From positions 1,178,402 through 1,242,401 of the forward strand of contig NZ_SZWE01000001.1 of the NCBI RefSeq assembly GCF_009669325.1: a stretch of 64,000 bases of DNA, written 5' to 3'. This document shows, piece after piece, positions 1 through 64,000 of the stretch. Position numbers and translations under genes: made by a program. Source of the DNA: Roseovarius bejariae (GTDB lineage Bacteria; Pseudomonadota; Alphaproteobacteria; Rhodobacterales; Rhodobacteraceae). Every line of letters begins with the position of its first letter. The first letter of the stretch is position 1. The notes beneath the pieces are model-generated. The model saw only the letters and a list, made by a program, of their open reading frames with translations. It did not search any database and was not told the DNA's origin.

Positions 1-1180
1 CATCCATGTCATTCTCGACCCGCGCCATCAGGAAGGCGCTCGGATCATGCAACGGCACGGCCCGCGCCTCGACCTGCGCCTGCGTTTCAAGCGTACCCAG
101 CGCCAGCCGCACACGGTCCGCACCCGTGGCCACGGAGACATTACCGGGGTAATCGTAGGTCACCGCCAGACCATCGAAAGTCGCCTGCGCGGCCTCCACC
201 GGCATCGGCTCGGCCTGTGGTGCCGCCATCCCGACCATCGCGTCGGCCTCGCTCCGCATCAACGGTTTGGGCCGGATTTTCTCGGGGTCGAAGACCCGCC
301 GCAACCACGGGAACACCTCGCTCGGGGCCACCTGCTCAGACGGGCGCACCGTGGAGAGCGTCATCGCCACATCACTCCAGTTCTCGCCCGTGCTCTGCCG
401 CACGAAGGCGCCGCGTTCGATCCGCAAATCGCCCGACTCGCGTGCCAGATGCAGGTCATAGACCGGCGTCCAGCCAGCCTCGCGGATGGTGTAGCTGACC
501 CGCACCGTGCCTTCCGTGGCCTCCTCACTGGAAACGGCCACGGCCAGCATCGCGCGCGCCTCTTTCTCGGGCACCAAGGCGCGCAGGGCCGCGCGCGCGG
601 CCTCCAACTCCTTGCGCAGGTCCTTGAGGGCACGGTCCGCCTCCCCGGCCCGGCGCTCGGCCTCATGGGCCGCGCGCATCGCCGACAGGCTTTCGTCGCC
701 GATCATCCCCACCAGATCGCGCAGATCGGTTGTATTCATGCCGGCCACGGCCTCGCCCTGGCCCAACCGCTCCAGGAACGCCACCCGCGCCTTGGCCGCC
801 TGCACCTCCAACTGGATCGCCCGCACATCGGCCTCGCCATCGCGCAACGCGGCCTCCAGCCGCTCCACCTCGGCGCGGGCCGCCTCGCGCGCGGCGCTCA
901 TATCCGGGTCACGCGGCGGCACGAAATCATCGCGCGCCGTGACACTCCCCATCACTGCACCGTCGACACTGACGCGCACAGCCGCCAAGGGCGTGCCTTT
1001 GGGCAAATCCGTCAGGATCAAGTCATGCCGCCCGGCGGGCGTGCTGAACTCCACCTCACGCACCACGGTAGCCCCTTGCGGGTACAGCGTGACCGCACTC
1101 ACCTCGCTTTGAAGGGGGATGTCCTCGGCCCATGCCGCCACCGGCAATGCCATGAAAACAAGGGGATAGGTAAAACGCAT
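1..1180 (-). CDS. DUF4140/DUF4139 (mucoidy inhibitor MuiA-like) secreted protein, 3' end outside window
   Basis: Reading leftward from ATG at 1180, the frame stays open to the window edge, so only the N-terminal part is present. It starts MRFTYPLVFMALPVAAWA followed by EDIPLQSEVSAVTLYPQGAT, which is a signal peptide followed by the beta-rich N-terminus typical of DUF4140/DUF4139 proteins. A long Ala/Arg/Glu-rich stretch, likely coiled coil, lies around 520-900. A strong ribosome site (GGAGG) is 6 bases upstream of the start. The family is periplasmic or envelope-associated and has no settled biochemical role; the 'mucoidy inhibitor' label comes from homologues. Several long plus-strand frames over this gene are GC-driven shadows. 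The family call is reasonably sure; function is unknown. Confidence 0.75.
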   Translation of the reverse strand, partial: MRFTYPLVFMALPVAAWAEDIPLQSEVSAVTLYPQGATVVREVEFSTPAGRHDLILTDLPKGTPLAAVRVSVDGAVMGSVTARDDFVPPRDPDMSAAREAARAEVERLEAALRDGEADVRAIQLEVQAAKARVAFLERLGQGEAVAGMNTTDLRDLVGMIGDESLSAMRAAHEAERRAGEADRALKDLRKELEAARAALRALVPEKEARAMLAVAVSSEEATEGTVRVSYTIREAGWTPVYDLHLARESGDLRIERGAFVRQSTGENWSDVAMTLSTVRPSEQVAPSEVFPWLRRVFDPEKIRPKPLMRSEADAMVGMAAPQAEPMPVEAAQATFDGLAVTYDYPGNVSVATGADRVRLALGTLETQAQVEARAVPLHDPSAFLMARVENDMD

Positions 1181-1288
1181 GCCGGGCCTCCTGACAGTAA
1201 ACTCACCGTTCTACTTGGGCAGAGCCCCCACCGCTTGGCAAGCCGCATGTCGCGGAACACGGCAATTCCCCGCCGACGCGGAACGCAA

Positions 1289-1320
1289 AACGGCGGGCGC
1301 AGTTCCCCGCGCCCGCCGTT
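1289..1320 (-). terminator. Hairpin terminator downstream of asd
   Basis: A perfect 12-bp inverted repeat (AACGGCGGGCGC, 8-base loop, GCGCCCGCCGTT) lies 24 bases past the asd stop on the minus strand, and is followed by TTTT on that strand. It fits an intrinsic terminator that separates asd from the DUF4139 gene. Confidence 0.65.
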
Positions 1321-1343
1321 CAAAAGACTCTTCAAAAAAGCGC

Positions 1344-2366
1344 TCAGCCTTTCTGCAACACCCGCTTGCCCAGCGTCTCGGCAATCTGCACCGCGTTCAG
1401 GGCCGCGCCCTTGCGCAGGTTGTCCGACACGCACCACAGGTTGATACCATTGTCGATGGTGCTGTCCTGCCGGATACGGCTGATGAAGGTGGCAAAATCG
1501 CCGACGCATTCCACCGGCGTGACGTATCCACCGTCCTCGCGCTTGTCGATCACCATGATGCCGGGCGCCTCACGCAGGATGTGGCGCGCCTCTTCCTCGT
1601 CCAGATGATCCTCGAACTCGATATTGACGGCTTCCGAGTGCCCCACGAACACCGGCACACGCACGCAGGTTGCGGTGACCTTGATCGCCGGGTCGATGAT
1701 CTTCTTGGTCTCGGCGACCATCTTCCACTCTTCCTTGGTCGACCCGTCCTCAAGGAAAACATCGATATGCGGAATCACGTTGAAGGCGATCTGCTTGGGG
1801 TACACCTTGGCCTCATACTCATCGGTCGGATTGTACACCGCCTTGGTCTGGTCCCACAGCTCGTCAATCGCCTCTTTCCCCGAGCCCGAGACCGACTGGT
1901 ATGTGCTCACTACGACCCGCTTGATCGTCGCGCGATCGTGCAGCGGCTTGAGGGCCACGACCATTTGCGCGGTCGAACAGTTGGGGTTGGCAATGATGTT
2001 CTTCTTGGCATAGCCATCCACCGCCTCGGGGTTGCACTCCGGAACCACCAAGGGCACGTCCGGATCATAGCGGTAAAGCGAGCTGTTATCGATCACGACA
2101 CAGCCTTGGCTGGCGGCCTTGGGTGCGTATTTCTTCGTGGCGTCCGAGCCGATGGCGAACAGCGCCATGTCCCACCCGGTGAAATCAAACGTGTCCAGAT
2201 CTTCGGTTTTCAGGGTGGTGTCACCAAAGCTCACCTCGGTTCCGAGGCTGCGGCGGCTTGCCAGCACGGCAATCTCGTCCACAGGGAACTGGCGCTCGGC
2301 CAGAATGTTCAGCATTTCGCGGCCCACGTTGCCCGTGGCACCCACGACGACGACCTTATAACCCAT
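1344..2366 (-). CDS. asd: Aspartate-semialdehyde dehydrogenase
   Basis: This 340-residue cytosolic enzyme reduces L-aspartyl-4-phosphate to aspartate semialdehyde with NADPH, the branch point toward lysine/diaminopimelate, threonine and methionine. The nucleotide-binding loop GATGNVG is at residues 9-15 and the catalytic cysteine is Cys130 in NPNCSTAQ. The active-site region YQSVSGSGKEAIDEL follows. Length and motifs are normal for the family. The start MGYKVVVVGATG is placed correctly against the Rossmann fold. The gene stands alone on the minus strand, with a hairpin terminator behind it and about 180 bp of non-coding DNA ahead. Nothing about it is odd. Confidence 0.97.
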   Translation of the reverse strand: MGYKVVVVGATGNVGREMLNILAERQFPVDEIAVLASRRSLGTEVSFGDTTLKTEDLDTFDFTGWDMALFAIGSDATKKYAPKAASQGCVVIDNSSLYRYDPDVPLVVPECNPEAVDGYAKKNIIANPNCSTAQMVVALKPLHDRATIKRVVVSTYQSVSGSGKEAIDELWDQTKAVYNPTDEYEAKVYPKQIAFNVIPHIDVFLEDGSTKEEWKMVAETKKIIDPAIKVTATCVRVPVFVGHSEAVNIEFEDHLDEEEARHILREAPGIMVIDKREDGGYVTPVECVGDFATFISRIRQDSTIDNGINLWCVSDNLRKGAALNAVQIAETLGKRVLQKG

Positions 2367-2548
2367 CTGAGTTCTCCGTTTCCAAAAGTGGCCGGGTCAT
2401 ACCGCAGCGCAGCATTGATTTAAAGCGTTTTCGGGGATCAATGAGTCTTGTGCGGGCGCAATCGCGTTCGAGCCAAAGGCGAGAGACAGCGAATGCGCCC
2501 TCCTTTGAGCCTGAAACGCTCTAAAGCGGATTTACGAAATGGACAGCA

Positions 2549-3019
2549 TCACACCCTGTGATACGGGCTCCCCGCCAAAATCGAAGCCGCCCGATAAAGC
2601 TGCTCCGACAGCATCACACGCGCCAGCATATGCGGCCAGACCATCGCGCCGAAGGACAGCTTGAAATCCGCCTTGGCGCGCAGGGCCGGGTCCACCCCGT
2701 CCGCACCGCCGATGACAAAGGCCAGATCGCCCCGCCCCTCGTCGCGCCAGGCACCCAGCTTGTCGGCAAACTGCGGCGAGGGGATCACCTTGCCCCGCTC
2801 ATCCATGACCACCAGAACCGCGCCCTTGGGAATCGCCCGCTCCAACAGTACGGCCTCGGCCGCCATGCCGCCGCCCTTCTTGTCCTCGACCTCATGCACG
2901 GAAACAGGGCCAAGCCCCAAGGCTCGGCCCGTCTTGTCAAATCGGGTCAGGTAATCGTCGATCAATGCGCGTTCAGGGCCGGCACGCAACCGGCCCACTG
3001 CGCAGATATGCACCTTCAT
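2549..3019 (-). CDS. rlmH: 23S rRNA (pseudouridine1915-N3)-methyltransferase RlmH
   Basis: This 156-residue SPOUT-fold enzyme methylates pseudouridine 1915 in helix 69 of 23S rRNA, acting on assembled ribosomes. The SAM-binding trefoil-knot signature is visible: FVIGGADGVDP at residues 101-111 and the C-terminal tail ASILAGSPYHRV. The start codon directly abuts the stop of rsfS upstream (3019/3020), so the two are probably co-transcribed and translationally coupled. This rsfS-rlmH pairing of ribosome genes is common in bacteria. Length and both ends match the family. Confidence 0.96.
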   Translation of the reverse strand: MKVHICAVGRLRAGPERALIDDYLTRFDKTGRALGLGPVSVHEVEDKKGGGMAAEAVLLERAIPKGAVLVVMDERGKVIPSPQFADKLGAWRDEGRGDLAFVIGGADGVDPALRAKADFKLSFGAMVWPHMLARVMLSEQLYRAASILAGSPYHRV

Positions 3020-3397
3020 TCAGCTCTCGGTGACTGGCTCCGGGGAAGTCGCACCGCCGGAAAGCCACATCTTCTCAAGCTGATAGAAATCGCGAACTTC
3101 GGGGCGGAAGACATGGACAATCACATCGCCCGTGTCGATCAGCACCCAATCGCCCGCCTCCTTGCCCTCGATCTTCGACAGGATTCCGTATTCCTGCTTC
3201 AGAGCATCGGCCAGTTTCTCGGCAATCGCCGTGACCTGCCGCGACGACCGTCCCGAGCAGATCACCATGTAATCGCCCATCGCCGATTTGCCGCGCAGGT
3301 CAACCTGCACGATGTCCTCGGCCTTGTCGTCGTCAAGGGATTTCAGGATGCGCGCAAGCTGTGCCTCGCTATTCGCGCCTGTGCCGGGCGCCATCAC
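3020..3397 (-). CDS. rsfS: Ribosomal silencing factor RsfS
   Basis: This 125-residue protein of the RsfS/Iojap family (DUF143) binds ribosomal protein uL14 and blocks 30S-50S joining during nutrient stress. The core DDDKAEDIVQVDLRGKSAMG, followed by DYMVICSGRSSRQVTAIAEKL and GDWVLIDTGDVIVHVF, is the recognised fold. The N-terminal dozen residues (MMAPGTGANSEA) are poorly conserved, so translation may begin slightly differently. It lies immediately upstream of rlmH with no spacer. The upstream 150 bp separates it from the mechanosensitive channel gene and should hold the promoter. Confidence 0.95.
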   Translation of the reverse strand: MMAPGTGANSEAQLARILKSLDDDKAEDIVQVDLRGKSAMGDYMVICSGRSSRQVTAIAEKLADALKQEYGILSKIEGKEAGDWVLIDTGDVIVHVFRPEVRDFYQLEKMWLSGGATSPEPVTES

Positions 3398-3546
3398 GGG
3401 CGCCCCCTGTTCGGCGGCCTGTGCCGCGTCAGCCGTAAAAGACAGGACATTGTCCTCCTTCGCAAAAGCGCCGCTCAGCCCCGGCGCCGGGCATACTTAT
3501 AAGGTAGCAATTGAAGCCCGCCATTTCAACAAAGCCCTGCGCAGGC

Positions 3547-4896
3547 TCAGATGCCCTGTGCCCCATCTGCCGCATCCCCCAACATCCGCACCTCGCGCTG
3601 CGGGAATGGGATGGAGATGTCATTCTCCTGAAACTTGTCCCATAACGCCAGATAGACATTGCCGCGAATATTGGTCAGGCCGCCCGTCGGGTCACTGATC
3701 CAGAACCGCAGGATATAATCCACGCTGCTGTCGCCAAAGCCCACGATATGGCAGACGGGCGGCTTGAACTCCAATACCCGGTCCACGCTCTTGGCCGCCT
3801 CGATGGCCAGCGCTCGCACCTTGTGCGGATCGTCGCCATAGGCCGTCCCGAAATAAATATCCAACCGCACGTAATCGTTGGAATGGGACCAGTTGACCAC
3901 CTGCCCGGTGATCAGGTCCTCGTTCGGGATCAGGTACTCGCGCCCGTCGCGGGTGGTGATCGACACGTACCGCGCCCCAAGGCTGTTGATCCAACCGAAG
4001 GTCTCGCCAAGGCTGATCACATCGCCCGGCTTGATCGACCGATCCAGCAACAGGATCACCCCCGACACAAGGTTCGACACCACCTTTTGCAGGCCAAAGC
4101 CAAGGCCCACACCGATCGCGCCGGACAGCACCGCAAGCCCCGTCAGGTCCACGCCAACGGCCCGCAAGCCGATAAAAAACGCCGCACCATACAGCAAAAG
4201 CTGCATGAACTTCACCGCCAAAACCTGCATCGATGGCGAAATCTCGTCATTGCTGCGGATGCGCGACGCCGTGGTTTTCGACACGAATCGCGCCGCGAAC
4301 ATCAAGGCGGCGACAATCACCACCGCCTGCGCCACCATCCAGACCGACAGGCGCATATCCCCGATGCTCACCGCCGCGCTGTCCAGAAGCCGCTCGGCTT
4401 CGTCCGTCAGCCCCAGAATGCTCAGTGTCACCCATGTCCAGGCGGCATAGCGCACCAGGCTGCGCAAGAAACCGTTGACGATGAACCGCGTGACCACCGT
4501 GATCAGCAGCCACGCCAAGGCAAGGCTCGCCAACACCTCCAACAGGTAGGACCGAGACGGCCAAGTCGTGGCCTGCATGACCCAGACCACCGGCCAGATC
4601 ATCGCCACGAACAGGATCAGCCGCATCCGCCGATGGATCATCACCAGAAAGCGCATCCGCCACTTGGGCCAGCCCTCGCGCCCGCGCATCCAATCGTGAA
4701 ACCGCGGCGCCAGCAGCTTGGCCAGAAGCGCGGCAAAGACAAAGACGCCCACCGCGATCGCCACCTGATAGGCGTTCCACGGCCGCAACAGGCCCATCGC
4801 GAAAGTCTCGACATGCTCCCACAGGCCCAGCGCGATCTCCTGGGTATCCTGCGGTATGGCCCGTGACAGGCCGTCCCGTTTGACGTCTTCTTCCAT
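3547..4896 (-). CDS. MscS-family mechanosensitive ion channel
   Basis: This 449-residue inner-membrane protein has about five hydrophobic segments (near residues 43-62, 92-108, 117-140, 185-205, 230-248) ahead of the pore helix. The glycine-rich pore signature GAIGVGLGFGLQKVVSNL at about 259-276 leads into the MscS beta-domain (DRSIKPGDVISLGETFGWI) and the cytoplasmic vestibule (GREYLIPNEDLITGQVVNWS). Such channels open under membrane tension and release osmolytes on hypo-osmotic shock. The protein is longer than minimal MscS (about 286 residues) because of extra N-terminal membrane helices, as in the YbdG/YnaI-like groups. It is a single-gene unit, divergent from the deacetylase-like gene. 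Confidence 0.93.
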   Translation of the reverse strand: MEEDVKRDGLSRAIPQDTQEIALGLWEHVETFAMGLLRPWNAYQVAIAVGVFVFAALLAKLLAPRFHDWMRGREGWPKWRMRFLVMIHRRMRLILFVAMIWPVVWVMQATTWPSRSYLLEVLASLALAWLLITVVTRFIVNGFLRSLVRYAAWTWVTLSILGLTDEAERLLDSAAVSIGDMRLSVWMVAQAVVIVAALMFAARFVSKTTASRIRSNDEISPSMQVLAVKFMQLLLYGAAFFIGLRAVGVDLTGLAVLSGAIGVGLGFGLQKVVSNLVSGVILLLDRSIKPGDVISLGETFGWINSLGARYVSITTRDGREYLIPNEDLITGQVVNWSHSNDYVRLDIYFGTAYGDDPHKVRALAIEAAKSVDRVLEFKPPVCHIVGFGDSSVDYILRFWISDPTGGLTNIRGNVYLALWDKFQENDISIPFPQREVRMLGDAADGAQGI

Positions 4897-4997
4897 GAGT
4901 CCAGATTACACGCCCCGCGCCCGTCAACAAGCACCGTCTGGACATTCCCCCGCGCCCGCGTTCATCCTGTCGCTCGACGAATGACCCGGAGATCCCC

Positions 4998-5921
4998 ATG
5001 ACGACCACCCTTCTGACCCATGACGATGGCCTCAAGCATGTCACGCCCCCCGGCCACCCCGAACAGGTGGCCCGGCTGGAACGGGTCCGGGCCGCGCTTG
5101 CCGGCAAGGATCTGACCCACGAAGAAGCCCCGCTTGCCACCGAAGACGACCTGCGTCTTACGCATCCCCAAGCACATATCGACCACATCAAATCCTCCGA
5201 GCCGTCCGAGGGGATCATTCAACTGGACGCCGATACATGGATGTCTCCCGGCTCGGTCAATGCCGCCCTGCGCGGGGTGGGGGCCGCCCTGCGCGCCACC
5301 GATCTTGTACTTGCAGGCGATACGCAAAACGCCTTTTGCGCCATGCGCCCGCCCGGCCACCACGCCGAGACGCAAAAGACCATGGGCTTTTGCCTTTTCG
5401 GCACCGTGGCGATCGCCGCCAAACACGCTCTGGAACGCCATGGATTGTCACGTGTGGCGGTTGTGGATTTCGACGTCCACCACGGCAACGGCACGCAGGA
5501 TTTGCTCTGGGACGAGGCGCGCACGCTCTTTGTTTCCTCGCACCAATTCCCGCTCTGGCCCGGCACTGGCCGGTCCAGCGAAATCGGCGCGCATGACAAC
5601 GTGATCAACGTGCCCCTCGACCCGATGACCGATGGCGAAACCTTCCGCGCCACCTATGAGGAACGGGTTTTCCCCCGCCTCGGCGCCTTCGCGCCCGAAC
5701 TTCTCATCATCTCGGCCGGGTTCGACGCCCACCGCGACGACCCGCTGGCACAACTCAACCTGCTTGAGGATGATTTTGCATGGGTCACGAACCGTCTCTG
5801 CGACATCACCGACAAGCACTGTCAGGGGCGCGTCGTCTCTGTCCTCGAAGGCGGCTACGACCTTGACGCGCTGGCCTCCAGCGCGGCGGCGCATGTGGAT
5901 GTGCTGATCGCGCGCGGGTAA
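4998..5921 (+). CDS. Class II histone deacetylase-family amidohydrolase
   Basis: This 307-residue zinc hydrolase belongs to the arginase/deacetylase superfamily. The active-site pieces are present: PPGHHAE at 118-124 (tandem His), DFDVHHGNGTQ at about 157-167 (Zn ligands Asp159 and His161) and GFDAHRDDPLA near 239. Bacterial members remove acyl groups from polyamines, acetoin-type substrates or lysines; the sequence does not say which. It runs divergently from the MscS gene and ends against a hairpin terminator shared with the convergent TauE gene. Family is certain, substrate unknown. Confidence 0.92.
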   Translation: MTTTLLTHDDGLKHVTPPGHPEQVARLERVRAALAGKDLTHEEAPLATEDDLRLTHPQAHIDHIKSSEPSEGIIQLDADTWMSPGSVNAALRGVGAALRATDLVLAGDTQNAFCAMRPPGHHAETQKTMGFCLFGTVAIAAKHALERHGLSRVAVVDFDVHHGNGTQDLLWDEARTLFVSSHQFPLWPGTGRSSEIGAHDNVINVPLDPMTDGETFRATYEERVFPRLGAFAPELLIISAGFDAHRDDPLAQLNLLEDDFAWVTNRLCDITDKHCQGRVVSVLEGGYDLDALASSAAAHVDVLIARG

Positions 5922-5928
5922 ATTCCGG

Positions 5929-5957
5929 CCTGAAACGCGCCGCGCGTGCGTTTCAGG
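5929..5957. terminator. Bidirectional hairpin terminator between convergent genes
   Basis: A 10-bp perfect stem (CCTGAAACGC and GCGTTTCAGG, 9-base GC-rich loop) sits between the stop codons of the deacetylase-like gene and the convergent TauE gene. It lacks a long T tract, so it may rely on position and stem strength. Confidence 0.55.
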
Positions 5958-5993
5958 ATCAACTTCACAGAAAGACACCACGGTCAGGACGGC

Positions 5994-6917
5994 TCAGATG
6001 CCCCGCGCACCGGCCACCGAATACACCTCGACCGGTTCCAGAACCATGTCGAACCCCAGCTTGAGGCATACCGCCAGAACCAGCGTGGCAAGCAGAATTC
6101 GCACCTGCTCGGCCTTCAGCAACAACCCGATCCTTGATCCGATCTGCGCCCCGATCACACCGCCGACAATCAGCAAAACAGCCAGAACCGTGTCCACGGT
6201 ATGACTGCTGTAGGCATGCATCATCGTGGTATAGGCCGAAACGAAAAGGATCTGGAAAAGCGACGTGCCCACCACGACCTTTGTCGGCATACCAAGGATG
6301 TAAATCATCGCCGGCACGATCACAAAGCCGCCACCGACCCCCATGATCGCGGAAAGCACCCCCACGAAAAACCCGACGATCAACGGCGGGAAAACCGAAA
6401 TATACAATTTCGACGTGCGAAACCTGACCCGCAGCGGCATGGCATGAACCCAATCGCGGCGCGTGCGCCTGACTTTCGGTTTCGGGCCCTGCATCTTGGC
6501 CCGACGGATAGCGTTCAGGCTTTCGATGAACATCAACGCGCCGATCAGGCCCAGAAAGACCACGTAGAACAGGTTGACCAGCAGATCCACCTGCCCGAGC
6601 TGCCGCAAGAGGTTGAAGACATATACCCCCACGGTCGATCCGGCCAGCCCGCCGCACATCAACGCGAACCCCATGGGAAAATCCACCGTCCCGCGCCGCA
6701 GGTGCGCAAGGATGGCCGAAAAGGACGAGGCAACGATCTGGTTGGCCGAAGTGGCAACGGCAACGGCGGGCGGAATACCGATAAAGAACAAAAGCGGCGT
6801 GATCAGGAACCCGCCCCCGACGCCGAACATCCCCGACAACAGCCCGACAACCAGCCCGACAGACAGCAGAAGAGGCCCGTTCACAGAGACTTCGGCTATT
6901 GGCAGGTACAGTTGCAT
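5994..6917 (-). CDS. TSUP (TauE/SafE) family sulfite/organosulfonate-type permease
   Basis: I start this gene at MQLYLPIAEVSVNGPLLLSV (6917), giving 307 residues; an upstream in-frame start at 7028 would add a charged, non-family tail. Two repeated halves each carry the family signature: SGMFGVGGGFLITPLL in the first and SAIMGVGGGFVIVPAMIY in the second, with about eight membrane helices between and around them. The family exports or imports sulfite, sulfoacetate and related anions. Neighbours give no substrate clue. The gene converges on the deacetylase-like gene and shares its terminator. Confidence 0.92.
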   Translation of the reverse strand: MQLYLPIAEVSVNGPLLLSVGLVVGLLSGMFGVGGGFLITPLLFFIGIPPAVAVATSANQIVASSFSAILAHLRRGTVDFPMGFALMCGGLAGSTVGVYVFNLLRQLGQVDLLVNLFYVVFLGLIGALMFIESLNAIRRAKMQGPKPKVRRTRRDWVHAMPLRVRFRTSKLYISVFPPLIVGFFVGVLSAIMGVGGGFVIVPAMIYILGMPTKVVVGTSLFQILFVSAYTTMMHAYSSHTVDTVLAVLLIVGGVIGAQIGSRIGLLLKAEQVRILLATLVLAVCLKLGFDMVLEPVEVYSVAGARGI

Positions 6918-7115
6918 GGCGCTGACTTGGGATATTGCGTTTATCCGGCCTCTACGCCCAAGACACGCAGGATGCAAGCCACGGCACCGGCAAATCCGGC
7001 CCGCCGCCCCGATGCCCTGCGATGGCATGTTGTCCGCGCCTGCCCCCTCCCTCGGGGCGCGGGCCTTGTCGTGCCGTAAGCAACAGTTCGCTCATCACAT
7101 CCCAATGCGGCTCCA

Positions 7116-7144
7116 CTTACAACCTGTAAGCATCCTGTAAGCAA
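7116..7144 (+). promoter_or_regulatory. Tandem 11-bp direct repeat, candidate OmpR-type regulator box
   Basis: CCTGTAAGCAT (7123-7133) is followed directly by CCTGTAAGCAA (7134-7144), a 10/11 match at an 11-base period; CTTACAA just before it extends the pattern in inverted sense. OmpR/PhoB-family regulators typically bind two such half-sites one helical turn apart. It lies 75 bp upstream of an operon that itself encodes an OmpR-type regulator, so autoregulation is a reasonable inference. Confidence 0.5.
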
Positions 7145-7218
7145 GGGCTGCTTCTGGTCTGTCTCGCGCGGCATGGCCTTCTGCACGCTCGCGCGGAATA
7201 GAACACGGAGCAGACCCT

Positions 7219-7503
7219 TTGAACACCCTCTCATTGCCCCCGATGCTGTTGCTCGGATTTGCCGGGCAGCTACTCTTCGCCTCGCGGTTCTTGGTGCAGT
7301 GGATCGCATCTGAACGCGCTGGGGCCTCTGTCATGCCGATCGTTTTCTGGTGGATATCACTGGCGGGCGGCGTCACGCTTCTGACCTACGCGATATGGCG
7401 GCAGGACCCCGTTTTCATCATGGGGCAATCGCTTGGTCTCATCGTCTATCTGCGAAATCTCGTTCTCATCTCTCGTGCGCGGCTCAATGATGCCGCGTCC
7501 TGA
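7219..7503 (+). CDS. LAB_N-domain small membrane protein (lipid-A-disaccharide synthase N-terminal-like)
   Basis: This 94-residue protein with three hydrophobic helices matches the stand-alone LAB_N family: GQLLFASRFLVQWIASERAG at 16-35, then PIVFWWISLAGGVTLLTYA. In lipid A and polyprenyl-phosphate pathways such proteins occur beside GT2 and ArnT-like genes and may act in flipping or handling lipid-linked sugars. The start is a TTG with GGAG eight bases upstream; the first ATG (7243) would remove part of the first helix. The following ArnT-like gene overlaps its end by 14 bases, implying coupling. It is the first gene of the apparent operon. Confidence 0.85.
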   Translation: MNTLSLPPMLLLGFAGQLLFASRFLVQWIASERAGASVMPIVFWWISLAGGVTLLTYAIWRQDPVFIMGQSLGLIVYLRNLVLISRARLNDAAS

Positions 7504-8998
7504 CAGGTTTTACATTCTCGTCGGCTTCACGCTCCTGATGGTGTCGGGCGTGCTTTTGCGCCCGATGATGCCGATAGACGAGACCCGTTATCTGTCCGTG
7601 GCATGGGAAATGCGGCTTGGCGATCACTGGCTGGTCCCCTTCAAGAATGGCACCCCCTATGATCACAAGCCCCCGCTGCTTTTCTGGCTGATGAATCTCG
7701 TCTGGCTTCCAGGAGTGAGTGAAACGGCAGCACGTCTCGTGGCCCCCGCCTTTTCCGTCGCGACCCTGTGGGCAACCGGCCGGGTGAGCGACGCAATGGG
7801 CCTGGGCCGCGACACCGGCACGGCTGCCATGCTGATCTTGACGACAGGCGCCGCATTTCTGTTTTACGGAGGCGAAACCGGCTTTGACACGATGCTGGCC
7901 CTGTCCGTCGTTTTGGCCGTTTGGCAGCTCTGGCGCATTGCGCAAGATCAGACATTCAAGACTGGTCAATGGGCACTGTTCGGCGCCGCATTGGCGCTCG
8001 GTGTCATGAGCAAAGGGCCCGTCGTTTTCGTGCATGTCCTGCCGCCCCTCGCGGGCCTGTGGCTGTGGGCGCCCCGCACCCCGCGCGTCGTCCCGGGCGT
8101 GGCCGTGGCACTGGCGGCCTGCATCGGCCTGGTCGGCCTCTGGCTGCTTCCCGCGCTTGTTCTGGGGGGGGCCGACTACCGCGAGGCCGTGCTCTGGACA
8201 CAAACAGCCGGGCGCACCGTTTCGAGTTTCGCCCATGCCCATCCGGTCTGGTACTACCTGCCGCTGCTTCCGGTCTTGCTTTTTCCATGGGGGTGGCTTC
8301 CGGGCTTCTGGAAACGCCTGCCGCTGGATGCCCCCGAGCGGCTGCTCTGGATCGCCACTCTGGGGCCTTTGCTGATCTTCAGCCTTATCAGTGGGAAACA
8401 GTTGCACTATCTCGTGCCGCAGCTTCCCTGGATTGCCATACTCCTTGCGCGGCGCTGGCCGGATCGCATCCGGCATGGCTGGATTCCCGCCAGCATTCTG
8501 ATCGTGCTTGCGATCGCGTTCTGCCTGCTGGCCTTCGGTGTTGCAGGGGACGAGGCCGCGCTGCTTCTGACATGGCCCATCGCCATCACCGTCGCCATTC
8601 CCCTACTGGCCGTGGCGGGGGTCATCGCGCTACGGCCCGGTTTGACGATGCTCGCGGGGCCAGCGGCCATCACCGCGCTGCACCTGTGCTACACCCTGGG
8701 TCCGGCAGGTGACATCATGTCACCTGCCCGTCTGGCCCAACGCCTGGCCCCCGCAGACGGCCACATCGCCATGATCTCCAGCGTCTATCACGCCGACTTC
8801 CATTTCGCCGGACGCCTGCAACACCCGTTCAAACTGCTGACGACGCCCGAGGACATCGAGCGTTTCGCCAAGAGCGACCCCAAGGGGGTGATCCTGGGAC
8901 AGCCCGAACGCGCGCCCATGCCCTCATGGCCCCCGGCCGAAACCATCTATTACCGCAACGAGAACTGGGCCCTCTGGTCCACCAAGGACAAACCATGA
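7490..8998 (+). CDS. ArnT-like polyprenyl-phosphate sugar transferase (GT-C/PMT family)
   Basis: The start MPRPDRFYILVGFTLL (7490) overlaps the end of the LAB_N gene and gives about 502 residues. The first periplasmic loop carries the acidic pair PIDETRYLSVAWEM followed by YDHKPPLLFWLMNL, the pattern of ArnT/PMT enzymes that use undecaprenyl- or dolichyl-linked sugars. About ten membrane helices follow, then a soluble C-terminal domain from roughly residue 410. ArnT adds aminoarabinose to lipid A; here the sugar is not known because no arnA/arnB genes are nearby. It overlaps the next GT2 gene by ATGA, so the three are a translationally coupled set. Confidence 0.87.
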   Translation: MPRPDRFYILVGFTLLMVSGVLLRPMMPIDETRYLSVAWEMRLGDHWLVPFKNGTPYDHKPPLLFWLMNLVWLPGVSETAARLVAPAFSVATLWATGRVSDAMGLGRDTGTAAMLILTTGAAFLFYGGETGFDTMLALSVVLAVWQLWRIAQDQTFKTGQWALFGAALALGVMSKGPVVFVHVLPPLAGLWLWAPRTPRVVPGVAVALAACIGLVGLWLLPALVLGGADYREAVLWTQTAGRTVSSFAHAHPVWYYLPLLPVLLFPWGWLPGFWKRLPLDAPERLLWIATLGPLLIFSLISGKQLHYLVPQLPWIAILLARRWPDRIRHGWIPASILIVLAIAFCLLAFGVAGDEAALLLTWPIAITVAIPLLAVAGVIALRPGLTMLAGPAAITALHLCYTLGPAGDIMSPARLAQRLAPADGHIAMISSVYHADFHFAGRLQHPFKLLTTPEDIERFAKSDPKGVILGQPERAPMPSWPPAETIYYRNENWALWSTKDKP

Positions 8999-9831
8999 CA
9001 GCACCGCAAATCGCCTTCGTCGTCCCGGCCCATAACGAGGCCGGCAACCTGCCGACCCTCTTGAACGGCTTACGCAAGCTGGCCCGTGATCTCGACGCCG
9101 AAGTGCTTGTCGTGAATGATGGCTCGACCGATGAAACCGCACAACTGCTCGGCAGCTTGGCGCGTGACTGGCCCCAGCTGAGAATCGTGACGCATTCACA
9201 CGCCTTGGGGCAATCCGCCGCGCTGCGCACCGGCATCCGAATGGCACGCGCGCCGATTATCGCAACCCTGGATGGCGACGGCCAGAATCCACCGGAAAAC
9301 CTGCGCCCGATGATCGCCACCTTCCAGGCGTCCCCGCCATCGGTCGGCATGATCCAAGGGTTGCGCGCAAAACGCAGGGACAGCCTGTCCAAACGCCTCG
9401 CCTCCCGCTCGGCCAATGCGATCCGGGGGGCACTCCTGCGCGACGGGTGCAAGGATTCCGGCTGTGCGCTCCGGGTTTTCTGGCGACAGGCCTATCTGGA
9501 CCTGCCTTGGTTCCAACACCTGCACCGGTTCATGCCCGCTCTCATGAAACGGGACGGATGGGAGGTTGTCACCATGCCGGTCTCCCACGCGCCCCGTGCA
9601 AGCGGGCAGTCACATTATACCAATTGGCAACGCGGTCTGGCCGGGCTTCCCGACCTGTTGGGCGTGGCCTGGCTGATTTGGCGGTCTCCGAAACGCATAC
9701 ATTATGGCTGCTGGTGGGCATCCCAAAGCCACAGCCCGGAATGCGATACCCGCCCCCAGGAATCGGCACCGGACCGTCAGAACGCAATCCCCATCGCCGC
9801 AAACAACCCAGACTCGGCGCACTCTTCGTGA
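8995..9831 (+). CDS. Family 2 glycosyltransferase (ArnC/DPM1-like)
   Basis: The ATG at 8995 overlaps the previous stop (ATGA), giving 278 residues that begin MTAPQIAFVVPAHNEAGNLP. GT-A motifs are visible: VVPAHNE, VVNDGSTDET (about 38-47), ATLDGDGQNPPEN (about 90-102), and the acceptor-side DSGCALRVFWRQA. This is the profile of a polyprenyl-phosphate glycosyltransferase that loads a sugar onto undecaprenyl phosphate at the inner membrane for the adjacent ArnT-like enzyme. The last ~45 residues are polar and unlike the usual two-helix C-terminus, which may mean a divergent or soluble form. Confidence 0.88.
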   Translation: MTAPQIAFVVPAHNEAGNLPTLLNGLRKLARDLDAEVLVVNDGSTDETAQLLGSLARDWPQLRIVTHSHALGQSAALRTGIRMARAPIIATLDGDGQNPPENLRPMIATFQASPPSVGMIQGLRAKRRDSLSKRLASRSANAIRGALLRDGCKDSGCALRVFWRQAYLDLPWFQHLHRFMPALMKRDGWEVVTMPVSHAPRASGQSHYTNWQRGLAGLPDLLGVAWLIWRSPKRIHYGCWWASQSHSPECDTRPQESAPDRQNAIPIAANNPDSAHSS

Positions 9832-10030
9832 ACACTGCCCTTGGAAAGAGCCGATGAACACACCGCCCCACACAAGCCGCCAAGCGCCGCCCGACAGTGA
9901 TCAGGGTGGTCTTGTGACCGGCGCCACACTATCTGATACTGACACGGCCCCAGACCCGGAGACTTCCGGTCGGGCTGAAACAATGGGGGCCGGACATCTC
10001 GATCCGCCCCGGTCAGGAGACAGGCGCGCC

Positions 10031-10708
10031 GTGCGGATACTCTATATCGAGGATAACCAGAAACTGGCACAGAATACCGCCGCCCTCCTGCGCCAAAGCG
10101 ATTTCGTGGTTGATTGCGTCACGACGGCGGCCGATGCGCTCCATGCCGTCGCCAGCTTCGAATACGATGCCGCTATCCTCGATCTTGGCCTGCCCGATAC
10201 GGATGGCATGGCGCTCCTTGATCGGCTGCGCGGGCAAGGCCCACAGATACCTGTGTTGATCTGCACTGCACGCGATACACTGGAAGACCGTATCGCAGGT
10301 CTCAACGGCGGTTCGGACGACTACTTGGTCAAACCTTTCGCCGTCGAGGAATTGATCGCCCGCCTCAGGGCCATCCTGCGCCGCCCGGGCGGTGCTCTCG
10401 GGCTCCACCTTCGGGCTGGCAACCTGACCCTTGATACCGTGGCACGGGACGTCAGGATCGACGGCAAACAGATCAAGCTGTCACGCCGTGAACTGGACCT
10501 TCTCGAAGTTTTCCTAAGGCGCAAAGGCCGGGTTCTGTCGCGCAGCGCAATTGCCGATGCGCTCTATGGCTTCAACGACGAACCGACACCGAACGCCATC
10601 GAGGTCGCCGCCCACAGGCTTCGCAAGAAACTCGCCGATCTCGGGGCCTCCCTGAAAATCGAAACCCTCCGCGGCATCGGGTACGTTCTGGAGGACGACG
10701 GAACGTGA
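10031..10708 (+). CDS. OmpR-family response regulator
   Basis: The receiver domain begins at VRILYIEDNQKLAQNTAALL, with the phosphoacceptor Asp in AAILDLGLPDTDG and the conserved Lys in DYLVKPFAVEEL. A winged-helix effector follows (LSRRELDLLEVFLRRKGRVL and IEVAAHRLRKKL). I prefer the GTG at 10031, which has AGGAGA about 11 bases upstream and gives the normal 225 residues. An ATG at 9854 also has a good ribosome site (GGAAAGAG) and would add about 59 low-complexity residues. The stop overlaps the kinase start (GTGA). Sitting behind three envelope-sugar genes, it probably controls that locus. Confidence 0.9.
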   Translation: MRILYIEDNQKLAQNTAALLRQSDFVVDCVTTAADALHAVASFEYDAAILDLGLPDTDGMALLDRLRGQGPQIPVLICTARDTLEDRIAGLNGGSDDYLVKPFAVEELIARLRAILRRPGGALGLHLRAGNLTLDTVARDVRIDGKQIKLSRRELDLLEVFLRRKGRVLSRSAIADALYGFNDEPTPNAIEVAAHRLRKKLADLGASLKIETLRGIGYVLEDDGT

Positions 10709-12060
10709 CACCCGTTTTGACACGGATTTTCGGGGATCGCGGCTCGTTGCTCCGGTCGATTGTCGTGAATGTTTCACTGGCACTTCTGGGCTGCGTGATA
10801 CTGGCCACATCCATCATTGCCTGGGAATTCTACGAACACCTACAGGAACGGACCGCCCTGGATTTACGTCAGGAGGCGCAAGAGATCGCACAGCAGATCC
10901 GCACCGACGCCCCTGACCTCGGCCTCACATCCGGCGCCCTGCGGTTTCGCGGAGACAAGGGCGTTTACCGTTACACGGTCTTCGATCGCGACATGACACC
11001 GGTTGTCGGCGGGGAACTGGCAGAGATGCCAAAAGACGCGCGTCAACGGCTGCTGTCTCAAGCCACGTCCGCCCCCCTGAAGCTTGGCGACAATCGCATG
11101 GCCCTGACGGTTCAGGGGCCCGAGGATACGACCGTGCTGGTGTCCACCGAAACACCCAAATCCGGTTGGGGGCAGGTCAAAAGTCTACTCTACGAACTCG
11201 GCGAGCAAGTCGCATGGCTGGCCTTCGGGGCCGTCATCCTTATGGCCGCGGCCATCGCAACGGCCCGTCGCATCCAAGCCCCCCTGCGCAAGACCGCCGA
11301 ACAATTGAAAGCGGTGGCCCCCGGCACCCCTGACATTCGTCTGGGCAAGGCCGACCTGCCAACGGAATTTGCGCCTTTCGTGGCCAGCGTCAACGCCGCC
11401 TTGGACCGTTTGGAAGAAGGCTATCAGGCTCAGCGCGATTTTTCTTCGAACGTCGCGCATGAGGTGCGCACACCGCTTGCGGTTCTGCGCTCGACAATCG
11501 AACTGGTCGAAAACACCACGCTGCGCAACGACCTTCTGGAAGATCTGGAACGGCTTGACCGGCTGTTCTCGCAATTGATCGAACTGGCCCGCGCCGACGC
11601 CGCCGGTGAACGCGCCATGACCACCGTTGATCTTAACCGGATTGCCATTGATCTGGCCGCCGAAGAAAGCCTGCGCGCGCTGCGTCAAAACCGCAGTCTT
11701 GCCGTGACAGGCGCCGGGACAGCCCCCGCTATCGGTCATGCCGGCTTGCTGAACGTTGCCCTCGGGAACCTTGTGAGGAACGCATTGGCACATTCGCCGG
11801 AAGGCACCGAGATCGAAATCGAGGTGCTCGCCTCGCCGCCCGGCTGGCGTGTCTATGATCGTGGGCCCGGTGTTCCCGATGATATGAAACCCGTCATCTT
11901 CGATCGCTTCGAACGCGGCAAAACGAACGCGCATGAAGGGGGCGTGGGCATTGGCCTGTCTATCGTTTGGGCAGTCATGCAGGCGCATGGCGGGCACTGC
12001 CGGGTCGAGGACCGCAAGGGGGGCGGTGCGGTTTTCACACTTGAGTTGCCAGAGGCTTAG
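10705..12060 (+). CDS. Membrane sensor histidine kinase (PhoQ/QseC-type)
   Basis: This 451-residue partner of the response regulator starts at a GTG inside the regulator's stop. Two membrane helices (about 17-40 and 165-188) flank a periplasmic sensor region of roughly 120 residues. A HAMP-like linker, the H box FSSNVAHEVRTPLAVL (phosphorylated His near residue 255), the N box NLVRNALAHSPEG and the G boxes (DRGPGVPD and EGGVGIGLSIV) follow in order. Autophosphorylation and transfer to the regulator are expected. The periplasmic signal is unknown; by analogy with PhoQ/PmrB-type systems next to lipid A genes it could be envelope stress or cationic peptides, which is inference. Confidence 0.92.
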   Translation: MTPVLTRIFGDRGSLLRSIVVNVSLALLGCVILATSIIAWEFYEHLQERTALDLRQEAQEIAQQIRTDAPDLGLTSGALRFRGDKGVYRYTVFDRDMTPVVGGELAEMPKDARQRLLSQATSAPLKLGDNRMALTVQGPEDTTVLVSTETPKSGWGQVKSLLYELGEQVAWLAFGAVILMAAAIATARRIQAPLRKTAEQLKAVAPGTPDIRLGKADLPTEFAPFVASVNAALDRLEEGYQAQRDFSSNVAHEVRTPLAVLRSTIELVENTTLRNDLLEDLERLDRLFSQLIELARADAAGERAMTTVDLNRIAIDLAAEESLRALRQNRSLAVTGAGTAPAIGHAGLLNVALGNLVRNALAHSPEGTEIEIEVLASPPGWRVYDRGPGVPDDMKPVIFDRFERGKTNAHEGGVGIGLSIVWAVMQAHGGHCRVEDRKGGGAVFTLELPEA

Positions 12061-12421
12061 AGGCGCCCCTCTGGCGATGGCCTGACGCTTGTCCGTCTTC
12101 GCCTTCGGCACGTCGCAACTCACGTACGAAACTCCCGTACGTTTTGTACGTTTCGCACCGTGCGCCCGGTTAACCCGCAAGTCTCCCGCAATACATACCG
12201 ACGTCATACCGACGTCAAACCGACGCGATGCAGAACCGGGTTTTGCTTCTTAACCAAGGGTTTGCCCCCGATTCGTCCAGCCCAGGGGATTTGCCCCCTG
12301 CGTCACCACGTCCATCATCGTTTCAAACGCGCCCCTGCACCCCCACATTACCTGACGGCAAGGGGTTCACCCCGCCGCCGCAAGGCGCTAGAACCCCTGC
12401 AACCCGAGGCAGGAGCAAAGC
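12061..12421. other. Non-coding spacer with GTACG repeats and an 11-bp triple repeat
   Basis: This 361-bp gap between the sensor kinase and gpmI holds four GTACG motifs at 12123-12150 (an imperfect inverted repeat CGTACGAAAC ... GTACGTTTCG) and three tandem 11-mers at 12195-12227. The rest shows no convincing gene. Promoter elements for gpmI should lie here. Confidence 0.6.
12195..12227 (+). repeat. Three tandem 11-bp repeats (ATACCGACGTC)
   Basis: ATACCGACGTC occurs twice head to tail (12195-12205 and 12206-12216) and a third variant AAACCGACGCG follows (12217-12227). The helical-turn period suggests a regulator binding array, about 195 bp upstream of gpmI. Confidence 0.75.
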
Positions 12422-13939
12422 ATGAGTACCCCGAAACCCGTTGTCCTGTGCATTCTTGATGGCTGGGGCCTGTCGGACACGACCGAGGCCAACGCCCCCG
12501 CGCTTGCACAGACACCGAATTTCGACCGGCTCATGCAGACCTGCCCGAATGCCACCCTCATCACCCATGGCCCCGACGTGGGCCTGCCAAGCGGGCAGAT
12601 GGGCAACTCCGAGGTGGGCCACACCAATATCGGCGCGGGCCGCGTGGTGGCGATGGACCTCGGCCAGATCGACCTTGCGATCGAAGACGGGTCGTTCTTC
12701 GAAAACGAGGCCCTGCAAGCCTTTGTTGCGAAACTGAAAAAAACCGGCGGCACCGCGCACTTGATGGGGCTGGTCTCGGACGGCGGGGTGCATGGGCACC
12801 TGAACCACATCCTCGCCGCGGCCAAGGCTATCTCGCAGGCGGGCGTGCCCGTGGCGCTGCATGCCATCACCGATGGGCGCGATGTGCTTCCCCGTTCCGC
12901 GCGCCCCTTCTTCCAAACCCTTCAGGAAGGCCTGCCCGAGGGCGCTCACGTGGCCACAGTCACCGGCCGCTACTTCGCCATGGACCGCGACAACCGCTGG
13001 GACCGCGTGCAGGAGGCCTATGAGGCCATGATCCACGGACAGGGCATCCGCGCCAAGGATACCCACACGGCCGTCACCAACGCCTATGCCCGCTCGGAAT
13101 CGGATGAATTCATCTCGGCCACGGTGATCGGCGACTACGACGGCGCCAAGGACGGCGACGGGGTCTTCTGCCTCAATTTCCGCGCCGACCGCGCCCGCGA
13201 GATTCTCAGCGCCATAGGCGACCCGGATTTCGACGCCTTCGATACAGGCCAACGCCCCGGCTGGGCCGCGCTTCTGGGGATGGTGGAATACTCCGACCGG
13301 CACAACCGCTACATGGAAACGGTCTTTCCGGCGCGCGACATCGTCAACACGCTGGGCGAATGGGTCGCGAAACAGGGCAAACGGCAGTTCCACCTCGCCG
13401 AAACCGAGAAATACCCACATGTCACCTTCTTCCTGAACGGCGGCAAGGAAGACCCCGAACCGGGCGAGGATCGCTACATGGCCGCCTCCCCCAAGGTCGC
13501 CACCTACGACATGCAACCGGAAATGAGCGCCCCCGAAGTGACCGACCATTTCGTCGGCGCCATCGAGGACGGCTACGACCTGATCGTGGTCAACTACGCC
13601 AACCCCGACATGGTCGGCCACACCGGCGACCTCAAGGCCGCCATGGCCGCCTGCGAGGCCGTGGACCAAGGGCTTGGCAAGGTGCTGACCGCGCTGGAAA
13701 AAGCCGGTGGCGCGATGATCGTCACCGCCGACCACGGCAATTGCGAAACCATGATCGACCCGGAAACCGGCGGGCCGCATACCGCCCATACCCTCAACCC
13801 GGTGCCGGTGATCCTCGTGGGCGGGCCAGAGGGGGCAACCCTCCAACCCGGCCGCCTTGCCGACCTCGCGCCGACGCTTCTGCACCTCATGGGCCTGCCG
13901 CAACCGCCCGAAATGACTGGCGAGTGCCTGATCGCATGA
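12422..13939 (+). CDS. gpmI: 2,3-bisphosphoglycerate-independent phosphoglycerate mutase
   Basis: This 505-residue di-manganese alkaline-phosphatase-superfamily enzyme interconverts 3- and 2-phosphoglycerate in glycolysis and gluconeogenesis. The N-terminal metal motif VLCILDGWGL (8-17) and the phosphoserine loop GQMGNSEVGHTNIGAG with catalytic Ser63 are intact, as are NYANPDMVGHTGD and VTADHGNCETM near the C-terminus. Length is typical. The ATG has AGGAGC close upstream. The stop overlaps the start of the EnvC-like gene (ATGA), so gpmI heads the gpmI-envC-like-ctpA run that is common in alphaproteobacteria. Confidence 0.97.
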   Translation: MSTPKPVVLCILDGWGLSDTTEANAPALAQTPNFDRLMQTCPNATLITHGPDVGLPSGQMGNSEVGHTNIGAGRVVAMDLGQIDLAIEDGSFFENEALQAFVAKLKKTGGTAHLMGLVSDGGVHGHLNHILAAAKAISQAGVPVALHAITDGRDVLPRSARPFFQTLQEGLPEGAHVATVTGRYFAMDRDNRWDRVQEAYEAMIHGQGIRAKDTHTAVTNAYARSESDEFISATVIGDYDGAKDGDGVFCLNFRADRAREILSAIGDPDFDAFDTGQRPGWAALLGMVEYSDRHNRYMETVFPARDIVNTLGEWVAKQGKRQFHLAETEKYPHVTFFLNGGKEDPEPGEDRYMAASPKVATYDMQPEMSAPEVTDHFVGAIEDGYDLIVVNYANPDMVGHTGDLKAAMAACEAVDQGLGKVLTALEKAGGAMIVTADHGNCETMIDPETGGPHTAHTLNPVPVILVGGPEGATLQPGRLADLAPTLLHLMGLPQPPEMTGECLIA

Positions 13940-15078
13940 GGGGGCTGGCCGCGCTTGCAGGGATCCTGATCGCTGGCGCCGTGGCCGCGCAAGACCCCGC
14001 GAGCGCACCTGCCCCGGGGGACGCCGCCCGCGCCGCCGCCGAACGCCTGTCCCGCGCGGGCCGGATGCTGGACGAGGCCAAAGGCGCCCGCAACCGCGTG
14101 AAAGCCCTGTCGGAAACCGTACACGCCTACGAAGACGGGCTGGAAGCCATGCGTGAAGGTCTGCGCCGGGCCGCCATCCGAGAAGAAACCCTGACCCGCG
14201 CATTGCAATCGCGCGAAGATGACGTGGCCCGCCTGCTGGGGGTGCTGATGGCCATGGGCGACACGCCCGCGCCGGTGCTGCTTCTGCACCCGTCCGGCCC
14301 CGTGGGCACCGCCCGCTCAGGCATGATCCTGACCGAAGTGACCCCGGCCCTCAACGCCCGCGCCACCGAGTTGCGCGAACGACTGAACGAAGTCGCCATC
14401 CTGCGCGGCCTGCAAGAAACCGCCGCCGACACACTGGCCAAGGGCTTGCAAGGCGCACAAAAAGCCCGCACAACCCTGAGCCAGGCGGTGGCCGACCGCA
14501 CCGACCTGCCGCGCCGCTTCACCGAAGACCCGGTCAAAACCGCGCTGCTGATCGCCTCGACCGAAACCCTCGAAGGCTTTGCCAGCGGCCTCAGCGAAAT
14601 CGCCGTGGACGAAGCGCCGGGCAGCCTGCCGGGAATCGCGGATCGCAAGGGGCACCTCCCTCTGCCCGTCCAGGGCCGCATCCTGCGCCGCGCGGGCGAA
14701 CAGGACGCCGCCGGCATCGCCCGGCCCGGCATCGTCATGGCCACACGGCCCCGCGCCCTTGTGACCACACCGGCCCCCGCAACCGTCCGCTATCGTGGAC
14801 CGCTCCTGGATTACGGAAACGTGATCATCCTCGAACCGCAAGCCGGGATTCTTCTGGTGCTTGCCGGGCTTGACGTGGTCTATGGTGACACCGGACAGGT
14901 CCTGCCGGGCGGCAGCCCGGTGGGCCTGATGGGCGGCACGGCCCCCGATGCCGACCTGATTTCATCCGCCTCTCTCCAAGAGACGGGTGCCGAACATAGC
15001 GAAACCCTCTATATAGAGGTGCGAGAAAACAACTCACCCGTGGACCCCGCCCAGTGGTTCAAGACAGACGAAGGATAA
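13936..15078 (+). CDS. EnvC-like murein hydrolase activator, degenerate M23 (LytM) domain
   Basis: This 380-residue exported protein starts inside the gpmI stop. A signal peptide (MRGLAALAGILIAGAVAAQ) is followed by a long Ala/Arg/Glu-rich coiled coil (about 30-170) and a C-terminal LytM/M23-like domain (GPLLDYGNVIILEPQAGIL, then GLDVVYGDTGQVLPGGSPVG). The usual zinc motifs HxxxD and HxH are absent, as in EnvC/NlpD-type activators that switch on cell-wall amidases rather than cutting wall themselves. It lies between gpmI and ctpA, 7 bp ahead of ctpA. A role in septal murein splitting is inferred from family. Confidence 0.83.
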   Translation: MRGLAALAGILIAGAVAAQDPASAPAPGDAARAAAERLSRAGRMLDEAKGARNRVKALSETVHAYEDGLEAMREGLRRAAIREETLTRALQSREDDVARLLGVLMAMGDTPAPVLLLHPSGPVGTARSGMILTEVTPALNARATELRERLNEVAILRGLQETAADTLAKGLQGAQKARTTLSQAVADRTDLPRRFTEDPVKTALLIASTETLEGFASGLSEIAVDEAPGSLPGIADRKGHLPLPVQGRILRRAGEQDAAGIARPGIVMATRPRALVTTPAPATVRYRGPLLDYGNVIILEPQAGILLVLAGLDVVYGDTGQVLPGGSPVGLMGGTAPDADLISSASLQETGAEHSETLYIEVRENNSPVDPAQWFKTDEG

Positions 15079-15085
15079 CCGCACC

Positions 15086-16426
15086 ATGAAGAAATTCCTG
15101 ATGGCCGCCGCCGCCGGTATACTGGCCGGGATCGTCGTGACCACACAGGTGGCCGCCCCCCTGCTGGCGCAGGAAGCCAAACAGCAAACCAATGTCTACG
15201 AACAGCTCGATCTTTTCGGCGACATCTTCGAGCGGATTCGCTCGCAATACGTGGAAGAGGTTGACGAGGCCGACCTGATCGAAGCGGCCATCAACGGCAT
15301 GCTCACGTCGCTTGACCCGCACTCCAGCTACCTCAGCCCGCAAGACGCCGCCGACATGCGCGTGCAAACCCGCGGCGAATTCGGCGGTCTGGGCATCGAG
15401 GTCACGCAGGAAGACGGTTTCGTCAAAGTGGTCTCGCCCATCGACGGAACCCCGGCGGATGATGCCGGCGTCGAAGCGGGCGATTTCATCACTCATGTCG
15501 ATGGCGAAAGTGTTCTCGGCCTGACACTGGACGAAGCGGTTGAAAAGATGCGCGGCCCGGTGGGCAGCGAAATCGTCATCACCGTGGTCCGCGAAGGTGA
15601 GGCCGAACCCTTCGACCTGTCGATCATCCGCGACACCATCAAGCTGACGGCGGTGCGGGCCCGCACCGAACAACAAACCGTTGTGCTGCGCGTGACCACT
15701 TTCAACGACCAGACCTATGACAACCTTGCCGACGGCCTGAAAGAAGAGTTCGAGGCCGCGGGCGGGGCGGAAAACGTCAATGGCATCGTGCTTGACCTGC
15801 GCAACAACCCCGGCGGGCTGCTGACACAGGCCATCAAGGTCTCGGATGCTTTCCTGAATGAAGGTGAAATCGTCTCGACCCGCGGACGCGATCCGCAGGA
15901 CGGTGAACGCTTCAACGCCACCGAGGGCGACCTGATCGACGGCAAACCCATGGTCGTGCTGATCAACGGCGGCTCGGCCTCGGCCTCGGAAATCGTGGCG
16001 GGGGCGCTTCAGGATCACCGCCGCGCGGTGGTCGTGGGCACCAAGAGCTTCGGCAAGGGCTCTGTCCAGACGGTGATGCCGCTGCGGGGCGATGGCGCGA
16101 TGCGCCTGACGACCTCGCGCTACTACACCCCCTCGGGCCGGTCGATCCAGGCGCTGGGCGTCTCGCCCGACATCGTGGTCGAACAACCCCGCCGGGCGCC
16201 GGAAAGCGGAGACGAGGAAGAGGGCACAACGCCCCGCACCCGCTTCGAGGCCGACCTGCGCGGCAGCCTCGACAACGACAGCCTGAGCGAAGACGAGATT
16301 CGCCAGATCGAAGAGGAACGCGCCCGTGCCGAGGAGGCCGCCAAGCTGCGTGAAGAGGATTATCAACTGGCCTATGCCATCGACATCCTCAAGGGCCTCA
16401 CCACGCTGAGCGGCGACGCCGAGTAA
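15086..16426 (+). CDS. ctpA: Carboxy-terminal processing protease (S41 family)
   Basis: This 446-residue periplasmic serine protease has a signal/anchor helix (1-29), an N-terminal helical part with SLDPHSSYLSPQDAADM, a PDZ domain at about 98-185 (FGGLGIEVTQEDGFVKVVSP) and the S41 catalytic core. The core shows LRNNPGGLL, the catalytic serine motif GSASASEIVAGAL near 297 and the catalytic lysine in SFGKGSVQ (Lys324). The C-terminus is acidic and coiled-coil-like. In alphaproteobacteria CtpA tunes cell-wall hydrolases and envelope proteins, which fits the EnvC-like gene just upstream. A hairpin terminator follows. Confidence 0.95.
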   Translation: MKKFLMAAAAGILAGIVVTTQVAAPLLAQEAKQQTNVYEQLDLFGDIFERIRSQYVEEVDEADLIEAAINGMLTSLDPHSSYLSPQDAADMRVQTRGEFGGLGIEVTQEDGFVKVVSPIDGTPADDAGVEAGDFITHVDGESVLGLTLDEAVEKMRGPVGSEIVITVVREGEAEPFDLSIIRDTIKLTAVRARTEQQTVVLRVTTFNDQTYDNLADGLKEEFEAAGGAENVNGIVLDLRNNPGGLLTQAIKVSDAFLNEGEIVSTRGRDPQDGERFNATEGDLIDGKPMVVLINGGSASASEIVAGALQDHRRAVVVGTKSFGKGSVQTVMPLRGDGAMRLTTSRYYTPSGRSIQALGVSPDIVVEQPRRAPESGDEEEGTTPRTRFEADLRGSLDNDSLSEDEIRQIEEERARAEEAAKLREEDYQLAYAIDILKGLTTLSGDAE

Positions 16427-16446
16427 GCGTTCAGGTCCTTCTTTTC

Positions 16447-16474
16447 AACGGCCCGCCCCATCCGGCGGGCCGTT
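16447..16474 (+). terminator. Intrinsic terminator after ctpA
   Basis: An 11-bp perfect stem (AACGGCCCGCC and GGCGGGCCGTT, 6-base loop) is followed by CTTGTTT. It ends the gpmI-envC-like-ctpA transcription unit. Confidence 0.75.
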
Positions 16475-16660
16475 CTTGTTTGGGGGGGTGTGATCTCGGT
16501 TTCCGCCTTCGGCGGGAACCTCGGCGCCTGCGGCGGGCGGGGCGCACTGCACGGGCCTTGGTGCGGGTGGCCGGTGTGGGATGCCTCCGGCGGGAGTATT
16601 TGGCGAAAGATGAAGACCTGTACCATTGCACCGGCGCGGCACTTGCGGAAGAGTGTCGGC

Positions 16661-18379
16661 ATGGTGCCTGACCGACCCTCCACCCCGCCAGACGTGGCCT
16701 CGCCCGCCCGCCGCGCGATCGTTTTGATGCTTTGCGCGCTTGTCATCGGGGGGGCGGCCTCGCTTGCGGCCATCGGTCTGACCGATGCGGTTTTGTGGCT
16801 CAACGATGTTCTGCTGATCGCGCCGCGCGCACGGGTGCAATACGAGGATGCCGGGATGCTGGTGCCCGTGGCCACCGTGGCCGTCCCCGCGCTTGGGGGG
16901 CTGATCGTGGCGCTGATCTGGAGGTATTTATCGTCGGCAGGCCGGGTCTTGGGGCCGCCAGACGTGATCGAGGCGGTTCAGTTCGAGCGCCCCCTGCCCG
17001 ACCTGCGCAGCGGCGCGGCCTCGACCCTGGCGGCGATGGTATCGCTCGGGTTCGGGGCCTCGGTGGGGCAATACGGGCCGATGGTTTACCTTGGCGCGAT
17101 GCTGGGCGGGCTGGTGCGGCGGCTGCGGCTGGGGGTGCCGAACCTGCCGGCGATCGGTGTGGCCTGCGGGGTGGCTGCCGCCATCGCCACGGCCTTCAAC
17201 GCGCCGGTGGCGGGGCTGGTCTTTGCCCATGAGGTCGTCTTGCGGCATTACTCCACGCAGGCCTTCGCACCGACCACGGTTGCGGCGGTCACCGGCTATG
17301 TTCTGGCCAATGTGGTCTTCGAACGGCCCGCCTTGTTTCTGGTGCAGTTCGAAGGCGTGCAACATGGCTATGAGTTCGTGCTTTTCGGGGCCCTTGGCCT
17401 GCTGTGTGCCGCGCTGGCCATGGTCTTCATGCGGTTGATCCTGCGGGTGGCGGCCCATGCCGCGCAAAGCCGCCTTCCCGCAGTCCTGCGCCCTGCCGTG
17501 GCGGGGATGGCACTTGGCCTGACGGCGCTCTGGCTGCCCGATGTCCTGGGGATCGGCAAGGAGGCGCTGCGCTTTGCCACCATCGAAGGGGCCTTCGGCG
17601 CGGGGGAACTGGCGGTGCTGGTCGCGGCCAAGATCACGCTGACCGCGCTTTGCATCGGCTTCGGCTTCGCCGGGGGCGTCTTCAGCCCCGCTCTCCTCAT
17701 CGGGATCCTCTTCGGCGCGCTGTTCTGGACCGCCGTGGACGGCACCGGGCTCCTGCCCACCTCGGGCATCGCGGTCTATGCCATCTGCGGGATGATGGCC
17801 CTGACCAGCCCGGTGATCGGCGCGCCGCTCACCACCATCCTCATCGTCTTCGAACTGACCCGCAACTATGACATTACCATCGCCGCCATGGTCGCCGTGG
17901 TCTTTTCCAACCTTATCGCGCACCGGTTCTTTGGCCGCTCGCTGTTCGACGTGCAACTGGCCCGGCGCGGCACCGACCTGTCGGCAGGACGCGACCGGGC
18001 ACGACTAGAGGCCATGCCCATCACCACCTGCCTGACCACCGACATGATCCGCGCGACAAACAACGAACCACCGGAGATCATCCAGGCCCGCCTCGCCGCC
18101 TCACCATGGTCCGAGGCCTATATCACCGACACCGCGGGGCGCTTCCTCGGGGTCCTGCCGCAGGGGGGCCAAACCCTGATACCACCCGCCCTGCACTTCA
18201 ATGAAGCCACCACCGTGCTCGATGCCATGCAGGCCCTGCGCGGGTTCATCGGCGATGGCATCCCCGTGGTCAACAGCGAAACCGGGGCCCTCATCGGCGT
18301 GGTCTCCGAGGCCTCGGTGATCGAAGCCTACCTCGACATCTCCCAATCCCTGAGGCGCGAAGAAAATGCGGTTCTTTAG
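16661..18379 (+). CDS. CLC-family chloride channel/antiporter with CBS-type C-terminus, altered gate motif
   Basis: This 572-residue membrane protein starts at MVPDRPSTPPDVASP (GGAAGAG eight bases upstream); longer frames upstream lack family similarity. CLC hallmarks are present: the helix F region SLGFGASVGQYGPMVYLGA, helix H FNAPVAGLVFAHEVVL, and GFAGGVFSPALLIG. The usual GREGP is GQYGP here, so the external gating glutamate is replaced by tyrosine, and the GSGIP loop is GPPD. In characterised antiporters losing that glutamate uncouples protons, so a channel-like mode is possible (inference). A cytosolic CBS-like region covers about 445-565. The stop lies 14 bp inside the next gene. Confidence 0.92.
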   Translation: MVPDRPSTPPDVASPARRAIVLMLCALVIGGAASLAAIGLTDAVLWLNDVLLIAPRARVQYEDAGMLVPVATVAVPALGGLIVALIWRYLSSAGRVLGPPDVIEAVQFERPLPDLRSGAASTLAAMVSLGFGASVGQYGPMVYLGAMLGGLVRRLRLGVPNLPAIGVACGVAAAIATAFNAPVAGLVFAHEVVLRHYSTQAFAPTTVAAVTGYVLANVVFERPALFLVQFEGVQHGYEFVLFGALGLLCAALAMVFMRLILRVAAHAAQSRLPAVLRPAVAGMALGLTALWLPDVLGIGKEALRFATIEGAFGAGELAVLVAAKITLTALCIGFGFAGGVFSPALLIGILFGALFWTAVDGTGLLPTSGIAVYAICGMMALTSPVIGAPLTTILIVFELTRNYDITIAAMVAVVFSNLIAHRFFGRSLFDVQLARRGTDLSAGRDRARLEAMPITTCLTTDMIRATNNEPPEIIQARLAASPWSEAYITDTAGRFLGVLPQGGQTLIPPALHFNEATTVLDAMQALRGFIGDGIPVVNSETGALIGVVSEASVIEAYLDISQSLRREENAVL

Positions 18380-19418
18380 CGCCCTCCTGATCCTCCTCGC
18401 CACGCCCGCACAGGCCGAGGAGCTGACCGTCGTCACATGGGGCGGCGCCTACGAGGCCGCGCAAACCACGGCGATCTTCGCCCCCTTCACGGCACAGACC
18501 GGCATCGAGATCACCACCGCCCGCTACGACGGCAGCCTGACCGCCCTCAAGGCCCGCGCAGACGCCGAAGGCTGGGACGTGATCGACATGCTTGAACCCA
18601 CGGCGATCACCGCCTGCGACGCGGGGCTGCTTGCCCCGCTCGACCATGCCGCCCTCACCAAGGCGCCATCGGATTTCGCGCCGGCAAAACTGCGCCGCTG
18701 CTCGCTACCGCAAAACGTCTTTGCCACGGTCATGGCCTATGCCCCCGATGCCTTCCCCGGCATCAAGCCCACCAGCATCGCCGATTTCTTCGACACCGCC
18801 CGTTTTCCCGGCAAACGCGCCATCCGCAAAAGCCCCGACGACATCCTCGAATGGGCCCTGCTGGCCGAGGGCGTGCCCCCCGCGCAGGTCTATGACCTGC
18901 TCAGCACCGATCGTGGGTTGCGCCTTGCCTTCCGCAAACTCGACCAGATCCGCGATCATATCATCTGGTGGGAGGATGCCGCCGACCCGCCCCGCATTCT
19001 GGCCGACGGCCGCGCCAGCATGGCCAGTGGCTACAACGGGCGCTTTTTCGCCGCGCAACAGGCGGGCGACCCGCTCAGCGTGGTCTGGCACGGGCGCATC
19101 ATCGGGTACGAGGTCTGGGGCATCGCCAAAACCACCGATGCCCCCGAGGCCGCCCGCGCCTTCCTGCGGTTCGCCACCCGGCCCGAGACCATGGCCCGCC
19201 TGTCCGAGCGGATTCCATACGGCCCCGCACGGCAAAGCGCCCTGCCCCGCATCGGGCTTCAACCGGGCACCGGCATCCCGATGCGCGACCACCTGCCCAA
19301 TGCGCCGCAACACGGGCCCACCTATCTTGTCCGCGACAGCCTCTGGCACAGCCACACCACCAACCTGCGGCAACGCCGCTTCGAGGCATGGCTTGCCGAT
19401 AATGGCAAGGGTGGTTGA
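18366..19418 (+). CDS. Periplasmic extracellular solute-binding protein (PotD/AfuA-like)
   Basis: This 350-residue protein has a short signal peptide (MRFFSALLILLATPAQA) and then EELTVVTWGGAYEAAQTTAI, the start typical of spermidine/putrescine- or iron-type ABC binding proteins. The mid-protein hinge FPGKRAIRKSPDDILEWALL and the ligand-face segment MASGYNGRFFAAQQAGD fit that fold. Its ABC permease and ATPase genes are not adjacent, so the transported ligand is unknown and it may be an orphan. It overlaps the CLC gene by 14 bases and is followed about 50 bp later by rppH. Confidence 0.85.
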   Translation: MRFFSALLILLATPAQAEELTVVTWGGAYEAAQTTAIFAPFTAQTGIEITTARYDGSLTALKARADAEGWDVIDMLEPTAITACDAGLLAPLDHAALTKAPSDFAPAKLRRCSLPQNVFATVMAYAPDAFPGIKPTSIADFFDTARFPGKRAIRKSPDDILEWALLAEGVPPAQVYDLLSTDRGLRLAFRKLDQIRDHIIWWEDAADPPRILADGRASMASGYNGRFFAAQQAGDPLSVVWHGRIIGYEVWGIAKTTDAPEAARAFLRFATRPETMARLSERIPYGPARQSALPRIGLQPGTGIPMRDHLPNAPQHGPTYLVRDSLWHSHTTNLRQRRFEAWLADNGKGG

Positions 19419-19471
19419 CCCCGGGCACGGCACACCGCATGTAATGGGCGAATGCTATCCACGAGGCCGCC

Positions 19472-19954
19472 ATGACACCCGAAGAGATCGCCAAACTGCC
19501 CTATCGCCCCTGCGTGGGCGTGATGCTTGTGAACACGGCGGGCAAGGTCTTTGCCGGGCAGCGCATCGACAGCGAGGCACCCGCATGGCAAATGCCCCAG
19601 GGCGGGGTCGATCCGGGCGAGGACCCGCGCGATGCCGCCCTGCGTGAGCTTTGGGAAGAAACCGGGGTGAAATCCGACCTGGTGACGGTCGAGGCCGAAA
19701 CCACCGAATGGGTTCCCTATGACTTGCCGCATGACATCGTGCCGCGCATCTGGAAGGGCCGTTTCAAAGGGCAAGAGCAAAAGTGGTTCCTGTTGCGGTT
19801 TCACGGGGCTGACAGCGACATCGACATCGAAACCGAGCACCCCGAGTTTTCCCAATGGCGCTGGATTGCCCCCAAGGACCTGCTGGATCAGATCGTGCCG
19901 TTCAAACGCGCGGTCTATGACCACGTTCTGACCGAGTTCGAAACGCGGCTCTAG
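19472..19954 (+). CDS. rppH: RNA pyrophosphohydrolase
   Basis: This 160-residue Nudix hydrolase removes pyrophosphate from the 5' end of triphosphorylated RNAs, starting RNase E-dependent decay. The start [20 protein letters not shown] is family-typical. The Nudix box (residues 44-66, opening [14 protein letters not shown] and closing RELWEETGV) has all catalytic glutamates. The C-terminal [23 protein letters not shown] matches RppH rather than general Nudix enzymes. In relatives rppH sits close to ctpA; here the CLC and binding-protein genes lie between. Confidence 0.95.
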
Positions 19955-19980
19955 GCGCAGGCCCTAATGGGTCCTGCGCC
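19954..19980 (+). terminator. Hairpin downstream of rppH
   Basis: GGCGCAGG pairs with CCTGCGCC across a short loop with one mismatch and extra C-G pairs, overlapping the rppH stop. There is no T tract, so it may act as a transcript-end stabiliser rather than a classical terminator. Confidence 0.4.
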
Positions 19981-20229
19981 CAAGGCGGTTGCGCCGTTCG
20001 CCGGGGCCGCCGAGTACGGGTCAAAATCGCATGCCCTTCAATTGGCAAGCTCTTGCCGCCCCGCTTTCCTTGCCTGTCGCGCCGTGGCATCCTGACCGTG
20101 TCAATTGTCTAAGAGCCTGTTATGAGTAAGACCGCCACCTTCCGCGATCCGCTTTTCCCAAATGGCGATTTTCTCCATCGCCTTCACAACGCAATGACCG
20201 CGTTTACCCTAAGCCGTCTGGGCGGGTTG

Positions 20230-20790
20230 ATGTCAAAAGGCCGGTTGCGGCCAGCCGCCGGGCTTGCCGTCCTGTCGCTATGCAGCCTGCCGTTTGCCCC
20301 GGCCCACGCGCTCAGTTGCCTGCCCCATGATGTCGCCCGGACCTACGAACAGGCCGCCCAATCCGACGATACCTATATCGTCGTCCATGGCACCCTGACC
20401 TTCGATGAGTCGCGTCTGCCAAAAACCGATTGGCAAAACCAGCAGAAGACACCGCCGAACACCCTTATCCCCGCACGGCTCGAAGGTCAGGCGCTGACGC
20501 GGAAAGGGTTTGTCGCGCCCTTCACCCGCCCGATCACCTTCAATGTCCAATGCCTCGGGCCATGGTGCGCCAGCGCCGAATCCGGCACGCCCTACCTCGC
20601 CTTCCTGCGCAGAACCGATGGGCAATCGGGCGCCGGCACCTCGGGCAGTTCCGATACCGGAAACAGCTATCAACTCGACATCAACGCCTGCGGCGGCATG
20701 GGCTTTGCCGAACCGTCCGAACAGGCGCTTGAAACAGTGGTACAATGTTTCCGGGGTGGTCCCTGCAAACCGCAACACCCGCGGCCGTGA
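20230..20790 (+). CDS. Secreted hypothetical protein, cysteine-containing
   Basis: I do not recognise a named family. From ATG 20230 the 186-residue product begins MSKGRLRPAAGLAVLSLCSL and has a clean signal peptide ending near AHA-LSC, so export is likely. An ATG at 20122 would add 36 residues ahead of the signal sequence, which is less plausible although it has an AAGAG ribosome site. The mature part has cysteines in LSCLP, NVQCLGPWCAS, NACGGMGF, VQCFRGGPC, enough for disulfides. The wording YIVVHGTLTFDES resembles small OB-like periplasmic proteins of Rhodobacteraceae. It stands alone after rppH. Confidence 0.7.
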   Translation: MSKGRLRPAAGLAVLSLCSLPFAPAHALSCLPHDVARTYEQAAQSDDTYIVVHGTLTFDESRLPKTDWQNQQKTPPNTLIPARLEGQALTRKGFVAPFTRPITFNVQCLGPWCASAESGTPYLAFLRRTDGQSGAGTSGSSDTGNSYQLDINACGGMGFAEPSEQALETVVQCFRGGPCKPQHPRP

Positions 20791-20916
20791 AAAACCTTAT
20801 CGCCGTATCATATCCATGCCCTTTTGCCTCGGTGGTGCCGAATCTTCACATCGCCACGCTGACAGGACAATCTTGCCAAAAGGTAAATCGGGGTGCGCGG
20901 TGGCCCGCCCCTTCCG

Positions 20917-20997
20917 AGTTTCGTACGAAACTTTTTCGCCACCCCCTGATTTTCGTACGAAACTCGGGGGGTAAACGTACGACTCGTACGAAAATTC
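20917..20997. repeat. Cluster of TTTCGTACGAAA palindromes
   Basis: A perfect 16-bp palindrome AGTTTCGTACGAAACT (20917-20932) is followed by TTTCGTACGAAA (20951-20962), CGTACG (20976-20981) and TCGTACGA (20984-20991), just beyond the stop of the lytic transglycosylase. Related GTACG motifs occur at 12123-12150. The function is unknown; operator or nucleoid-binding sites are possible. Confidence 0.7.
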
Positions 20998-22347
20998 TCA
21001 GCGGCGGCGCAGGTGCCCCAGAACCGTCTGACTGGGATGGCCATCCGCCTTCACACCGATCGACCGCTGGAACGCCTGAATCGCGCCAACCGTGTTCGGC
21101 CCGATCAGCCCGTCGATCTTCTCAATGGCAAATCCCTTGCGCTTCAGACGTCGCTGAAGCTCCTTTTTTTCATTGAAACTCAACGGCTTATACCCGCGCG
21201 GCCAGCTGGCCTGAATGGGCGGGCCACCCTTGATCCGGTCCGACAGATGGCCCACCCCGATCACGTAGGCATCGGCATTGTTGTAGCGTTCGATCACCCG
21301 GAAATTATCGAACACCATAAACGCCGGTCCCCGCGTTCCCGCCGGAAGCATGATCGACGCCGACCCAAAATCTCGTATGGGTTTACCATGCATACCCACA
21401 ACACCTTGTGTCGCCCAGTAAGACGGCATTGCCGTGTTGCTCCGCTTCGCACGCCCCGGACTGAACCCCCGGGGCACTTTCACCTCCACCCCCCAAGGCT
21501 GCCCCTTGGTCCAGCCAAAGCGTTTCAGATAAGCCGCCGTCGAGGCCAGGGCATCCGTCGGGTCATCCGACCAGATGTCGCGTTTTCCATCGCCGGTGAA
21601 ATCCACAGCATAGGCTTCATAGGATGTCGGGATAAACTGCGTGTGGCCCATGGCCCCGGCCCATGACCCTTTCATATTGCCCGGCGTCACATCCCCGGCT
21701 TGCAAAATCTTCAATGCCGCAACCAATTGAGATTCAAAGAATTTTCCGCGTCTTCCGTCAAAGGCCAAGGTCGCCAGGGACTCGATCACCGGCAAGGTAC
21801 CGCGCCTGTCGCCATAGGAGCTTTCCATCCCCCACACCGCCAGCACCACCTCCTTCTCGACACCATAGCGTCGCTCGATCGCGTTCAAGGCCCGGCTATA
21901 ACGGCGCAGCATCCGTTGCCCGTCCTGCACCCGTTTGGGGTTGGCCGCACTATCGAGGTAATCCCATATCTGCTTGGTGAATTCCGATTGGTTACGATCC
22001 TTCTGGATCACGCTTGTGTTGTACCGCACCCCACGAAAAGCCTGGTCGAACACTCGTGAACTGATACCTTGCGCACGTGCCCGACCGCGGAACCCGTCGA
22101 TCCACCGTTGAAAGGCACTATTCGAGGTGGAAACCTGTATCACGTTGGAAGAATTGGATAAATCCGCAGGACGGGCCACTGGCCGCAAACTGCTGACCGG
22201 TGTGTCGATGACCATGACCGCCGCTTCGCTGATCAAGCCCGATCCCGGTCTGGCCTGTGGTCGCAAGGAGGTTTCAACCGGCGCCGCATGCGCCACTGCT
22301 ACGGACAACATGGCCACGATCGCGGACCAGACACCACCATTTTTCAT
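20998..22347 (-). CDS. Lytic murein transglycosylase (MltB/SLT_2 family) with peptidoglycan-binding domain
   Basis: This 449-residue exported enzyme cleaves the glycan strand, forming 1,6-anhydromuramyl ends. A signal peptide (MKNGGVWSAIVAMLSVAVAHA) is followed by a variable linker and the SLT_2 domain from about residue 80. The catalytic glutamate lies in LAVWGMESSYGDRRG, with GSWAGAMGHTQFIPTSYE and DGKRDIWSDDPTDALAS also family hallmarks. A C-terminal peptidoglycan-binding repeat (IDGLIGPNTVGAIQAFQRS) fills the last 60 residues. It is a single-gene unit upstream of the GTACG palindromes. Confidence 0.94.
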   Translation of the reverse strand: MKNGGVWSAIVAMLSVAVAHAAPVETSLRPQARPGSGLISEAAVMVIDTPVSSLRPVARPADLSNSSNVIQVSTSNSAFQRWIDGFRGRARAQGISSRVFDQAFRGVRYNTSVIQKDRNQSEFTKQIWDYLDSAANPKRVQDGQRMLRRYSRALNAIERRYGVEKEVVLAVWGMESSYGDRRGTLPVIESLATLAFDGRRGKFFESQLVAALKILQAGDVTPGNMKGSWAGAMGHTQFIPTSYEAYAVDFTGDGKRDIWSDDPTDALASTAAYLKRFGWTKGQPWGVEVKVPRGFSPGRAKRSNTAMPSYWATQGVVGMHGKPIRDFGSASIMLPAGTRGPAFMVFDNFRVIERYNNADAYVIGVGHLSDRIKGGPPIQASWPRGYKPLSFNEKKELQRRLKRKGFAIEKIDGLIGPNTVGAIQAFQRSIGVKADGHPSQTVLGHLRRR

Positions 22348-22446
22348 TGCTCGACCCCTTTGTTTCTGGGTTTTGAGCTATGGTAGCGCGATTAACCTAG
22401 AATCGAAAGACAACTTACCGACCGCCGCGAAACATCGCCGACAAAC

Positions 22447-24702
22447 CTAACGCCTGCTGCGTTTGACCTTGCGCTTGACCTTATCCGCCTTGCGCTTGGC
22501 CTTTGCCTGCTTGCGCCGGGGCGGCTTGCCCCGCCCCTTGACCGGGCCACGCGGCATCTTCTCGCCTTCGATGCTGATCAGTTCAAGCGCGATACCGCCC
22601 GTCACCGGCGCCGCCTCTGACAATTTAACCGTCACCCGTTGACCCAATTGGATGGTCAGGCCAGTATCGGCCCCCATCAGGGTCCCGGCGTCGCGGTCGA
22701 AATGGAAATACTCACGGCCCAAGGACCGCACCGGAATCAAACCATCGGCCCCGGTTTCATCCAGCTTCACAAAGGCCCCGAACTTGGCGATGCCATTGAT
22801 CCGCCCGGAAAATTCCTCGCCCACGCGTTCCGACAGGAAGGCGGCAAGGTAGCGATCAGTGGTATCCCGCTCGGCGGTCATAGAGCGGCGTTCGGTATCG
22901 GAAATATGCTGCGCCGTGGTTTCCAGTTTGTCGATGTCTTGAGGACGCAGGCCATCGTCGCCCCACCCATGTGCCGTAATCAGCGCCCGGTGCACCACCA
23001 GATCCGCATAGCGCCGAATTGGAGAGGTGAAATGCGCATATGCCTGCAAGGCAAGGCCGAAATGGCCGAAATTGCTGGGCGCGTAATAGGCCTGCGTCAT
23101 CGACCGCAAGGTCGACATGTTGATCACTTCGGAATGATCGGTGTCCTCGGCGGCCTCCAGCAGCGCATTGAGATGCGCCGTTTTCAGAACCTGCCCTTTG
23201 GCCAGCGTCAGACCGGCAGATTCGGCCACATCGCGCAGGGTGTCCAGCTTCTCAGGCGAAGGTTCTTCATGCACCCGGAACAGTAGCGGCGATTTCTTGG
23301 CGATCAGGGTTTCGGCGGCGGCCACATTGGCCAGCACCATGAATTCCTCGATCAGCTTATGGGCATCCAAGCGGTCGGCGAAATTCACCGATAAAACCTT
23401 GCCTTCCTCGCTCAATACAACCTTGCGTTCCGGCAAGTCGAGGTTCAGCGGCTGCCGCCGTGCACGCGCCTTTTCAAGTGCGGCATAGGCGCCGTAAAGT
23501 GGGCGGATCACATCCTCCATCAGCGGGCCGCATTGGTCATCCGGCTGCCCATCAATGGCCGCCTGCACCTGCTGATAATTCAGTGAAGCGGCCGAGCGCA
23601 TCAGCCCCCGCACAAATCGGTGCCCCACCTTTTCACCATTGGGTGCAATCTGCATCCGCACGGCGATACAGGCGCGCGGCACCCCTTCGTGCAGAGAACA
23701 CAGGTCGCCCGATAACCGATCCGGAAGCATCGGCACCACGCGGTCGGGGAAATAGCTGGAATTGCCGCGCTTGCGGGCCTCACCATCCAGCGCGCTGCCC
23801 GGCGTCACGTAATGCGCCACATCGGCAATCGCGACCCAGATCACATAGCCGCCGTCGTTCTTGGGGTCGTCATCCTCATGCGCCCACACCGCATCGTCAT
23901 GGTCACGCGCATCGCTTGGGTCGATGGTGACAAGCGGCATATCGCGCATATCCTCGCGCCCCTTAAGGCCTGCGGGTTTCATGCGGTCGGCCTCGGCGAT
24001 CACCTCGTCGGGGAAATCATCGGGGATGCCGTGTTGGTGAATGGCGATCAGCGACACTGCCTTGGGTTCGGACGGGTCACCCAAGCGCTCGACCACCCGC
24101 GCGCGCGGCAGGCCCATCCGGCCCTTGGGGCCGGATTGTTCGGCCTCCACCAACTCGCCATCCTTGGCCCCGCCGGTGGCATCGTCGGGCACCTGCCATT
24201 CCTTGCCGTCGCCCTTGTCGATAGGCACGATCCGCCCGCCTTCAGATCGCTTGCGGAATATCCCCAGAACTTTGCGCGGGTTGGCCCCGATCCGGCGAAT
24301 AAGACGCGCCTCGTAATGGTGGTCCTCGCCCTTTACCTCTTGCAACCGGGCCAAGATACGGTCGCCCTCGCCAAGTGCAGGATCACTGGCACGCAGGATC
24401 ATCAACACCACAGGCTCCACCCCCTCGCCATGCCATTCCAAGGGCTTGGCCAGAAGCTCCCCGTCATTTGTCATGCCCGACACCTGCAAGACACTCACCG
24501 GCGGCAGTTTGTCCGGGTCGCGGTAGGTTTTCTTGCGCTTTTCCAGATGGCCCTCCTCCTCAAGCTCTTTCAGGATACGCTTGAGGTCGATCCGCGCAGC
24601 GCCCTTGATGCCAAAGGCCTTGGCGATATCGCGTTTCGAGGTGAGGGTCGGGTTATCCGAAATCCATTGCAGGATCTCGTCTTTGGAGGGCATCTGGCTC
24701 AT
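22447..24702 (-). CDS. rnr: Ribonuclease R
   Basis: This 751-residue 3'-5' exoribonuclease degrades structured RNA in the cytosol. In order it has an N-terminal winged helix (KDEILQWISDNPTLTSKRDI), cold-shock OB domains, the RNB catalytic domain from about 250 with VTIDPSDARDHDDAVW (metal-binding aspartates), YAHFTSPIRRYADLVVHR, an S1 domain near 620-705, and a very basic Lys/Arg tail (AKAKRKADKVKRKVKRSRR) as in other RNase R proteins. Length is normal. It is divergently placed from nothing close and ends about 100 bp from the transglycosylase start. Confidence 0.96.
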   Translation of the reverse strand: MSQMPSKDEILQWISDNPTLTSKRDIAKAFGIKGAARIDLKRILKELEEEGHLEKRKKTYRDPDKLPPVSVLQVSGMTNDGELLAKPLEWHGEGVEPVVLMILRASDPALGEGDRILARLQEVKGEDHHYEARLIRRIGANPRKVLGIFRKRSEGGRIVPIDKGDGKEWQVPDDATGGAKDGELVEAEQSGPKGRMGLPRARVVERLGDPSEPKAVSLIAIHQHGIPDDFPDEVIAEADRMKPAGLKGREDMRDMPLVTIDPSDARDHDDAVWAHEDDDPKNDGGYVIWVAIADVAHYVTPGSALDGEARKRGNSSYFPDRVVPMLPDRLSGDLCSLHEGVPRACIAVRMQIAPNGEKVGHRFVRGLMRSAASLNYQQVQAAIDGQPDDQCGPLMEDVIRPLYGAYAALEKARARRQPLNLDLPERKVVLSEEGKVLSVNFADRLDAHKLIEEFMVLANVAAAETLIAKKSPLLFRVHEEPSPEKLDTLRDVAESAGLTLAKGQVLKTAHLNALLEAAEDTDHSEVINMSTLRSMTQAYYAPSNFGHFGLALQAYAHFTSPIRRYADLVVHRALITAHGWGDDGLRPQDIDKLETTAQHISDTERRSMTAERDTTDRYLAAFLSERVGEEFSGRINGIAKFGAFVKLDETGADGLIPVRSLGREYFHFDRDAGTLMGADTGLTIQLGQRVTVKLSEAAPVTGGIALELISIEGEKMPRGPVKGRGKPPRRKQAKAKRKADKVKRKVKRSRR

Positions 24703-24750
24703 GGCTTTGGCCTAACACGAAAGATGGGCAGGGGCCATTGCCGAAACGCA

Positions 24751-25752
24751 TCACGCGGCCCGGCCGAACAACCCGGCCAAAGCCCGCTTGACCAAGCCGG
24801 TGACAGAAGGCCGCTTGCCCCGCGTGAACGGCAAGGGGCGACAAACTTCCATCGCCGCCACACCAACCCGCGCGGTCAGGGCCCCGTTGACCACGCCCTC
24901 GCCAAAGCGGCGTGAGATTTTCGACAAGACCCCGCCCCCAGCGACCGAGCCGATCAGGTCATCGCCCACGGCCACGGCGCCCGTGGCCACCAGGTGTGTC
25001 ATCACCGCCCGGGCCAACCGCCAGCTGCCAAGCGTTCCAGACCGCCCCCCGTAAATCTCGGCAATGCGCCGGATCATCCGCAGGTTTGCCGTGAGCGCCG
25101 CGACGACATCGGCCATGGCCAGCGGCACAACGGCGGTAACGGTTGCGACCTGCCGCGCGGCGGCCTCGATCTCACGCGCGGCGGCGGCATCCAAGGGGGC
25201 CAGAACCTCTACCTCGGCCAAACCCAGAAGCGCGGAGGCATCGAATTGATCCGCTTGCAAGTCCGACAGTTTATCGCGGCCCCAGCGGGTATCCTCCCGC
25301 CCCTTGTAAAGCGCGGTCAGGTCGCGCACCACGGCCCGCGCCTTGCCCAAATCCTCTTCGCCAAGCGCCTCTTCCGCTTGTCGATGCAGGCGGTCAATCC
25401 GCGACAGCCGGGAAAAGGCGGCCAGCTCCTTCAGGGCGATCACGATCAGCACCAAAAGGAACGCAGAAATCAAACCGGTTACAGCATAACCCAAAACCGG
25501 CGCCCGGGTAATCAATCCGGTCACGAAATCCCACGCCGCCACCGAAACGACCGCCCCCAGAATAGTCAGCAAAAGCCCCCAAAAGAGCCGCGCCAAGCGA
25601 GATGGGCGGCGCGCCGCCAAGGTGGCAACCGCCTGCATCGCGCGGCCCTCGGGCGGTACGGGCATCTCCGGGTCAGGCACGGGTGGCGCGCTATCCGGCC
25701 CCGGCGCGGCCTCCTTGCCCTCCAGATCAATGAGGATCGGCCCCTTTGTCAT
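24751..25752 (-). CDS. YcjF-family membrane protein (DUF697 / TIGR01620)
   Basis: This 333-residue protein has a Pro-rich cytosolic N-terminus, two membrane helices (about 60-80 and 90-110, LFWGLLLTILGAVVSVAAWD and YAVTGLISAFLLVLIVIALK), a helical middle and a C-terminal DUF697 region (VVPLAMADVVAALTANLRMI, ending GVVNGALTARVGVAAMEVCR). In many proteobacteria ycjF follows ycjX, and the pair is linked to envelope stress. Here ycjX, a GNAT gene and ycjF form a tight minus-strand operon with overlapping or adjacent ends. Exact function is unknown. Confidence 0.88.
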   Translation of the reverse strand: MTKGPILIDLEGKEAAPGPDSAPPVPDPEMPVPPEGRAMQAVATLAARRPSRLARLFWGLLLTILGAVVSVAAWDFVTGLITRAPVLGYAVTGLISAFLLVLIVIALKELAAFSRLSRIDRLHRQAEEALGEEDLGKARAVVRDLTALYKGREDTRWGRDKLSDLQADQFDASALLGLAEVEVLAPLDAAAAREIEAAARQVATVTAVVPLAMADVVAALTANLRMIRRIAEIYGGRSGTLGSWRLARAVMTHLVATGAVAVGDDLIGSVAGGGVLSKISRRFGEGVVNGALTARVGVAAMEVCRPLPFTRGKRPSVTGLVKRALAGLFGRAA

Positions 25753-25753
25753 G

Positions 25754-26197
25754 TCAAAGCGCCTCCCGCGCGTACCAGATCATGCGAATATCAGGCAGGT
25801 TTTCGTCATTGCCCGCGCCGGTGCCACGGCCCGCCTCGGCAAAGCCTTCGCGCGCATAAAAGGCCCAAGCGCCATGGTTTTGCTGCAAAACATAAAGGTC
25901 CAATTGACACGCCTGTGCCTTGGCGTCCTGTAACAACGCCCGGCCTACCCCGCGGCCCCGGGCCTTGGGGTGTACGTAAAGCGCATGAATACGGCTGCCC
26001 TCGCGGGCGATGAACCCAACGGGCCACGCCCCATCAAAGGCCACCCGCACCCAACCCCGCCGGATTACCGTGCACATCACGCGTAGATCAGTGAAAGGGG
26101 AGCGCACCTTTGGCAACCATGCAGTCCCCCGCGTGAAGGCCCACAGGATCGCCAATAGCCTTGGCACATGGCCGATATGCCCCTGTCCTAGCCTCAT
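25754..26197 (-). CDS. GNAT-family N-acetyltransferase
   Basis: This 147-residue acetyltransferase carries the acetyl-CoA loop ALYVHPKARGRGVGRALL (Q/RxxGxG/A form), then LDLYVLQQNHGAWAFYAREG, the last strand-helix unit of the GNAT fold. The acceptor substrate is unknown. Its start overlaps the ycjX stop (ATGA) and its stop is one base from the ycjF start, so it is embedded in the ycjX-ycjF operon, an uncommon insertion between two genes that are usually adjacent. Confidence 0.9.
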   Translation of the reverse strand: MRLGQGHIGHVPRLLAILWAFTRGTAWLPKVRSPFTDLRVMCTVIRRGWVRVAFDGAWPVGFIAREGSRIHALYVHPKARGRGVGRALLQDAKAQACQLDLYVLQQNHGAWAFYAREGFAEAGRGTGAGNDENLPDIRMIWYAREAL

Positions 26198-27609
26198 AGC
26201 TTATCCCCGATCAGGAACTGCGCCGCACGGTCCAGCCGGATATGCGGCGGCCCCTCCCCGGGTTTCAGAGACAGTTTGGCAGGCGCGAAACTCATTACCT
26301 CGTAATCGGCGTCCAACCATGTTTCCGCGCCCTCCCGTGCAGGCCCCAACAGGCGCGCGGGGTCTTCGGGCAGATCGCCGGGATAAAACGCCGCCTGCTT
26401 GCCACTACTCAACAGCCGCCCACGCACGCAATCCAATGGCGTGCCATCATGATCGATGGTTTCCTCCACCGTAGCCCGAAGTGCGGCCAAGGCCATGGCC
26501 TGCGTCTCGGCCCCGGCGAAATCCGCCCGGTCCCGGGCCTCGCGCATCAGGGCATTCATGATCCCCGTAAGGCGGGCGTGCTGGCTGTGATGCAAATGGT
26601 CGGCCTTCGTGGCGGCAAACAGGATTTTCTCGACCCGCTGCCCCAGCAACAAACGCGACAGAAAGGCGTTCTTGCCGGGCCGGAACGCGCTCAGGATGTC
26701 CGCCATGGCGCGCCGCATATCCTCCACCGCCTGCGGGCCGCTGTGAATGGCGCCAAGCGCATCAACCAGAACCACCTGCCGGTCGATCCGCGCGAAATGA
26801 TCGCGAAAGAAGGGTTTGACCACCTGCCCCTTATAGGCCTCGAACCGCCGCTCCATTTCCCGCCACAGCGATTTGCGCGGTGGGTTATCTGGCGCGGGCA
26901 AAGGTGCAAAAGTGATCGCAGGGGAACCCGCCAAATCGCCGGGAAGCAAGAAACGCCCCGGAGTGCAGTCGTAAAACCCCGCCAGTCGGGCCTCCTGCAA
27001 ATACTCGGTAAAGCCCTGTGCCAAGCCCTGCGCCACGGGCTCTTCCAGTTTGTCTACCGTATCCGTCGCCTTGGCCTGCGCAAGATAGGCCTCAGCCTGT
27101 GGACGCGCGCCGATCCGCTGCAATACATCCTCGGACCACTCGGCATAGGTCTTGTCCAAAAGTGCCAGATCAAGCAACCACTCACCGGGATAATCCACGA
27201 TATCCAGATGCACTGTGCGCGGGCCGGAAAGCCCGCCAAGCAACCCCGTGGGCTGCACCCGAAGCGACAGACGCAATTCCGACACGGCCCGTGTGCTTTC
27301 GGGCCAGCGGGGCGCCTCCCCGGTCAAGGCCGCCAAATGCGCCTCGTAATCGAACCGCGGCACGGTATCGTCTGGCTGTGGTTGCAAGAAGGCCGCACTG
27401 ATCCGCCCATCGGCGGCAGCCAAAAGCCCGGGCATCCGCCCGCGATCCATCAGGTTGGCTACAAGCGAGGTGATGAAAACCGTCTTGCCCGCGCGGGAAA
27501 GGCCCGTCACGCCCAGCCGGATTACCGGCTCGAAAAAGGCTTCCGACAGGGTGTCGGTTACATTCTCAACGCCCCGCGATAGGCCATCAGCGATATCGGT
27601 AATGATCAA
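26194..27609 (-). CDS. ycjX: YcjX-family GTPase (DUF463)
   Basis: This 471-residue P-loop protein has the Walker A sequence [15 protein letters not shown] near residue 34 and the DUF463 blocks [17 protein letters not shown] (Walker B-like DxxG equivalent), [17 protein letters not shown], and [18 protein letters not shown]. Family members are stress-induced GTPases whose structures are known from relatives but whose role is unclear. It is the first gene of the ycjX-GNAT-ycjF operon and is divergent from truA with about 110 bp between them. Confidence 0.93.
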
Positions 27610-27722
27610 ATGACCTGCCCCTTTGCCCGTCTTGCCAAGAAGATAGCCCCCCGCCCCCCGCGATACCAGAGGGGAGCTTTGGGGGATTGTTCCCCCATCC
27701 GGGCCGCGCTATGGCTCGCCCC

Positions 27723-28490
27723 ATGCCCAGATATGCGCTCAAAGTCGAATACCATGGGGCCCCCTTCGCGGGCTGGCAACGGCAGGCCGATCAGCCCTCC
27801 GTGCAAGGCGCGATTGAAACGGCGCTCGCCAAGCTGGAACCGCGCGAGCACACCATCGCCGCCGCAGGACGCACCGATGCGGGTGTGCATGCCCTGGCGC
27901 AAGTGGCACATTGCGACATGGAGAAAGACTGGTCGCCGTTTCGCCTGTCCGAGGCACTGAATTACCACCTCAAGCCCGCTCCCGTGGCCATCGTCGATTG
28001 CGCACAGGTCGAAGATGACTGGCACGCCCGGTTTTCCGCTCTCGAACGGCGCTATTTCTTCCGCCTTCTGATGCGCCGCGCACCTGCCACCCATGACAAG
28101 GGCCTGGTCTGGCAAGTGTTACAACGCCTTGATGCGCAAGCCATGCGCGAAGGCGCCGCACACCTCATCGGCCACCACGATTTCACCACCTTCCGCTCGA
28201 CCATCTGTCAGGCGAAAAGCCCGGTCAAAACCCTCGACGCACTTGACATTTCCGAGGTGCAGGGGCTCGCAGGCCCGGAGCTCCACGTTCACCTGCGCGC
28301 CCGCTCCTTCCTGCACAACCAAGTACGCAGCTTTGTCGGCACGTTGGAACGGGTCGGCGCAGGCGCTTGGGCTCCCGCTGAGGTGAAAGACGCTCTGGAG
28401 GCCCGCAACCGCGCCGCCTGCGGCCCGGTCTGCCCGCCCCATGGCCTCTATCTCGCCGGCGTCGGCTACCCGGACGATCCCTTCGCCTGA
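27723..28490 (+). CDS. truA: tRNA pseudouridine(38-40) synthase
   Basis: This 255-residue enzyme isomerises uridines 38-40 in the tRNA anticodon stem-loop. The start [20 protein letters not shown] is family-typical; an upstream ATG at 27687 adds unrelated residues. The catalytic aspartate is Asp52 in [31 protein letters not shown] and [19 protein letters not shown] complete the fold. It is followed after about 55 bp by tRNA-Arg, whose 3' flank hosts the Tn7-like insertion. Confidence 0.96.
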
Positions 28491-28547
28491 AGCACGAGCG
28501 ATTTGCCTTTGATCTTGCCTGCAACCACGGCTAAACGAGAAATCAGC

Positions 28548-28624
28548 GGTCCCGTAGCTCAACTGGATAGAGCAGCTGACTTCTAATCAGCAGGTTCGGG
28601 GTTCGAGTCCTCGCGGGATCGCCA
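28548..28624 (+). tRNA. tRNA-Arg, anticodon TCT
   Basis: A 77-base cloverleaf can be folded by eye. The acceptor GGTCCCG pairs with CGGGATC with one G-T pair, the D arm is GCTC/GAGC, the anticodon stem is GCTGA/TCAGC around CTTCTAA (anticodon TCT), and the T arm is CGGGG TTCGAGT CCTCG. Discriminator G (28621) and encoded CCA (28622-28624) complete it. It reads AGA codons. The Tn7-like element begins 11 bp beyond the CCA. Confidence 0.95.
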
Positions 28625-28630
28625 GTTTAT

Positions 28631-28635
28631 TTAAA
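28631..28635. repeat. Left copy of 5-bp target-site duplication (TTAAA)
   Basis: TTAAA directly precedes the left tip of the element and is repeated exactly at 60757-60761 after the right tip. A 5-bp duplication is characteristic of Tn7/Mu-type DDE transposition. Confidence 0.9.
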
Positions 28636-28660
28636 TGTCAAAGGGGCATAAGCGTGCGCA
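28636..28660 (+). repeat. Left terminal inverted repeat of the Tn7-like element
   Basis: It begins TGTCAAAGGGGCATA and ends GTGCGCA. It matches the reverse complement of 60732-60756 at 20 of 25 positions (differences at 3, 7, 16, 18, 19). A second GTGCGCAC lies at 28676-28683, likely another TnsB site. Confidence 0.9.
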
Positions 28661-28833
28661 AAATGGCAGCTTTTCGTGCGCACCCCTGTCAAGATTTATT
28701 TTCAAAATCACGGAGAAATTCTTTCAAGTGTTTGAAAGGCATACAACTTTTGGGACGAGGGGGCGCTAAATATCTTTTCTGGCAAACATGGAGGTTCACA
28801 CGTTCACGATCCAAAGATGCCACGGCCCCTTCG

Positions 28834-30687
28834 TTACGCGAGCGCTTTGGACGCCTCCGACCTCAGATAGATCAGCCCAAAATCCTGTCCGTCCGTACTG
28901 AATCGGCTCACTCGGAAGCGCGAGAAAAGATTCCTCACAGTGTTGCGATGGTGTCCAGTTTCCTCGGCAAGCGTCGACACCGTAACGAACCGGCGGTGAA
29001 AATTTGAGATGTCTTCGGCGCTAAGGCGATATTGAATACGTCCTGTCTTTGGGTTGGTGCATTGCATCGCAGGGATGTGACCCGCCTCGATCAGCGCAAT
29101 GAAATGTCCATTTCCCCGGAGGCCGACGGATCGGGCGAACTCAGCAGCACTCATTACGCCGGGGACATCCATCTCTTCGGTGCTCTCACCCGTCCAATAC
29201 TTGGCGGGTAAATCGTCCACCTCACTCTTGGACACGACGATGCCGTGAAAGCCGGGAATGCCCTCCCGTTGCCCTACAGATAGCTGCCCTTCCCGGATCG
29301 CCGCGATCAGATCCACAAGACTTATCTTCGTCCGGTTCCGGGCAAGGAGCAAGGTTTCCCAATCGACGGCATCTTCCGCGACTGGATCCGCCATTTTAGC
29401 GAGTTCTGTAACAAACTCTGTCCCATCAGAAATCCGCCATGGGCTTTTGACCTTGGCTGCGCGTGTGCGAGGGACCAGCAAGCCTTCCTCCGTCAAAGCC
29501 ACGAGTTCTCTCTTCGTGGCCCCCATCGCCTTTCGCATGGCGGCGGGCCCGACAAGGGTCGGAATTTCCTTTAATAGCGCAGAGTGCGTCTGTGCATCAA
29601 AGACGCGGCGGCTTTGAGTACAATCATCCTGTTGAGCGATGGCCTCGGCCTCAATCAAGAAGGGCTCGACGACCTGAGCACCGACACCGATCTCCTTTGC
29701 AGCAGTGGCGACAGAATGCAGGCGGCGCTCGGTGACCACTTCACCAAGCAGCAGCTCACCCGGCGCGATGGGCCAATGATCGAGAATACACTCGCGCAAA
29801 ATTCGACGGAACGGGGCAAAACTCTCCTCGACCGCGTAATCCCGCGTAAGAGTAGTGTATAGAACGCCAAAGGCCTTGTTGCGTTCGTAATGGTGGCTGA
29901 TCGCCGCTGTCGCAATCTCGTCAAGGGCCGCTCGAATGGCGGTTTCGCCGTGTCGAGCAACATCGAACCCCGCGGCGTGAGGCGCAAAACGGACATTTGT
30001 GTCCTCAGACTGATCCGCTCCGAGCACCGCTTGCCCAAGAAGTCGACAGAACGTCGTTGCTGTGAAAAGTGGCTGCCCATTGAACCACGTGTCGTCTCGA
30101 CCAGTCTCAAGCCGGCCATCCAACCAGTAATCGTAAGCCGACGGAGGTGTTTCAAGCTTATCAAGACGTCCTGTCAGTATGTCAGTCTCGATCTCACGTA
30201 ATCGCGCCGCGAAGTCATACCGATCCCGGGGCGTTTCGAATGTCCACAGGGGAACCAAGGGATGATGATGCCGCACACATACATTCGCCTCCCGCATTTG
30301 CCAGTCACCGCGCATGACCATCCCGGCTAAGTCTGGCCCATCATGCGCCGCGGAATCTTCACGAAGGCAGACAGGACAGCCCTTGATCTCCGGGTTGCGA
30401 AGCGCCCGAGACACTAAGATCTCACCACGAAAATTCATCCGGACGTTCCCAGCCCGACGTCCTGTCCAAGAGAGCATTTCCTCCATCTGTTGTGAATCAA
30501 GCACAGCCCAGTCAGCAAGAGCATCGAAAGCTTCAGGCTTTTGGTCCAGAAAACTCTTGAAGGGCGCCCCTATGTCATAGGCAAGATCAGCGACACTGGT
30601 TTGCCAGGTCGCCGCAAGACGCGATAAATACGAATATATCGTTTCTCGATGAGCGGGTTGAGGATTGGAGACAGGCAGCATTGACAA
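28834..30687 (-). CDS. tniQ: TniQ/TnsD-family target-selection protein
   Basis: This 617-residue protein begins with the TniQ domain: HRETIYSYLSRLAATWQTSV, then zinc-finger ligands Cys104 and Cys107 (GCPVCLRE) and Cys137/His140 (NVCVRHHHPL). A long C-terminal part (from about 330) contains several helix-turn-helix-like stretches, e.g. MSAAEFARSVGLRGNGHFIA and VSTLAEETGHHRNTVRNLF. That size is like TnsD-type proteins that bind a fixed attachment site, rather than the short TniQ of CRISPR-associated elements. It lies at the left end, 174 bp from the tRNA-side tip and reads toward the tRNA, separate from tnsABC 26 kb away. It probably recognises the tRNA-Arg gene (inference). Confidence 0.88.
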   Translation of the reverse strand: MSMLPVSNPQPAHRETIYSYLSRLAATWQTSVADLAYDIGAPFKSFLDQKPEAFDALADWAVLDSQQMEEMLSWTGRRAGNVRMNFRGEILVSRALRNPEIKGCPVCLREDSAAHDGPDLAGMVMRGDWQMREANVCVRHHHPLVPLWTFETPRDRYDFAARLREIETDILTGRLDKLETPPSAYDYWLDGRLETGRDDTWFNGQPLFTATTFCRLLGQAVLGADQSEDTNVRFAPHAAGFDVARHGETAIRAALDEIATAAISHHYERNKAFGVLYTTLTRDYAVEESFAPFRRILRECILDHWPIAPGELLLGEVVTERRLHSVATAAKEIGVGAQVVEPFLIEAEAIAQQDDCTQSRRVFDAQTHSALLKEIPTLVGPAAMRKAMGATKRELVALTEEGLLVPRTRAAKVKSPWRISDGTEFVTELAKMADPVAEDAVDWETLLLARNRTKISLVDLIAAIREGQLSVGQREGIPGFHGIVVSKSEVDDLPAKYWTGESTEEMDVPGVMSAAEFARSVGLRGNGHFIALIEAGHIPAMQCTNPKTGRIQYRLSAEDISNFHRRFVTVSTLAEETGHHRNTVRNLFSRFRVSRFSTDGQDFGLIYLRSEASKALA

Positions 30688-31195
30688 GTGACGAAAAGGA
30701 TCTGGGTTTATGAAAAAGGGTAATGCGGTCCGAAAGGGCTATTCACGGGGCACGCAAATCGGCCAATAGAGTATCGAATGAGTCTTCCTGGTCCGCTCAT
30801 GACTGATGGCTTTGATCGGAATTGTTCATGACTGTTCTTTGTTACAGACGAACCGCCTGATTTGCAAATTGGATTGGCATCGGGTCGGCTCGGCCTGCTG
30901 TCTCCATGAATATGATGACGTGGTCCTTGCATGGTTTCGCGCCAAGAAGCGAATCAAAACTTAAAAACTTACTAAGCTACTGAATAAATGTATTATTTTT
31001 GAGCTCTCCATCATCGAAAATTGGGTGAGGAGCGAAATGCACGCCTATTGGACATTGACGATGTCGAATTTGTCCGGCGCGGCCCTCCTGATGAGGCCGC
31101 GCTGGACAAATCCTCAACGTCAACCCTGAAGACCTCGAGCAAGAACACCCCCTGACGCGGCCCATAGTGGGGCCGCACACACCAGAGAGGTGATC
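30688..31195. other. Non-coding spacer with strong hairpin
   Basis: No convincing gene is seen in these 508 bp. A 14-bp stem (31071-31084 with 31095-31108, TGTCCGGCGCGGCC against GGCCGCGCTGGACA with one G-T pair) and a second GC-rich inverted repeat near 31159-31174 lie upstream of the two small genes. The tniQ promoter should lie at the left part. Confidence 0.5.
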
Positions 31196-31585
31196 ATGAA
31201 ACATACTACTGATATCCGTGTCTTGCTTCGACACATAAACCGGGCGAGCGAGTTCCTTCGCTGGCTCCAAGCGGATGGCGATCATCTCATCGCCTCCGCC
31301 TATCTTTTGGGCGGGCCGAACTGGGCTCAGCGGGCTCGATCCGTCGTCAAAGCCGCACGAGAAGGGCGCGACCTGTCTGCGCGTCGAGTTGCGCTCAAGG
31401 GCTTGCAGCACCTCCTACACCTCGACCTGGTGCAGGATCTCAAAAGCCAGGAAGCACTGTGCTTTGCGCGCTTGCATCCAGATGATCCGCGTGCCGATGT
31501 GGCGCGACAGTGCGCCGAGGCGATGAGTCGTGGCGTACGGGCCCTTGAGGCCCTGCGACTTGTCGGCATTAAGGGGTCAGCATGA
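31196..31585 (+). CDS. Small hypothetical protein, first of a two-gene unit
   Basis: I do not recognise this 129-residue product. The start MKHTTDIRVLLRHINRASEF at 31196 has GAGAGG five bases upstream; an ATG two codons earlier lacks that spacing. The protein looks wholly helical (HLIASAYLLGGPNWAQRARS, RRVALKGLQHLLHLDLVQDL, CAEAMSRGVRALEALRLVG), without signal peptide or membrane helix. Its stop overlaps the start of the next gene (ATGA), so the two are coupled. GC-rich hairpins stand before and after the pair. It sits in the cargo beside tniQ. Function cannot be assigned. Confidence 0.6.
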   Translation: MKHTTDIRVLLRHINRASEFLRWLQADGDHLIASAYLLGGPNWAQRARSVVKAAREGRDLSARRVALKGLQHLLHLDLVQDLKSQEALCFARLHPDDPRADVARQCAEAMSRGVRALEALRLVGIKGSA

Positions 31586-31953
31586 TGGAGAATGAAAGGA
31601 AAAACGCGCTCGAAACGGCGCGCACCCTCACCCGGCTTGCCGCACAATGGATGGAACTCATGAAATTCCGGGCACACGCATCGGCTCCGGCTTTTTCACC
31701 AAGCATGTCTCACTACCACGATATGCTCGATCCTGCCGCAACCGATTCAGCTCGACTGGCGGCATGCCGGACAATGCGCGAATGCGTTCTGCGTCAGGCC
31801 CATAAAGAGGACCTTGATGGGGAAGCCACATATGTCGGCCGTCGGCCCATGGACCCATATCGTCTTCACTGGCGCACGACGCGCGAGGGTGCCACGCTCT
31901 TTATGATCGGGCAGCTTCTCGCAACAGCTATAGAGTCCTTCGAGACCGTATAA
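31582..31953 (+). CDS. Small hypothetical protein, second of a two-gene unit
   Basis: This 123-residue protein overlaps the preceding gene by 4 bases. It is helical with a charged N-terminus (MMENERKNALETARTLTRLA) and a short C-terminal hydrophobic stretch (ATLFMIGQLLATAIESF) that is too weak for a clear membrane segment. The middle has MSHYHDMLDPAATDSARLAA and RECVLRQAHKEDLDGEATY. No family was recognised. A perfect 9-bp hairpin follows 6 bases after the stop, so the two-gene unit has its own terminator. Confidence 0.6.
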   Translation: MMENERKNALETARTLTRLAAQWMELMKFRAHASAPAFSPSMSHYHDMLDPAATDSARLAACRTMRECVLRQAHKEDLDGEATYVGRRPMDPYRLHWRTTREGATLFMIGQLLATAIESFETV

Positions 31954-31959
31954 GGCAAT

Positions 31960-31982
31960 CGGGGCCGCAATACGCGGCCCCG
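31960..31982 (+). terminator. Hairpin terminator after the two small cargo genes
   Basis: CGGGGCCGC and GCGGCCCCG pair perfectly over a 5-base loop and are followed by TACTGATTT. This is a likely intrinsic terminator. Confidence 0.65.
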
Positions 31983-32117
31983 TACTGATTTCAAAGGTTC
32001 AGGCTATCATAAGTTGTGCACTTAAATCTGATCACCTTTTGGCGTTTCTGGCTTCGGCAAAAATACCTCTTAATCAATGTCTAATTCGTCCTGACTAGCG
32101 TTTCGAAATCTGCATCG

Positions 32118-33662
32118 GGCGTATTTTGTTGAAAAACTCGCGCTTGATCGGAGCGTAAGTTGCTGATTCAATTTTCCATATCAGTTGGAGGGTTGAGCAA
32201 TGATGGGACCGAGACAGGAAGCGCAAGCGGCCTTTTTCTACGAGTTCTCGCTTGAGGATCACGTCCCGCAAGACCACCTGCTTCGATCCATCGACCGGTT
32301 CGTCAACCTGAGAAGCATCCGTGCCCATCTTGCAGATTTCTACAGCCATACCGGGCGGGCGTCCGTCGATCCCGAGTTGCTGATCCGGATGCTGCTGGTG
32401 GGCTATTGCTTCGGCATCCGGTCCGAGCGGCGGCTCTGCGAAGAGGTTCATTTGAACCTCGCGTACCGGTGGTTTTGCCGCCTGGATCTGAGTGACCGGG
32501 TCCCGGACCATTCCACGTTCTCGAAGAACCGGCACGGTCGTTTCCGCGACAGCGAGTTGCTCCGCCACCTGTTCGAAACGACCGTTGCCCGCTGCATCGA
32601 AGAAGGCCTTGTCAGCGGTCAGCGTCTGGCCGTCGATGCGAGCTTGATCGAAGCCGATGCCAACAAACAGAACTCGACGCCGAAGGAAGAGTGGGACGCA
32701 GCGAGCATCGACCCGGCGGATGCACCCCGCGCGGTTCGCGAGTATCTCGACACACTGGACGAGGCCGCGTTCGGTGCCGCCAGCGAGGTCCAGCCCAAGT
32801 TCACGTCGCATTCCGACCCGGCCAGCCAATGGACCGCAGCCCGGAAAGGGCCTGCTTTCTTCAGCTATTCCGACAACTACCTGATCGACACGGATCATGG
32901 CGTGATTGTCGATGTGGAAGCCACAAGGTCGATCCGACAGGCCGAGGTTGGGTCAACCAAGACCATGCTGGAGCGGGTGAAGGCCAGATTCGATTTGCAT
33001 CCCGAACGGCTGATCGCGGACACCGCCTATGGCTCAGGGCCGATGCTCGGCTAGCTCGTAGATCATAAGATCGCACCCCATATCCCGGTGATAGACAAGG
33101 CTGGTCGCAACGATGGGACATGGACGCGGTCGGACTTCGAGTGGGATGCCGAGAACGATCAATATATCTGTCCCGAGGGTCACGCCCTGAAGCAGTTCCG
33201 CCGCAACTACTCCGACCCGAACCGGGGGCCGACCGGCAAGGGCACAGCCCGATACCGCGCATTGAAGGACGTCTGCCAGGCGTGCCCATCCAAAGCCAAA
33301 TGCTGCCCCAACGCCGAGGCGCGCAAGATCACCCGTGAAGAGCACGAAGATGCCAGAGACATTGCCCGTAACATCGCCAAGACCCGTCAATACGACGTCT
33401 CAATGAAGCTTCGGAAGAAGGTTGAGATGCTGTTTGCCCATCTGAAACGCATCCTCGGCTTGGGCCGTCTCCGATTACGTGGGCCGTGCGGTGCAAACGA
33501 CGAATTCCTCCTCGCCGCCACCGCCCAAAACCTCCGCAAACTGGCGAAGATCTTTCCAGCACCGCAGCAAACGCGAAAAGCTTGATAGGACAGGCGTTCG
33601 CGCCGGATTTGGAATAGCTATTTCTGCGCTCGCAAACGTTAGTTTTTCCACAGAATCGGCGG
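32118..33662 (+). mobile_element. IS1182-family insertion sequence (inactivated transposase)
   Basis: Imperfect inverted ends share TGT-GAAAAACT with flanking matches: ATTTTGTTGAAAAACT near 32123 and, reversed, ATTCTGTGGAAAAACT near 33640-33655. Ends are approximate to about 5 bp and I could not confirm a target duplication. It contains one transposase gene interrupted by an amber codon. Confidence 0.7.
32200..33585 (+). pseudogene. IS1182-family transposase, amber codon at residue 285
   Basis: The DDE-type transposase begins MMGPRQEAQAAFFYEFSLED, has the DUF772-type N-terminus (RIRMLLVGYCFGI-like LIRMLLVGYCFGIRSERRL) and the first catalytic region GQRLAVDASLIEADAN, then HGVIVDVEATRSIRQAE and ADTAYGSGPMLG. 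At 33052-33054 a TAG replaces what is normally TGG; the same frame continues without shift (LVDHKIAPHIPVIDKAG, then REEHEDARDIARNIAKT and KKVEMLFAHLKRILGLGRL). The single nonsense change truncates the protein before the last catalytic residue, so this copy should not move unless suppressed. Confidence 0.85.
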
Positions 33663-33721
33663 GAACCGGACTTTCGCTGCGCCACACATAGTCGGCAACG
33701 ATCCGCAGAAAACAGACGTAG

Positions 33722-35698
33722 TCATACGGAAATCCCTATACGTTCGAAGAACGCTCTATTGCGCGACTTGGCGGACTCGAGAACGTCTTTGAAAGACGAA
33801 ACCTCGATAAAAATCGAATAGGACGAGTCCCACGAATAATAGGTGTTTGAACCCGCCTTTCGGTGGAAGTTCCCAAGAGCTTTCATCACGTCACGCAGCC
33901 TGGGCGTTACATCCGCGATGATGTGACACATGAACGGCGTAGTTTCTTCGATTGAGCGGATGGGTGTCCCGTCATACTTGATGGCCTCGCCAGACTTCCG
34001 CATGTCTTCAACATACTTTCGGACTTGCGTGATGGGGTTTTTCTCCAACGTGTAGTTGTCAATCTTCGGGCGCTTGAATTCCACGATAGTGATGGGGGAC
34101 GATTTGTCTTCATTCTCAAAGCCAAGGCCAAGGTCGAAAATTGAAACGTCCGGCCTATCCTTCGGGTGAGCAGGATCGGACACCTGCTTTTCCATGCGGG
34201 TGTCAGAATTGAAATACGAGTAGAACGCCAGCCGGTCGTCAACGATCCACAAGTTGTGGTCGTCATAATCCAAATCCGAGGAAGTGGATCTCAGGGGGCA
34301 GATTATGTCGTGGAGAACGTCTTCATACTCGGATTCTTGGTCGGTATCGGGCTTAAATTTCAAGCTCTCTTCGAACACGTCGAGAACCAGCTTGCGCTTC
34401 ATGACGTATTCGGCAAGTGACGACACGGACTCTTGCTTCAGCTCTGCTACATACTCTTTGGCCTTCGCCTCCACATCAGGCAGCTTCTTCTCAATTGACC
34501 GTTTGAAAGCGTTTTTGCGGCGCTCATACTGTCGCAGTGACTGACGGGACATTTCTACAAAGATGTCTTCTTTCCGGTTCGTGCCGTAATGAAGCGTCTC
34601 CGCGATTTCGACGTCATTTCCTTGAATGCTTAGGAAACGGGGGTGCTCGATGCGCAGAGCGGTGACAATGCCAGTCTGCTTCTCTCGTATCTCAGCGAGT
34701 TCGGGAGCGAGGAATTCCTTAACGCGCTCTTTCGCCTGATCGACGATGCTCTCAACTTCATCTTCTGACAACGAGAAGTCCGTTCTGGTATCATTCACAG
34801 AGTCATCAAGGGCCGAACTTTCGATATATCCAAGGAACGCGAATTTATTGTCGATAGCCTTGAGGCCTATCACCCCGTCCATGTCGAACCGCTTAACAGC
34901 ACGTCCGTTCGCGCCCAGGTAAAGTGCGTTCGTGCTTCTTTCGTCGTCAGAGATTGCTTTGGGAAGCAGAAAGCAGTGGCAGACGAAATCTTCGGACGCA
35001 CCAGAAACCGATACATTGAACCGATAGTCCTCATCGCGTTCAACTGAGTCTGAGAATGCGTCGAACAGGTCTATCTCGGCATCTACATCACAGACCGTAA
35101 TTTTGGGATGACTGATGTTGATGAAGTAGCTGATAAAATGGGCCAAAAGCCGATTTGTGATCGTGCTTGCTTTCTTTGGTATGTGGAGAGCGTAGTCCCG
35201 TTTGTAGGGGGTCAATTGAATAATTGAACCTGCGGTGCTTCGATCCGCCGGAGAGAAAGTCAGGTTATCCGTTGGATTGGAAATTTTGAAATCAAACGAA
35301 ACTGAACGCCCGCTGGACCCATCATCATAAACGCTCTTGATGCGCACCTCATCCAGCACCTTGAGCCAGACAAGGCGTCCTACGCCTTTTCCGCCAATCT
35401 TCTCCTTGGCACGTGAGTCCATTCGACGGAAGGACTGGAGGTTGCTTTCGTTGAATCCAATGCCGTTGTCAGAAACAGTGAAGCCTTCCATATCCCCAGA
35501 TTCAGTGCGATGCAGTTCGATCGAAACTTCACCCTTGCTGAGATTGTCTTTGCCAAATCTGTCTTCGACGGCGTGAATGGAATTCATCACAGCTTCAAAC
35601 AGCGGGAAAAGTGAGTTCTTGGCATTCGGAGAAAGAGATAAATTTCGAATGCGTCCTGCGGGGTCATTGTCCCAGCCTGTTTGAACTCGAACGTCCAT
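33722..35698 (-). CDS. GHKL (HSP90-like) ATPase with C-terminal PD-(D/E)XK-like nuclease region
   Basis: This 658-residue protein opens with a GHKL ATPase fold: N box FEAVMNSIHAVED (Glu35, Asn39), VSDNGIGFNESNL (77-81 DNGIG), and IGGKGVGRLVWL (102-107). A charged coiled-coil-like middle (about 370-460) follows. The C-terminal part has DVSIFDLGLGFEN and, about 20 residues later, TIVEFKRPKID, the Asp...Glu-x-Lys pattern of PD-(D/E)XK nucleases. Proteins pairing a GHKL switch with a nuclease are thought to act as ATP-gated anti-phage effectors. It stands alone on the minus strand between IS1182 and IS110 copies. The nuclease assignment is by motif only; defence role is inferred from context. Confidence 0.7.
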   Translation of the reverse strand: MDVRVQTGWDNDPAGRIRNLSLSPNAKNSLFPLFEAVMNSIHAVEDRFGKDNLSKGEVSIELHRTESGDMEGFTVSDNGIGFNESNLQSFRRMDSRAKEKIGGKGVGRLVWLKVLDEVRIKSVYDDGSSGRSVSFDFKISNPTDNLTFSPADRSTAGSIIQLTPYKRDYALHIPKKASTITNRLLAHFISYFINISHPKITVCDVDAEIDLFDAFSDSVERDEDYRFNVSVSGASEDFVCHCFLLPKAISDDERSTNALYLGANGRAVKRFDMDGVIGLKAIDNKFAFLGYIESSALDDSVNDTRTDFSLSEDEVESIVDQAKERVKEFLAPELAEIREKQTGIVTALRIEHPRFLSIQGNDVEIAETLHYGTNRKEDIFVEMSRQSLRQYERRKNAFKRSIEKKLPDVEAKAKEYVAELKQESVSSLAEYVMKRKLVLDVFEESLKFKPDTDQESEYEDVLHDIICPLRSTSSDLDYDDHNLWIVDDRLAFYSYFNSDTRMEKQVSDPAHPKDRPDVSIFDLGLGFENEDKSSPITIVEFKRPKIDNYTLEKNPITQVRKYVEDMRKSGEAIKYDGTPIRSIEETTPFMCHIIADVTPRLRDVMKALGNFHRKAGSNTYYSWDSSYSIFIEVSSFKDVLESAKSRNRAFFERIGISV

Positions 35699-35921
35699 AC
35701 TATATGCTCCAATCTGCCCTTAGTGGCACTATGACTGCGTCGCTGGTTGGGCGCAATCCGCCCGTTTTTCTCGGCGCCGACCGGCAGGCCCATGTGCCAA
35801 ACGTGCTGTCCGCCACTCTACTTCCTTCAGTGAGACTGCGGTGATCGTTCGGAGCACTTTCGTTGGCCGGGAAGCAGACGCCGGACCACACGAGATCGAA
35901 TGGCAGCTTCTCTAATTGGGC

Positions 35922-36158
35922 GTTTGGGTCAAGCTCGTTTTCCTTCTTTCTTGTGGATCATTGTCACTCATCCGGGTCACGCTTCTCTTCGCAGTCTGGT
36001 TGATGCCATCGGGCATCGCTGCACGCATGTGTCAAATTGGCAGTGGAGAGCCTTGCTTTGGGACGCGCTTCTCGTTGCGCAGCAGCCATTTTCGGCTTCT
36101 TCCACAGACCTCGTCCGGTGAGGGACGATCCCGTTCGGCTTTGGAGGGTGGCGGATCA
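35922..36158 (-). ncRNA. Candidate IS1111-type bridge (seek) RNA region
   Basis: These 237 bp between the transposase stop and the right-end inverted repeat contain no gene. IS1111-group elements encode the guide RNA that pairs with donor and target DNA in this position. The placement is from family knowledge; I did not fold the RNA or identify its guide loops. Confidence 0.35.
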
Positions 36159-36160
36159 GA

Positions 36161-37198
36161 TCATGCTGTGCCCTTCACCTCGGCCGGACGGAACTCGGTG
36201 CCATCTGCCCACATTCTATGCAGCAGGACGGCCAACTTTCTGGCCACCGCGACAACGGCGCGGCGGCGTCCTTTGGTTCGCACCAGTCGCATGCCCCAAG
36301 ATTTGATCTGAGAGCCCGCCATCGTGCGCATCAGTAGGGCATTTGCAGCCGCATAAAGCGTCGCTCGGACATCCCGGTCTCCGGCTTTGGAAATTCTTCT
36401 GGGATTGTCATGCTCGCCAGATTGATAGCGCCTTGGTGTCAGCCCAATATGAGCAGCAACCGTGCGAGACCGTTTGAAGCGCGCAGGATCGTCAACGGCA
36501 GCCTTGAAGGTCAGCGCGGCAATCGGCCCGACACCCGGAACGGTCATCATCCGGAGGCAGACCTCATCCCGGGCGGCGGCACGTTTCACACGGCGGTCCA
36601 GTTCAAGAAAGTGCTGATACAAGACCAGTCGCGCATCGAGCAGCGGGATAATCGCATGCGCCAGGACCTCATCCATTTCAATCATCGGACGGACGAGGCC
36701 GTCAAAGCTGCCATGCTGCACTGTCTTGGGAAGACGGAGGCCGAAGATCTTCAGCAGCCCGCGCACTTCATTGGCGAGATCAATTGTCTTGTTGAGCAAT
36801 GCTTTGCGGGTGCTGAGCAAGGCTCGCACACCATGCGCTTCCCGGCTCTTCATGTGGACCGGGCTGAACCAGCCGGTTCGCAGAACATGGGCAATCCCAC
36901 GCGCGTCGTTCTTGTCGGTCTTGTTGCGCATCGCTGAAAGGACAGCGTTCACTTGGCGGGCTTCCATGCAGACGACATCAAAACCTTCACTGGTCAGACC
37001 ATAAAAGAGATGCTGGCTCAGCGTGCCAGCCTCAAAACCAACGCGTTCTATCGGATGGCCTAAACTGTTCAAGTAATCGGCGATATCGCCGACTTCACAG
37101 GGCAGTTCCCTTTCGAGCATCACCTTGCCTTTGGCATCTACGACACAGATGGCACATGAGCGAAGTGACACATCCAAACCGGCAAAATCTTCCATCAT
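36161..37198 (-). CDS. IS110-family transposase (DEDD recombinase)
   Basis: This 345-residue transposase has the RuvC-like DEDD domain with FAGLDVSLRSCAICVVD, VGFEAGTLSQHLFYGL, and RNKTDKNDARGIAHVL, and the C-terminal Tnp_20 domain with its conserved serine region (VPGVGPIAALTFKAAVDDP, AHIGLTPRRYQSGE). All four acidic positions and the C-terminal domain look intact, so it may be active. Length is typical. It lies between the GHKL nuclease-like gene and the IS3 fragment. Confidence 0.93.
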   Translation of the reverse strand: MMEDFAGLDVSLRSCAICVVDAKGKVMLERELPCEVGDIADYLNSLGHPIERVGFEAGTLSQHLFYGLTSEGFDVVCMEARQVNAVLSAMRNKTDKNDARGIAHVLRTGWFSPVHMKSREAHGVRALLSTRKALLNKTIDLANEVRGLLKIFGLRLPKTVQHGSFDGLVRPMIEMDEVLAHAIIPLLDARLVLYQHFLELDRRVKRAAARDEVCLRMMTVPGVGPIAALTFKAAVDDPARFKRSRTVAAHIGLTPRRYQSGEHDNPRRISKAGDRDVRATLYAAANALLMRTMAGSQIKSWGMRLVRTKGRRRAVVAVARKLAVLLHRMWADGTEFRPAEVKGTA

Positions 37199-37287
37199 TT
37201 ATCTCCCTTTTTCACAGTCTGACTGTGATTTTAACGGGAGCTCGACCTCTGAATAGGGGCAGCCCAATTACGCATGCTCTGGGCCGG

Positions 37288-37506
37288 TCAGGTTCGCAAT
37301 TCCTGCACATAAGTCACGTAAAAGCCTTTGACCATGCGGTGTTCTTGAAGTCGATCGCCAAGGTTGAACCCGTCGCGTTTCACCGGTGGCTGGAAAATGT
37401 CGAGTCCGCGGTCAAGCACAATCTTCCAGCCAGTATCCGTCACAATGTCCCGCGCATGGGCTGAACTGCTACCATCGAAAGCCCACGTGAATTCGACGCC
37501 TGTTCC
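37288..37506 (-). pseudogene. 3' fragment of a gene ending in an MIT_C-like (PLD-fold) domain
   Basis: Reading leftward from about 37506 to the stop at 37288, the product is a tail of about 70 residues: GVEFTWAFDGSSSAHARDI, VTDTGWKIVLDRGLDIFQPP, then FNLGDRLQEHRMVKGFYVTY. GW-I-L-RGLDIFQ followed by a short C-terminus is the signature I associate with the MIT_C phospholipase-D-like domain. The upstream part of the frame changes abruptly into IS3 transposase sequence, so the 5' part of the gene was lost at that junction. It lies downstream of the SNF2-like helicase on the same strand and may have been its operon partner. Confidence 0.5.
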
Positions 37507-37990
37507 TGTACAGGCTTCATGTGGTCGTAAAATGTTGATGGGGCAATCAGCAGGTGCTTGCAGATCGGCTCGACCCCAATATCCCTGTTCTCTTCGATGA
37601 AGGCGATCATGTCCTGGACCGGCGGTCGAGCTCCGCCTGGGCAAAATACGCGCTGGCCTTCTTGAGGATCTCGTTCGCTTGCCGAAGCTCCCGGACCTCG
37701 CGTTCCAGGTCCTTGATCCGGGCCCGTTCCTCTGACGTCACGCAATCTCGGCAGCCTGTGTCGGTTTCCTCCTGCTGAACCCAACGCCGCAATGTGTCGC
37801 GGCAGCAGCCGATCTTCGGCGCAATCGCCTTGATCGCTGCCGACTGACTCTCGTAGTTTCCCTGATTGTCGAGCACCATCCGCACAGCTCTCGCGCGTGT
37901 CTCAGGTGAATAGCGGTTCGCTCTGTTGTCTTTTTCCATGGCTCCAATCCTTCCTCGATTTGGAGCCTCCGGAAAACCCGGAGCAGTTCA
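37507..37990 (-). mobile_element. IS3-family insertion sequence fragment (orfA plus start of orfB)
   Basis: The end at 37990 matches an IS3-type terminal repeat (TGAACTGCTCCGGG reading leftward). Inside are an intact orfA (37607-37939) and the start of orfB (IEENRDIGVEPICKHLLIAP then STFYDH), which stops at the junction with the MIT_C-like tail near 37506. The DDE catalytic domain is missing. Confidence 0.75.
37607..37939 (-). CDS. IS3-family transposase OrfA
   Basis: This 110-residue protein has the IS3 OrfA helix-turn-helix ([40 protein letters not shown]) and the C-terminal leucine zipper [20 protein letters not shown]. In a complete element programmed frameshifting would join it to OrfB for transposition. 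Here OrfB is cut off after about 35 codons, so this gene is a remnant without a functional partner in cis. Confidence 0.9.
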
Positions 37991-38041
37991 ACGCGCTTGA
38001 GCTGACCTCTCCGCCCCTCGGCACAACTTTGAGCTGGCTGA

Positions 38042-40870
38042 TCAATCGGCGGCGAAGAGTCTGAACAAGCCATGCGACAAGATTGGAGCGCTATGGTCAA
38101 ACATATTGACGAGATCTTGAGACAATAGCTTGGTGCGCATGTCGGCCGCCTGTTGCCGCGCTTCGGCTCGCCGTTTCTCTGCTGCTACTTGTCCTTCGAG
38201 CATCTGCTGTAAATCGGAATTCTGGGCCGCGCTTTTCCGCTGAGTAAGACGCTCCGCAGTCACAGCACTCCCCTTGACGAAGACTTCTGTATCTGCCGCC
38301 AAGATCGCTGAACGGGCCTGAAAATCTTTGATCACCCCCGCTCTCTTCTCCGCGAGCCTGTCCTTCTCTGACTTGTGGAATTTTCTGAAATGTTCAGAAA
38401 ATACTTCGGTGGCTCGCTCGCATTTTGGCAATCGAGGAGATCTGGAGCCTGTTCTGGGTGTTCCTTTACCTGAGAGCAGATCTCTCAGACCATCTCGATC
38501 CACGTCTCTGGTTTCGCCGTCATCCTCGATCAAAGTTGCCTCTACATAGAGAGATGCGTCGAAACGAAGCCGGAGCCACCGGCGATCAGCCTCAAGACCA
38601 GCGAGCAGCCATTCGTCGATACGTCTCAAGCCGTCGACACGACCATGCTCCCATAGGTCATCTTCCAGCTCACGCAGGCGCGGGTCAGGCAGGTCTGATC
38701 CGGGGAGGAATGCCGCTACCGAGATCGCTACTGTGCAGCCTGCACAAGAGTCCCGTAGTGCTCCTTCCGGCAATTCTACTCCGATCGGGTGTTGCGGCGG
38801 AGTAGCGAAACGAGTTTGAGCGTCAGAACGTAGTTGGCCTATCAGATCATCATGCAGAGCATCCCCTGTGGAAAAGAAACGTGCTCTTCTTCCAACCTGA
38901 TCTCCCTTCAGCATTACGTCCTTTTTCGGATCATTGAGACGAGAACGTGTAGTTCGTAGAATTTCCCCGTTTCTTTCATCCATGTCGCCCAAGACGATCG
39001 GGGGTTCCGTTCCGAATGGCGGGTATTTGAGCAATCGGACCTTTTCGTTGTCTGCGCTCGACAAGGGATGAACACGAAACGCGCCACAGTTCGACAAAAG
39101 ATTTATGACAGCCACGGCATCCCTTTCACCAGCCCGGACGAAATCCAGCATTGCCTCGGGAGCCGCTTGAGGGAGTGCTTTCATTGAGAGGAGCTGCTTT
39201 GATTGCTCCACCCCTGAGCTCAGTTCCTCCAACAGCGCCAATTCGTCTTCGTGGTTTCCCGAGAGACCACCTGCCGCTCTCGCTACGGCATTTTCAAGAC
39301 GCGAGATCGTTTCATCATCAAGATAGGGCAACGGAGCATCAAAAACGCCGAGACGATCCATGGCTTGCAAAACCCGGTGATCCGGTGACTGCTCCACCAC
39401 CATTCGCCAGATCGTGATGTCCCCGATAGATTTCCCGTCCAGAGTCCTTTTGAACCCGCCTGGACGTAGTCGATCCAATCGGCCAATAAGTTGGTCGACC
39501 CTCGCAATGCTCCAAGGCAGATTGTAGAAAATCAGATCGTCAGCGAAATGATGCAGGTTCAACCCCGCTTCGACCACCTCTTCCAGAATAAGAATCCTTG
39601 CGCCGCTGTGGACCGCGCCAACGACGTCCACCATGCTCGTATGCTGGCCACCTCGCATCGTCGCGATCAGATCATCCTCTTCAAGTTCGGGGAACATTCG
39701 GGAAAGCCTTGTCTTCAGGCTGTCGACTGTCGGTGTATCCCCGGCAACAATAATGGCACGCCGGTCTGCATCCCTCTCCCAGATACTGAGCAGCGTATCG
39801 CATAGGTCCTCGAAGAGTGTGTCCCCATAGTCGGCCACCGAAGCGTCAACACACTCACGGGTGTCGTTTCCGAGCACCGAAAACGTGTCGTGTCTGAGAG
39901 CTCGAAGCATGGTTTCCCTTGCCCAGAACAGCTGTCTGGCTGGTTGCCAGGGGGCACCATCAACTTGCAGATTGCGCGACAGGTTTTCTCGTCCAAGGCG
40001 CTTGTTTGCCAAATCGACGCGCGCCATTTCAGCGTCGTTTGGTTTGGAAAGTATGGTCTTGATCCTGCGCTTGGGAGCGGTCTCCGGCCATGCTGCCCGT
40101 GTCTGGCGTAGGATGCGACGGTTCTTGGTTACCGCCCACATTGCGGCTTCAGCAGACAATTTATTGCTGGAGACCATCTCGTAGCAGTCGCGACCGAGCT
40201 CTTTCAGGACGTCGTCCAAATTCTGTCCGGATTGATTTGCAAGGTTCGCGCGATCCGTCTCAATCATTCCAAAAACCGCACGCGCCCAGTCGGGGCTACC
40301 CAGTCTTGGAGTTGCTGTCAGTAGAAGGACGTGTCTGAACCTGCTGCCATTCCGCCCGGAACGGCAGAGACCAGAGAGAAACCTCGCTTGTTCGAGGCTC
40401 AAAATGTGAGGCTCATCAACGATTAACATATCGTAGTTGGCAGGGTCTGGCACAACCGGTGTCGACCTGACCAGGTCACTCTTGATGATGTGGACGTATC
40501 CGCCACCGCCAATGATTTCGAGTTCTGTGTCTTCAGTCCACATTTCTGCGGAAATATGTCCGCGAACAGAGAGCTCGACCTGCCACTGATAGCTGATCCT
40601 TCGCGGTGCAACTATGGCAACCCGTAATGACGGATCCTCACGTTTCAGGACGTTCAACACCATGAGCGCCTGAACCGTTTTCCCCAACCCAACCTCATCT
40701 GCGATCAAATGCCTGATGTCCGGGGCATCAAGGACTGTCAGGACATTCTGTATCTGATGCTCATAAGGGTCGGCGGCAACTCCCAACGCTCCCAGCCTTT
40801 CCCACGACAAGGCATCCCGAACTCTTCGGAGAGCCAATGTGCTTACGAGAAAACCTGTATAATCATCCAT
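38042..40870 (-). CDS. SNF2-like DEAD/DEAH-box helicase (DrmD-like?) of the divergent defence cluster
   Basis: This 942-residue superfamily 2 ATPase has Walker A ADEVGLGKTVQALMVLNVLK (57-76), a variant Walker B LIVDEPHIL (150-158, DEPH rather than DEAH), LLLTATPRLGSPDW, and in the second RecA lobe ILILEEVVEAGLNLHHFADD and VDQLIGRLDRLRPGG. A long C-terminal region, partly coiled coil (about 870-920), has no recognised domain. It is the second gene of a minus-strand pair, 12 bp behind the 971-residue gene. Class 1 DISARM contains an SNF2-type helicase (DrmD), so a similar role with DrmA/DrmB is likely, but equivalence is not proven. Confidence 0.8.
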   Translation of the reverse strand: MDDYTGFLVSTLALRRVRDALSWERLGALGVAADPYEHQIQNVLTVLDAPDIRHLIADEVGLGKTVQALMVLNVLKREDPSLRVAIVAPRRISYQWQVELSVRGHISAEMWTEDTELEIIGGGGYVHIIKSDLVRSTPVVPDPANYDMLIVDEPHILSLEQARFLSGLCRSGRNGSRFRHVLLLTATPRLGSPDWARAVFGMIETDRANLANQSGQNLDDVLKELGRDCYEMVSSNKLSAEAAMWAVTKNRRILRQTRAAWPETAPKRRIKTILSKPNDAEMARVDLANKRLGRENLSRNLQVDGAPWQPARQLFWARETMLRALRHDTFSVLGNDTRECVDASVADYGDTLFEDLCDTLLSIWERDADRRAIIVAGDTPTVDSLKTRLSRMFPELEEDDLIATMRGGQHTSMVDVVGAVHSGARILILEEVVEAGLNLHHFADDLIFYNLPWSIARVDQLIGRLDRLRPGGFKRTLDGKSIGDITIWRMVVEQSPDHRVLQAMDRLGVFDAPLPYLDDETISRLENAVARAAGGLSGNHEDELALLEELSSGVEQSKQLLSMKALPQAAPEAMLDFVRAGERDAVAVINLLSNCGAFRVHPLSSADNEKVRLLKYPPFGTEPPIVLGDMDERNGEILRTTRSRLNDPKKDVMLKGDQVGRRARFFSTGDALHDDLIGQLRSDAQTRFATPPQHPIGVELPEGALRDSCAGCTVAISVAAFLPGSDLPDPRLRELEDDLWEHGRVDGLRRIDEWLLAGLEADRRWLRLRFDASLYVEATLIEDDGETRDVDRDGLRDLLSGKGTPRTGSRSPRLPKCERATEVFSEHFRKFHKSEKDRLAEKRAGVIKDFQARSAILAADTEVFVKGSAVTAERLTQRKSAAQNSDLQQMLEGQVAAEKRRAEARQQAADMRTKLLSQDLVNMFDHSAPILSHGLFRLFAAD

Positions 40871-40882
40871 CTCGCATGGCCC

Positions 40883-43798
40883 TTAATGAACTGCGCGGTA
40901 TCGTAGCGCGGCGTATCTCACCGCCCGAGCTGTAAAACGGTCAGAAGCAAAACGCACCAATAGGTTCCGCCAGTCAGGGTTTTCAACCGTCTGAGACGGT
41001 CGAAGAAAAAGCGATAAGAGCGCTCTCAGGGCTTCGGGCGGAATGTGACGACCGGTCCGCTTCACATCCATGTGGCGGCTATTCAGTTCCGAAATGAGGT
41101 CATCGAAGCCGAGGTCCAGATACGGCAACTGAAGCAGCCCGATAGACCGAGTAATAGGCAATACCTTTCGAGCGAGCGGGCGCATAAGGTCGGCTTCCCG
41201 TGCATCCTTTACTGCCTTTTGCCACTGACCGTCCAAAACGATGCAATCACCGTCGACGGATGTGCCGTTGGCCTCTTTCAATTGAGACGCGAGATTCGTC
41301 CAAGCTTCGTTGACGGCATCATCCAATGCCGGCCACTCGTCTCCGTCCGGGATGACAAGCACCGACACCGATGGGAGCACTTTTCTGAACTCAATAAGGA
41401 GGAGCTTTGAAAGCACTCTCAACTGCTCTTCAGATAGCTCATCGAAGTTGTCGTTTCCGGCGGCAAGCTTTCGCTCCAGTGAGTAGCGAACCAGACTTTC
41501 ATGAAAGCCTGAATTTGACAAATCCAACTTTCTTTCGACCGAAAGCCAGTCTTTACCGCATATTGCGTCTACAATTCCAGCTTCAACGGATGCACCAACC
41601 CGACGCCTTATGCCATCGGCTACCAGACTCGTGGAATTCCCGGACTGCCAGGCGACAAGTGCTTCCGATGCTGCGATCAAGCCGTCGGCGTTATCTACAG
41701 AGTTTCTGTTCTTTCGGATACGAAGCGAACTTGCAGCGCCGATGTCCGTCAGACTTAAATGCTCAGAGTTGACGAAGAACCGCCCCAGAGTCAGCTCTTG
41801 GTCGCCTTCGACGTCTGGCAGCAGGAGTTCCGCCAACAAATCGCAATTCTCACCTTCTGAAAGGGGCAAAACCGGGTTACCGCCGGCATCAAAGGTAATG
41901 CTTTTGATGCTCCGGCCGTCGTCAGAGATCCATGTTCTTTGGCTTTCATCAAAGACCCAGTCGAGATGTCGGGCCGGCAGCAAGCGAAAGGTTGACGCAA
42001 GGCCTTCGACCTTGGCCTCAATCGTCGCCGTTTTCCCGGAAAAGCTCCATCTTCGCGCAGTCTCTCGGATCTGGCTCATTGAATCGAGCGCGAAGCCGAC
42101 AGCTCCTGGCAGAGTTTCAACGTAAATTTCGCTGCTGATGTGGTTCCCTTGGACATCCATCAGCGTCACATGAACGGTCGCTCCATCCAGTTTTGAAGGT
42201 GCCCTTACATCGAGTGAGCCCAGTCCAGCTCCCACGTCGTTCAAGGTAAGCTGTTCGGGCGAAACATCTATCCGAAGCGGCTCGAAGCTATTGACAGGCC
42301 TGAACGCCAGCTTCGCGACTTGCTTGCTACGACCGTCCGAGAAATGAAGGCTACACGGTTCGTCTTGTGTTTCTACGCGAACCCAATCGCCGATCGGTAA
42401 AGCACGCGCGGACAGAAAATCATCGGTGGTAGATCGGACCTCCAAATCCACAGATCCGAGTTGCGCCTTTACCCAAAGGCCATGTCCCTCAACTTGGGAT
42501 ATTTCTTCATCTGATTGAACAAGCGTAGCTCCACCGAAAAATTCGACGAGTTCTTTCTGCGCAATCAGTATCCCGTTTGCCGATAGCTTCGCGGCACCCT
42601 CCGATGAATTTGCCCTCATCCCAAAAAGCGAGGCGCCCCAGTCCTCCGGGTCTGCGTCGGCCAAGCGCAATTCGAAAAATGCAGCATCGTCTGAGAGCCG
42701 CGACCCCGAAAGGATCTGAGGTTGATAGCCATCGCTTTCCACATCGACGAACAGGAGGTTTTCTGAAGGCAAAACAAGGCTCGCTATCGTCTCGCTGATA
42801 TCGGTTATTCCGTTGATGTCCGGAGCCGGCAATGCTCGCGGGCGGCCAAGGAATATCAATCCTCCGGAGAGGAACTCTCGAAACGGGACAGAACGTCCGG
42901 CCACGCTCAGGATTGCGTCCCTCGACTCGCCTCCGGTAAGTGTGTCGACGTGCGCAAGCTGCACCGCATCAAGTGAAGGCCCGCGAATAGCAAGTCCCAC
43001 AGGCTCATCATCATGCATCAGCAATTGGTAAAGGGGCTTCGGAAACTTGCGCGGCGCGTGATCATTAGCTTGTGTCGCGGCACGCGCCGCCAGTGTCAGC
43101 CGCCGGACCTCTTGGTTTCCGCGGAGATCTTCCTCAAGCCGTTCCATGAAAGTCTGCTCAACCTGAAGGCCTTTCACGGATCCATCAGCGAGCGCTCTGA
43201 CAATGGCAAGCGCGAGGTTTTCATCCCAGAGCCACGCTTCCAAGCGCTTTGAAGTCAGGCCGGCCGCAATTTCTCGCAATGCAGACACGAATGCTGCATT
43301 GAAAGCAACTGAGCTGCTGGCCCGAAGAGAACCCCTTACCAAGCGCGCAAGCGGACTATGGATCTCACGAGAAACCAACGCATTTCTGATAGGCCACGCG
43401 ATGTGCCCAAAAGCTTCGGACCAACGATCATTGAGCGGAGTTGCGATGTTGTAATCCCTGCTCAGCAGCTTGAATACCGCCGTTATTTCTGGCCGCTCGG
43501 CGAGGCCAATTTCAGCCCCCAGTCCGCGCTCAGCAAACCCCCAGAATTCGGTCCCCGTGCCTCGATATTGATAACCGAACTCGGTCAAAGCCACGCCGAG
43601 TGAAAGTCGGTAAGGCAGCCAGGTTTCTGACCTGAAACCTACCGCGCTTCCTCGAGTTCCCACGGCACGAATGAGCTCGGCAATCTCGGCCGGCAAAAGC
43701 CCGTGCTCAATCAGGAAAACGTGCTCTTCGGCACGATCTCTTGAAAGGGCCTTAAAATGCTCGCTTAATCGTTCTTCAAATAAAGAAAGTCGTTCCAT
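40883..43798 (-). CDS. Large uncharacterised protein (971 aa) coupled to the SNF2-like helicase
   Basis: I do not recognise a family. The N-terminal ~200 residues are helical with GFRSETWLPYRLSLGVALTE, YQYRGTGTEFWGFAERG, and EAFGHIAWPIRNALVSREI, a set of aromatic motifs likely to form a compact domain. Residues about 430-700 look beta-rich (e.g. GDWVRVETQDEPCSLHFSDG, ATVHVTLMDVQGNHISSEIY), possibly Ig-like or OB-like sheets. No P-loop, nuclease or methylase motif, signal peptide or membrane helix is evident. It is the first gene of the minus-strand operon and its start is 149 bp from the divergent UvrD-like gene. It is probably a scaffold or recognition subunit (inference). Confidence 0.7.
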   Translation of the reverse strand: MERLSLFEERLSEHFKALSRDRAEEHVFLIEHGLLPAEIAELIRAVGTRGSAVGFRSETWLPYRLSLGVALTEFGYQYRGTGTEFWGFAERGLGAEIGLAERPEITAVFKLLSRDYNIATPLNDRWSEAFGHIAWPIRNALVSREIHSPLARLVRGSLRASSSVAFNAAFVSALREIAAGLTSKRLEAWLWDENLALAIVRALADGSVKGLQVEQTFMERLEEDLRGNQEVRRLTLAARAATQANDHAPRKFPKPLYQLLMHDDEPVGLAIRGPSLDAVQLAHVDTLTGGESRDAILSVAGRSVPFREFLSGGLIFLGRPRALPAPDINGITDISETIASLVLPSENLLFVDVESDGYQPQILSGSRLSDDAAFFELRLADADPEDWGASLFGMRANSSEGAAKLSANGILIAQKELVEFFGGATLVQSDEEISQVEGHGLWVKAQLGSVDLEVRSTTDDFLSARALPIGDWVRVETQDEPCSLHFSDGRSKQVAKLAFRPVNSFEPLRIDVSPEQLTLNDVGAGLGSLDVRAPSKLDGATVHVTLMDVQGNHISSEIYVETLPGAVGFALDSMSQIRETARRWSFSGKTATIEAKVEGLASTFRLLPARHLDWVFDESQRTWISDDGRSIKSITFDAGGNPVLPLSEGENCDLLAELLLPDVEGDQELTLGRFFVNSEHLSLTDIGAASSLRIRKNRNSVDNADGLIAASEALVAWQSGNSTSLVADGIRRRVGASVEAGIVDAICGKDWLSVERKLDLSNSGFHESLVRYSLERKLAAGNDNFDELSEEQLRVLSKLLLIEFRKVLPSVSVLVIPDGDEWPALDDAVNEAWTNLASQLKEANGTSVDGDCIVLDGQWQKAVKDAREADLMRPLARKVLPITRSIGLLQLPYLDLGFDDLISELNSRHMDVKRTGRHIPPEALRALLSLFLRPSQTVENPDWRNLLVRFASDRFTARAVRYAALRYRAVH

Positions 43799-43947
43799 AT
43801 ACCGCCAACTCGGCCAAAAGCCGGTCTCCCCGGAGCGAACTGTCCTACAAGAACCACATGAAATTCAATCGAAAAAATCCTTGAAGGGCATCTGAATTGT
43901 TGAAACTGTGACGTTCGAATTAGGGGCAGTAAACCTTTGAAACTCAA
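43799..43947. promoter_or_regulatory. Divergent promoter region of the defence cluster
   Basis: This 149-bp AT-richer gap separates the two divergent operons and must hold both promoters. TTGAAA-type -35-like hexamers occur at 43908 and 43937, but no -10 pair is convincing by eye. Shared control of both halves is implied by the arrangement. Confidence 0.45.
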
Positions 43948-46245
43948 ATGACACCAAGACAGATTCTCGCTGATTTTCTGCGGCACGAGGTATTTTCACT
44001 TGGATCACTATCACGATCCAAATCCATCACGGTGCTTGCGGTCAAAGCGCAGACACTTGGCATCGAGAAAGACATTTCCCACACCTTGGCGATCGAAGTC
44101 CTCGATGACTTGGTTCTTGCCGGCGATATTGGTGCATGGACCTCCTTTGGAGAGCCGATGCTCCTCTTCCTTGATCGCCGAGCGACGGCGATTGATGAAC
44201 AGAACACGGTAATTTTCGGGGGGGCGCCCGCGGATGGAGAACTTTTTGGACTTCTCCGCCGAATTGCAACGGATACTGTATTCGAGCAGGAAACGTCCGA
44301 GTTTTCGCCAAATCTCTCGGAAGTGGAAACACAGTCCATTGCGGCGCTGGTTAATGATGGCAAATGGTCGCCTTCAGTTTCACTGTCACCAGCCCTCAGA
44401 AAGGCTCTGCTGCATCTGGGCTGCGAGCCGGACGCTAAACTCTCGGCCCCTGCGGACGACATCCTGAAGGAGTGGTTACTAACGCTCACTCCAGCCTCCC
44501 AAAGCGGCGGCTTGGACGTCAGCCAGCAGATTGTTGTTTCTGAAGATCAGAATGCCCGACTTGTCGTCACTGCGGGACCTGGCTGCGGCAAGACACACAC
44601 AGCAAGTGCGCGGGTCATTGAATTGGTCAAATCCGGCGTGAGCCCTGCAAGTATCCACCTAATTACTTTTACCCGTGTGGCTGCACAGGAGATCTCTGAA
44701 AGGGTCACATCTGCCCTTGCCGATCAGGTGTATGGCGCGGGAATACAAAGTTTCACGCTTGATTCTTTTGCATGGCATCTGATCGGTTCTATCGAAGATC
44801 AGGCCGCGTCGGGTGGTTTTGACCGGTCTATACGCCGAGCATCAGCTCTTCTGTCAGCCCGAGAACAGCGCTTGCTCGACTGGGTCGGACGTATTGGTCA
44901 CCTGATCATTGACGAAGCTCAGGACGTTGTCGGCATCCGACAGGAACTCTGCACACAGCTGATTGCCGCGTTACCTGCATCAGTCGGGGTCACTGTATTC
45001 GGCGATTGGGCACAGGCCATTTACGGAGCTTGGTCTGACCAAAGCAAGAAAACCTCGTCATCCGCGAGCAATCTGCACTCACATCTTTCGGCGTCTGAGG
45101 ACTGGAAAAAGCTTGAACTCAGCTTCAATCACCGCGCAGGGTCATCAAAACTAAAGGCGCTGGCCAGCAACGCGCGAGAAGCCCTCGGCGACACAGAATT
45201 GCCGAACAAAGAACGATACCTTTTGGTGCGCGAGATGCTTGAGAACGCGGCGTCGACGCAGGGCGCGGACTTGTTGGATCAGCGCATTCCGTGGAGTTTT
45301 GACAATCTGATACTGACCCGAAGTCGCATGGCGGCAGAAACGGCCTCGGCACGTTTGTCGCTGCGCGGCCGACCACACCGGCTGAAGTTGTCTGGCCATA
45401 CTCAAGTAGTCGAGCCACTGATTGGTGCTATTTGTGCTGGAAAGACAGCCGGCGAACTGCTGACACAGAGCGATGTCGAGCAGCGAATGGAAGCGCTTTC
45501 TCCAGCACCCTTTGGATGGACGTCAGATGAAGCCTATGATCTTCTGAAGAGCGTGGCTGGGACGGGCAAAGCTGTCCCAAGACTGAGTGACATAGTCGCT
45601 AAGATCGAACAAAGTCCTATACTCATCGCTCATGACTACATCGGACAGTCAGGCCCTCTGATCGGCTCAGTCCATGGCGCGAAAGGCAAAGAAGCGGAAG
45701 ACGTGTTCTTTCTGATGCCGCCCATCCCGGATCACGAAGACGTCGACTGGGACGAAGAAGCACGTGTCTTGTTCGTCGCCGGAAGTCGAGCATCCAAACG
45801 ACTCCATCTCGGAAGAACGCGTCCGGTCTTCGGAAGCGTGAGGACAGACGGAAGCAGGTGGATTTCCGGGCGAGGCGGCGGACTGGCGCTTTCGGGGAAT
45901 GATGGCCTATCGCCTCTGCCCGGCCGTGACGCGGTCGACGCTATATGGGAAGCAACTTTTGATCAGCCCCGCTGCACTTTCAGAAGGGAGAGTGTCGATT
46001 CTGAATGGCATTTGGTCCTCCAGAACGGAAAAGCTGTCGCGATAGCAATTGATCCACTCGCGGAGAACCTCAACTATCTGGCAGATGGCGCCCTCAGTCT
46101 TCCCCTTGGATCCCTGAGAATTGCGGGATCGTCCACCGTAGTAGCTACGCGGCGGGATGGAAAACCAATCGGAGTTTCGCTCCTGCCGGTTCTACAGGGC
46201 ACCGCTAGAAGCGGCTCCCAATTCGATGAAAAGGGGAATGCATGA
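43948..46245 (+). CDS. UvrD/Rep-like superfamily 1 helicase with N-terminal extension
   Basis: This 765-residue protein has about 200 residues of unassigned N-terminus (MTPRQILADFLRHEVFSLGS onward, with EKDISHTLAIEVLDDLVLA) and then a UvrD-type ATPase: Walker A VVTAGPGCGKTHTASARVIE (about 206-225), LITFTRVAAQEISERV, Walker B HLIIDEAQDVVGIRQEL, FGDWAQAIYGAW, and motif V/VI-like VHGAKGKEAEDVFFLMP and RVLFVAGSRASKRLHL. The fold is complete. It is the first gene of the plus-strand operon and overlaps drmA by ATGA. A UvrD-like helicase is not part of the standard DISARM gene set. Confidence 0.87.
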   Translation: MTPRQILADFLRHEVFSLGSLSRSKSITVLAVKAQTLGIEKDISHTLAIEVLDDLVLAGDIGAWTSFGEPMLLFLDRRATAIDEQNTVIFGGAPADGELFGLLRRIATDTVFEQETSEFSPNLSEVETQSIAALVNDGKWSPSVSLSPALRKALLHLGCEPDAKLSAPADDILKEWLLTLTPASQSGGLDVSQQIVVSEDQNARLVVTAGPGCGKTHTASARVIELVKSGVSPASIHLITFTRVAAQEISERVTSALADQVYGAGIQSFTLDSFAWHLIGSIEDQAASGGFDRSIRRASALLSAREQRLLDWVGRIGHLIIDEAQDVVGIRQELCTQLIAALPASVGVTVFGDWAQAIYGAWSDQSKKTSSSASNLHSHLSASEDWKKLELSFNHRAGSSKLKALASNAREALGDTELPNKERYLLVREMLENAASTQGADLLDQRIPWSFDNLILTRSRMAAETASARLSLRGRPHRLKLSGHTQVVEPLIGAICAGKTAGELLTQSDVEQRMEALSPAPFGWTSDEAYDLLKSVAGTGKAVPRLSDIVAKIEQSPILIAHDYIGQSGPLIGSVHGAKGKEAEDVFFLMPPIPDHEDVDWDEEARVLFVAGSRASKRLHLGRTRPVFGSVRTDGSRWISGRGGGLALSGNDGLSPLPGRDAVDAIWEATFDQPRCTFRRESVDSEWHLVLQNGKAVAIAIDPLAENLNYLADGALSLPLGSLRIAGSSTVVATRRDGKPIGVSLLPVLQGTARSGSQFDEKGNA

Positions 46246-49200
46246 CCATTGGTGAAAAGCAAATGGATGCACGCCAGCGTGTTGTGGATCGGCTGAAAGA
46301 AGACTTGGTGGGCCCGTATAGCAAAGATGAAATTCTTCGCGACAGCCCAGCCGAGGTTTATTTTTCAGGAATACTCTATGCGCAAAAGACCCCCGTTTCG
46401 AGCATCGAGCCTGACGACGACACGATAGTCAACGATGACGATGACGAAACATCAGACAAGACCCCACCAAACACGTTTCGACCAAGCTCCATGGGAGTTT
46501 CGTTTGCGGTTGCGCCAAAGGACGGCGACGAAACACTGATCAAGATTTCGGTTTCGGTTGGCACCTACCAAGCGAACGCGACGGAATCCCCGAGCAAGGA
46601 AAACCGCTTTAATTGGCATCGGCACCAAAAGCGGGAAACCTTCTCAGTCGAAGTGAACAATCATACTCCAAGTGAAATCAAGCCAATACCGCAGATACCC
46701 GGGCTGGGATATTGGTTGCGGAGCAAGAGGCATCAGGACCTCTTCCTCGTAACGGTCATGCTGGTGAACCAGCAGACGAATTCTAAGTCGGCGGACACAG
46801 TTGCGCGTGATACAGCAAACTTTTATCAGGTTGGTTTTGATGTAACGGCGGATCCTGATTTTGGTCTCATTGTGCCCAAACCGGCCGTTTTTTCAAAAAG
46901 CTCTGATCCTGAAATACAGTCGAATGCCATGCTCTATAGAGACGCCCCGGAATATGCGGTCGGGCACACCTGTTCCGTGAGCTGGAGTCAGGATCAGGAC
47001 CGCGCGGTTACGCTGTCTTCAGAATGGGTGCCAACGGTAGAAGTTCCAATCGCGAGCGCAAGTGGCGATGAAGAGTTTTTCGGCAATCTCGTCGATCGAG
47101 GGGAAAATTCGGTCCTTGGATCGCAATGGCTGTCCGAAGCTGGCGGCTCTGAAATCACGGCCGGTCTCGCGGAATTTTGCCAATGCTACTCTGATTGGAT
47201 CGTTTCGCAGGAATTAAGGATCGCCTCCTTACCCTCTGAACACCATGAAACCGCCCTAAGGCACTTAGATACCTGCCGGCAAGCATTGAACCGAATGTTG
47301 GAAGGTGCAAAACTACTGGCCAACGATCCTGAAGCCCTGTTGGCCTTCAGGCTCGCCAACCGAGCTATTTGGCTCCAGAACGAATGGAAACGTCGAGGCG
47401 ACCCAGAAATCCAACCTCTTGTGTGGCGACCATTTCAGTTGGCGTTTGGCCTTCTGTGTCTGAAATCCACCAGCGACCCAACAGACACAGACCGCGCGGT
47501 TATGGACTTGCTTTGGTTCCCTACCGGCGGCGGCAAGACGGAGGCATACCTTCTCCTTGCAGCATACACTGTTTTCTTACGTAGGCTGAAAGCCCGCGGC
47601 GCCACAGACGGCGCCGGCGTAACGGCTTTTATGCGCTATACGCTCAGGCTGCTGACCGCCCAGCAATTTCAACGCGCGGCGTCCATGATCCTCGCATGCG
47701 ACATGCTGCGCCGCGGGGATGAAAAATGTCCGGGCGTTCTACTTCCTGATCATTTCCAATCGGATGCTTCTATCTCTATCGGTCTTTGGGTTGGAAAGGA
47801 CACCAGCCCGAATAAAGTGGAAAAGGTGGGCGAGGACGGTTCGCCTGCGCAGGTAGCGGATTGTCCCATCTGCGGCGTGGAACTCGATTGGTCTGTGGAC
47901 GAAAACGGCGAAAGAGTTCTCGCAACTTGTACCGATGTGACCTGTTCAGCCAACGGGGACGCTGGGCACCTACCCTTTTGGACGGTTGATGAAGACGTCT
48001 ACCGCGAACTTCCTTCACTGCTGATAGGCACGGCGGACAAGTTCGTCCAAATTGTCAGCAAACCAGAAACAGGCAGGCTTTTCGGATTAGCAGACGCCCA
48101 CCTGAACCCACCAGATCTGATCATTCAGGACGAACTGCATCTAATCTCTGGGCCATTGGGGACTATGGCGGGGCTTTTGGAAACAGCCATCGACGCGCTT
48201 TGTTCTCACAAAGGACATAGGCCAAAAATCATCGGCTCCACGGCGACAATCCGGCGGGCAGACGATCAGATCCGATCACTCTTCAACCGGGAATCTTCTC
48301 AATTCCCCCCACCGGGCATTGACCAGTCGAATTCCGGGTTCGCATATACAAAAAAAGGCAGCCCGGGCCGTCTATATGTGGGGGTAACGTCTGCCGGGCG
48401 GACGGCCAGTTACATTTATCAGGCCATCTCTGCCTCTCTCTTTCAGGCGGCCTCAGATCTGAGCTTCGTCGGCGCTGACGCGGACAAGTATTGGACGCTG
48501 GTGGGCTATTTCAACTCGCTGCGGGAACTCGGCAGCGCGTCGATCATCATGCAGGACGACGTTACGCACAGCATTCAGCTGATTTCTGAGCGTCGAGCGG
48601 AAACAGAAAGAAAATTGCAGCCACCCGTAGAACTTACCAGCCGCGTCAAGTCAGACGAAATTAAGGACAAGCTGAAAGAGCTCGAACTGGACCGAAGCAG
48701 CGGCGCGGCAGCCGATATCGTATTGGCCTCGAACATGATCTCCGTCGGGATGGACATCAGGCGCCTCGGCCTGATGCTCGTCAACGGTCAACCGAAAACC
48801 ATTGCCGAATACATCCAAGCAACGAGCCGCGTTGGACGCTCCAACGTGCCTGGTCTCGTGGTGACGCTCTACAACGCCAACAAGATGCGAGACCGAAGCC
48901 GATATGAGAACTTCCCAACCTGGCATGGGGCGCTTTATCGTGATGTCGAAGCAACCGGGGTGACACCATTCGCCCCAAGAGCGCGGGATAAGGCGTTACA
49001 CGCGCCTTTCGTGGCTATGGTCCGACACCTCGTCCCGAAAATGCTTCACTCACCAAACGAGGCCATGAAGTATCGGGCACAGCTCGAAGATATGATCGAT
49101 AGAATCTGTGCGCGCGTCTCAACCATCGACGAGCCCGAAGCGGCGGCAACGCGGAAAGAACTCATGGAGTTCCTTGAAAACTGGATTCGCCGGGGAAATC

Positions 49201-49370
49201 TGAAGAGATATTGGGACGACTGGTCAGACGCAGCGCTGTTGATCTCCGCTGAAAAAGCGGCAGAAAGCCAAGCCTCAAATTTCTCGAAAGGCCTCGCCAG
49301 AGCGACACCGAACACATTGCGGTCGGTGGAGGCCTCCACCAAATTTGTGGTTACAGAACGAGAAACTTGA
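46242..49370 (+). CDS. drmA: DrmA-like DISARM helicase
   Basis: This 1042-residue helicase has the DrmA layout: a beta-rich N-terminal region with FRPSSMGVSFAVAPKDGDET, Walker A LLWFPTGGGKTEAYLLLAAY (near 425), a cysteine-containing insert (CPICGVELDW, CTDVTCSANG), DE-box LIIQDELHLISGPLGTMAG (near 628), IIGSTATIRRADDQIRSLF, and in the second lobe VLASNMISVGMDIRRLGLML then YIQATSRVGRSNVPGLVV. DrmA with DrmB forms the core DNA-translocating unit of DISARM, which restricts phage DNA partly without methylation. It overlaps the UvrD-like gene and is 10 bp ahead of drmB. Confidence 0.9.
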   Translation: MTIGEKQMDARQRVVDRLKEDLVGPYSKDEILRDSPAEVYFSGILYAQKTPVSSIEPDDDTIVNDDDDETSDKTPPNTFRPSSMGVSFAVAPKDGDETLIKISVSVGTYQANATESPSKENRFNWHRHQKRETFSVEVNNHTPSEIKPIPQIPGLGYWLRSKRHQDLFLVTVMLVNQQTNSKSADTVARDTANFYQVGFDVTADPDFGLIVPKPAVFSKSSDPEIQSNAMLYRDAPEYAVGHTCSVSWSQDQDRAVTLSSEWVPTVEVPIASASGDEEFFGNLVDRGENSVLGSQWLSEAGGSEITAGLAEFCQCYSDWIVSQELRIASLPSEHHETALRHLDTCRQALNRMLEGAKLLANDPEALLAFRLANRAIWLQNEWKRRGDPEIQPLVWRPFQLAFGLLCLKSTSDPTDTDRAVMDLLWFPTGGGKTEAYLLLAAYTVFLRRLKARGATDGAGVTAFMRYTLRLLTAQQFQRAASMILACDMLRRGDEKCPGVLLPDHFQSDASISIGLWVGKDTSPNKVEKVGEDGSPAQVADCPICGVELDWSVDENGERVLATCTDVTCSANGDAGHLPFWTVDEDVYRELPSLLIGTADKFVQIVSKPETGRLFGLADAHLNPPDLIIQDELHLISGPLGTMAGLLETAIDALCSHKGHRPKIIGSTATIRRADDQIRSLFNRESSQFPPPGIDQSNSGFAYTKKGSPGRLYVGVTSAGRTASYIYQAISASLFQAASDLSFVGADADKYWTLVGYFNSLRELGSASIIMQDDVTHSIQLISERRAETERKLQPPVELTSRVKSDEIKDKLKELELDRSSGAAADIVLASNMISVGMDIRRLGLMLVNGQPKTIAEYIQATSRVGRSNVPGLVVTLYNANKMRDRSRYENFPTWHGALYRDVEATGVTPFAPRARDKALHAPFVAMVRHLVPKMLHSPNEAMKYRAQLEDMIDRICARVSTIDEPEAAATRKELMEFLENWIRRGNLKRYWDDWSDAALLISAEKAAESQASNFSKGLARATPNTLRSVEASTKFVVTERET

Positions 49371-49380
49371 GGGCCATGGC

Positions 49381-52233
49381 ATGAAAGAAGTTGGAACCAT
49401 TCGCAGGAGTCAGATCATCGGACCCTTTGGGCCCGGTTCAATTGTCGACTTCAGACTTCCGTCTGGGGCACTTCTTTCCGGCGTCATGCAGGGCCTCGAA
49501 GCCTGGGACGGCTACAGCGGTCCGAACAAAGGGCTGAATGACCCAAATCTGATCCGGGAGCCACGCCTCGAAGCCAAACTCGGGATCAAAGGGTTTCGCC
49601 CCCCATTGATTGGGCAATACACCTTCCAGAACGAAAAGCGTGATCGCGTCCTCCCGGTGCGTCGCTTCCCGGACTGGCAATCCTGCCCAGATTGCCACGT
49701 GATACAGAAATCAGGAATGTGGGCACCGTCGCGCGGTGGAGACAGTCTTCACTGCGGCCATTGCGCGGGCCGACCCGCGGTTGTGCCCGTGCGTTTTGTC
49801 TCGATCTGTGAACACGGCCACCTCAATGACTTTCCGTGGGATAAATGGATCAACCACAAACACGACTGCAAACAACCACTCTTGCAGCTGATTACCGTTG
49901 GCGCCGGGATCAATGGACTACGGCTCAAATGCAAAGGGTGCTCTGAAACGAGATCGATCGCCGAAGCCTTCTCTCCAAACGGCATACCAGGACACGCGTG
50001 CAGAGGGGGCCGCCCTTGGCTCGGCGACTACGAGACGGGTTGCAAAGCACCTGCAAGGATGACGCAAAGAGGCGCGAGCAACATCTATTTCTCAGTAGTC
50101 GAGAGCGCGATCACGTTGCCGGATTGGCGAGCTCATTTCTACGACCGACTGGGCGCAAACCTCAGCACGATGGAAAGCATCGACCATGACCATAATTTGC
50201 TGCTTGCCATTATTCAGAATTTGGTTTTGCCAAGCTGGGATGGCAGTGAATGCGCTGACGAAATTTGTGATTTGTATCTCAAAGCCAAGAACAAAGACGC
50301 TGATGATGCTACAGCTGACCTTAAGATGGCCGAGTTTCAAATGCTTACGAAGGACACACGCGGAATTGAGTTCGGAAAGAAGGACCTTCTCAACGCGGCT
50401 CAGGAAATTCCCGAAACTCTGCGTGGGCTCGTGTCCTTTATCTCGAGTGTCGAACGCCTACGCGAGGTCCGCGCGTTAACTGGCTTCACTCGCCTCAAAG
50501 CGTCAGTCGCAGGAAAGCCGGAGCCTTTGCCTCTTTCGAAAAGCTCGAAAGATTGGCTACCCGGAATAGAAGTGAACGGTGAAGGTATCTTCGTCGCACT
50601 GGATCAGTCGGCAATACAATCTTGGGAGACATCTCCCGCCGTAGAAACGCATGTCGGCCACCTTCAATCGCAGTGGATGGAAGCCAAACTTGCGGCAGGA
50701 GAGAACCCGACAAGCCTGCCAGAGGGACTGAGTGCCCGCTACATACTGATACACACTCTTGCGCATGCACTCATTGCTGAACTTTCGTTGGAAAGTGGAT
50801 ACTCGTCGACATCACTCCGGGAACGGCTTTACGTCGGCTCCGACATGGCTGGCCTATTGATCTACACATCCACGTCCGATGCTGACGGCACGATGGGTGG
50901 GCTATCACGACAGGCTGCCCCATCGCGATTTGAGCATAGTTTCTTGCGGGCCGTGAGCTCTCAGGAACTTTGCTCAGCAGACCCGCTTTGTAGCGGCGGT
51001 CTCGCGAGCGACGGAGCGTCCGGCAATCACGCCGCCTGTCACAGCTGCGTTTTCCTGCCCGAGACAAGCTGTGAGAGCTTCAACTCTTTTCTTGACCGAA
51101 CCCTGCTCTGTGCAAGCGACTTTGCCTTTTTTCGAAACTTATCCGAGGCCAATCCTCGAAAAGAAACGGTGCCACTTTCTGCGAAAAGTTCGACTGTTTC
51201 CATTCCAACACAAGCCAATCGCGCTGGAGCTGCAAGGGAATTGCAGGTTCCCGCTTTCAAAGACGAACTGGGAATTATTGAGTTCGGCAACACGCTCCGT
51301 TCTGATGGTCCCATTAAATTGGACTTCAGCAGTATTGGGTTTGCGACGCCTTCCGGAATGCTATTGCTATCCAGACATATCCGCAGTGCCGTGGATCGGG
51401 GGATTGTAACAGGCCACATAGGCACAGAACCAAACGACTATGCCGCGAACGTCGGTTTCTTCAAGCACTGTGGGATCGAGGTGCCCCGCCGACAAGCGTC
51501 CGGCGGAGAGAACTATCTACCACTCCAAGCGGTTGATCTGGGCAAATGGCGTAGTGATGCCAAAAAAAGCTCCTTGAGCTTTGGCGAGTTGGCTAATCAA
51601 AGAGTTGGCAGAATGGCGCGACTGATCGCGCGTGACACGAGGGGAAACCTTTTCGACCTGATGAAGTATTGCCTTCGCGAGATCGTCAGGAATGCCTTGG
51701 AACACGGCGACGGGGACACGATGTGGATTACCGGTCAATACTGGCCCGCGCGAGACACGGTCGAGCTCTCGATTTTCGACAATGGCATCGGCATCCTGAG
51801 ATCTTTGCAACGAAACGAGAAATTCTCAAACATTGGAGACGACTTGAAGGCCCTCCGCCTCGCAGTTCTGCCAAGCACATCTGGCGTTCACAAACAAGAA
51901 AGCTCAAATGCAGCCGGCCCAGAAACGACAGATGACACATGGAACAACTCCGGGTTCGGTCTTTATGTCACCAGTCAGCTCGCCAGAAGAAAAGGTCATT
52001 TCGTGATCGGCTCTGGCTCGAAGTTTCTGCGGATCGGGTCGCACAGATACGAGAAAGGAGATTTCTCTTTGTCGGGCACTTACGTGTCCATGAATTTCTC
52101 TGTGGCGGAACTTCAAAGAGCGGCGGCTGAGGTTGGCACGATCGTCAAGAAAGGCGAAAGTATTGCTCAACGCTATGTATCCAAAGATGCCGATGCCTTC
52201 GCATCAGCCGCATCCAAAGAGATCTTTCAATGA
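49381..52233 (+). CDS. drmB: DrmB-like protein fused to STAS-like and GHKL ATPase modules
   Basis: The start MKEVGTIRRSQIIGPFGPGS at 49381 is the normal DrmB beginning and gives about 950 residues. Residues 1-610 are DrmB: FPDWQSCPDCHVIQ and LHCGHCAGRP zinc pairs, VSICEHGHLNDFPW, and the DUF1998 block LIHTLAHALIAELSLESGYS. After CHSCVFLPETSCESFN the protein continues unusually: a STAS-like segment (IKLDFSSIGFATPSGMLLLS, about 640) and a GHKL ATPase with N box REIVRNALEHGD, G1 LSIFDNGIGILRSL and G2 WNNSGFGLYVTSQLARRKG. Standard DrmB ends at the DUF1998 region (about 600 residues). The extra modules could give ATP-dependent signalling control. Confidence 0.88.
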   Translation: MKEVGTIRRSQIIGPFGPGSIVDFRLPSGALLSGVMQGLEAWDGYSGPNKGLNDPNLIREPRLEAKLGIKGFRPPLIGQYTFQNEKRDRVLPVRRFPDWQSCPDCHVIQKSGMWAPSRGGDSLHCGHCAGRPAVVPVRFVSICEHGHLNDFPWDKWINHKHDCKQPLLQLITVGAGINGLRLKCKGCSETRSIAEAFSPNGIPGHACRGGRPWLGDYETGCKAPARMTQRGASNIYFSVVESAITLPDWRAHFYDRLGANLSTMESIDHDHNLLLAIIQNLVLPSWDGSECADEICDLYLKAKNKDADDATADLKMAEFQMLTKDTRGIEFGKKDLLNAAQEIPETLRGLVSFISSVERLREVRALTGFTRLKASVAGKPEPLPLSKSSKDWLPGIEVNGEGIFVALDQSAIQSWETSPAVETHVGHLQSQWMEAKLAAGENPTSLPEGLSARYILIHTLAHALIAELSLESGYSSTSLRERLYVGSDMAGLLIYTSTSDADGTMGGLSRQAAPSRFEHSFLRAVSSQELCSADPLCSGGLASDGASGNHAACHSCVFLPETSCESFNSFLDRTLLCASDFAFFRNLSEANPRKETVPLSAKSSTVSIPTQANRAGAARELQVPAFKDELGIIEFGNTLRSDGPIKLDFSSIGFATPSGMLLLSRHIRSAVDRGIVTGHIGTEPNDYAANVGFFKHCGIEVPRRQASGGENYLPLQAVDLGKWRSDAKKSSLSFGELANQRVGRMARLIARDTRGNLFDLMKYCLREIVRNALEHGDGDTMWITGQYWPARDTVELSIFDNGIGILRSLQRNEKFSNIGDDLKALRLAVLPSTSGVHKQESSNAAGPETTDDTWNNSGFGLYVTSQLARRKGHFVIGSGSKFLRIGSHRYEKGDFSLSGTYVSMNFSVAELQRAAAEVGTIVKKGESIAQRYVSKDADAFASAASKEIFQ

Positions 52234-52297
52234 TCTGTAGCGGCGTCTTCCGCAGCCCACTGAGAACGCCGAAGCCACAAAATATTAGCCGACGGTT

Positions 52298-53614
52298 TCA
52301 CAGCGTCACCGTCTCGAAATGGCCATAGAGACCCGCCAGATCCCTATGGTTGACCCGGAATTGATTTCGCTTCTTAATCTTTCCGTTCTCGACCTTAACC
52401 GCTGGATCGAGATACGCTTTCCCTTCATGGATAAGCCTCATGAACTTGAAGAAGTCAGTTCCGGTCCCAAACTGCACTCGATCCGCATATCGGTAACTCT
52501 TGGGTTTGCCGCTGGATTCTGACGGAACATATGCCGCTTGGGCATGTTTTCTGTTCCAATGGTTCAGCAAATTGGCGAATTCCCAGCCGGCAGCGACATC
52601 GTCATCTCCGTTTACGAGCAGGACTTTACCACCAAGATCATCGATCTTTCCATTTGCCGCATCGTAACCTTCAAGTACCATCCGAACGCCCGTTCGGGCG
52701 CTTGCAGGCGCAAGGTTTCGATAGATGCCCCCGAAATTTCTTCTGTTCGGACGGCCTTTCGTATCATCGTAGCCGTAGGAAGCCATAAATCCGTGAAAAT
52801 CGTCGGAGTAGCGGCCAACCGTCGGCTCCGGCGTCATCAGGGTCACCGGCGATGTCGCCCGCAGCGAAGCAAAATCACGAACTGCGTATTGCTTCAGCTC
52901 CCATCCCAGGAAATCCGGCTCGGCCACTCCATTAGGAATTATTCCCAATTCAGCTTCTAAGGTATATCCACCGCCATTCGGGGCGGCATACGGCCTGACT
53001 TCACCATCGGAGTGCATGCGTTGCCCAGCGATCCACCCCTTCTGATGAATTCTTTTTAGTTCAGACAGCAGCTCAGATTTCGGATCTCTGCCAGATGCAG
53101 AGATGAGTTTGGTGAGGTTCAGGAAAACGCCAATTTCGGGGAGGTCACCGATTGTGTCGAGTTCCCTGACGACGCCGCTTTGCACTGCGGAAACATACCC
53201 AAGTATCAATCCGGATGGGACTACGCCGAAAAAAAGAACCCTTCCGGGATCCCGGCTGGTCATGAGATCATTTGGCGCATGAGCAGCTCCTCGAAGGAAC
53301 CCGGACATCCGGACTTCGGGATATTTTGGATAGAGTATCAACTGCGCATCGGGAGCCCGTGAAGAACCTTCGGCATGAATCCATTCGAATTTCACGGAAG
53401 CCTTATCTCGTCGGCGGACTGATCCGGCTCTTTGCTCGAAATCTGTTTCGACCTCACCATGGGGCAGCACGTTCAGAGCTTCGAAGCCACCGCCGAGATA
53501 AACTTGATTTTTTGAGTTGTCATTCGGAGCAAGCCGCTTCGCATAAAAACGGGTCACCCCGTATGCTCGCATCACGTCGACCAGCTCTTTCAACGATGCA
53601 AATGAGTGTCCCAT
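52298..53614 (-). CDS. MvaI/BcnI-family type II restriction endonuclease
   Basis: This 438-residue protein has an unassigned N-terminal half (MGHSFASLKELVDVMRAYGV, VRRRDKASVKFEWIHAEG) and a C-terminal MvaI/BcnI catalytic domain: RIHQKGWIAGQRMHSDGEVR, NGGGYTLEAELGIIPNGVAE, catalytic PDFLGWELKQYAV (Asp...Glu-x-Lys), MTPEPTVGRYSDDFHGF. MvaI and BcnI cut within CCWGG and CCSGG as monomers; the exact site here cannot be read. Its start overlaps the remnant tail of vsr, and it follows vsr and the m5C methyltransferase on the same strand, completing a restriction-modification-repair cassette. Confidence 0.88.
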   Translation of the reverse strand: MGHSFASLKELVDVMRAYGVTRFYAKRLAPNDNSKNQVYLGGGFEALNVLPHGEVETDFEQRAGSVRRRDKASVKFEWIHAEGSSRAPDAQLILYPKYPEVRMSGFLRGAAHAPNDLMTSRDPGRVLFFGVVPSGLILGYVSAVQSGVVRELDTIGDLPEIGVFLNLTKLISASGRDPKSELLSELKRIHQKGWIAGQRMHSDGEVRPYAAPNGGGYTLEAELGIIPNGVAEPDFLGWELKQYAVRDFASLRATSPVTLMTPEPTVGRYSDDFHGFMASYGYDDTKGRPNRRNFGGIYRNLAPASARTGVRMVLEGYDAANGKIDDLGGKVLLVNGDDDVAAGWEFANLLNHWNRKHAQAAYVPSESSGKPKSYRYADRVQFGTGTDFFKFMRLIHEGKAYLDPAVKVENGKIKKRNQFRVNHRDLAGLYGHFETVTL

Positions 53615-54021
53615 CCTCGAATCTCTTCAAACTCAATATCTGACGTCAGCCATTTCTCAAGCTGATCGAATAAATGGGAAATATCCAGCCTGCCAGGACC
53701 TCGAAGCGCGCATTCTCAGACGATAGCAGTGCGCCAGCCCAAGTCCAGCTGTTCATTGAGGTTGCGCCGGTCCCGATCCACATTTGCCCAGATCTTCTTC
53801 TGCCAGAATTCTCTGCGCGTTTCCGGAAGCCTGAAAAGGCTGCAATCGTGCCCGTGGAAAAAGCAACTTCTTACATCAATGATCGCTCGGTAGCGCTTGA
53901 GAACGATATCTGGTGTTCCTGGCAACGCACGATCGTGCAGACGGTATCTGAAACCGAGGTGATGGAGGCCTTTTCGAACGATTATCTCCGGCTTCGTGTT
54001 CCTCGCCTTTATCGCCGCCAT
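53590..54021 (-). pseudogene. vsr: Very-short-patch repair endonuclease (Vsr), interrupted by a TGA codon
   Basis: Vsr nicks T:G mismatches that arise from deamination of the cassette's own m5C. The readable part begins MAAIKARNTKPEIIVRKGLH and includes PGTPDIVLKRYRAIIDV, SCFFHGHDCSLFRLPETRRE and NLNEQLDLGWRTAIV. At 53716-53718 a TGA stands where the family has TGG (Trp of VWECALRG); the same frame then reads on as ECALRGPGRLDISHLFDQLE to a stop at 53590. The last ~42 residues are thus lost unless read through. No ATG precedes the expected N-terminus ([12 protein letters not shown]), so the true start may be a CTG overlapping the methyltransferase end. Confidence 0.82.
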
Positions 54022-54052
54022 GTTGCGGCTTCGCGTCTGAGTGTCGTGAACG

Positions 54053-55099
54053 TCAGGCAGGAACGGCCTCTTTCATCGGCGCATCGAGAAGCAAAGCGAT
54101 ATGGGGGGCCATCAGCTGGGCAACGGCTTCAAAAACCGGGACTGCGACACTATTCCCAAACTGACGGTATGCCTGTGTATCGGATACAGGAATTTTGAAG
54201 GTGTCAGGGTAGCCCATGAGGCGAGCACATTCGCGAGGTGTCAGTCTCCTCGGGTTCTCGCCCACCCCTCTTTCGATTAGGATTTCGGACCCATCCTTAT
54301 GATAACGAGCCGACAGAGTTCGCGACACATCATTAGGACCGACGACAGAGCAACCAAATCCATTCCCTGCCGCCTTGTGTTTTGCCGCATAGGCTTGGAG
54401 GTAGCCCCAGAGATGGTCACTCAGGACATACTTAGGGTTCACAGCCGCCTCTGAGCCTTCCGTGAAGTGCCCTTCCGGCTTCTCGCTGCCGTCTTCAGGA
54501 TGCAAGATGTCGCCGAGTCTGACCCGCCCCTTTTCCGGCAGAACCAGATCATCAAATCGGAAGGCAGTCTCTTCGCGGAATCCTACGATAACAATCCGCT
54601 CGCGGTGCTGCGGCACAAAGTGCTGCGCATCGATCACCCGAGTGTCCACAGAATAGCCAAGTTCCTTAAGCGCACCCATGATCACTTCAAAAGTCTTGCC
54701 TTTGTCATGACTCTTGAGGTTCTTGACGTTCTCAAGCAGAAACGCTTTCGGTCGGTGATGTTCCAGCACTCTGACCACATCGAAGAACAGCGTGCCTTGT
54801 GTCTCACATGCAAAGCCATGCTGCCGCCCCAGCGAGTTCTTCTTACTGACCCCGGCAAGAGAAAACGGCTGACACGGGAACCCCGCCACGAGCACGTTAT
54901 GCGGCGGAATGTCAGCTGCATCAACGTCCCGAATGTCGCCCGCAATCGGGCGATTGTCGCGAAAGTTTGCCTCATAGGTCTGCCGTGCAAACTTGTCCCA
55001 CTCAGACGTAAAGACGCAATGACCGCCAATGCTCTCCATTGCGATCCGAAGACCGCCGATTCCCGCAAACAGATCAATGAACGTAAAGCCCTGGTTCAT
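54053..55099 (-). CDS. DNA (cytosine-5)-methyltransferase (type II modification enzyme)
   Basis: This 348-residue m5C methylase has all key motifs in order: [43 protein letters not shown] with the catalytic cysteine (about residue 79), [37 protein letters not shown], a short target-recognition region (about 185-285), [20 protein letters not shown] and [20 protein letters not shown]. It protects host sites from the downstream MvaI/BcnI-type endonuclease. The start is 3 bp after the stop of the BrxA-like gene. The short variable region suits recognition of a 4-6 bp site. Confidence 0.94.
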
Positions 55100-55102
55100 G
55101 CG

Positions 55103-55576
55103 TCAGTACCTTTCTATTTTCACCATATCTCGCTCTTCGCGCCAGGTCCAGGTCATCTTCACCTGCGCCTCGCACACCGCGCGGGCTGCCTCGTCGATAA
55201 GGAAGGTGCGGTCCTCTTCCGAAAGGGTGAGCAGGCGGCTGGAGATTTCCCGCAGAGTTCGACGGTTTGATGCAGATTTAGGAAGCGCGGTGGCGCCCTC
55301 ATCAATGGCACGCTGTATTGTGCTCTCCCACCGCTCGCCAGGAACATGAACACGCGCGACCTCAACACTTTCGTTAACAAAAAGCCCACCGGTGCTGAAC
55401 GACATCTTATATTCTTGTTCGGCAGGGTTGGTAACGTCGTAGCCACTCGCTGTTCTGGTCGTTTCTCGCTTTCGTTGCAAAGGCGATACGGGTTTCTCTC
55501 GTGTGCCGGAAAAGTGATGCAATGTCGATACCTTAACCCAGTCCCCTGTTGAGCAACAGACAGACGTAGACCTCAA
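55103..55576 (-). CDS. BrxA-like (DUF1819) truncated protein
   Basis: From ATG 55405 (or an earlier non-ATG start; the N-terminus is unsettled) the product reads EYKMSFSTGGLFVNESVEVA, ASNRRTLREISSRLLTLSEE and DRTFLIDEAARAV, which follows the N-terminal half of BREX BrxA (DUF1819). The family's second half, with LLWLAVCRRYRFI-like sequence, is missing and the frame ends MTWTWREERDMVKIERY. BrxA is about 200 residues; this has about 100 after the family start. It lies immediately ahead of the methyltransferase. It is either a BREX remnant or a short stand-alone form; no other brx gene is present. Confidence 0.5.
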   Translation of the reverse strand: MRSTSVCCSTGDWVKVSTLHHFSGTREKPVSPLQRKRETTRTASGYDVTNPAEQEYKMSFSTGGLFVNESVEVARVHVPGERWESTIQRAIDEGATALPKSASNRRTLREISSRLLTLSEEDRTFLIDEAARAVCEAQVKMTWTWREERDMVKIERY

Positions 55577-56399
55577 ACGCAGAGGCTTGGTTGGGCCGTG
55601 CGGCGGGATCAGAAATGTCTCAGTGTGTCTCTTATTATGGGGTTACTGTTCGGTAGGTTTGCCGGTCGATATAGGAAAATCAGTCTCGGCCGAATCTTCC
55701 TGTCGTGTTTCGGATTGGGGACTCAAAGACGCTGTGTCGTCCGTTCTGTCGAATCGATTTCGCCCTGTGCGGTAGGCTTCGAACCTCCATCACATTTTTC
55801 AAAACCATCGAGCGTGTGTCATTTTCGCCACTCTATTATCCGAGTGTATAGGCGAATTCGGCGACGCTGTAGAAGCGTAAGATCTTGCGCAGTTTTCTCC
55901 TTCGTTGCCCGATCAGCGCGCAAGGGGATAAAATATATACAAAACATACACTTACAGATTCCAAGGCTACCTCTGGTATCGATTGCACCAGCTCGGAAAT
56001 AATTTTCGCGAAAAAATTTTGGGCGAAATCAGCAGTTGCCCGAGGTGGCGTGCTGGGTACTTTGACGCTCGAAACGAGGCCCGGCACGGCGGATTTCTCA
56101 GGCCAACTCCACCGGGTCGTTTCGCCGAAAACGCAACCAGCCAATGTCCTGGCTGTCCAGCCCAAGAGACCGGGCAAGGGCGCAGGCAACGCGATTGAAC
56201 GAGAATGGAGGAAGAAGTGAATGCTAGGAGCTGACTACCCAGTCTAAACAATCGGATCTTTGGATCCATAAACTTGAAATGACCGCCACCTGAGATCCAA
56301 TCGGTTCATTTCAACAACTCCCGAAAATACGACCGCCGCCTTCGGGCAGCGTCGGACTGAAGTCCGGCGGGTGGTCTTCCTATGCGAAAGGAAATCAAA
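55577..56399. other. Long non-coding region upstream of tnsA
   Basis: About 820 bp with no gene I can support. It includes an AT-rich stretch around 55930-56035 that could hold promoters for the tns operon on one side and the restriction cassette on the other. Short open frames on both strands show no family-like sequence. Confidence 0.55.
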
Positions 56400-57230
56400 A
56401 TGCCGACTTATTCGGAGGGTCCCGTATTGCCCAGAGAAACACGGCCGGATCGTGATGCAACCAAACGTGAGTATGTCGAAACAGAAGACAAAGTTATCGA
56501 TCATGACTCCTGGAACTACTCGCTCCCGAAACTCCCTCGCGCAAGCGCGCTTTCTTTGGGCGATATTCGCGGAGTTCTCCCCTTCGATGGGGTTCGGAAC
56601 CCGAGCGCACGCAGCAATACCTCGCACAAGGTGTTTCTAACCTATCGGACCCCAGCAAATGATTGGAAGCCAAAGGTCGGTATCGCCGAAAGCGCCGCTG
56701 AGGCGGCAACAGGGTTAGAGGCGGTGATGTCACGCGAGATCTACGATGTGACGTTTCAACCCCTCACCGTTCACTACCGCGACGAGGATAATGTCCGGCG
56801 CTCGTATACTCATGATCTGAAGATCACATTCCGCAATGGGTATAAGCGGCTGATTTTTGTCCGCAATGAAGAAAGCCTCGAGAAGCCCCGTACACAGCGT
56901 CAGATCAACGCGATCGTGGCCGCAACGCCCAAACACGCCGCCAACGACATGATTGTGGTCAATGCCAATGACTACACGCGTCAGCGTCGTGACAATCTGA
57001 TGCGGATGCATCACTTCGTGTTCCAGCCGGATGCTGAGGCTGATGAAGCCCTTTGGGAAACCGCGCTTTCGGTCAAGTCATTCTACTACATGAGGGACCT
57101 CTTCCCACACGCGCCCGTTTCAACCCCACGGGCATTTGCCGCCTGCTACCGTCTGATCGCCCGAGGTGCGTTACGCGCCAACCTCGATCATGTGTTGTGG
57201 GAACACTCGCGCATTGAGGTGGCAGCATGA
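56400..57230 (+). CDS. tnsA: TnsA-like transposase endonuclease subunit
   Basis: TnsA cuts the 5' ends of the element so that it leaves by cut-and-paste. I use ATG 56400 (MPTYSEGPVLPRETRPDRDA), which has AAAGGAAA at the right distance; the ATG at 56382 does not. The product has about 276 residues. The endonuclease region runs SAAEAATGLEAVMSREIYDV, FQPLTVHYRDEDNVRRSYTH then DLKITF and RLIFVRNEESLEKP. Where active TnsA has a Q/E-x-K motif, this one has F-V-R, so the catalytic lysine appears replaced. A C-terminal helical domain follows (HFVFQPDAEADEALWETALS). It overlaps tnsB by ATGA. Confidence 0.82.
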   Translation: MPTYSEGPVLPRETRPDRDATKREYVETEDKVIDHDSWNYSLPKLPRASALSLGDIRGVLPFDGVRNPSARSNTSHKVFLTYRTPANDWKPKVGIAESAAEAATGLEAVMSREIYDVTFQPLTVHYRDEDNVRRSYTHDLKITFRNGYKRLIFVRNEESLEKPRTQRQINAIVAATPKHAANDMIVVNANDYTRQRRDNLMRMHHFVFQPDAEADEALWETALSVKSFYYMRDLFPHAPVSTPRAFAACYRLIARGALRANLDHVLWEHSRIEVAA

Positions 57231-59581
57231 CGGTGGTTCCACGTTATAACTTCCTTCCCGGAACCGAGCTGACGCTCTTGGAGCGCCCGGTGGTGATTTC
57301 CGGACAAGATGCGCACGGATACAAGATGGTCGGCCGTGACGATGGGGTAACCACTGTTCTGCCCTTTGCCAAGTTGGTCGAACAGCTCAAGCTTCCAGGA
57401 ACGACAATTGATACGGCCATACCCGAGAACGGTGCGCGCCTAAAGCAGCGGCTCGGCGGATACACTTCATCCGCAGCGTTGTCGGAGGAGCAGCGCGAGC
57501 TTGGTCGATTTCACGTCGCCGTTTGCCAGGGCATGCTCGCTTATCGGGCGAAAATCCGCGCCGAACGCGGCGATCCAGGCTTTCAGCTATCCGATCGGAT
57601 TGCGGGTCGCCCGGAGGCACGTCGCTTCATTGCTACCGTTGCGAGTGAAGTATTCGGGAAAAAGGTTCTTATTAACCCGCCTCGGGGCGGGCGCTCAAAG
57701 GGTATGTATCTGTACCAGGGGCGCACTTTAATGAAGTATTTCCGGGTTTTTGAAAGCCTGGCGCCAGACGAGTCCCCGATTGATGCTTTGGTCTCATTGG
57801 ATCACCTCAAGGGCAATCGTACAGACAAGATTGGTCTACAACTTCGAGAACTGATGACCGAGGTTTGGGAAAAGTTCGGGATAGATTATAAGAAGCCCGC
57901 TATTTCCAATCTTCATAAACGCCTTGAGACCCGCGTATGGGAAGAAAACAAGAAGCGCCTCCGCAACGACCTGCCCAAACTCATAGTGCCGTCCCACAGG
58001 ACGCTGCGTGAGCATCTGGACCTTCTCTTAACCCCAACCGAGCAGTTGATCGGGACTGAAGGCCTCAGCCAAGCCCGCAACAAACGCGGGCGTGGAAGCA
58101 CCGATTTGCGGGCCCTTATAATTGGGGAACTTGTGGAAATCGATGAATGCAAGATTTCCCTCATAGCTTCGGCAAAATTGGCTGGATTCTGGGAGCGCAT
58201 GTCCGACGGCGAAAAAGAAGCGCTTGAGAACTTGGAGAAGTACATCAAATCCCGGTTCTGGATCTTGGTCATGATAGACGTGGCGACCCGTATGCCCCTC
58301 GCCTGGGTGATTTCGGAAACGCCGAATGCAGAAGCCACCTTGGCACTCTTCCGAATGGCAACTCGCGACAAGAGCAGGGAAAAGCGCCTCTACGGATGTA
58401 GTGGAGAGCCGGCCGCAGCGGTTGGCCTCATGCACGTGAAGAACGACAATGGGCCAGGCTTGCGCAATTCGACAGCAGTCGGAGCGCTGATGGGCATCGG
58501 AAGTATCAACACCGTTACACGGACCTATTCCTCGACGGACCGGTCTGTCATGGAGCGTTTATTCGGGACGCTCGAGATGGACATTTTTAAGCTTTTGCCC
58601 GGCTATACCGGTGGCCGGCCGGGCGAACTGCCTGGATACGACGCGAAGGCAAACGGTGTTCTCACGGTCGAGCAGCTCCATGAAATCGTTACACGATATT
58701 TAGTCGACGAGTATCCCTCCACCCGGCACTACGGCGTCGGAATGGGCGGCCGCCGCCCCAGTGACGTCTATGAAGCAATCAACGAGACCCGCGGCCAGAT
58801 ACCGCCGATTGATCCGCATGACCGGCGAATTCATCTCGGATGGGAACAAGAAGTCACCCCCACGGATGAGGGCGTCCGGTTATTTCAGGGCATCTGGTTC
58901 AACTCCAACGAACTACAGACGAAACGGGACGAATATAGAATTAAAGGAAAAGTGAAGGTCTTCGTCGATCCAGACAATATGAACTCCGCAACTGTTGTAT
59001 TGCCCAAGGTGAAGGAGCCAGTCGAAGTTCACCTTCAGATGACGGCTTTTGCAGATATGACGCTCCCGGAAATCCTCCGGCTGATGGCCGAACAAAGGCG
59101 GGAAGATCCAGAATCTGCAGCCTTCCATGAGGACCGGGTGATGCGTACGCGCAAGCAGCGGTATGACCAGATCGCCGCCATCGGCGTAGAACACAATCTG
59201 TCTCGCAGCTACTCGACGATCGCTGAATGCAAAGCCATGGCAAAGGCGGTCTTCTCCGGTGCGCGGGTGATCCCGTCGCAACCGATCCCGGCAACAACAC
59301 GGCCGGAAGCGATCACAGACCTTCAACCTTCCGAGGGAGTATATCGTATTGGCGATGACGAAGAGCCAATCGACGGGACGGCGGAGATGAATGATCCGGT
59401 CGGGATGCTGGGTGAAACAGGACCCAAAGATCCTGCAACGGGCTCACTTGCGACTTCCGAAACAAACGACTCCCAACCGAACTCCGGGCACCCATCGCCG
59501 CCCAATACCAGGTCACCGGGCAAGCAGTCGGGGCCCACAGGAGCCTTGTCACGCCCCAAAAACCTGAAAGGTCTGGAATAA
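57227..59581 (+). CDS. tnsB: TnsB-like DDE transposase (rve / Mu C-terminal type)
   Basis: This 784-residue recombinase binds the terminal repeats and joins 3' ends to target DNA. N-terminal DNA-binding helices (about 60-290) precede an RNase H-fold core with the catalytic triad: Asp306 in ELVEIDECKIS, Asp407 in MHVKNDNGPGLR and Glu443 in SVMERLFGTLEMD. A Mu-C beta-barrel follows at about 560-640 (YRIKGKVKVFVDPDNMNSAT). The C-terminal ~80 residues are low-complexity and Ser/Pro/Thr-rich, probably the flexible tail that contacts TnsC. Start and stop overlap tnsA and tnsC, so the three are made together. Confidence 0.92.
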   Translation: MTVVPRYNFLPGTELTLLERPVVISGQDAHGYKMVGRDDGVTTVLPFAKLVEQLKLPGTTIDTAIPENGARLKQRLGGYTSSAALSEEQRELGRFHVAVCQGMLAYRAKIRAERGDPGFQLSDRIAGRPEARRFIATVASEVFGKKVLINPPRGGRSKGMYLYQGRTLMKYFRVFESLAPDESPIDALVSLDHLKGNRTDKIGLQLRELMTEVWEKFGIDYKKPAISNLHKRLETRVWEENKKRLRNDLPKLIVPSHRTLREHLDLLLTPTEQLIGTEGLSQARNKRGRGSTDLRALIIGELVEIDECKISLIASAKLAGFWERMSDGEKEALENLEKYIKSRFWILVMIDVATRMPLAWVISETPNAEATLALFRMATRDKSREKRLYGCSGEPAAAVGLMHVKNDNGPGLRNSTAVGALMGIGSINTVTRTYSSTDRSVMERLFGTLEMDIFKLLPGYTGGRPGELPGYDAKANGVLTVEQLHEIVTRYLVDEYPSTRHYGVGMGGRRPSDVYEAINETRGQIPPIDPHDRRIHLGWEQEVTPTDEGVRLFQGIWFNSNELQTKRDEYRIKGKVKVFVDPDNMNSATVVLPKVKEPVEVHLQMTAFADMTLPEILRLMAEQRREDPESAAFHEDRVMRTRKQRYDQIAAIGVEHNLSRSYSTIAECKAMAKAVFSGARVIPSQPIPATTRPEAITDLQPSEGVYRIGDDEEPIDGTAEMNDPVGMLGETGPKDPATGSLATSETNDSQPNSGHPSPPNTRSPGKQSGPTGALSRPKNLKGLE

Positions 59582-60543
59582 TGAGCTTTATCAACAAGCA
59601 TGTAGTCAAGGCGTCTGCGCCTCTGAAGTCGGCCCATTTTCCGTTCCCCAGGGGAGAGAAACTGTTCGATGCGATGTCTTGGTGTACGACGGATTATTAT
59701 ACCAAGGCATCGTCGGGCCAGCCTTTTGAAGCGCGCGGTGTGCTGGTCATCGGCGAGTCGCGCCAAGGCAAGTCCCACGAAATCAAGCGTCTGCGCAAGA
59801 AATTCAACGACGGATCGGTCATTATGCCCGACGGTCGTCCCGTAAAGATCATTCATTGCATCCTTTCTGGCAAGGTCACCTGGAAGGACTTGGGTGTGAA
59901 GATCTTGGGTCTACTCGGCTATGAATTGAAGGGCCGTCGGACTCAAGCTTACATCTGGGAGAAGGTCATTGAATACGCCGAACTACAGGGTGTTGTCGGT
60001 ATTCACTTTGATGAGTGCCAACACGTCTTCAGCGATGAGGGAGAGCGAACGAACCAGCAGATACTCGACAGCTTCAAAACGCTCCTGAAGGAGACGCGCT
60101 GGCCCCTCATGCTGATCCTGTCAGGCATCCCGAGCCTCGCCATGCATGTTGCCAAAGAGGAGCAGCTGGCCAGGCTGCTCCGAACAGTTCACTTCGAGAG
60201 CATCGACGTGACCCAAAAAACCGATATGGATGAGTTGTTGCAATTGACCTTCAGCTACGCGGAGAAGGCCGGGCTCGATATTGGCTCTCTTGCAACAACG
60301 GATTTTTTGGAGCGTCTCGCCTTCGCCAGTTGCAACCGCTGGGGACTGGTAATTGAGATGCTTATCGAGGCGTTTACGAACTGCCAGATCCATGGCGACG
60401 CGATTTGCTCAACCGAACATTTCTCTAATGCTTACTCAAAAATTTACTCTACCCCAATCGGCTATTCTCCTTTCACCATTCCGAATTATCGGGAAAGCTT
60501 TGACCAAGACAAGCTCATGGATATTCTAAAACGAACGCGCTGA
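59581..60543 (+). CDS. tnsC: TnsC/TniB-like AAA+ transposition regulator
   Basis: This 320-residue AAA+ ATPase links the target selector (TniQ) to the transposase. Walker A is GVLVIGESRQGKSHEIKRLR (residues 53-72) and Walker B is VVGIHFDECQHVFSDEGE (about 138-155); a sensor 1-like LMLILSGIPSLAMHVAKEEQ follows, then the helical lid. The start shares a base with the tnsB stop (TAATG). A strong terminator follows about 25 bp after the stop, inside the right end. Length is like TniB and the compact TnsC proteins rather than Tn7 TnsC (about 555 residues). Confidence 0.92.
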   Translation: MSFINKHVVKASAPLKSAHFPFPRGEKLFDAMSWCTTDYYTKASSGQPFEARGVLVIGESRQGKSHEIKRLRKKFNDGSVIMPDGRPVKIIHCILSGKVTWKDLGVKILGLLGYELKGRRTQAYIWEKVIEYAELQGVVGIHFDECQHVFSDEGERTNQQILDSFKTLLKETRWPLMLILSGIPSLAMHVAKEEQLARLLRTVHFESIDVTQKTDMDELLQLTFSYAEKAGLDIGSLATTDFLERLAFASCNRWGLVIEMLIEAFTNCQIHGDAICSTEHFSNAYSKIYSTPIGYSPFTIPNYRESFDQDKLMDILKRTR

Positions 60544-60566
60544 TTTCTCGGAAATCACCTCAAGCA

Positions 60567-60592
60567 AAAGGCTCGCTTCGGCGGGCCTTTTC
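60567..60592 (+). terminator. Intrinsic terminator of the tnsABC operon
   Basis: AAAGGCTCGC and GCGGGCCTTT pair over a stable TTCG tetraloop and are followed by TCTTTT. This stops tns transcription before it crosses the right end into the chromosome. Confidence 0.85.
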
Positions 60593-60613
60593 TTTTGCAT
60601 TCTTCAGCCTTGG

Positions 60614-60756
60614 GTGCGCACACATATCGTCCCAGCGTGCATGCTTATGGTGTGCGCAATCGCAAGCGCCGGATAAAATCGCATAATATCAAGTAGTTAG
60701 ATATGGTGATTCGGCTAATGAAGCTGTGAGGTGCGCATTCATATGCCCCATTGGCA
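60614..60756 (-). repeat. Right end of the Tn7-like element with three GTGCGCA sites
   Basis: The terminal inverted repeat is at 60732-60756. GTGCGCA recurs at 60614-60620, 60652-60658 and 60731-60737; two more copies are at the left end (28654, 28676). Unequal numbers of transposase sites at the two ends are usual for Tn7-like elements. Confidence 0.8.
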
Positions 60757-60761
60757 TTAAA
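60757..60761. repeat. Right copy of 5-bp target-site duplication (TTAAA)
   Basis: Directly follows the right tip and equals 28631-28635. Removing the element and one copy restores a continuous tRNA 3' flank reading TTTATTTAAATTTATC. Confidence 0.9.
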
Positions 60762-60977
60762 TTTATCAATATGTTATAAAAAACCATCTTCGCAAAAATT
60801 CATTACACAAACTTGCCGGAAGCAATACGGAAGCAACAGTGCAAGCAATTTGGTGTTGAAAATTTGCAGCACTTGGCGAGTCGTGAACTATCCGACTGGT
60901 GTCTTTGAATGCTGGAACTGATGGGAAACTTAGGTTTCGGCTTGCGGGCGCATACCTTCCTTGGCAGTAACTCAACT
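60762..60977. other. AT-rich spacer after the element
   Basis: This is chromosomal sequence that originally followed tRNA-Arg. It is AT-rich, with no gene recognised, and presumably holds the promoter of the glycosyltransferase gene. Confidence 0.5.
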
Positions 60978-61733
60978 ATGATGAAAGCACCTTTTCTAAG
61001 TATTTGCATTCCAACCTATGACATGGGTGGAAATGGCGCGCAGTTTTTAGAGCAATCGCTTACAAAGCTAACGCATCAAAGTTACCAAAACTTCGACGTG
61101 GTTGTTTCCGACCAATCAGATGGGAACGACGTAGCGCAAACCTGCAACGCATTTTCAGAGCGTTTAAACATCAAGCACCTCTTTTTTTCTGATGGGCCAA
61201 GGCAAGCATCGGCGAATACCAATAACGCGATGCGGCATGCTCAAGGAGAGGTCGTCAAAATACTGTTTCAAGATGATATTTTAGCGCGTCATGATTCCTT
61301 GGAATTGACCGCGCAGGCATTTGAGGAGGATGCGGTTTGGGTGATATGTGGCTCGGCTGTCACTTATGACGACCATAACGCGATTAGGCCCATGGTGCCG
61401 CAAATGCATCCACAAATACGGTTTGGAAAAAACACGATAAGCAGCCCATCAGTCCTGTCAATGCGGCGTGGGAAAGCACTAGAATTTGATGAACATCTAA
61501 TTTGGCTAATGGATGTTGAGATCTATCATCGACTGAACAAAACGTATGGCTCACCAAAAATCATTCCTGAAACCTTGGTTTTAAATCGGTTGCACGAGAG
61601 ACAAGTCAGCAATACTGGCGTTACGGTCGAACTACGGCGCAAAGAGTTGTCCTATGTTCGTCAGAAGCACAAAATGGGTGAAACACTAAAAGATCGCGTG
61701 TCATTTTATAAACAAATACTTAAAGCTCGATAA
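60978..61733 (+). CDS. Family 2-type glycosyltransferase
   Basis: From ATG 60978 the product is about 251 residues and opens MMKAPFLSICIPTYDMGGNG, the GT-A beta-strand and loop. VVVSDQSDGNDVAQ and the metal-binding region VKILFQDDILARHDSLELTA (DD at the DXD position) follow, then an acceptor part with HLIWLMDVEIYHRLN. An in-frame ATG at 60909 would add 23 residues that do not look like the family. It probably transfers a sugar to a surface polysaccharide or glycolipid; donor and acceptor are unknown. GC is clearly lower than the backbone, suggesting acquired DNA. Confidence 0.82.
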   Translation: MMKAPFLSICIPTYDMGGNGAQFLEQSLTKLTHQSYQNFDVVVSDQSDGNDVAQTCNAFSERLNIKHLFFSDGPRQASANTNNAMRHAQGEVVKILFQDDILARHDSLELTAQAFEEDAVWVICGSAVTYDDHNAIRPMVPQMHPQIRFGKNTISSPSVLSMRRGKALEFDEHLIWLMDVEIYHRLNKTYGSPKIIPETLVLNRLHERQVSNTGVTVELRRKELSYVRQKHKMGETLKDRVSFYKQILKAR

Positions 61734-61777
61734 TCAAAATTAATTTGGCGGCAGCGTTTGGTTCCAGGAGATTGAAC

Positions 61778-62491
61778 ATGATTTCACTTAAACGCACCTT
61801 TCATCGAATGCGAGCGAAGTTCATGCGCTTTGTCATCTACAGGGGTTTGAAGGTGCCGATCCACGGAAGTCACGTTATCCGTCCGATAAAGGACCAACTG
61901 CTGTCAAAAAAATATGAGGTTCCTGAAATCGAAGCGCTTTTGCAGCTTTTGCGCCCTAATGACCGAGTAATGGAAGTCGGTGTCGGGCTGGGCGTTGTTT
62001 CAGGATTGGCTGCAAAAGCACAGCCAGACGCCCGAATAAAGTGTTTTGAAGCAAATCCAGAATTGATTGCGGCCATTGAGGAGTTGCACAACGTTAATGA
62101 TATTCATTCGGTTGAGTTACATAACGCGATTTTAGTCCCCGGCGTAGGTGGTAAAACCCGTGACTTTCATATCCATCAATCTTTTGCAGAAGGCTCTTTG
62201 ATCGCCACCGATAAAACATTACACACCGTTCAGGTTCCTACCTTAAGCGTACAAGAAACGTTGGAGAATTTTAAACCTGACGTTCTGGTAATTGACATTG
62301 AAGGTGGAGAGGCAGAATTGTTTCCGCAACTTAATCTGACCGGGGTCAGAGCTCTGATTCTTGAGTTGCACCCAGCGCTCATTTCGCGAAGCGCTGAAAT
62401 TCAGATATATAAGACCTGTGCAATTGCAGGCCTTTACCCTCGTGTCGACCTCTCATCAGCCAATGTCGTTACTTTCGAGTGCGCAACTTAA
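61778..62491 (+). CDS. FkbM-family SAM-dependent methyltransferase
   Basis: I begin at ATG 61778 (MISLKRTFHRMRAKFMRFVI), which has CCAGGAG near it; an ATG at 61745 is possible. The product is about 237 residues. SAM-binding motif I is VMEVGVGLGVVSGLAAKA, followed by IKCFEANPELIAAIEELHN and the late FkbM strand DVLVIDIEGGEAELFPQLN. FkbM-type enzymes O-methylate sugars or small molecules; beside two glycosyltransferases, glycan methylation is the likeliest role (inference). The stop lies 13 bp ahead of the next start. Confidence 0.85.
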   Translation: MISLKRTFHRMRAKFMRFVIYRGLKVPIHGSHVIRPIKDQLLSKKYEVPEIEALLQLLRPNDRVMEVGVGLGVVSGLAAKAQPDARIKCFEANPELIAAIEELHNVNDIHSVELHNAILVPGVGGKTRDFHIHQSFAEGSLIATDKTLHTVQVPTLSVQETLENFKPDVLVIDIEGGEAELFPQLNLTGVRALILELHPALISRSAEIQIYKTCAIAGLYPRVDLSSANVVTFECAT

Positions 62492-62504
62492 AATGGGAAA
62501 TGAG

Positions 62505-63428
62505 ATGAAGCCGAAGTGCAGCCTTCTTGTTCTGACCTATAATCAAGAAGATTTTGTTGCAGAGGCCGTTAAAGCTGCGCTCGCACAGACCTACTCGCCC
62601 GTAGAGATAATAATATCGGACGATGCATCCTCGGACCGAACCTTCAGCATCGCGAAAAACTGCGTCAAAGATTATGACGGGCCGCATGAAATTGTTTTAA
62701 ATCGTAACAAACAAAACATGGGGGTAATTGCTCATACAAACGCCCTCGTCGCTCGTGCAACTGGCGATATTTTGATCCCTGCTTACGGTGATGATGTTTC
62801 ATATCCGGATCGCGTTGAAAGCATTGTGGCTTGCTTTGAGGCCGAAGGTCCGCTTTTGGTGCATTCTTATGCCGATCCAATTGATGGGAGCGGTAATCCG
62901 ACATTAAGTCGATATCTCAAGGCAGATTTTTTTCGAACGACTGACGCTTTAGAAGTGGCTACTTCCTTAGCGCACTATCTTGGGGCATCGGGGGCCTGGA
63001 GCCGCGCACTTTTTGACACCTATGGGCCGATCCAAAGCCCATTAGTCTTTGATGATCACATCCTTGGTTTTCGCGCCGCACTTGAATGTCGTGTCTCGTT
63101 AATACGAAAGCCGCTTCTGGCCTATCGCGACGGCCTAGGCTTATCACATTCTAAAAAGAATGGATTAGACTCAGAACGAAACCGCCAACAACGAAGAAGG
63201 TTGCTGCGACAAGCCTTAGCGGTTTTCGAAGAACGTCAGAAAGATGCGCGTTTGTTTGGCTTAAGCAGTAATGACCCTATTTCGCGAAAGCTTATGGCCG
63301 CGCTGGATTCGACGGAAACAAGACTAGCCTATTATGATGGTGGAGTGATAAATGCTCTTAGCAAACATCCGCTTGGTGCCGGTCGCGACTTGATCAAAGA
63401 GGTTCTTCGCGATTTGCGAAACCGTTAA
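62505..63428 (+). CDS. Family 2 glycosyltransferase
   Basis: The start MKPKCSLLVLTYNQEDFVAE at 62505 is the family-typical beginning and gives about 307 residues; ATG 62493 adds four residues, and longer frames run back through the methyltransferase gene. GT-A motifs: LVLTYNQ, EIIISDDASSDRTF, ILIPAYGDDVSYPDRVES (DD at the metal site). The C-terminal half is helical and charged. It probably adds a sugar to the same surface glycan as the gene at 60978. GC is low, as with the two preceding genes. Confidence 0.87.
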   Translation: MKPKCSLLVLTYNQEDFVAEAVKAALAQTYSPVEIIISDDASSDRTFSIAKNCVKDYDGPHEIVLNRNKQNMGVIAHTNALVARATGDILIPAYGDDVSYPDRVESIVACFEAEGPLLVHSYADPIDGSGNPTLSRYLKADFFRTTDALEVATSLAHYLGASGAWSRALFDTYGPIQSPLVFDDHILGFRAALECRVSLIRKPLLAYRDGLGLSHSKKNGLDSERNRQQRRRLLRQALAVFEERQKDARLFGLSSNDPISRKLMAALDSTETRLAYYDGGVINALSKHPLGAGRDLIKEVLRDLRNR

Positions 63429-63529
63429 ACAGCGTCTCAGTGGTACATGATGGGCATAACCAATCGAGTTGACCTGCTCCCATTTTAGCCCGAGTTAATA
63501 CGTTCGCCCTGTTTAAATTTTGGTCCTTT

Positions 63530-64000
63530 ATAAAACATTGACGATACAGCCGCAGGGAGAGCACGTCGAGGCGCGAACGCGAGCGGTGGTGATTGTAGAC
63601 GTCGCGACATGCCGTAATTATGCGGCAGGCAGGGCGCAGGGACTGGTGTTCTTTCCTGCAATCCGATCGCATCCGTCCTCTGGAGCTTTCGACCAAGCCA
63701 TTCTGCACGGGTTTTCCTGGTGCGCCATAGTACCAGGCGGCTTTCCGGTCATTCTACCACTTGAGCATGCCAATTAAGGTCAATTCCGTGTCGTTTTCGC
63801 TAACCGCAATGCACGGATAACCACGCGATTCCGCGATGCGGTCCAACTCGGGGGAGCCTCGCGCGCCGCCGGTACATGTGTCTACGAGGGCGGTCAGGCA
63901 TTCGCGGTTGAAGTCGTCGGTCACGTTCAGCGCCCAGAACCGACGCCTATTCTCAAGCGCATCATACATGAAGTCGAGCGAACAACTCTGGTTGCCCCTG
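63530..64000 (-). pseudogene. Degenerate IS3-family transposase OrfB, continues past window
   Basis: Reading leftward from the window edge: NQSCSLDFMYDALENRRRFW, ALNVTDDFNRECLTALVDT, ELDRIAESRGYPCIAVSEND, then, in a shifted frame, QNGLVESSRGRMRSDC. This is the DDE core of IS3/IS407-type OrfB, but the second catalytic Asp region reads SENDTEL instead of SDNGTEL and the frame is broken near 63750. It is a decayed remnant bordering the glycan genes. Confidence 0.75.

Follow-up and report, generated by a model that had tools for sequence, protein, structure and literature searches.

A divergent five-gene DrmAB cluster with a large protein of no named family, a candidate DISARM-like defence system carried by a Tn7-like transposon in Roseovarius bejariae

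What kind of system is formed when DrmA and DrmB are encoded next to two further helicases and a large protein that belongs to no named family? The genes in question occupy positions 38042-52233 of the window, the 64,000-nucleotide stretch of the R. bejariae genome analysed here, and are arranged in two divergent operons, with p971 and an SNF2 helicase on one side and a UvrD/GajB-like helicase, DrmA and DrmB on the other (Table 1). All five ORFs proposed in the initial annotation are present at the coordinates given there, as are the 149-bp gap between the operons (43799-43947) and the ATGA overlap of the UvrD and DrmA genes. Motif inspection showed motifs I and II to be intact in all three motors, SNF2, UvrD and DrmA. 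On balance, we favour the reading that the cluster, which is cargo of a Tn7-like transposon, is an unnamed class of DISARM-like system directed against phages and perhaps against plasmids as well. The expectation that no named system has this five-gene set was borne out, as none was found in the literature searched.

Table 1. Positions of the cluster, its neighbours and its carrier in the window.
Feature	Position	Strand	Length and remarks
SNF2/RapA-like SF2 helicase (DpdE/DrmD/BrxH-like)	38042..40870	-	942 aa
p971, large protein without named family	40883..43798	-	971 aa
Divergent intergenic region	43799..43947		149 bp; both promoters presumed there
UvrD/GajB-like SF1 helicase	43948..46245	+	765 aa
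DrmA, YprA-family SF2 helicase	46242..49370	+	1042 aa
DrmB (DUF1998/MZB) with C-terminal GHKL ATPase	49345..52233 (from TTG; ATG 49381 likelier)	+	962 aa from TTG
MvaI/BcnI-family restriction endonuclease	52298..53614	-	PF15515 E 5.7e-36; convergent with drmB
C5-cytosine methyltransferase (Dcm/DrmMII-like)	54053..55099	-	PF00145 E 6.4e-86
Tn7-like transposon, whole cluster as cargo	28636..60756		32,121 bp
tRNA-Arg(TCT)	28548..28624		next to TniQ/TnsD-like gene
TniQ/TnsD-like target selector	28834..30687	-	PF06527 E 1.3e-17, above cut-off
TnsA-like	56382..57230	+	TnsA 22.2 bits, under Pfam cut-off
TnsB-like integrase	57227..59581	+	rve 21.9 bits, under Pfam cut-off
TnsC/TniB	59581..60543	+	TniB 36.8 bits, above cut-off

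The identities of DrmA and DrmB assigned earlier were upheld. DrmA matches NF038325 with 881.6 bits (E 9.3e-265), below the model cut-off of 950, and DrmA of the solved structure 7s9v with an E value of 5.6e-137. It is a short form, without the ~160 N-terminal residues of long class-1 DrmA, its residue 55 being aligned with residue 217 of the 1331-aa DrmA of locus L093. DrmB is encoded separately from DrmA, carries DUF1998, and matches both NF038324 (459.6 bits, cut-off 240, E 2e-137) and PF09369; its more likely start is the ATG at 49381, 10 bp past the DrmA stop, rather than the TTG at 49345. The fusion mentioned in the initial annotation joins DrmB to a GHKL ATPase (PF02518) at residues 773-889, in which N-box, G1 and G2 are all present (EIVRNALEH, DNGIG, GFGL). 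Among plasmids, 69 records match DrmB, none of them covering 80% of the protein, and the best 40 of the 69 matches all end by residue 631.

DISARM is built on a core of DrmA and DrmB, which acts with the system's own methylase (DrmMI or DrmMII), and further includes DrmC together with DrmD in class 1 or DrmE in class 2; these sets of genes for the two classes are reportedly those of Ofir 2018. The cluster shares with DISARM the core with the DUF1998 gene apart, an SNF2-like helicase as in class 1 and, like class 2, a linked DrmMII-type C5 methylase, while it differs by the absence of DrmC and DrmMI, the short DrmA, the addition of p971 and UvrD, the divergent operons and the GHKL fusion. As noted before, there is no DrmC: a scan of the nine proteins encoded from 33.7 to 55.1 kb gave neither DrmC nor PLD matches. 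It is very unlikely that we are dealing with an ordinary class 1 or class 2 DISARM in which drmC and the methylase were lost or diverged. Although DrmA and DrmB match DISARM models, the SNF2 protein resembles DrmD and the nearby methylase matches DrmMII, the window DrmA scores under its model cut-off and falls into a fully supported clade separate from DrmMI-bearing entries, in a tree that omits ORFs of ≤900 aa (L022, L034, L101) and the duplicates L014, L016 and L017. Furthermore, the DISARM models find neither p971 nor UvrD, and the gene set is kept across families, and is therefore not one decayed copy. The window DrmA is probably included in the YprA clade of DISARM-like classes of Bell 2025 (PMC12458937), where the legend of Figure 1 refers to "Many uncharacterized DISARM-like classes"; the accessible part of that text gives no gene set with which they could be compared.

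The SNF2 protein matches PF00176 (E 4.4e-7) and, best, models of DpdE (9.9e-30), DrmD (3.9e-27) and BrxH, with scores far under what NCBIfam requires for DpdE and DrmD (85.5 bits versus a cut-off of 610 for DrmD); its motifs are GLGKT, DEPH and QLIGRLDR. The UvrD protein matches PF00580 (E 8.5e-23) and, best, GajB models (9.5e-20), and its N-terminal 191 aa have no Pfam match at E<=1. YprA-family, BrxHII/RapA-like and GajB-like helicases also come together in ARMADA type II, which protects without growth arrest and is composed of a YprA with a fused Vsr nuclease, a BrxHII-like helicase, a PglX-like methylase and a GajB-like helicase with a RelE-like N-terminus (Bell 2025, PMC12458937). In contrast, YprA of the cluster is split into DrmA and DrmB of the DISARM type, no PglX match was obtained, and p971 is located beside SNF2 at the position of the ARMADA methylase.

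No Pfam, PADLOC or NCBIfam family could be assigned to p971, and its profile finds none of the solved structures at E<=1. In the AF2 model (pLDDT 83.4, pTM 0.64), with domain limits following our reading of secondary structure, a helical part (1-250) and an alpha/beta part (255-412) precede two Ig-like sandwiches (about 415-502 and 505-612), followed by more beta structure (615-680) and a helical end (690-970). Fold matches are of the Ig/Fn3 type, mostly across 415-612. A hidden methylase was considered and rejected, as searches of Pfam, PADLOC and NCBIfam linked p971 to none of their methylase families. In the loci inspected, p971 adjoins a YprA-family helicase gene or its remnants, in a survey that leaves out L132, L133 and H3; the exceptions are L032, where the contig is too short, and L037, where the 4.7 kb of sequence covered has no DrmAB. 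In Druantia I-like loci (L018-L020, L048, L112), a homologue termed p971c (E 3.6e-32) is found in the DruB/DruC place; in L018-L020 and L112 it lies between DruA and DruD-DruE, the position of DruB and DruC in L113, and it has 955 aa in L018. The window itself differs from Druantia type I in having no DruA, DruD or DruE, and its DrmA matches DrmA models, with just 2.9e-4 for DruE3. L120 was rejected as a p971 relative.

Similarity in architecture also brings to mind DruH of Druantia III, a large protein adjoining a YprA helicase and having Ig-like domains, which for p971 are predicted by the model; DruH is reported to be a likely phage sensor (Wu 2026, structure 9tud, PMC13192584). In sequence, p971 has no significant similarity to DruH. 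Profile comparisons gave hhalign probabilities of 0.1-4.5 percent (A2-A4, P 0.53; A3-A4, P 0.051; A2-A5, P 0.72; A3-A5, P 0.009 at 4.5 percent), where A2 leaves out P0007, P0008, P0013, L041 and L048, A4 includes L120, which is outside the YjiT family, and A5 omits it. Comparing 51 p971 sequences with ten DruH gave P 0.1, or 0.033 with roles swapped. These values barely stand out because controls with seven other families are similar (P 0.066-0.38 for p971, 0.06-0.8 for DruH). No match of p971 to NF038336, the DruH/YjiT family, was obtained at E<=10, and DruH is not among the fold matches listed, from a library that may not include 9tud. The best alignments share one N-terminal diagonal in all comparisons but one, and invariant E73/W86 of p971 and E74/W85 of p971c align to DruH E75/W88; altering these residues reportedly abolishes Druantia III (PMC13192584). 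We keep the relation as a lead only.

To follow the cluster among relatives, 26 DrmAB-type loci were gathered through p971. In 21 of them the full set of five is found in the divergent arrangement of the window, as the proposed co-occurrence of p971 and UvrD with DrmA and DrmB would have it (p971 being broken in one), and they come from several alphaproteobacterial families; since the loci were collected via p971, the frequency of such DrmAB without p971 is not readable from these counts. Among 394 family genomes, five have a DrmAB-type p971, and it is these that yield the five best DrmA matches. A NERD-helicase gene follows drmB in one subclade. In the subclade of the window, none of the five genes was recognised as encoding a nuclease. 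The suggestion of one system is thus supported in part by this constancy, while the p971-SNF2 pair is also found opposite NERD/DruE1-type genes without DrmAB (L004, L005, L047), and UvrD-DrmAB-NERD without p971 (L103, L135). Together with p971c in Druantia, the minus-strand pair outside DrmAB, named beforehand as evidence against a single system, was therefore encountered to some extent, and the parts look like exchangeable modules rather than a closed five-gene machine. The same loci, and L046, which carries p971 although its DrmA clusters with those of loci lacking that gene, would fit two defence modules placed side by side, p971-SNF2 and UvrD-DrmA-DrmB, each active alone and sharing the intergenic region. 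We find this rather doubtful, because in complete loci p971-SNF2 lies opposite a module with a YprA helicase and the divergent order is kept in 21/26.

The absence of a methylase, as claimed initially, holds for the five genes themselves and fails for their neighbourhood, because a DrmMII-related C5 methylase lies 1.8 kb past DrmB and C5 methylases are linked to p971 (<15 kb) in 18/27 carriers. The window gene, on the opposite strand to drmB and adjoining the endonuclease, matches PADLOC MTase_II (1.2e-151) and DrmMII (1.9e-134), with no DrmMI match. No linked one was found in the other 9/27 carriers, five of which are on contigs under 21 kb, while another, genome G399 (one 3.5-Mb scaffold), has its sole Dcm-type match 1.2 Mb away; anywhere in the genome, a Dcm-type gene is present in 41/394 family genomes. 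The MvaI/BcnI family also occurs beside p971 systems in L002, L024, L055 (=L035) and L057 (=L042). Such linkage, with three kinds of restriction set (MvaI/BcnI, EcoRII, GHKL-HNH) or a longer C5 methylase, could indicate that the five genes are auxiliary to the type II RM next to them, recruiting or boosting its restriction instead of working independently. This is improbable: the partner endonuclease is not conserved, G399 has no restriction set of this kind in the 29 kb of flanks scanned, and DrmAB in DISARM is described as working with its own methylase (PMC9142583).

Returning to a DISARM-like system, host DNA would be marked by the linked methylase, with 5mC as the self mark. p971, with Ig-like domains between helical parts, may act with the neighbouring SNF2 motor as infection sensor or assembly scaffold, the sensor role being suggested by these modelled domains and by gene position. 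Upon infection, the SNF2 and UvrD motors would remodel the DNA of the phage, exposing single-stranded stretches. DrmAB, known to bind ssDNA and 5'-overhang DNA and to be damped by methylation (Bravo 2022, PMC9142583), would load there, translocate, and block the DNA or pass it to a nuclease, which may be the NERD-helicase in one subclade and a neighbouring restriction enzyme or host nuclease elsewhere. In the window copy, the GHKL ATPase on DrmB might gate DrmAB. Speaking against this scheme are the carriers in which no linked C5 methylase was found, G399 above all, the five genes of the window's subclade with no recognised nuclease, the UvrD-DrmAB modules of L103 and L135, and the DruH comparisons that fell short of significance. 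More tentatively, it is possible that the cluster represents a new YprA-helicase immunity class in which a p971 sensor or scaffold is common to DrmAB and DruE1 motors, is distant kin of DruH, and couples recognition of the phage to helicases that take their self mark from the neighbouring C5 RM. The cluster links DISARM and Druantia via a shared non-helicase component, making infection sensing in YprA systems addressable by module swapping, and its recurring pairing with differing C5-cytosine methylases allows a direct test of whether methylation serves as the self mark.

The carrier is assigned to Tn7-like elements by its TniQ/TnsD and TnsC genes and by paired ends with a 5-bp target duplication. 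No empty site came to light in seven genomes of the genus, where the best matches cover the tRNA and left flank only, none extending past base 159 of 300 into the right flank. The ends, picked by eye, are related to each other, agreeing at 20 of their first 30 bases, and TTAAA flanks both. The TnsA-like and TnsB-like genes are of the expected order and length.

The five ORFs that the initial annotation had delineated as a divergent DISARM-like cluster were confirmed in position, and they are listed together with their neighbours in the table below. The minus-strand pair and the plus-strand genes are separated by 149 bp, the UvrD-like and DrmA genes overlap by ATGA, and the in-frame ATG, the likelier of two DrmB starts, lies 10 bp past the DrmA stop codon. 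All three motors (SNF2, UvrD and DrmA) retain an intact Walker A and motif II, and the C-terminal end of DrmB is a GHKL ATPase domain (PF02518, with GHKL motifs present). A STAS-like stretch read from the letters ahead of this domain has no Pfam support. The DrmB-GHKL fusion (49381-52233) is matched by 69 plasmid records, and none of the 69 covers 80% of the protein.

Features of the cluster and its surroundings in the window
Feature	Position	Strand or orientation	Matches and remarks
Tn7-like transposon	28636-60756		carries the entire cluster as cargo
GHKL/HSP90-like ATPase, free, 658 aa	33722-35698		inside the transposon; weak PADLOC TmtA match (3.3e-4)
IS110 transposase	36161-37198		inside the transposon
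SNF2-like helicase	38042-40870	minus	closest models in family scans DpdE, DrmD, RapA, BrxH
p971 (971-aa protein)	40883-43798	minus	no match in family scans
UvrD/GajB-like helicase	43948-46245	plus	closest model in family scans GajB
DrmA	46242-49370	plus	E 9.3e-265; 881.6 bits (model cut-off 950)
DrmB	49345 (TTG) or 49381 (ATG) to 52233	plus	459.6 bits (cut-off 240)
MvaI/BcnI-family endonuclease	52298-53614	convergent with drmB	beyond drmB
C5-cytosine methylase	54053-55099	convergent with drmB	type II methylases 1.2e-151; DrmMII 1.9e-134

A protein search with p971, in which the 7992 candidates sharing most words were scored, gave at least 20 relatives, and a scan of genome contigs disclosed 28 loci. 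Twenty-six are of the DrmAB kind (L021-L046, including L032, whose contig holds p971 and SNF2 only). All five genes occur together in the same divergent order (-DrmB -DrmA -UvrD +p971 +SNF2) in 21 of these 26 loci, a count which, because all loci were found through p971, describes how often the other four accompany p971 and not the converse. The 21 include L041, with p971 reduced to two end pieces; L046 has two UvrD genes. Among the other five, contig ends truncate L022 and L032; L034 retains part of DrmA but lacks DrmB; L037 shows no DrmAB within the 4.7 kb available on that side; and in L043 UvrD and DrmA are gone and a piece of DrmB is left. Plasmids and one family genome supplied three more complete loci: L002, L003 (with SNF2 spanning the plasmid start) and L015. 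L014, L016 and L017 duplicate L027, L030 and L035 and were left out of the counts. Of 394 family genomes, eight have a p971 match; five of these are of DrmAB type and three (G101, G302, G348) of Druantia type. DrmA matches 13, the best five being the five DrmAB-type p971 genomes. Matches to p971 in the genus are limited to three of 70 genomes: the window, one partial and one weak. A NERD-nuclease/helicase gene follows drmB in a subclade whose DrmB is about 604-641 aa long; no such gene stands there in the window or in the subclade nearest to it (L021-L029, L031, L041). The five genes very probably make up a real conserved defence unit.

No named system with this gene set was found in the literature searched, subscription papers being mostly outside it, and "unnamed" is used here in that sense. 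The searches turned up just one closely relevant description, that of Bell et al. 2025 (PMC12458937), whose Figure 1 legend refers to many uncharacterized DISARM-like classes; the accessible text does not give this gene set.

A tree was built from 41 DrmA proteins; it has long branches, which its output names. In it the window groups with the DrmAB-type p971 loci within a 28-row clade with full support, separate from rows of loci with the DISARM methylase DrmMI (L093, L094, L107, L109, L110) and likewise from L095 and L108. The base of the clade is made up of four rows, L098, L102, L103 and L046. Neither the L102 and L103 genomes nor the L098 locus sequence yielded a p971 gene; L046 does carry one. 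The presence of p971 is thus an inexact fit to the DrmA tree, which points to exchange of modules between systems. Against the 1331-aa DrmA of a DrmMI locus, the window DrmA aligns only from residue 217 of the longer protein onwards, so that, judged by alignment offsets, it appears to lack the N-terminal part described as EVE-like (Bell et al., PMC12458937) and probably the greater part of the trigger loop region (PMC9142583).

The structure model of p971 (mean pLDDT 83.4) shows, in order, a helical N-terminus, an alpha/beta part, at least two Ig-like sandwiches (415-612) and a helical C-terminus. A role in recognition or as a scaffold would fit this predicted layout, which is similar to the one reported for DruH, a likely phage sensor according to PMC13192584; sequence comparison of p971 with DruH was not significant, and DruH was absent from the fold matches listed for p971.

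A second unnamed arrangement, p971 and SNF2 opposite a DruE1-type helicase, was observed in L004 (11188-26214), L005 (15785-30329) and L047. The opposite genes also include a NERD-helicase and a 316-348-aa gene (the DruE1 model was run on L005), the latter matching DruD1 weakly in two loci (1.5e-5, 0.0025) but without a match in L047. Five loci (L018-L020, L048 and L112, from a Nitrosococcus plasmid) encode a p971 homologue of roughly 944-966 aa next to DruD and DruE; four of these loci have DruA upstream, and L048 has it downstream. Profile comparison relates p971 to this homologue with a probability of 99.9 percent (E 3.6e-32, 716 columns). Druantia in the Pseudomonas plasmid locus L113 differs in having separate DruB and DruC where L018-type loci have the homologue, and neither the DruB nor the DruC model matches the L018 homologue.

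The absence of a methylase, claimed in the initial annotation, holds for the five genes only, because a C5-cytosine methylase sits beyond drmB. For linkage analysis, 29 p971-bearing records (L023 left out) were searched with the window methylase and p971, and setting aside L047 and L048, with a methylase match in neither genome, left 27 DrmAB-type records. A C5 methylase lies within about 15 kb of p971 in 18 of them, 13 of Dcm-type, resembling the window enzyme (63-74 percent identical), and five of other C5 type. The nine records with no linked C5 methylase comprise five on contigs below 21 kb (G395, G402, G404, G408, G418) and G398, G399, G406 and G411; L036, in G408, has a C5-methylase ORF adjoining NERD, and G399, a single 3.5-Mb scaffold, has its sole Dcm-type match 1.2 Mb off. 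A Dcm-type gene anywhere (E<=1e-60) occurs in 20/27 records versus 41/394 family genomes, sets that differ in taxa and whose members are related by descent.

The partners vary: MvaI/BcnI (window, L002, L024, L055, L057), EcoRII (L037, L045, L056), a Dcm-Vsr-GHKL-HNH-SNF2 set (L049-L054; GHKL and HNH domains scanned in L049) or a longer C5 methylase (L058-L062, with Vsr also in L059 and L060). MvaI, EcoRII and Dcm act on CCWGG. The Dcm-Vsr-GHKL-HNH-SNF2 operon of L049 (7328-13292) adjoins drmB, a layout repeated in five Roseobacteraceae loci (L050-L054). With flanks of unequal length, and L095 and L101 (DrmA fragment) left out, C5-methylase matches were found in 8/12 other DrmAB loci without DrmMI (L096, L097, L098, L100, L102, L103, L106, L135; not L099, L105, L108 and decayed L134) versus 1/5 with DrmMI (L109, 38 bits; not L093, L094, L107, L110).

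Gene content, conservation, intact motifs and linkage are direct observations; beyond them we propose a mechanism to which, as a whole, we incline slightly. The linked methylase would put 5mC on host DNA, p971 would sense infection or build a complex with SNF2 as its partner, and UvrD and SNF2 would expose single strands. DrmAB, reported in PMC9142583 to load on single strands in DISARM, would load on these and then either block the DNA or hand it to a nuclease.

Tn7-like elements are known as carriers of defence genes. In the transposon of the window, TniQ stands at the tRNA-Arg(TCT) end, far from the TnsA-, TnsB- and TnsC-like genes at the opposite end; Pfam scores of the TnsA- and TnsB-like genes are under cut-offs. 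The element ends are related, sharing 20 of their first 30 bases, and both are flanked by TTAAA, one copy just after tRNA-Arg(TCT). An empty site was not found in seven genomes of the genus. The L052 and L053 systems likewise have adjoining TnsB-like genes (55-61 bits).

Downstream of a DruE-like helicase, L121 (15234-18298) and L120 (15493-18107), plasmid loci of Marinobacter and Alisedimentitalea, also encode a Dcm-type methylase, accompanied either by Vsr and a type II endonuclease or by MvaI/BcnI, so C5 restriction pairing may be wider among YprA-type defence. Finally, L096, L097 and L100 may represent a further unnamed DISARM-like class: besides DrmAB they have a NERD-type helicase, a C5 methylase and a 906-1109-aa protein that matches no PADLOC family.
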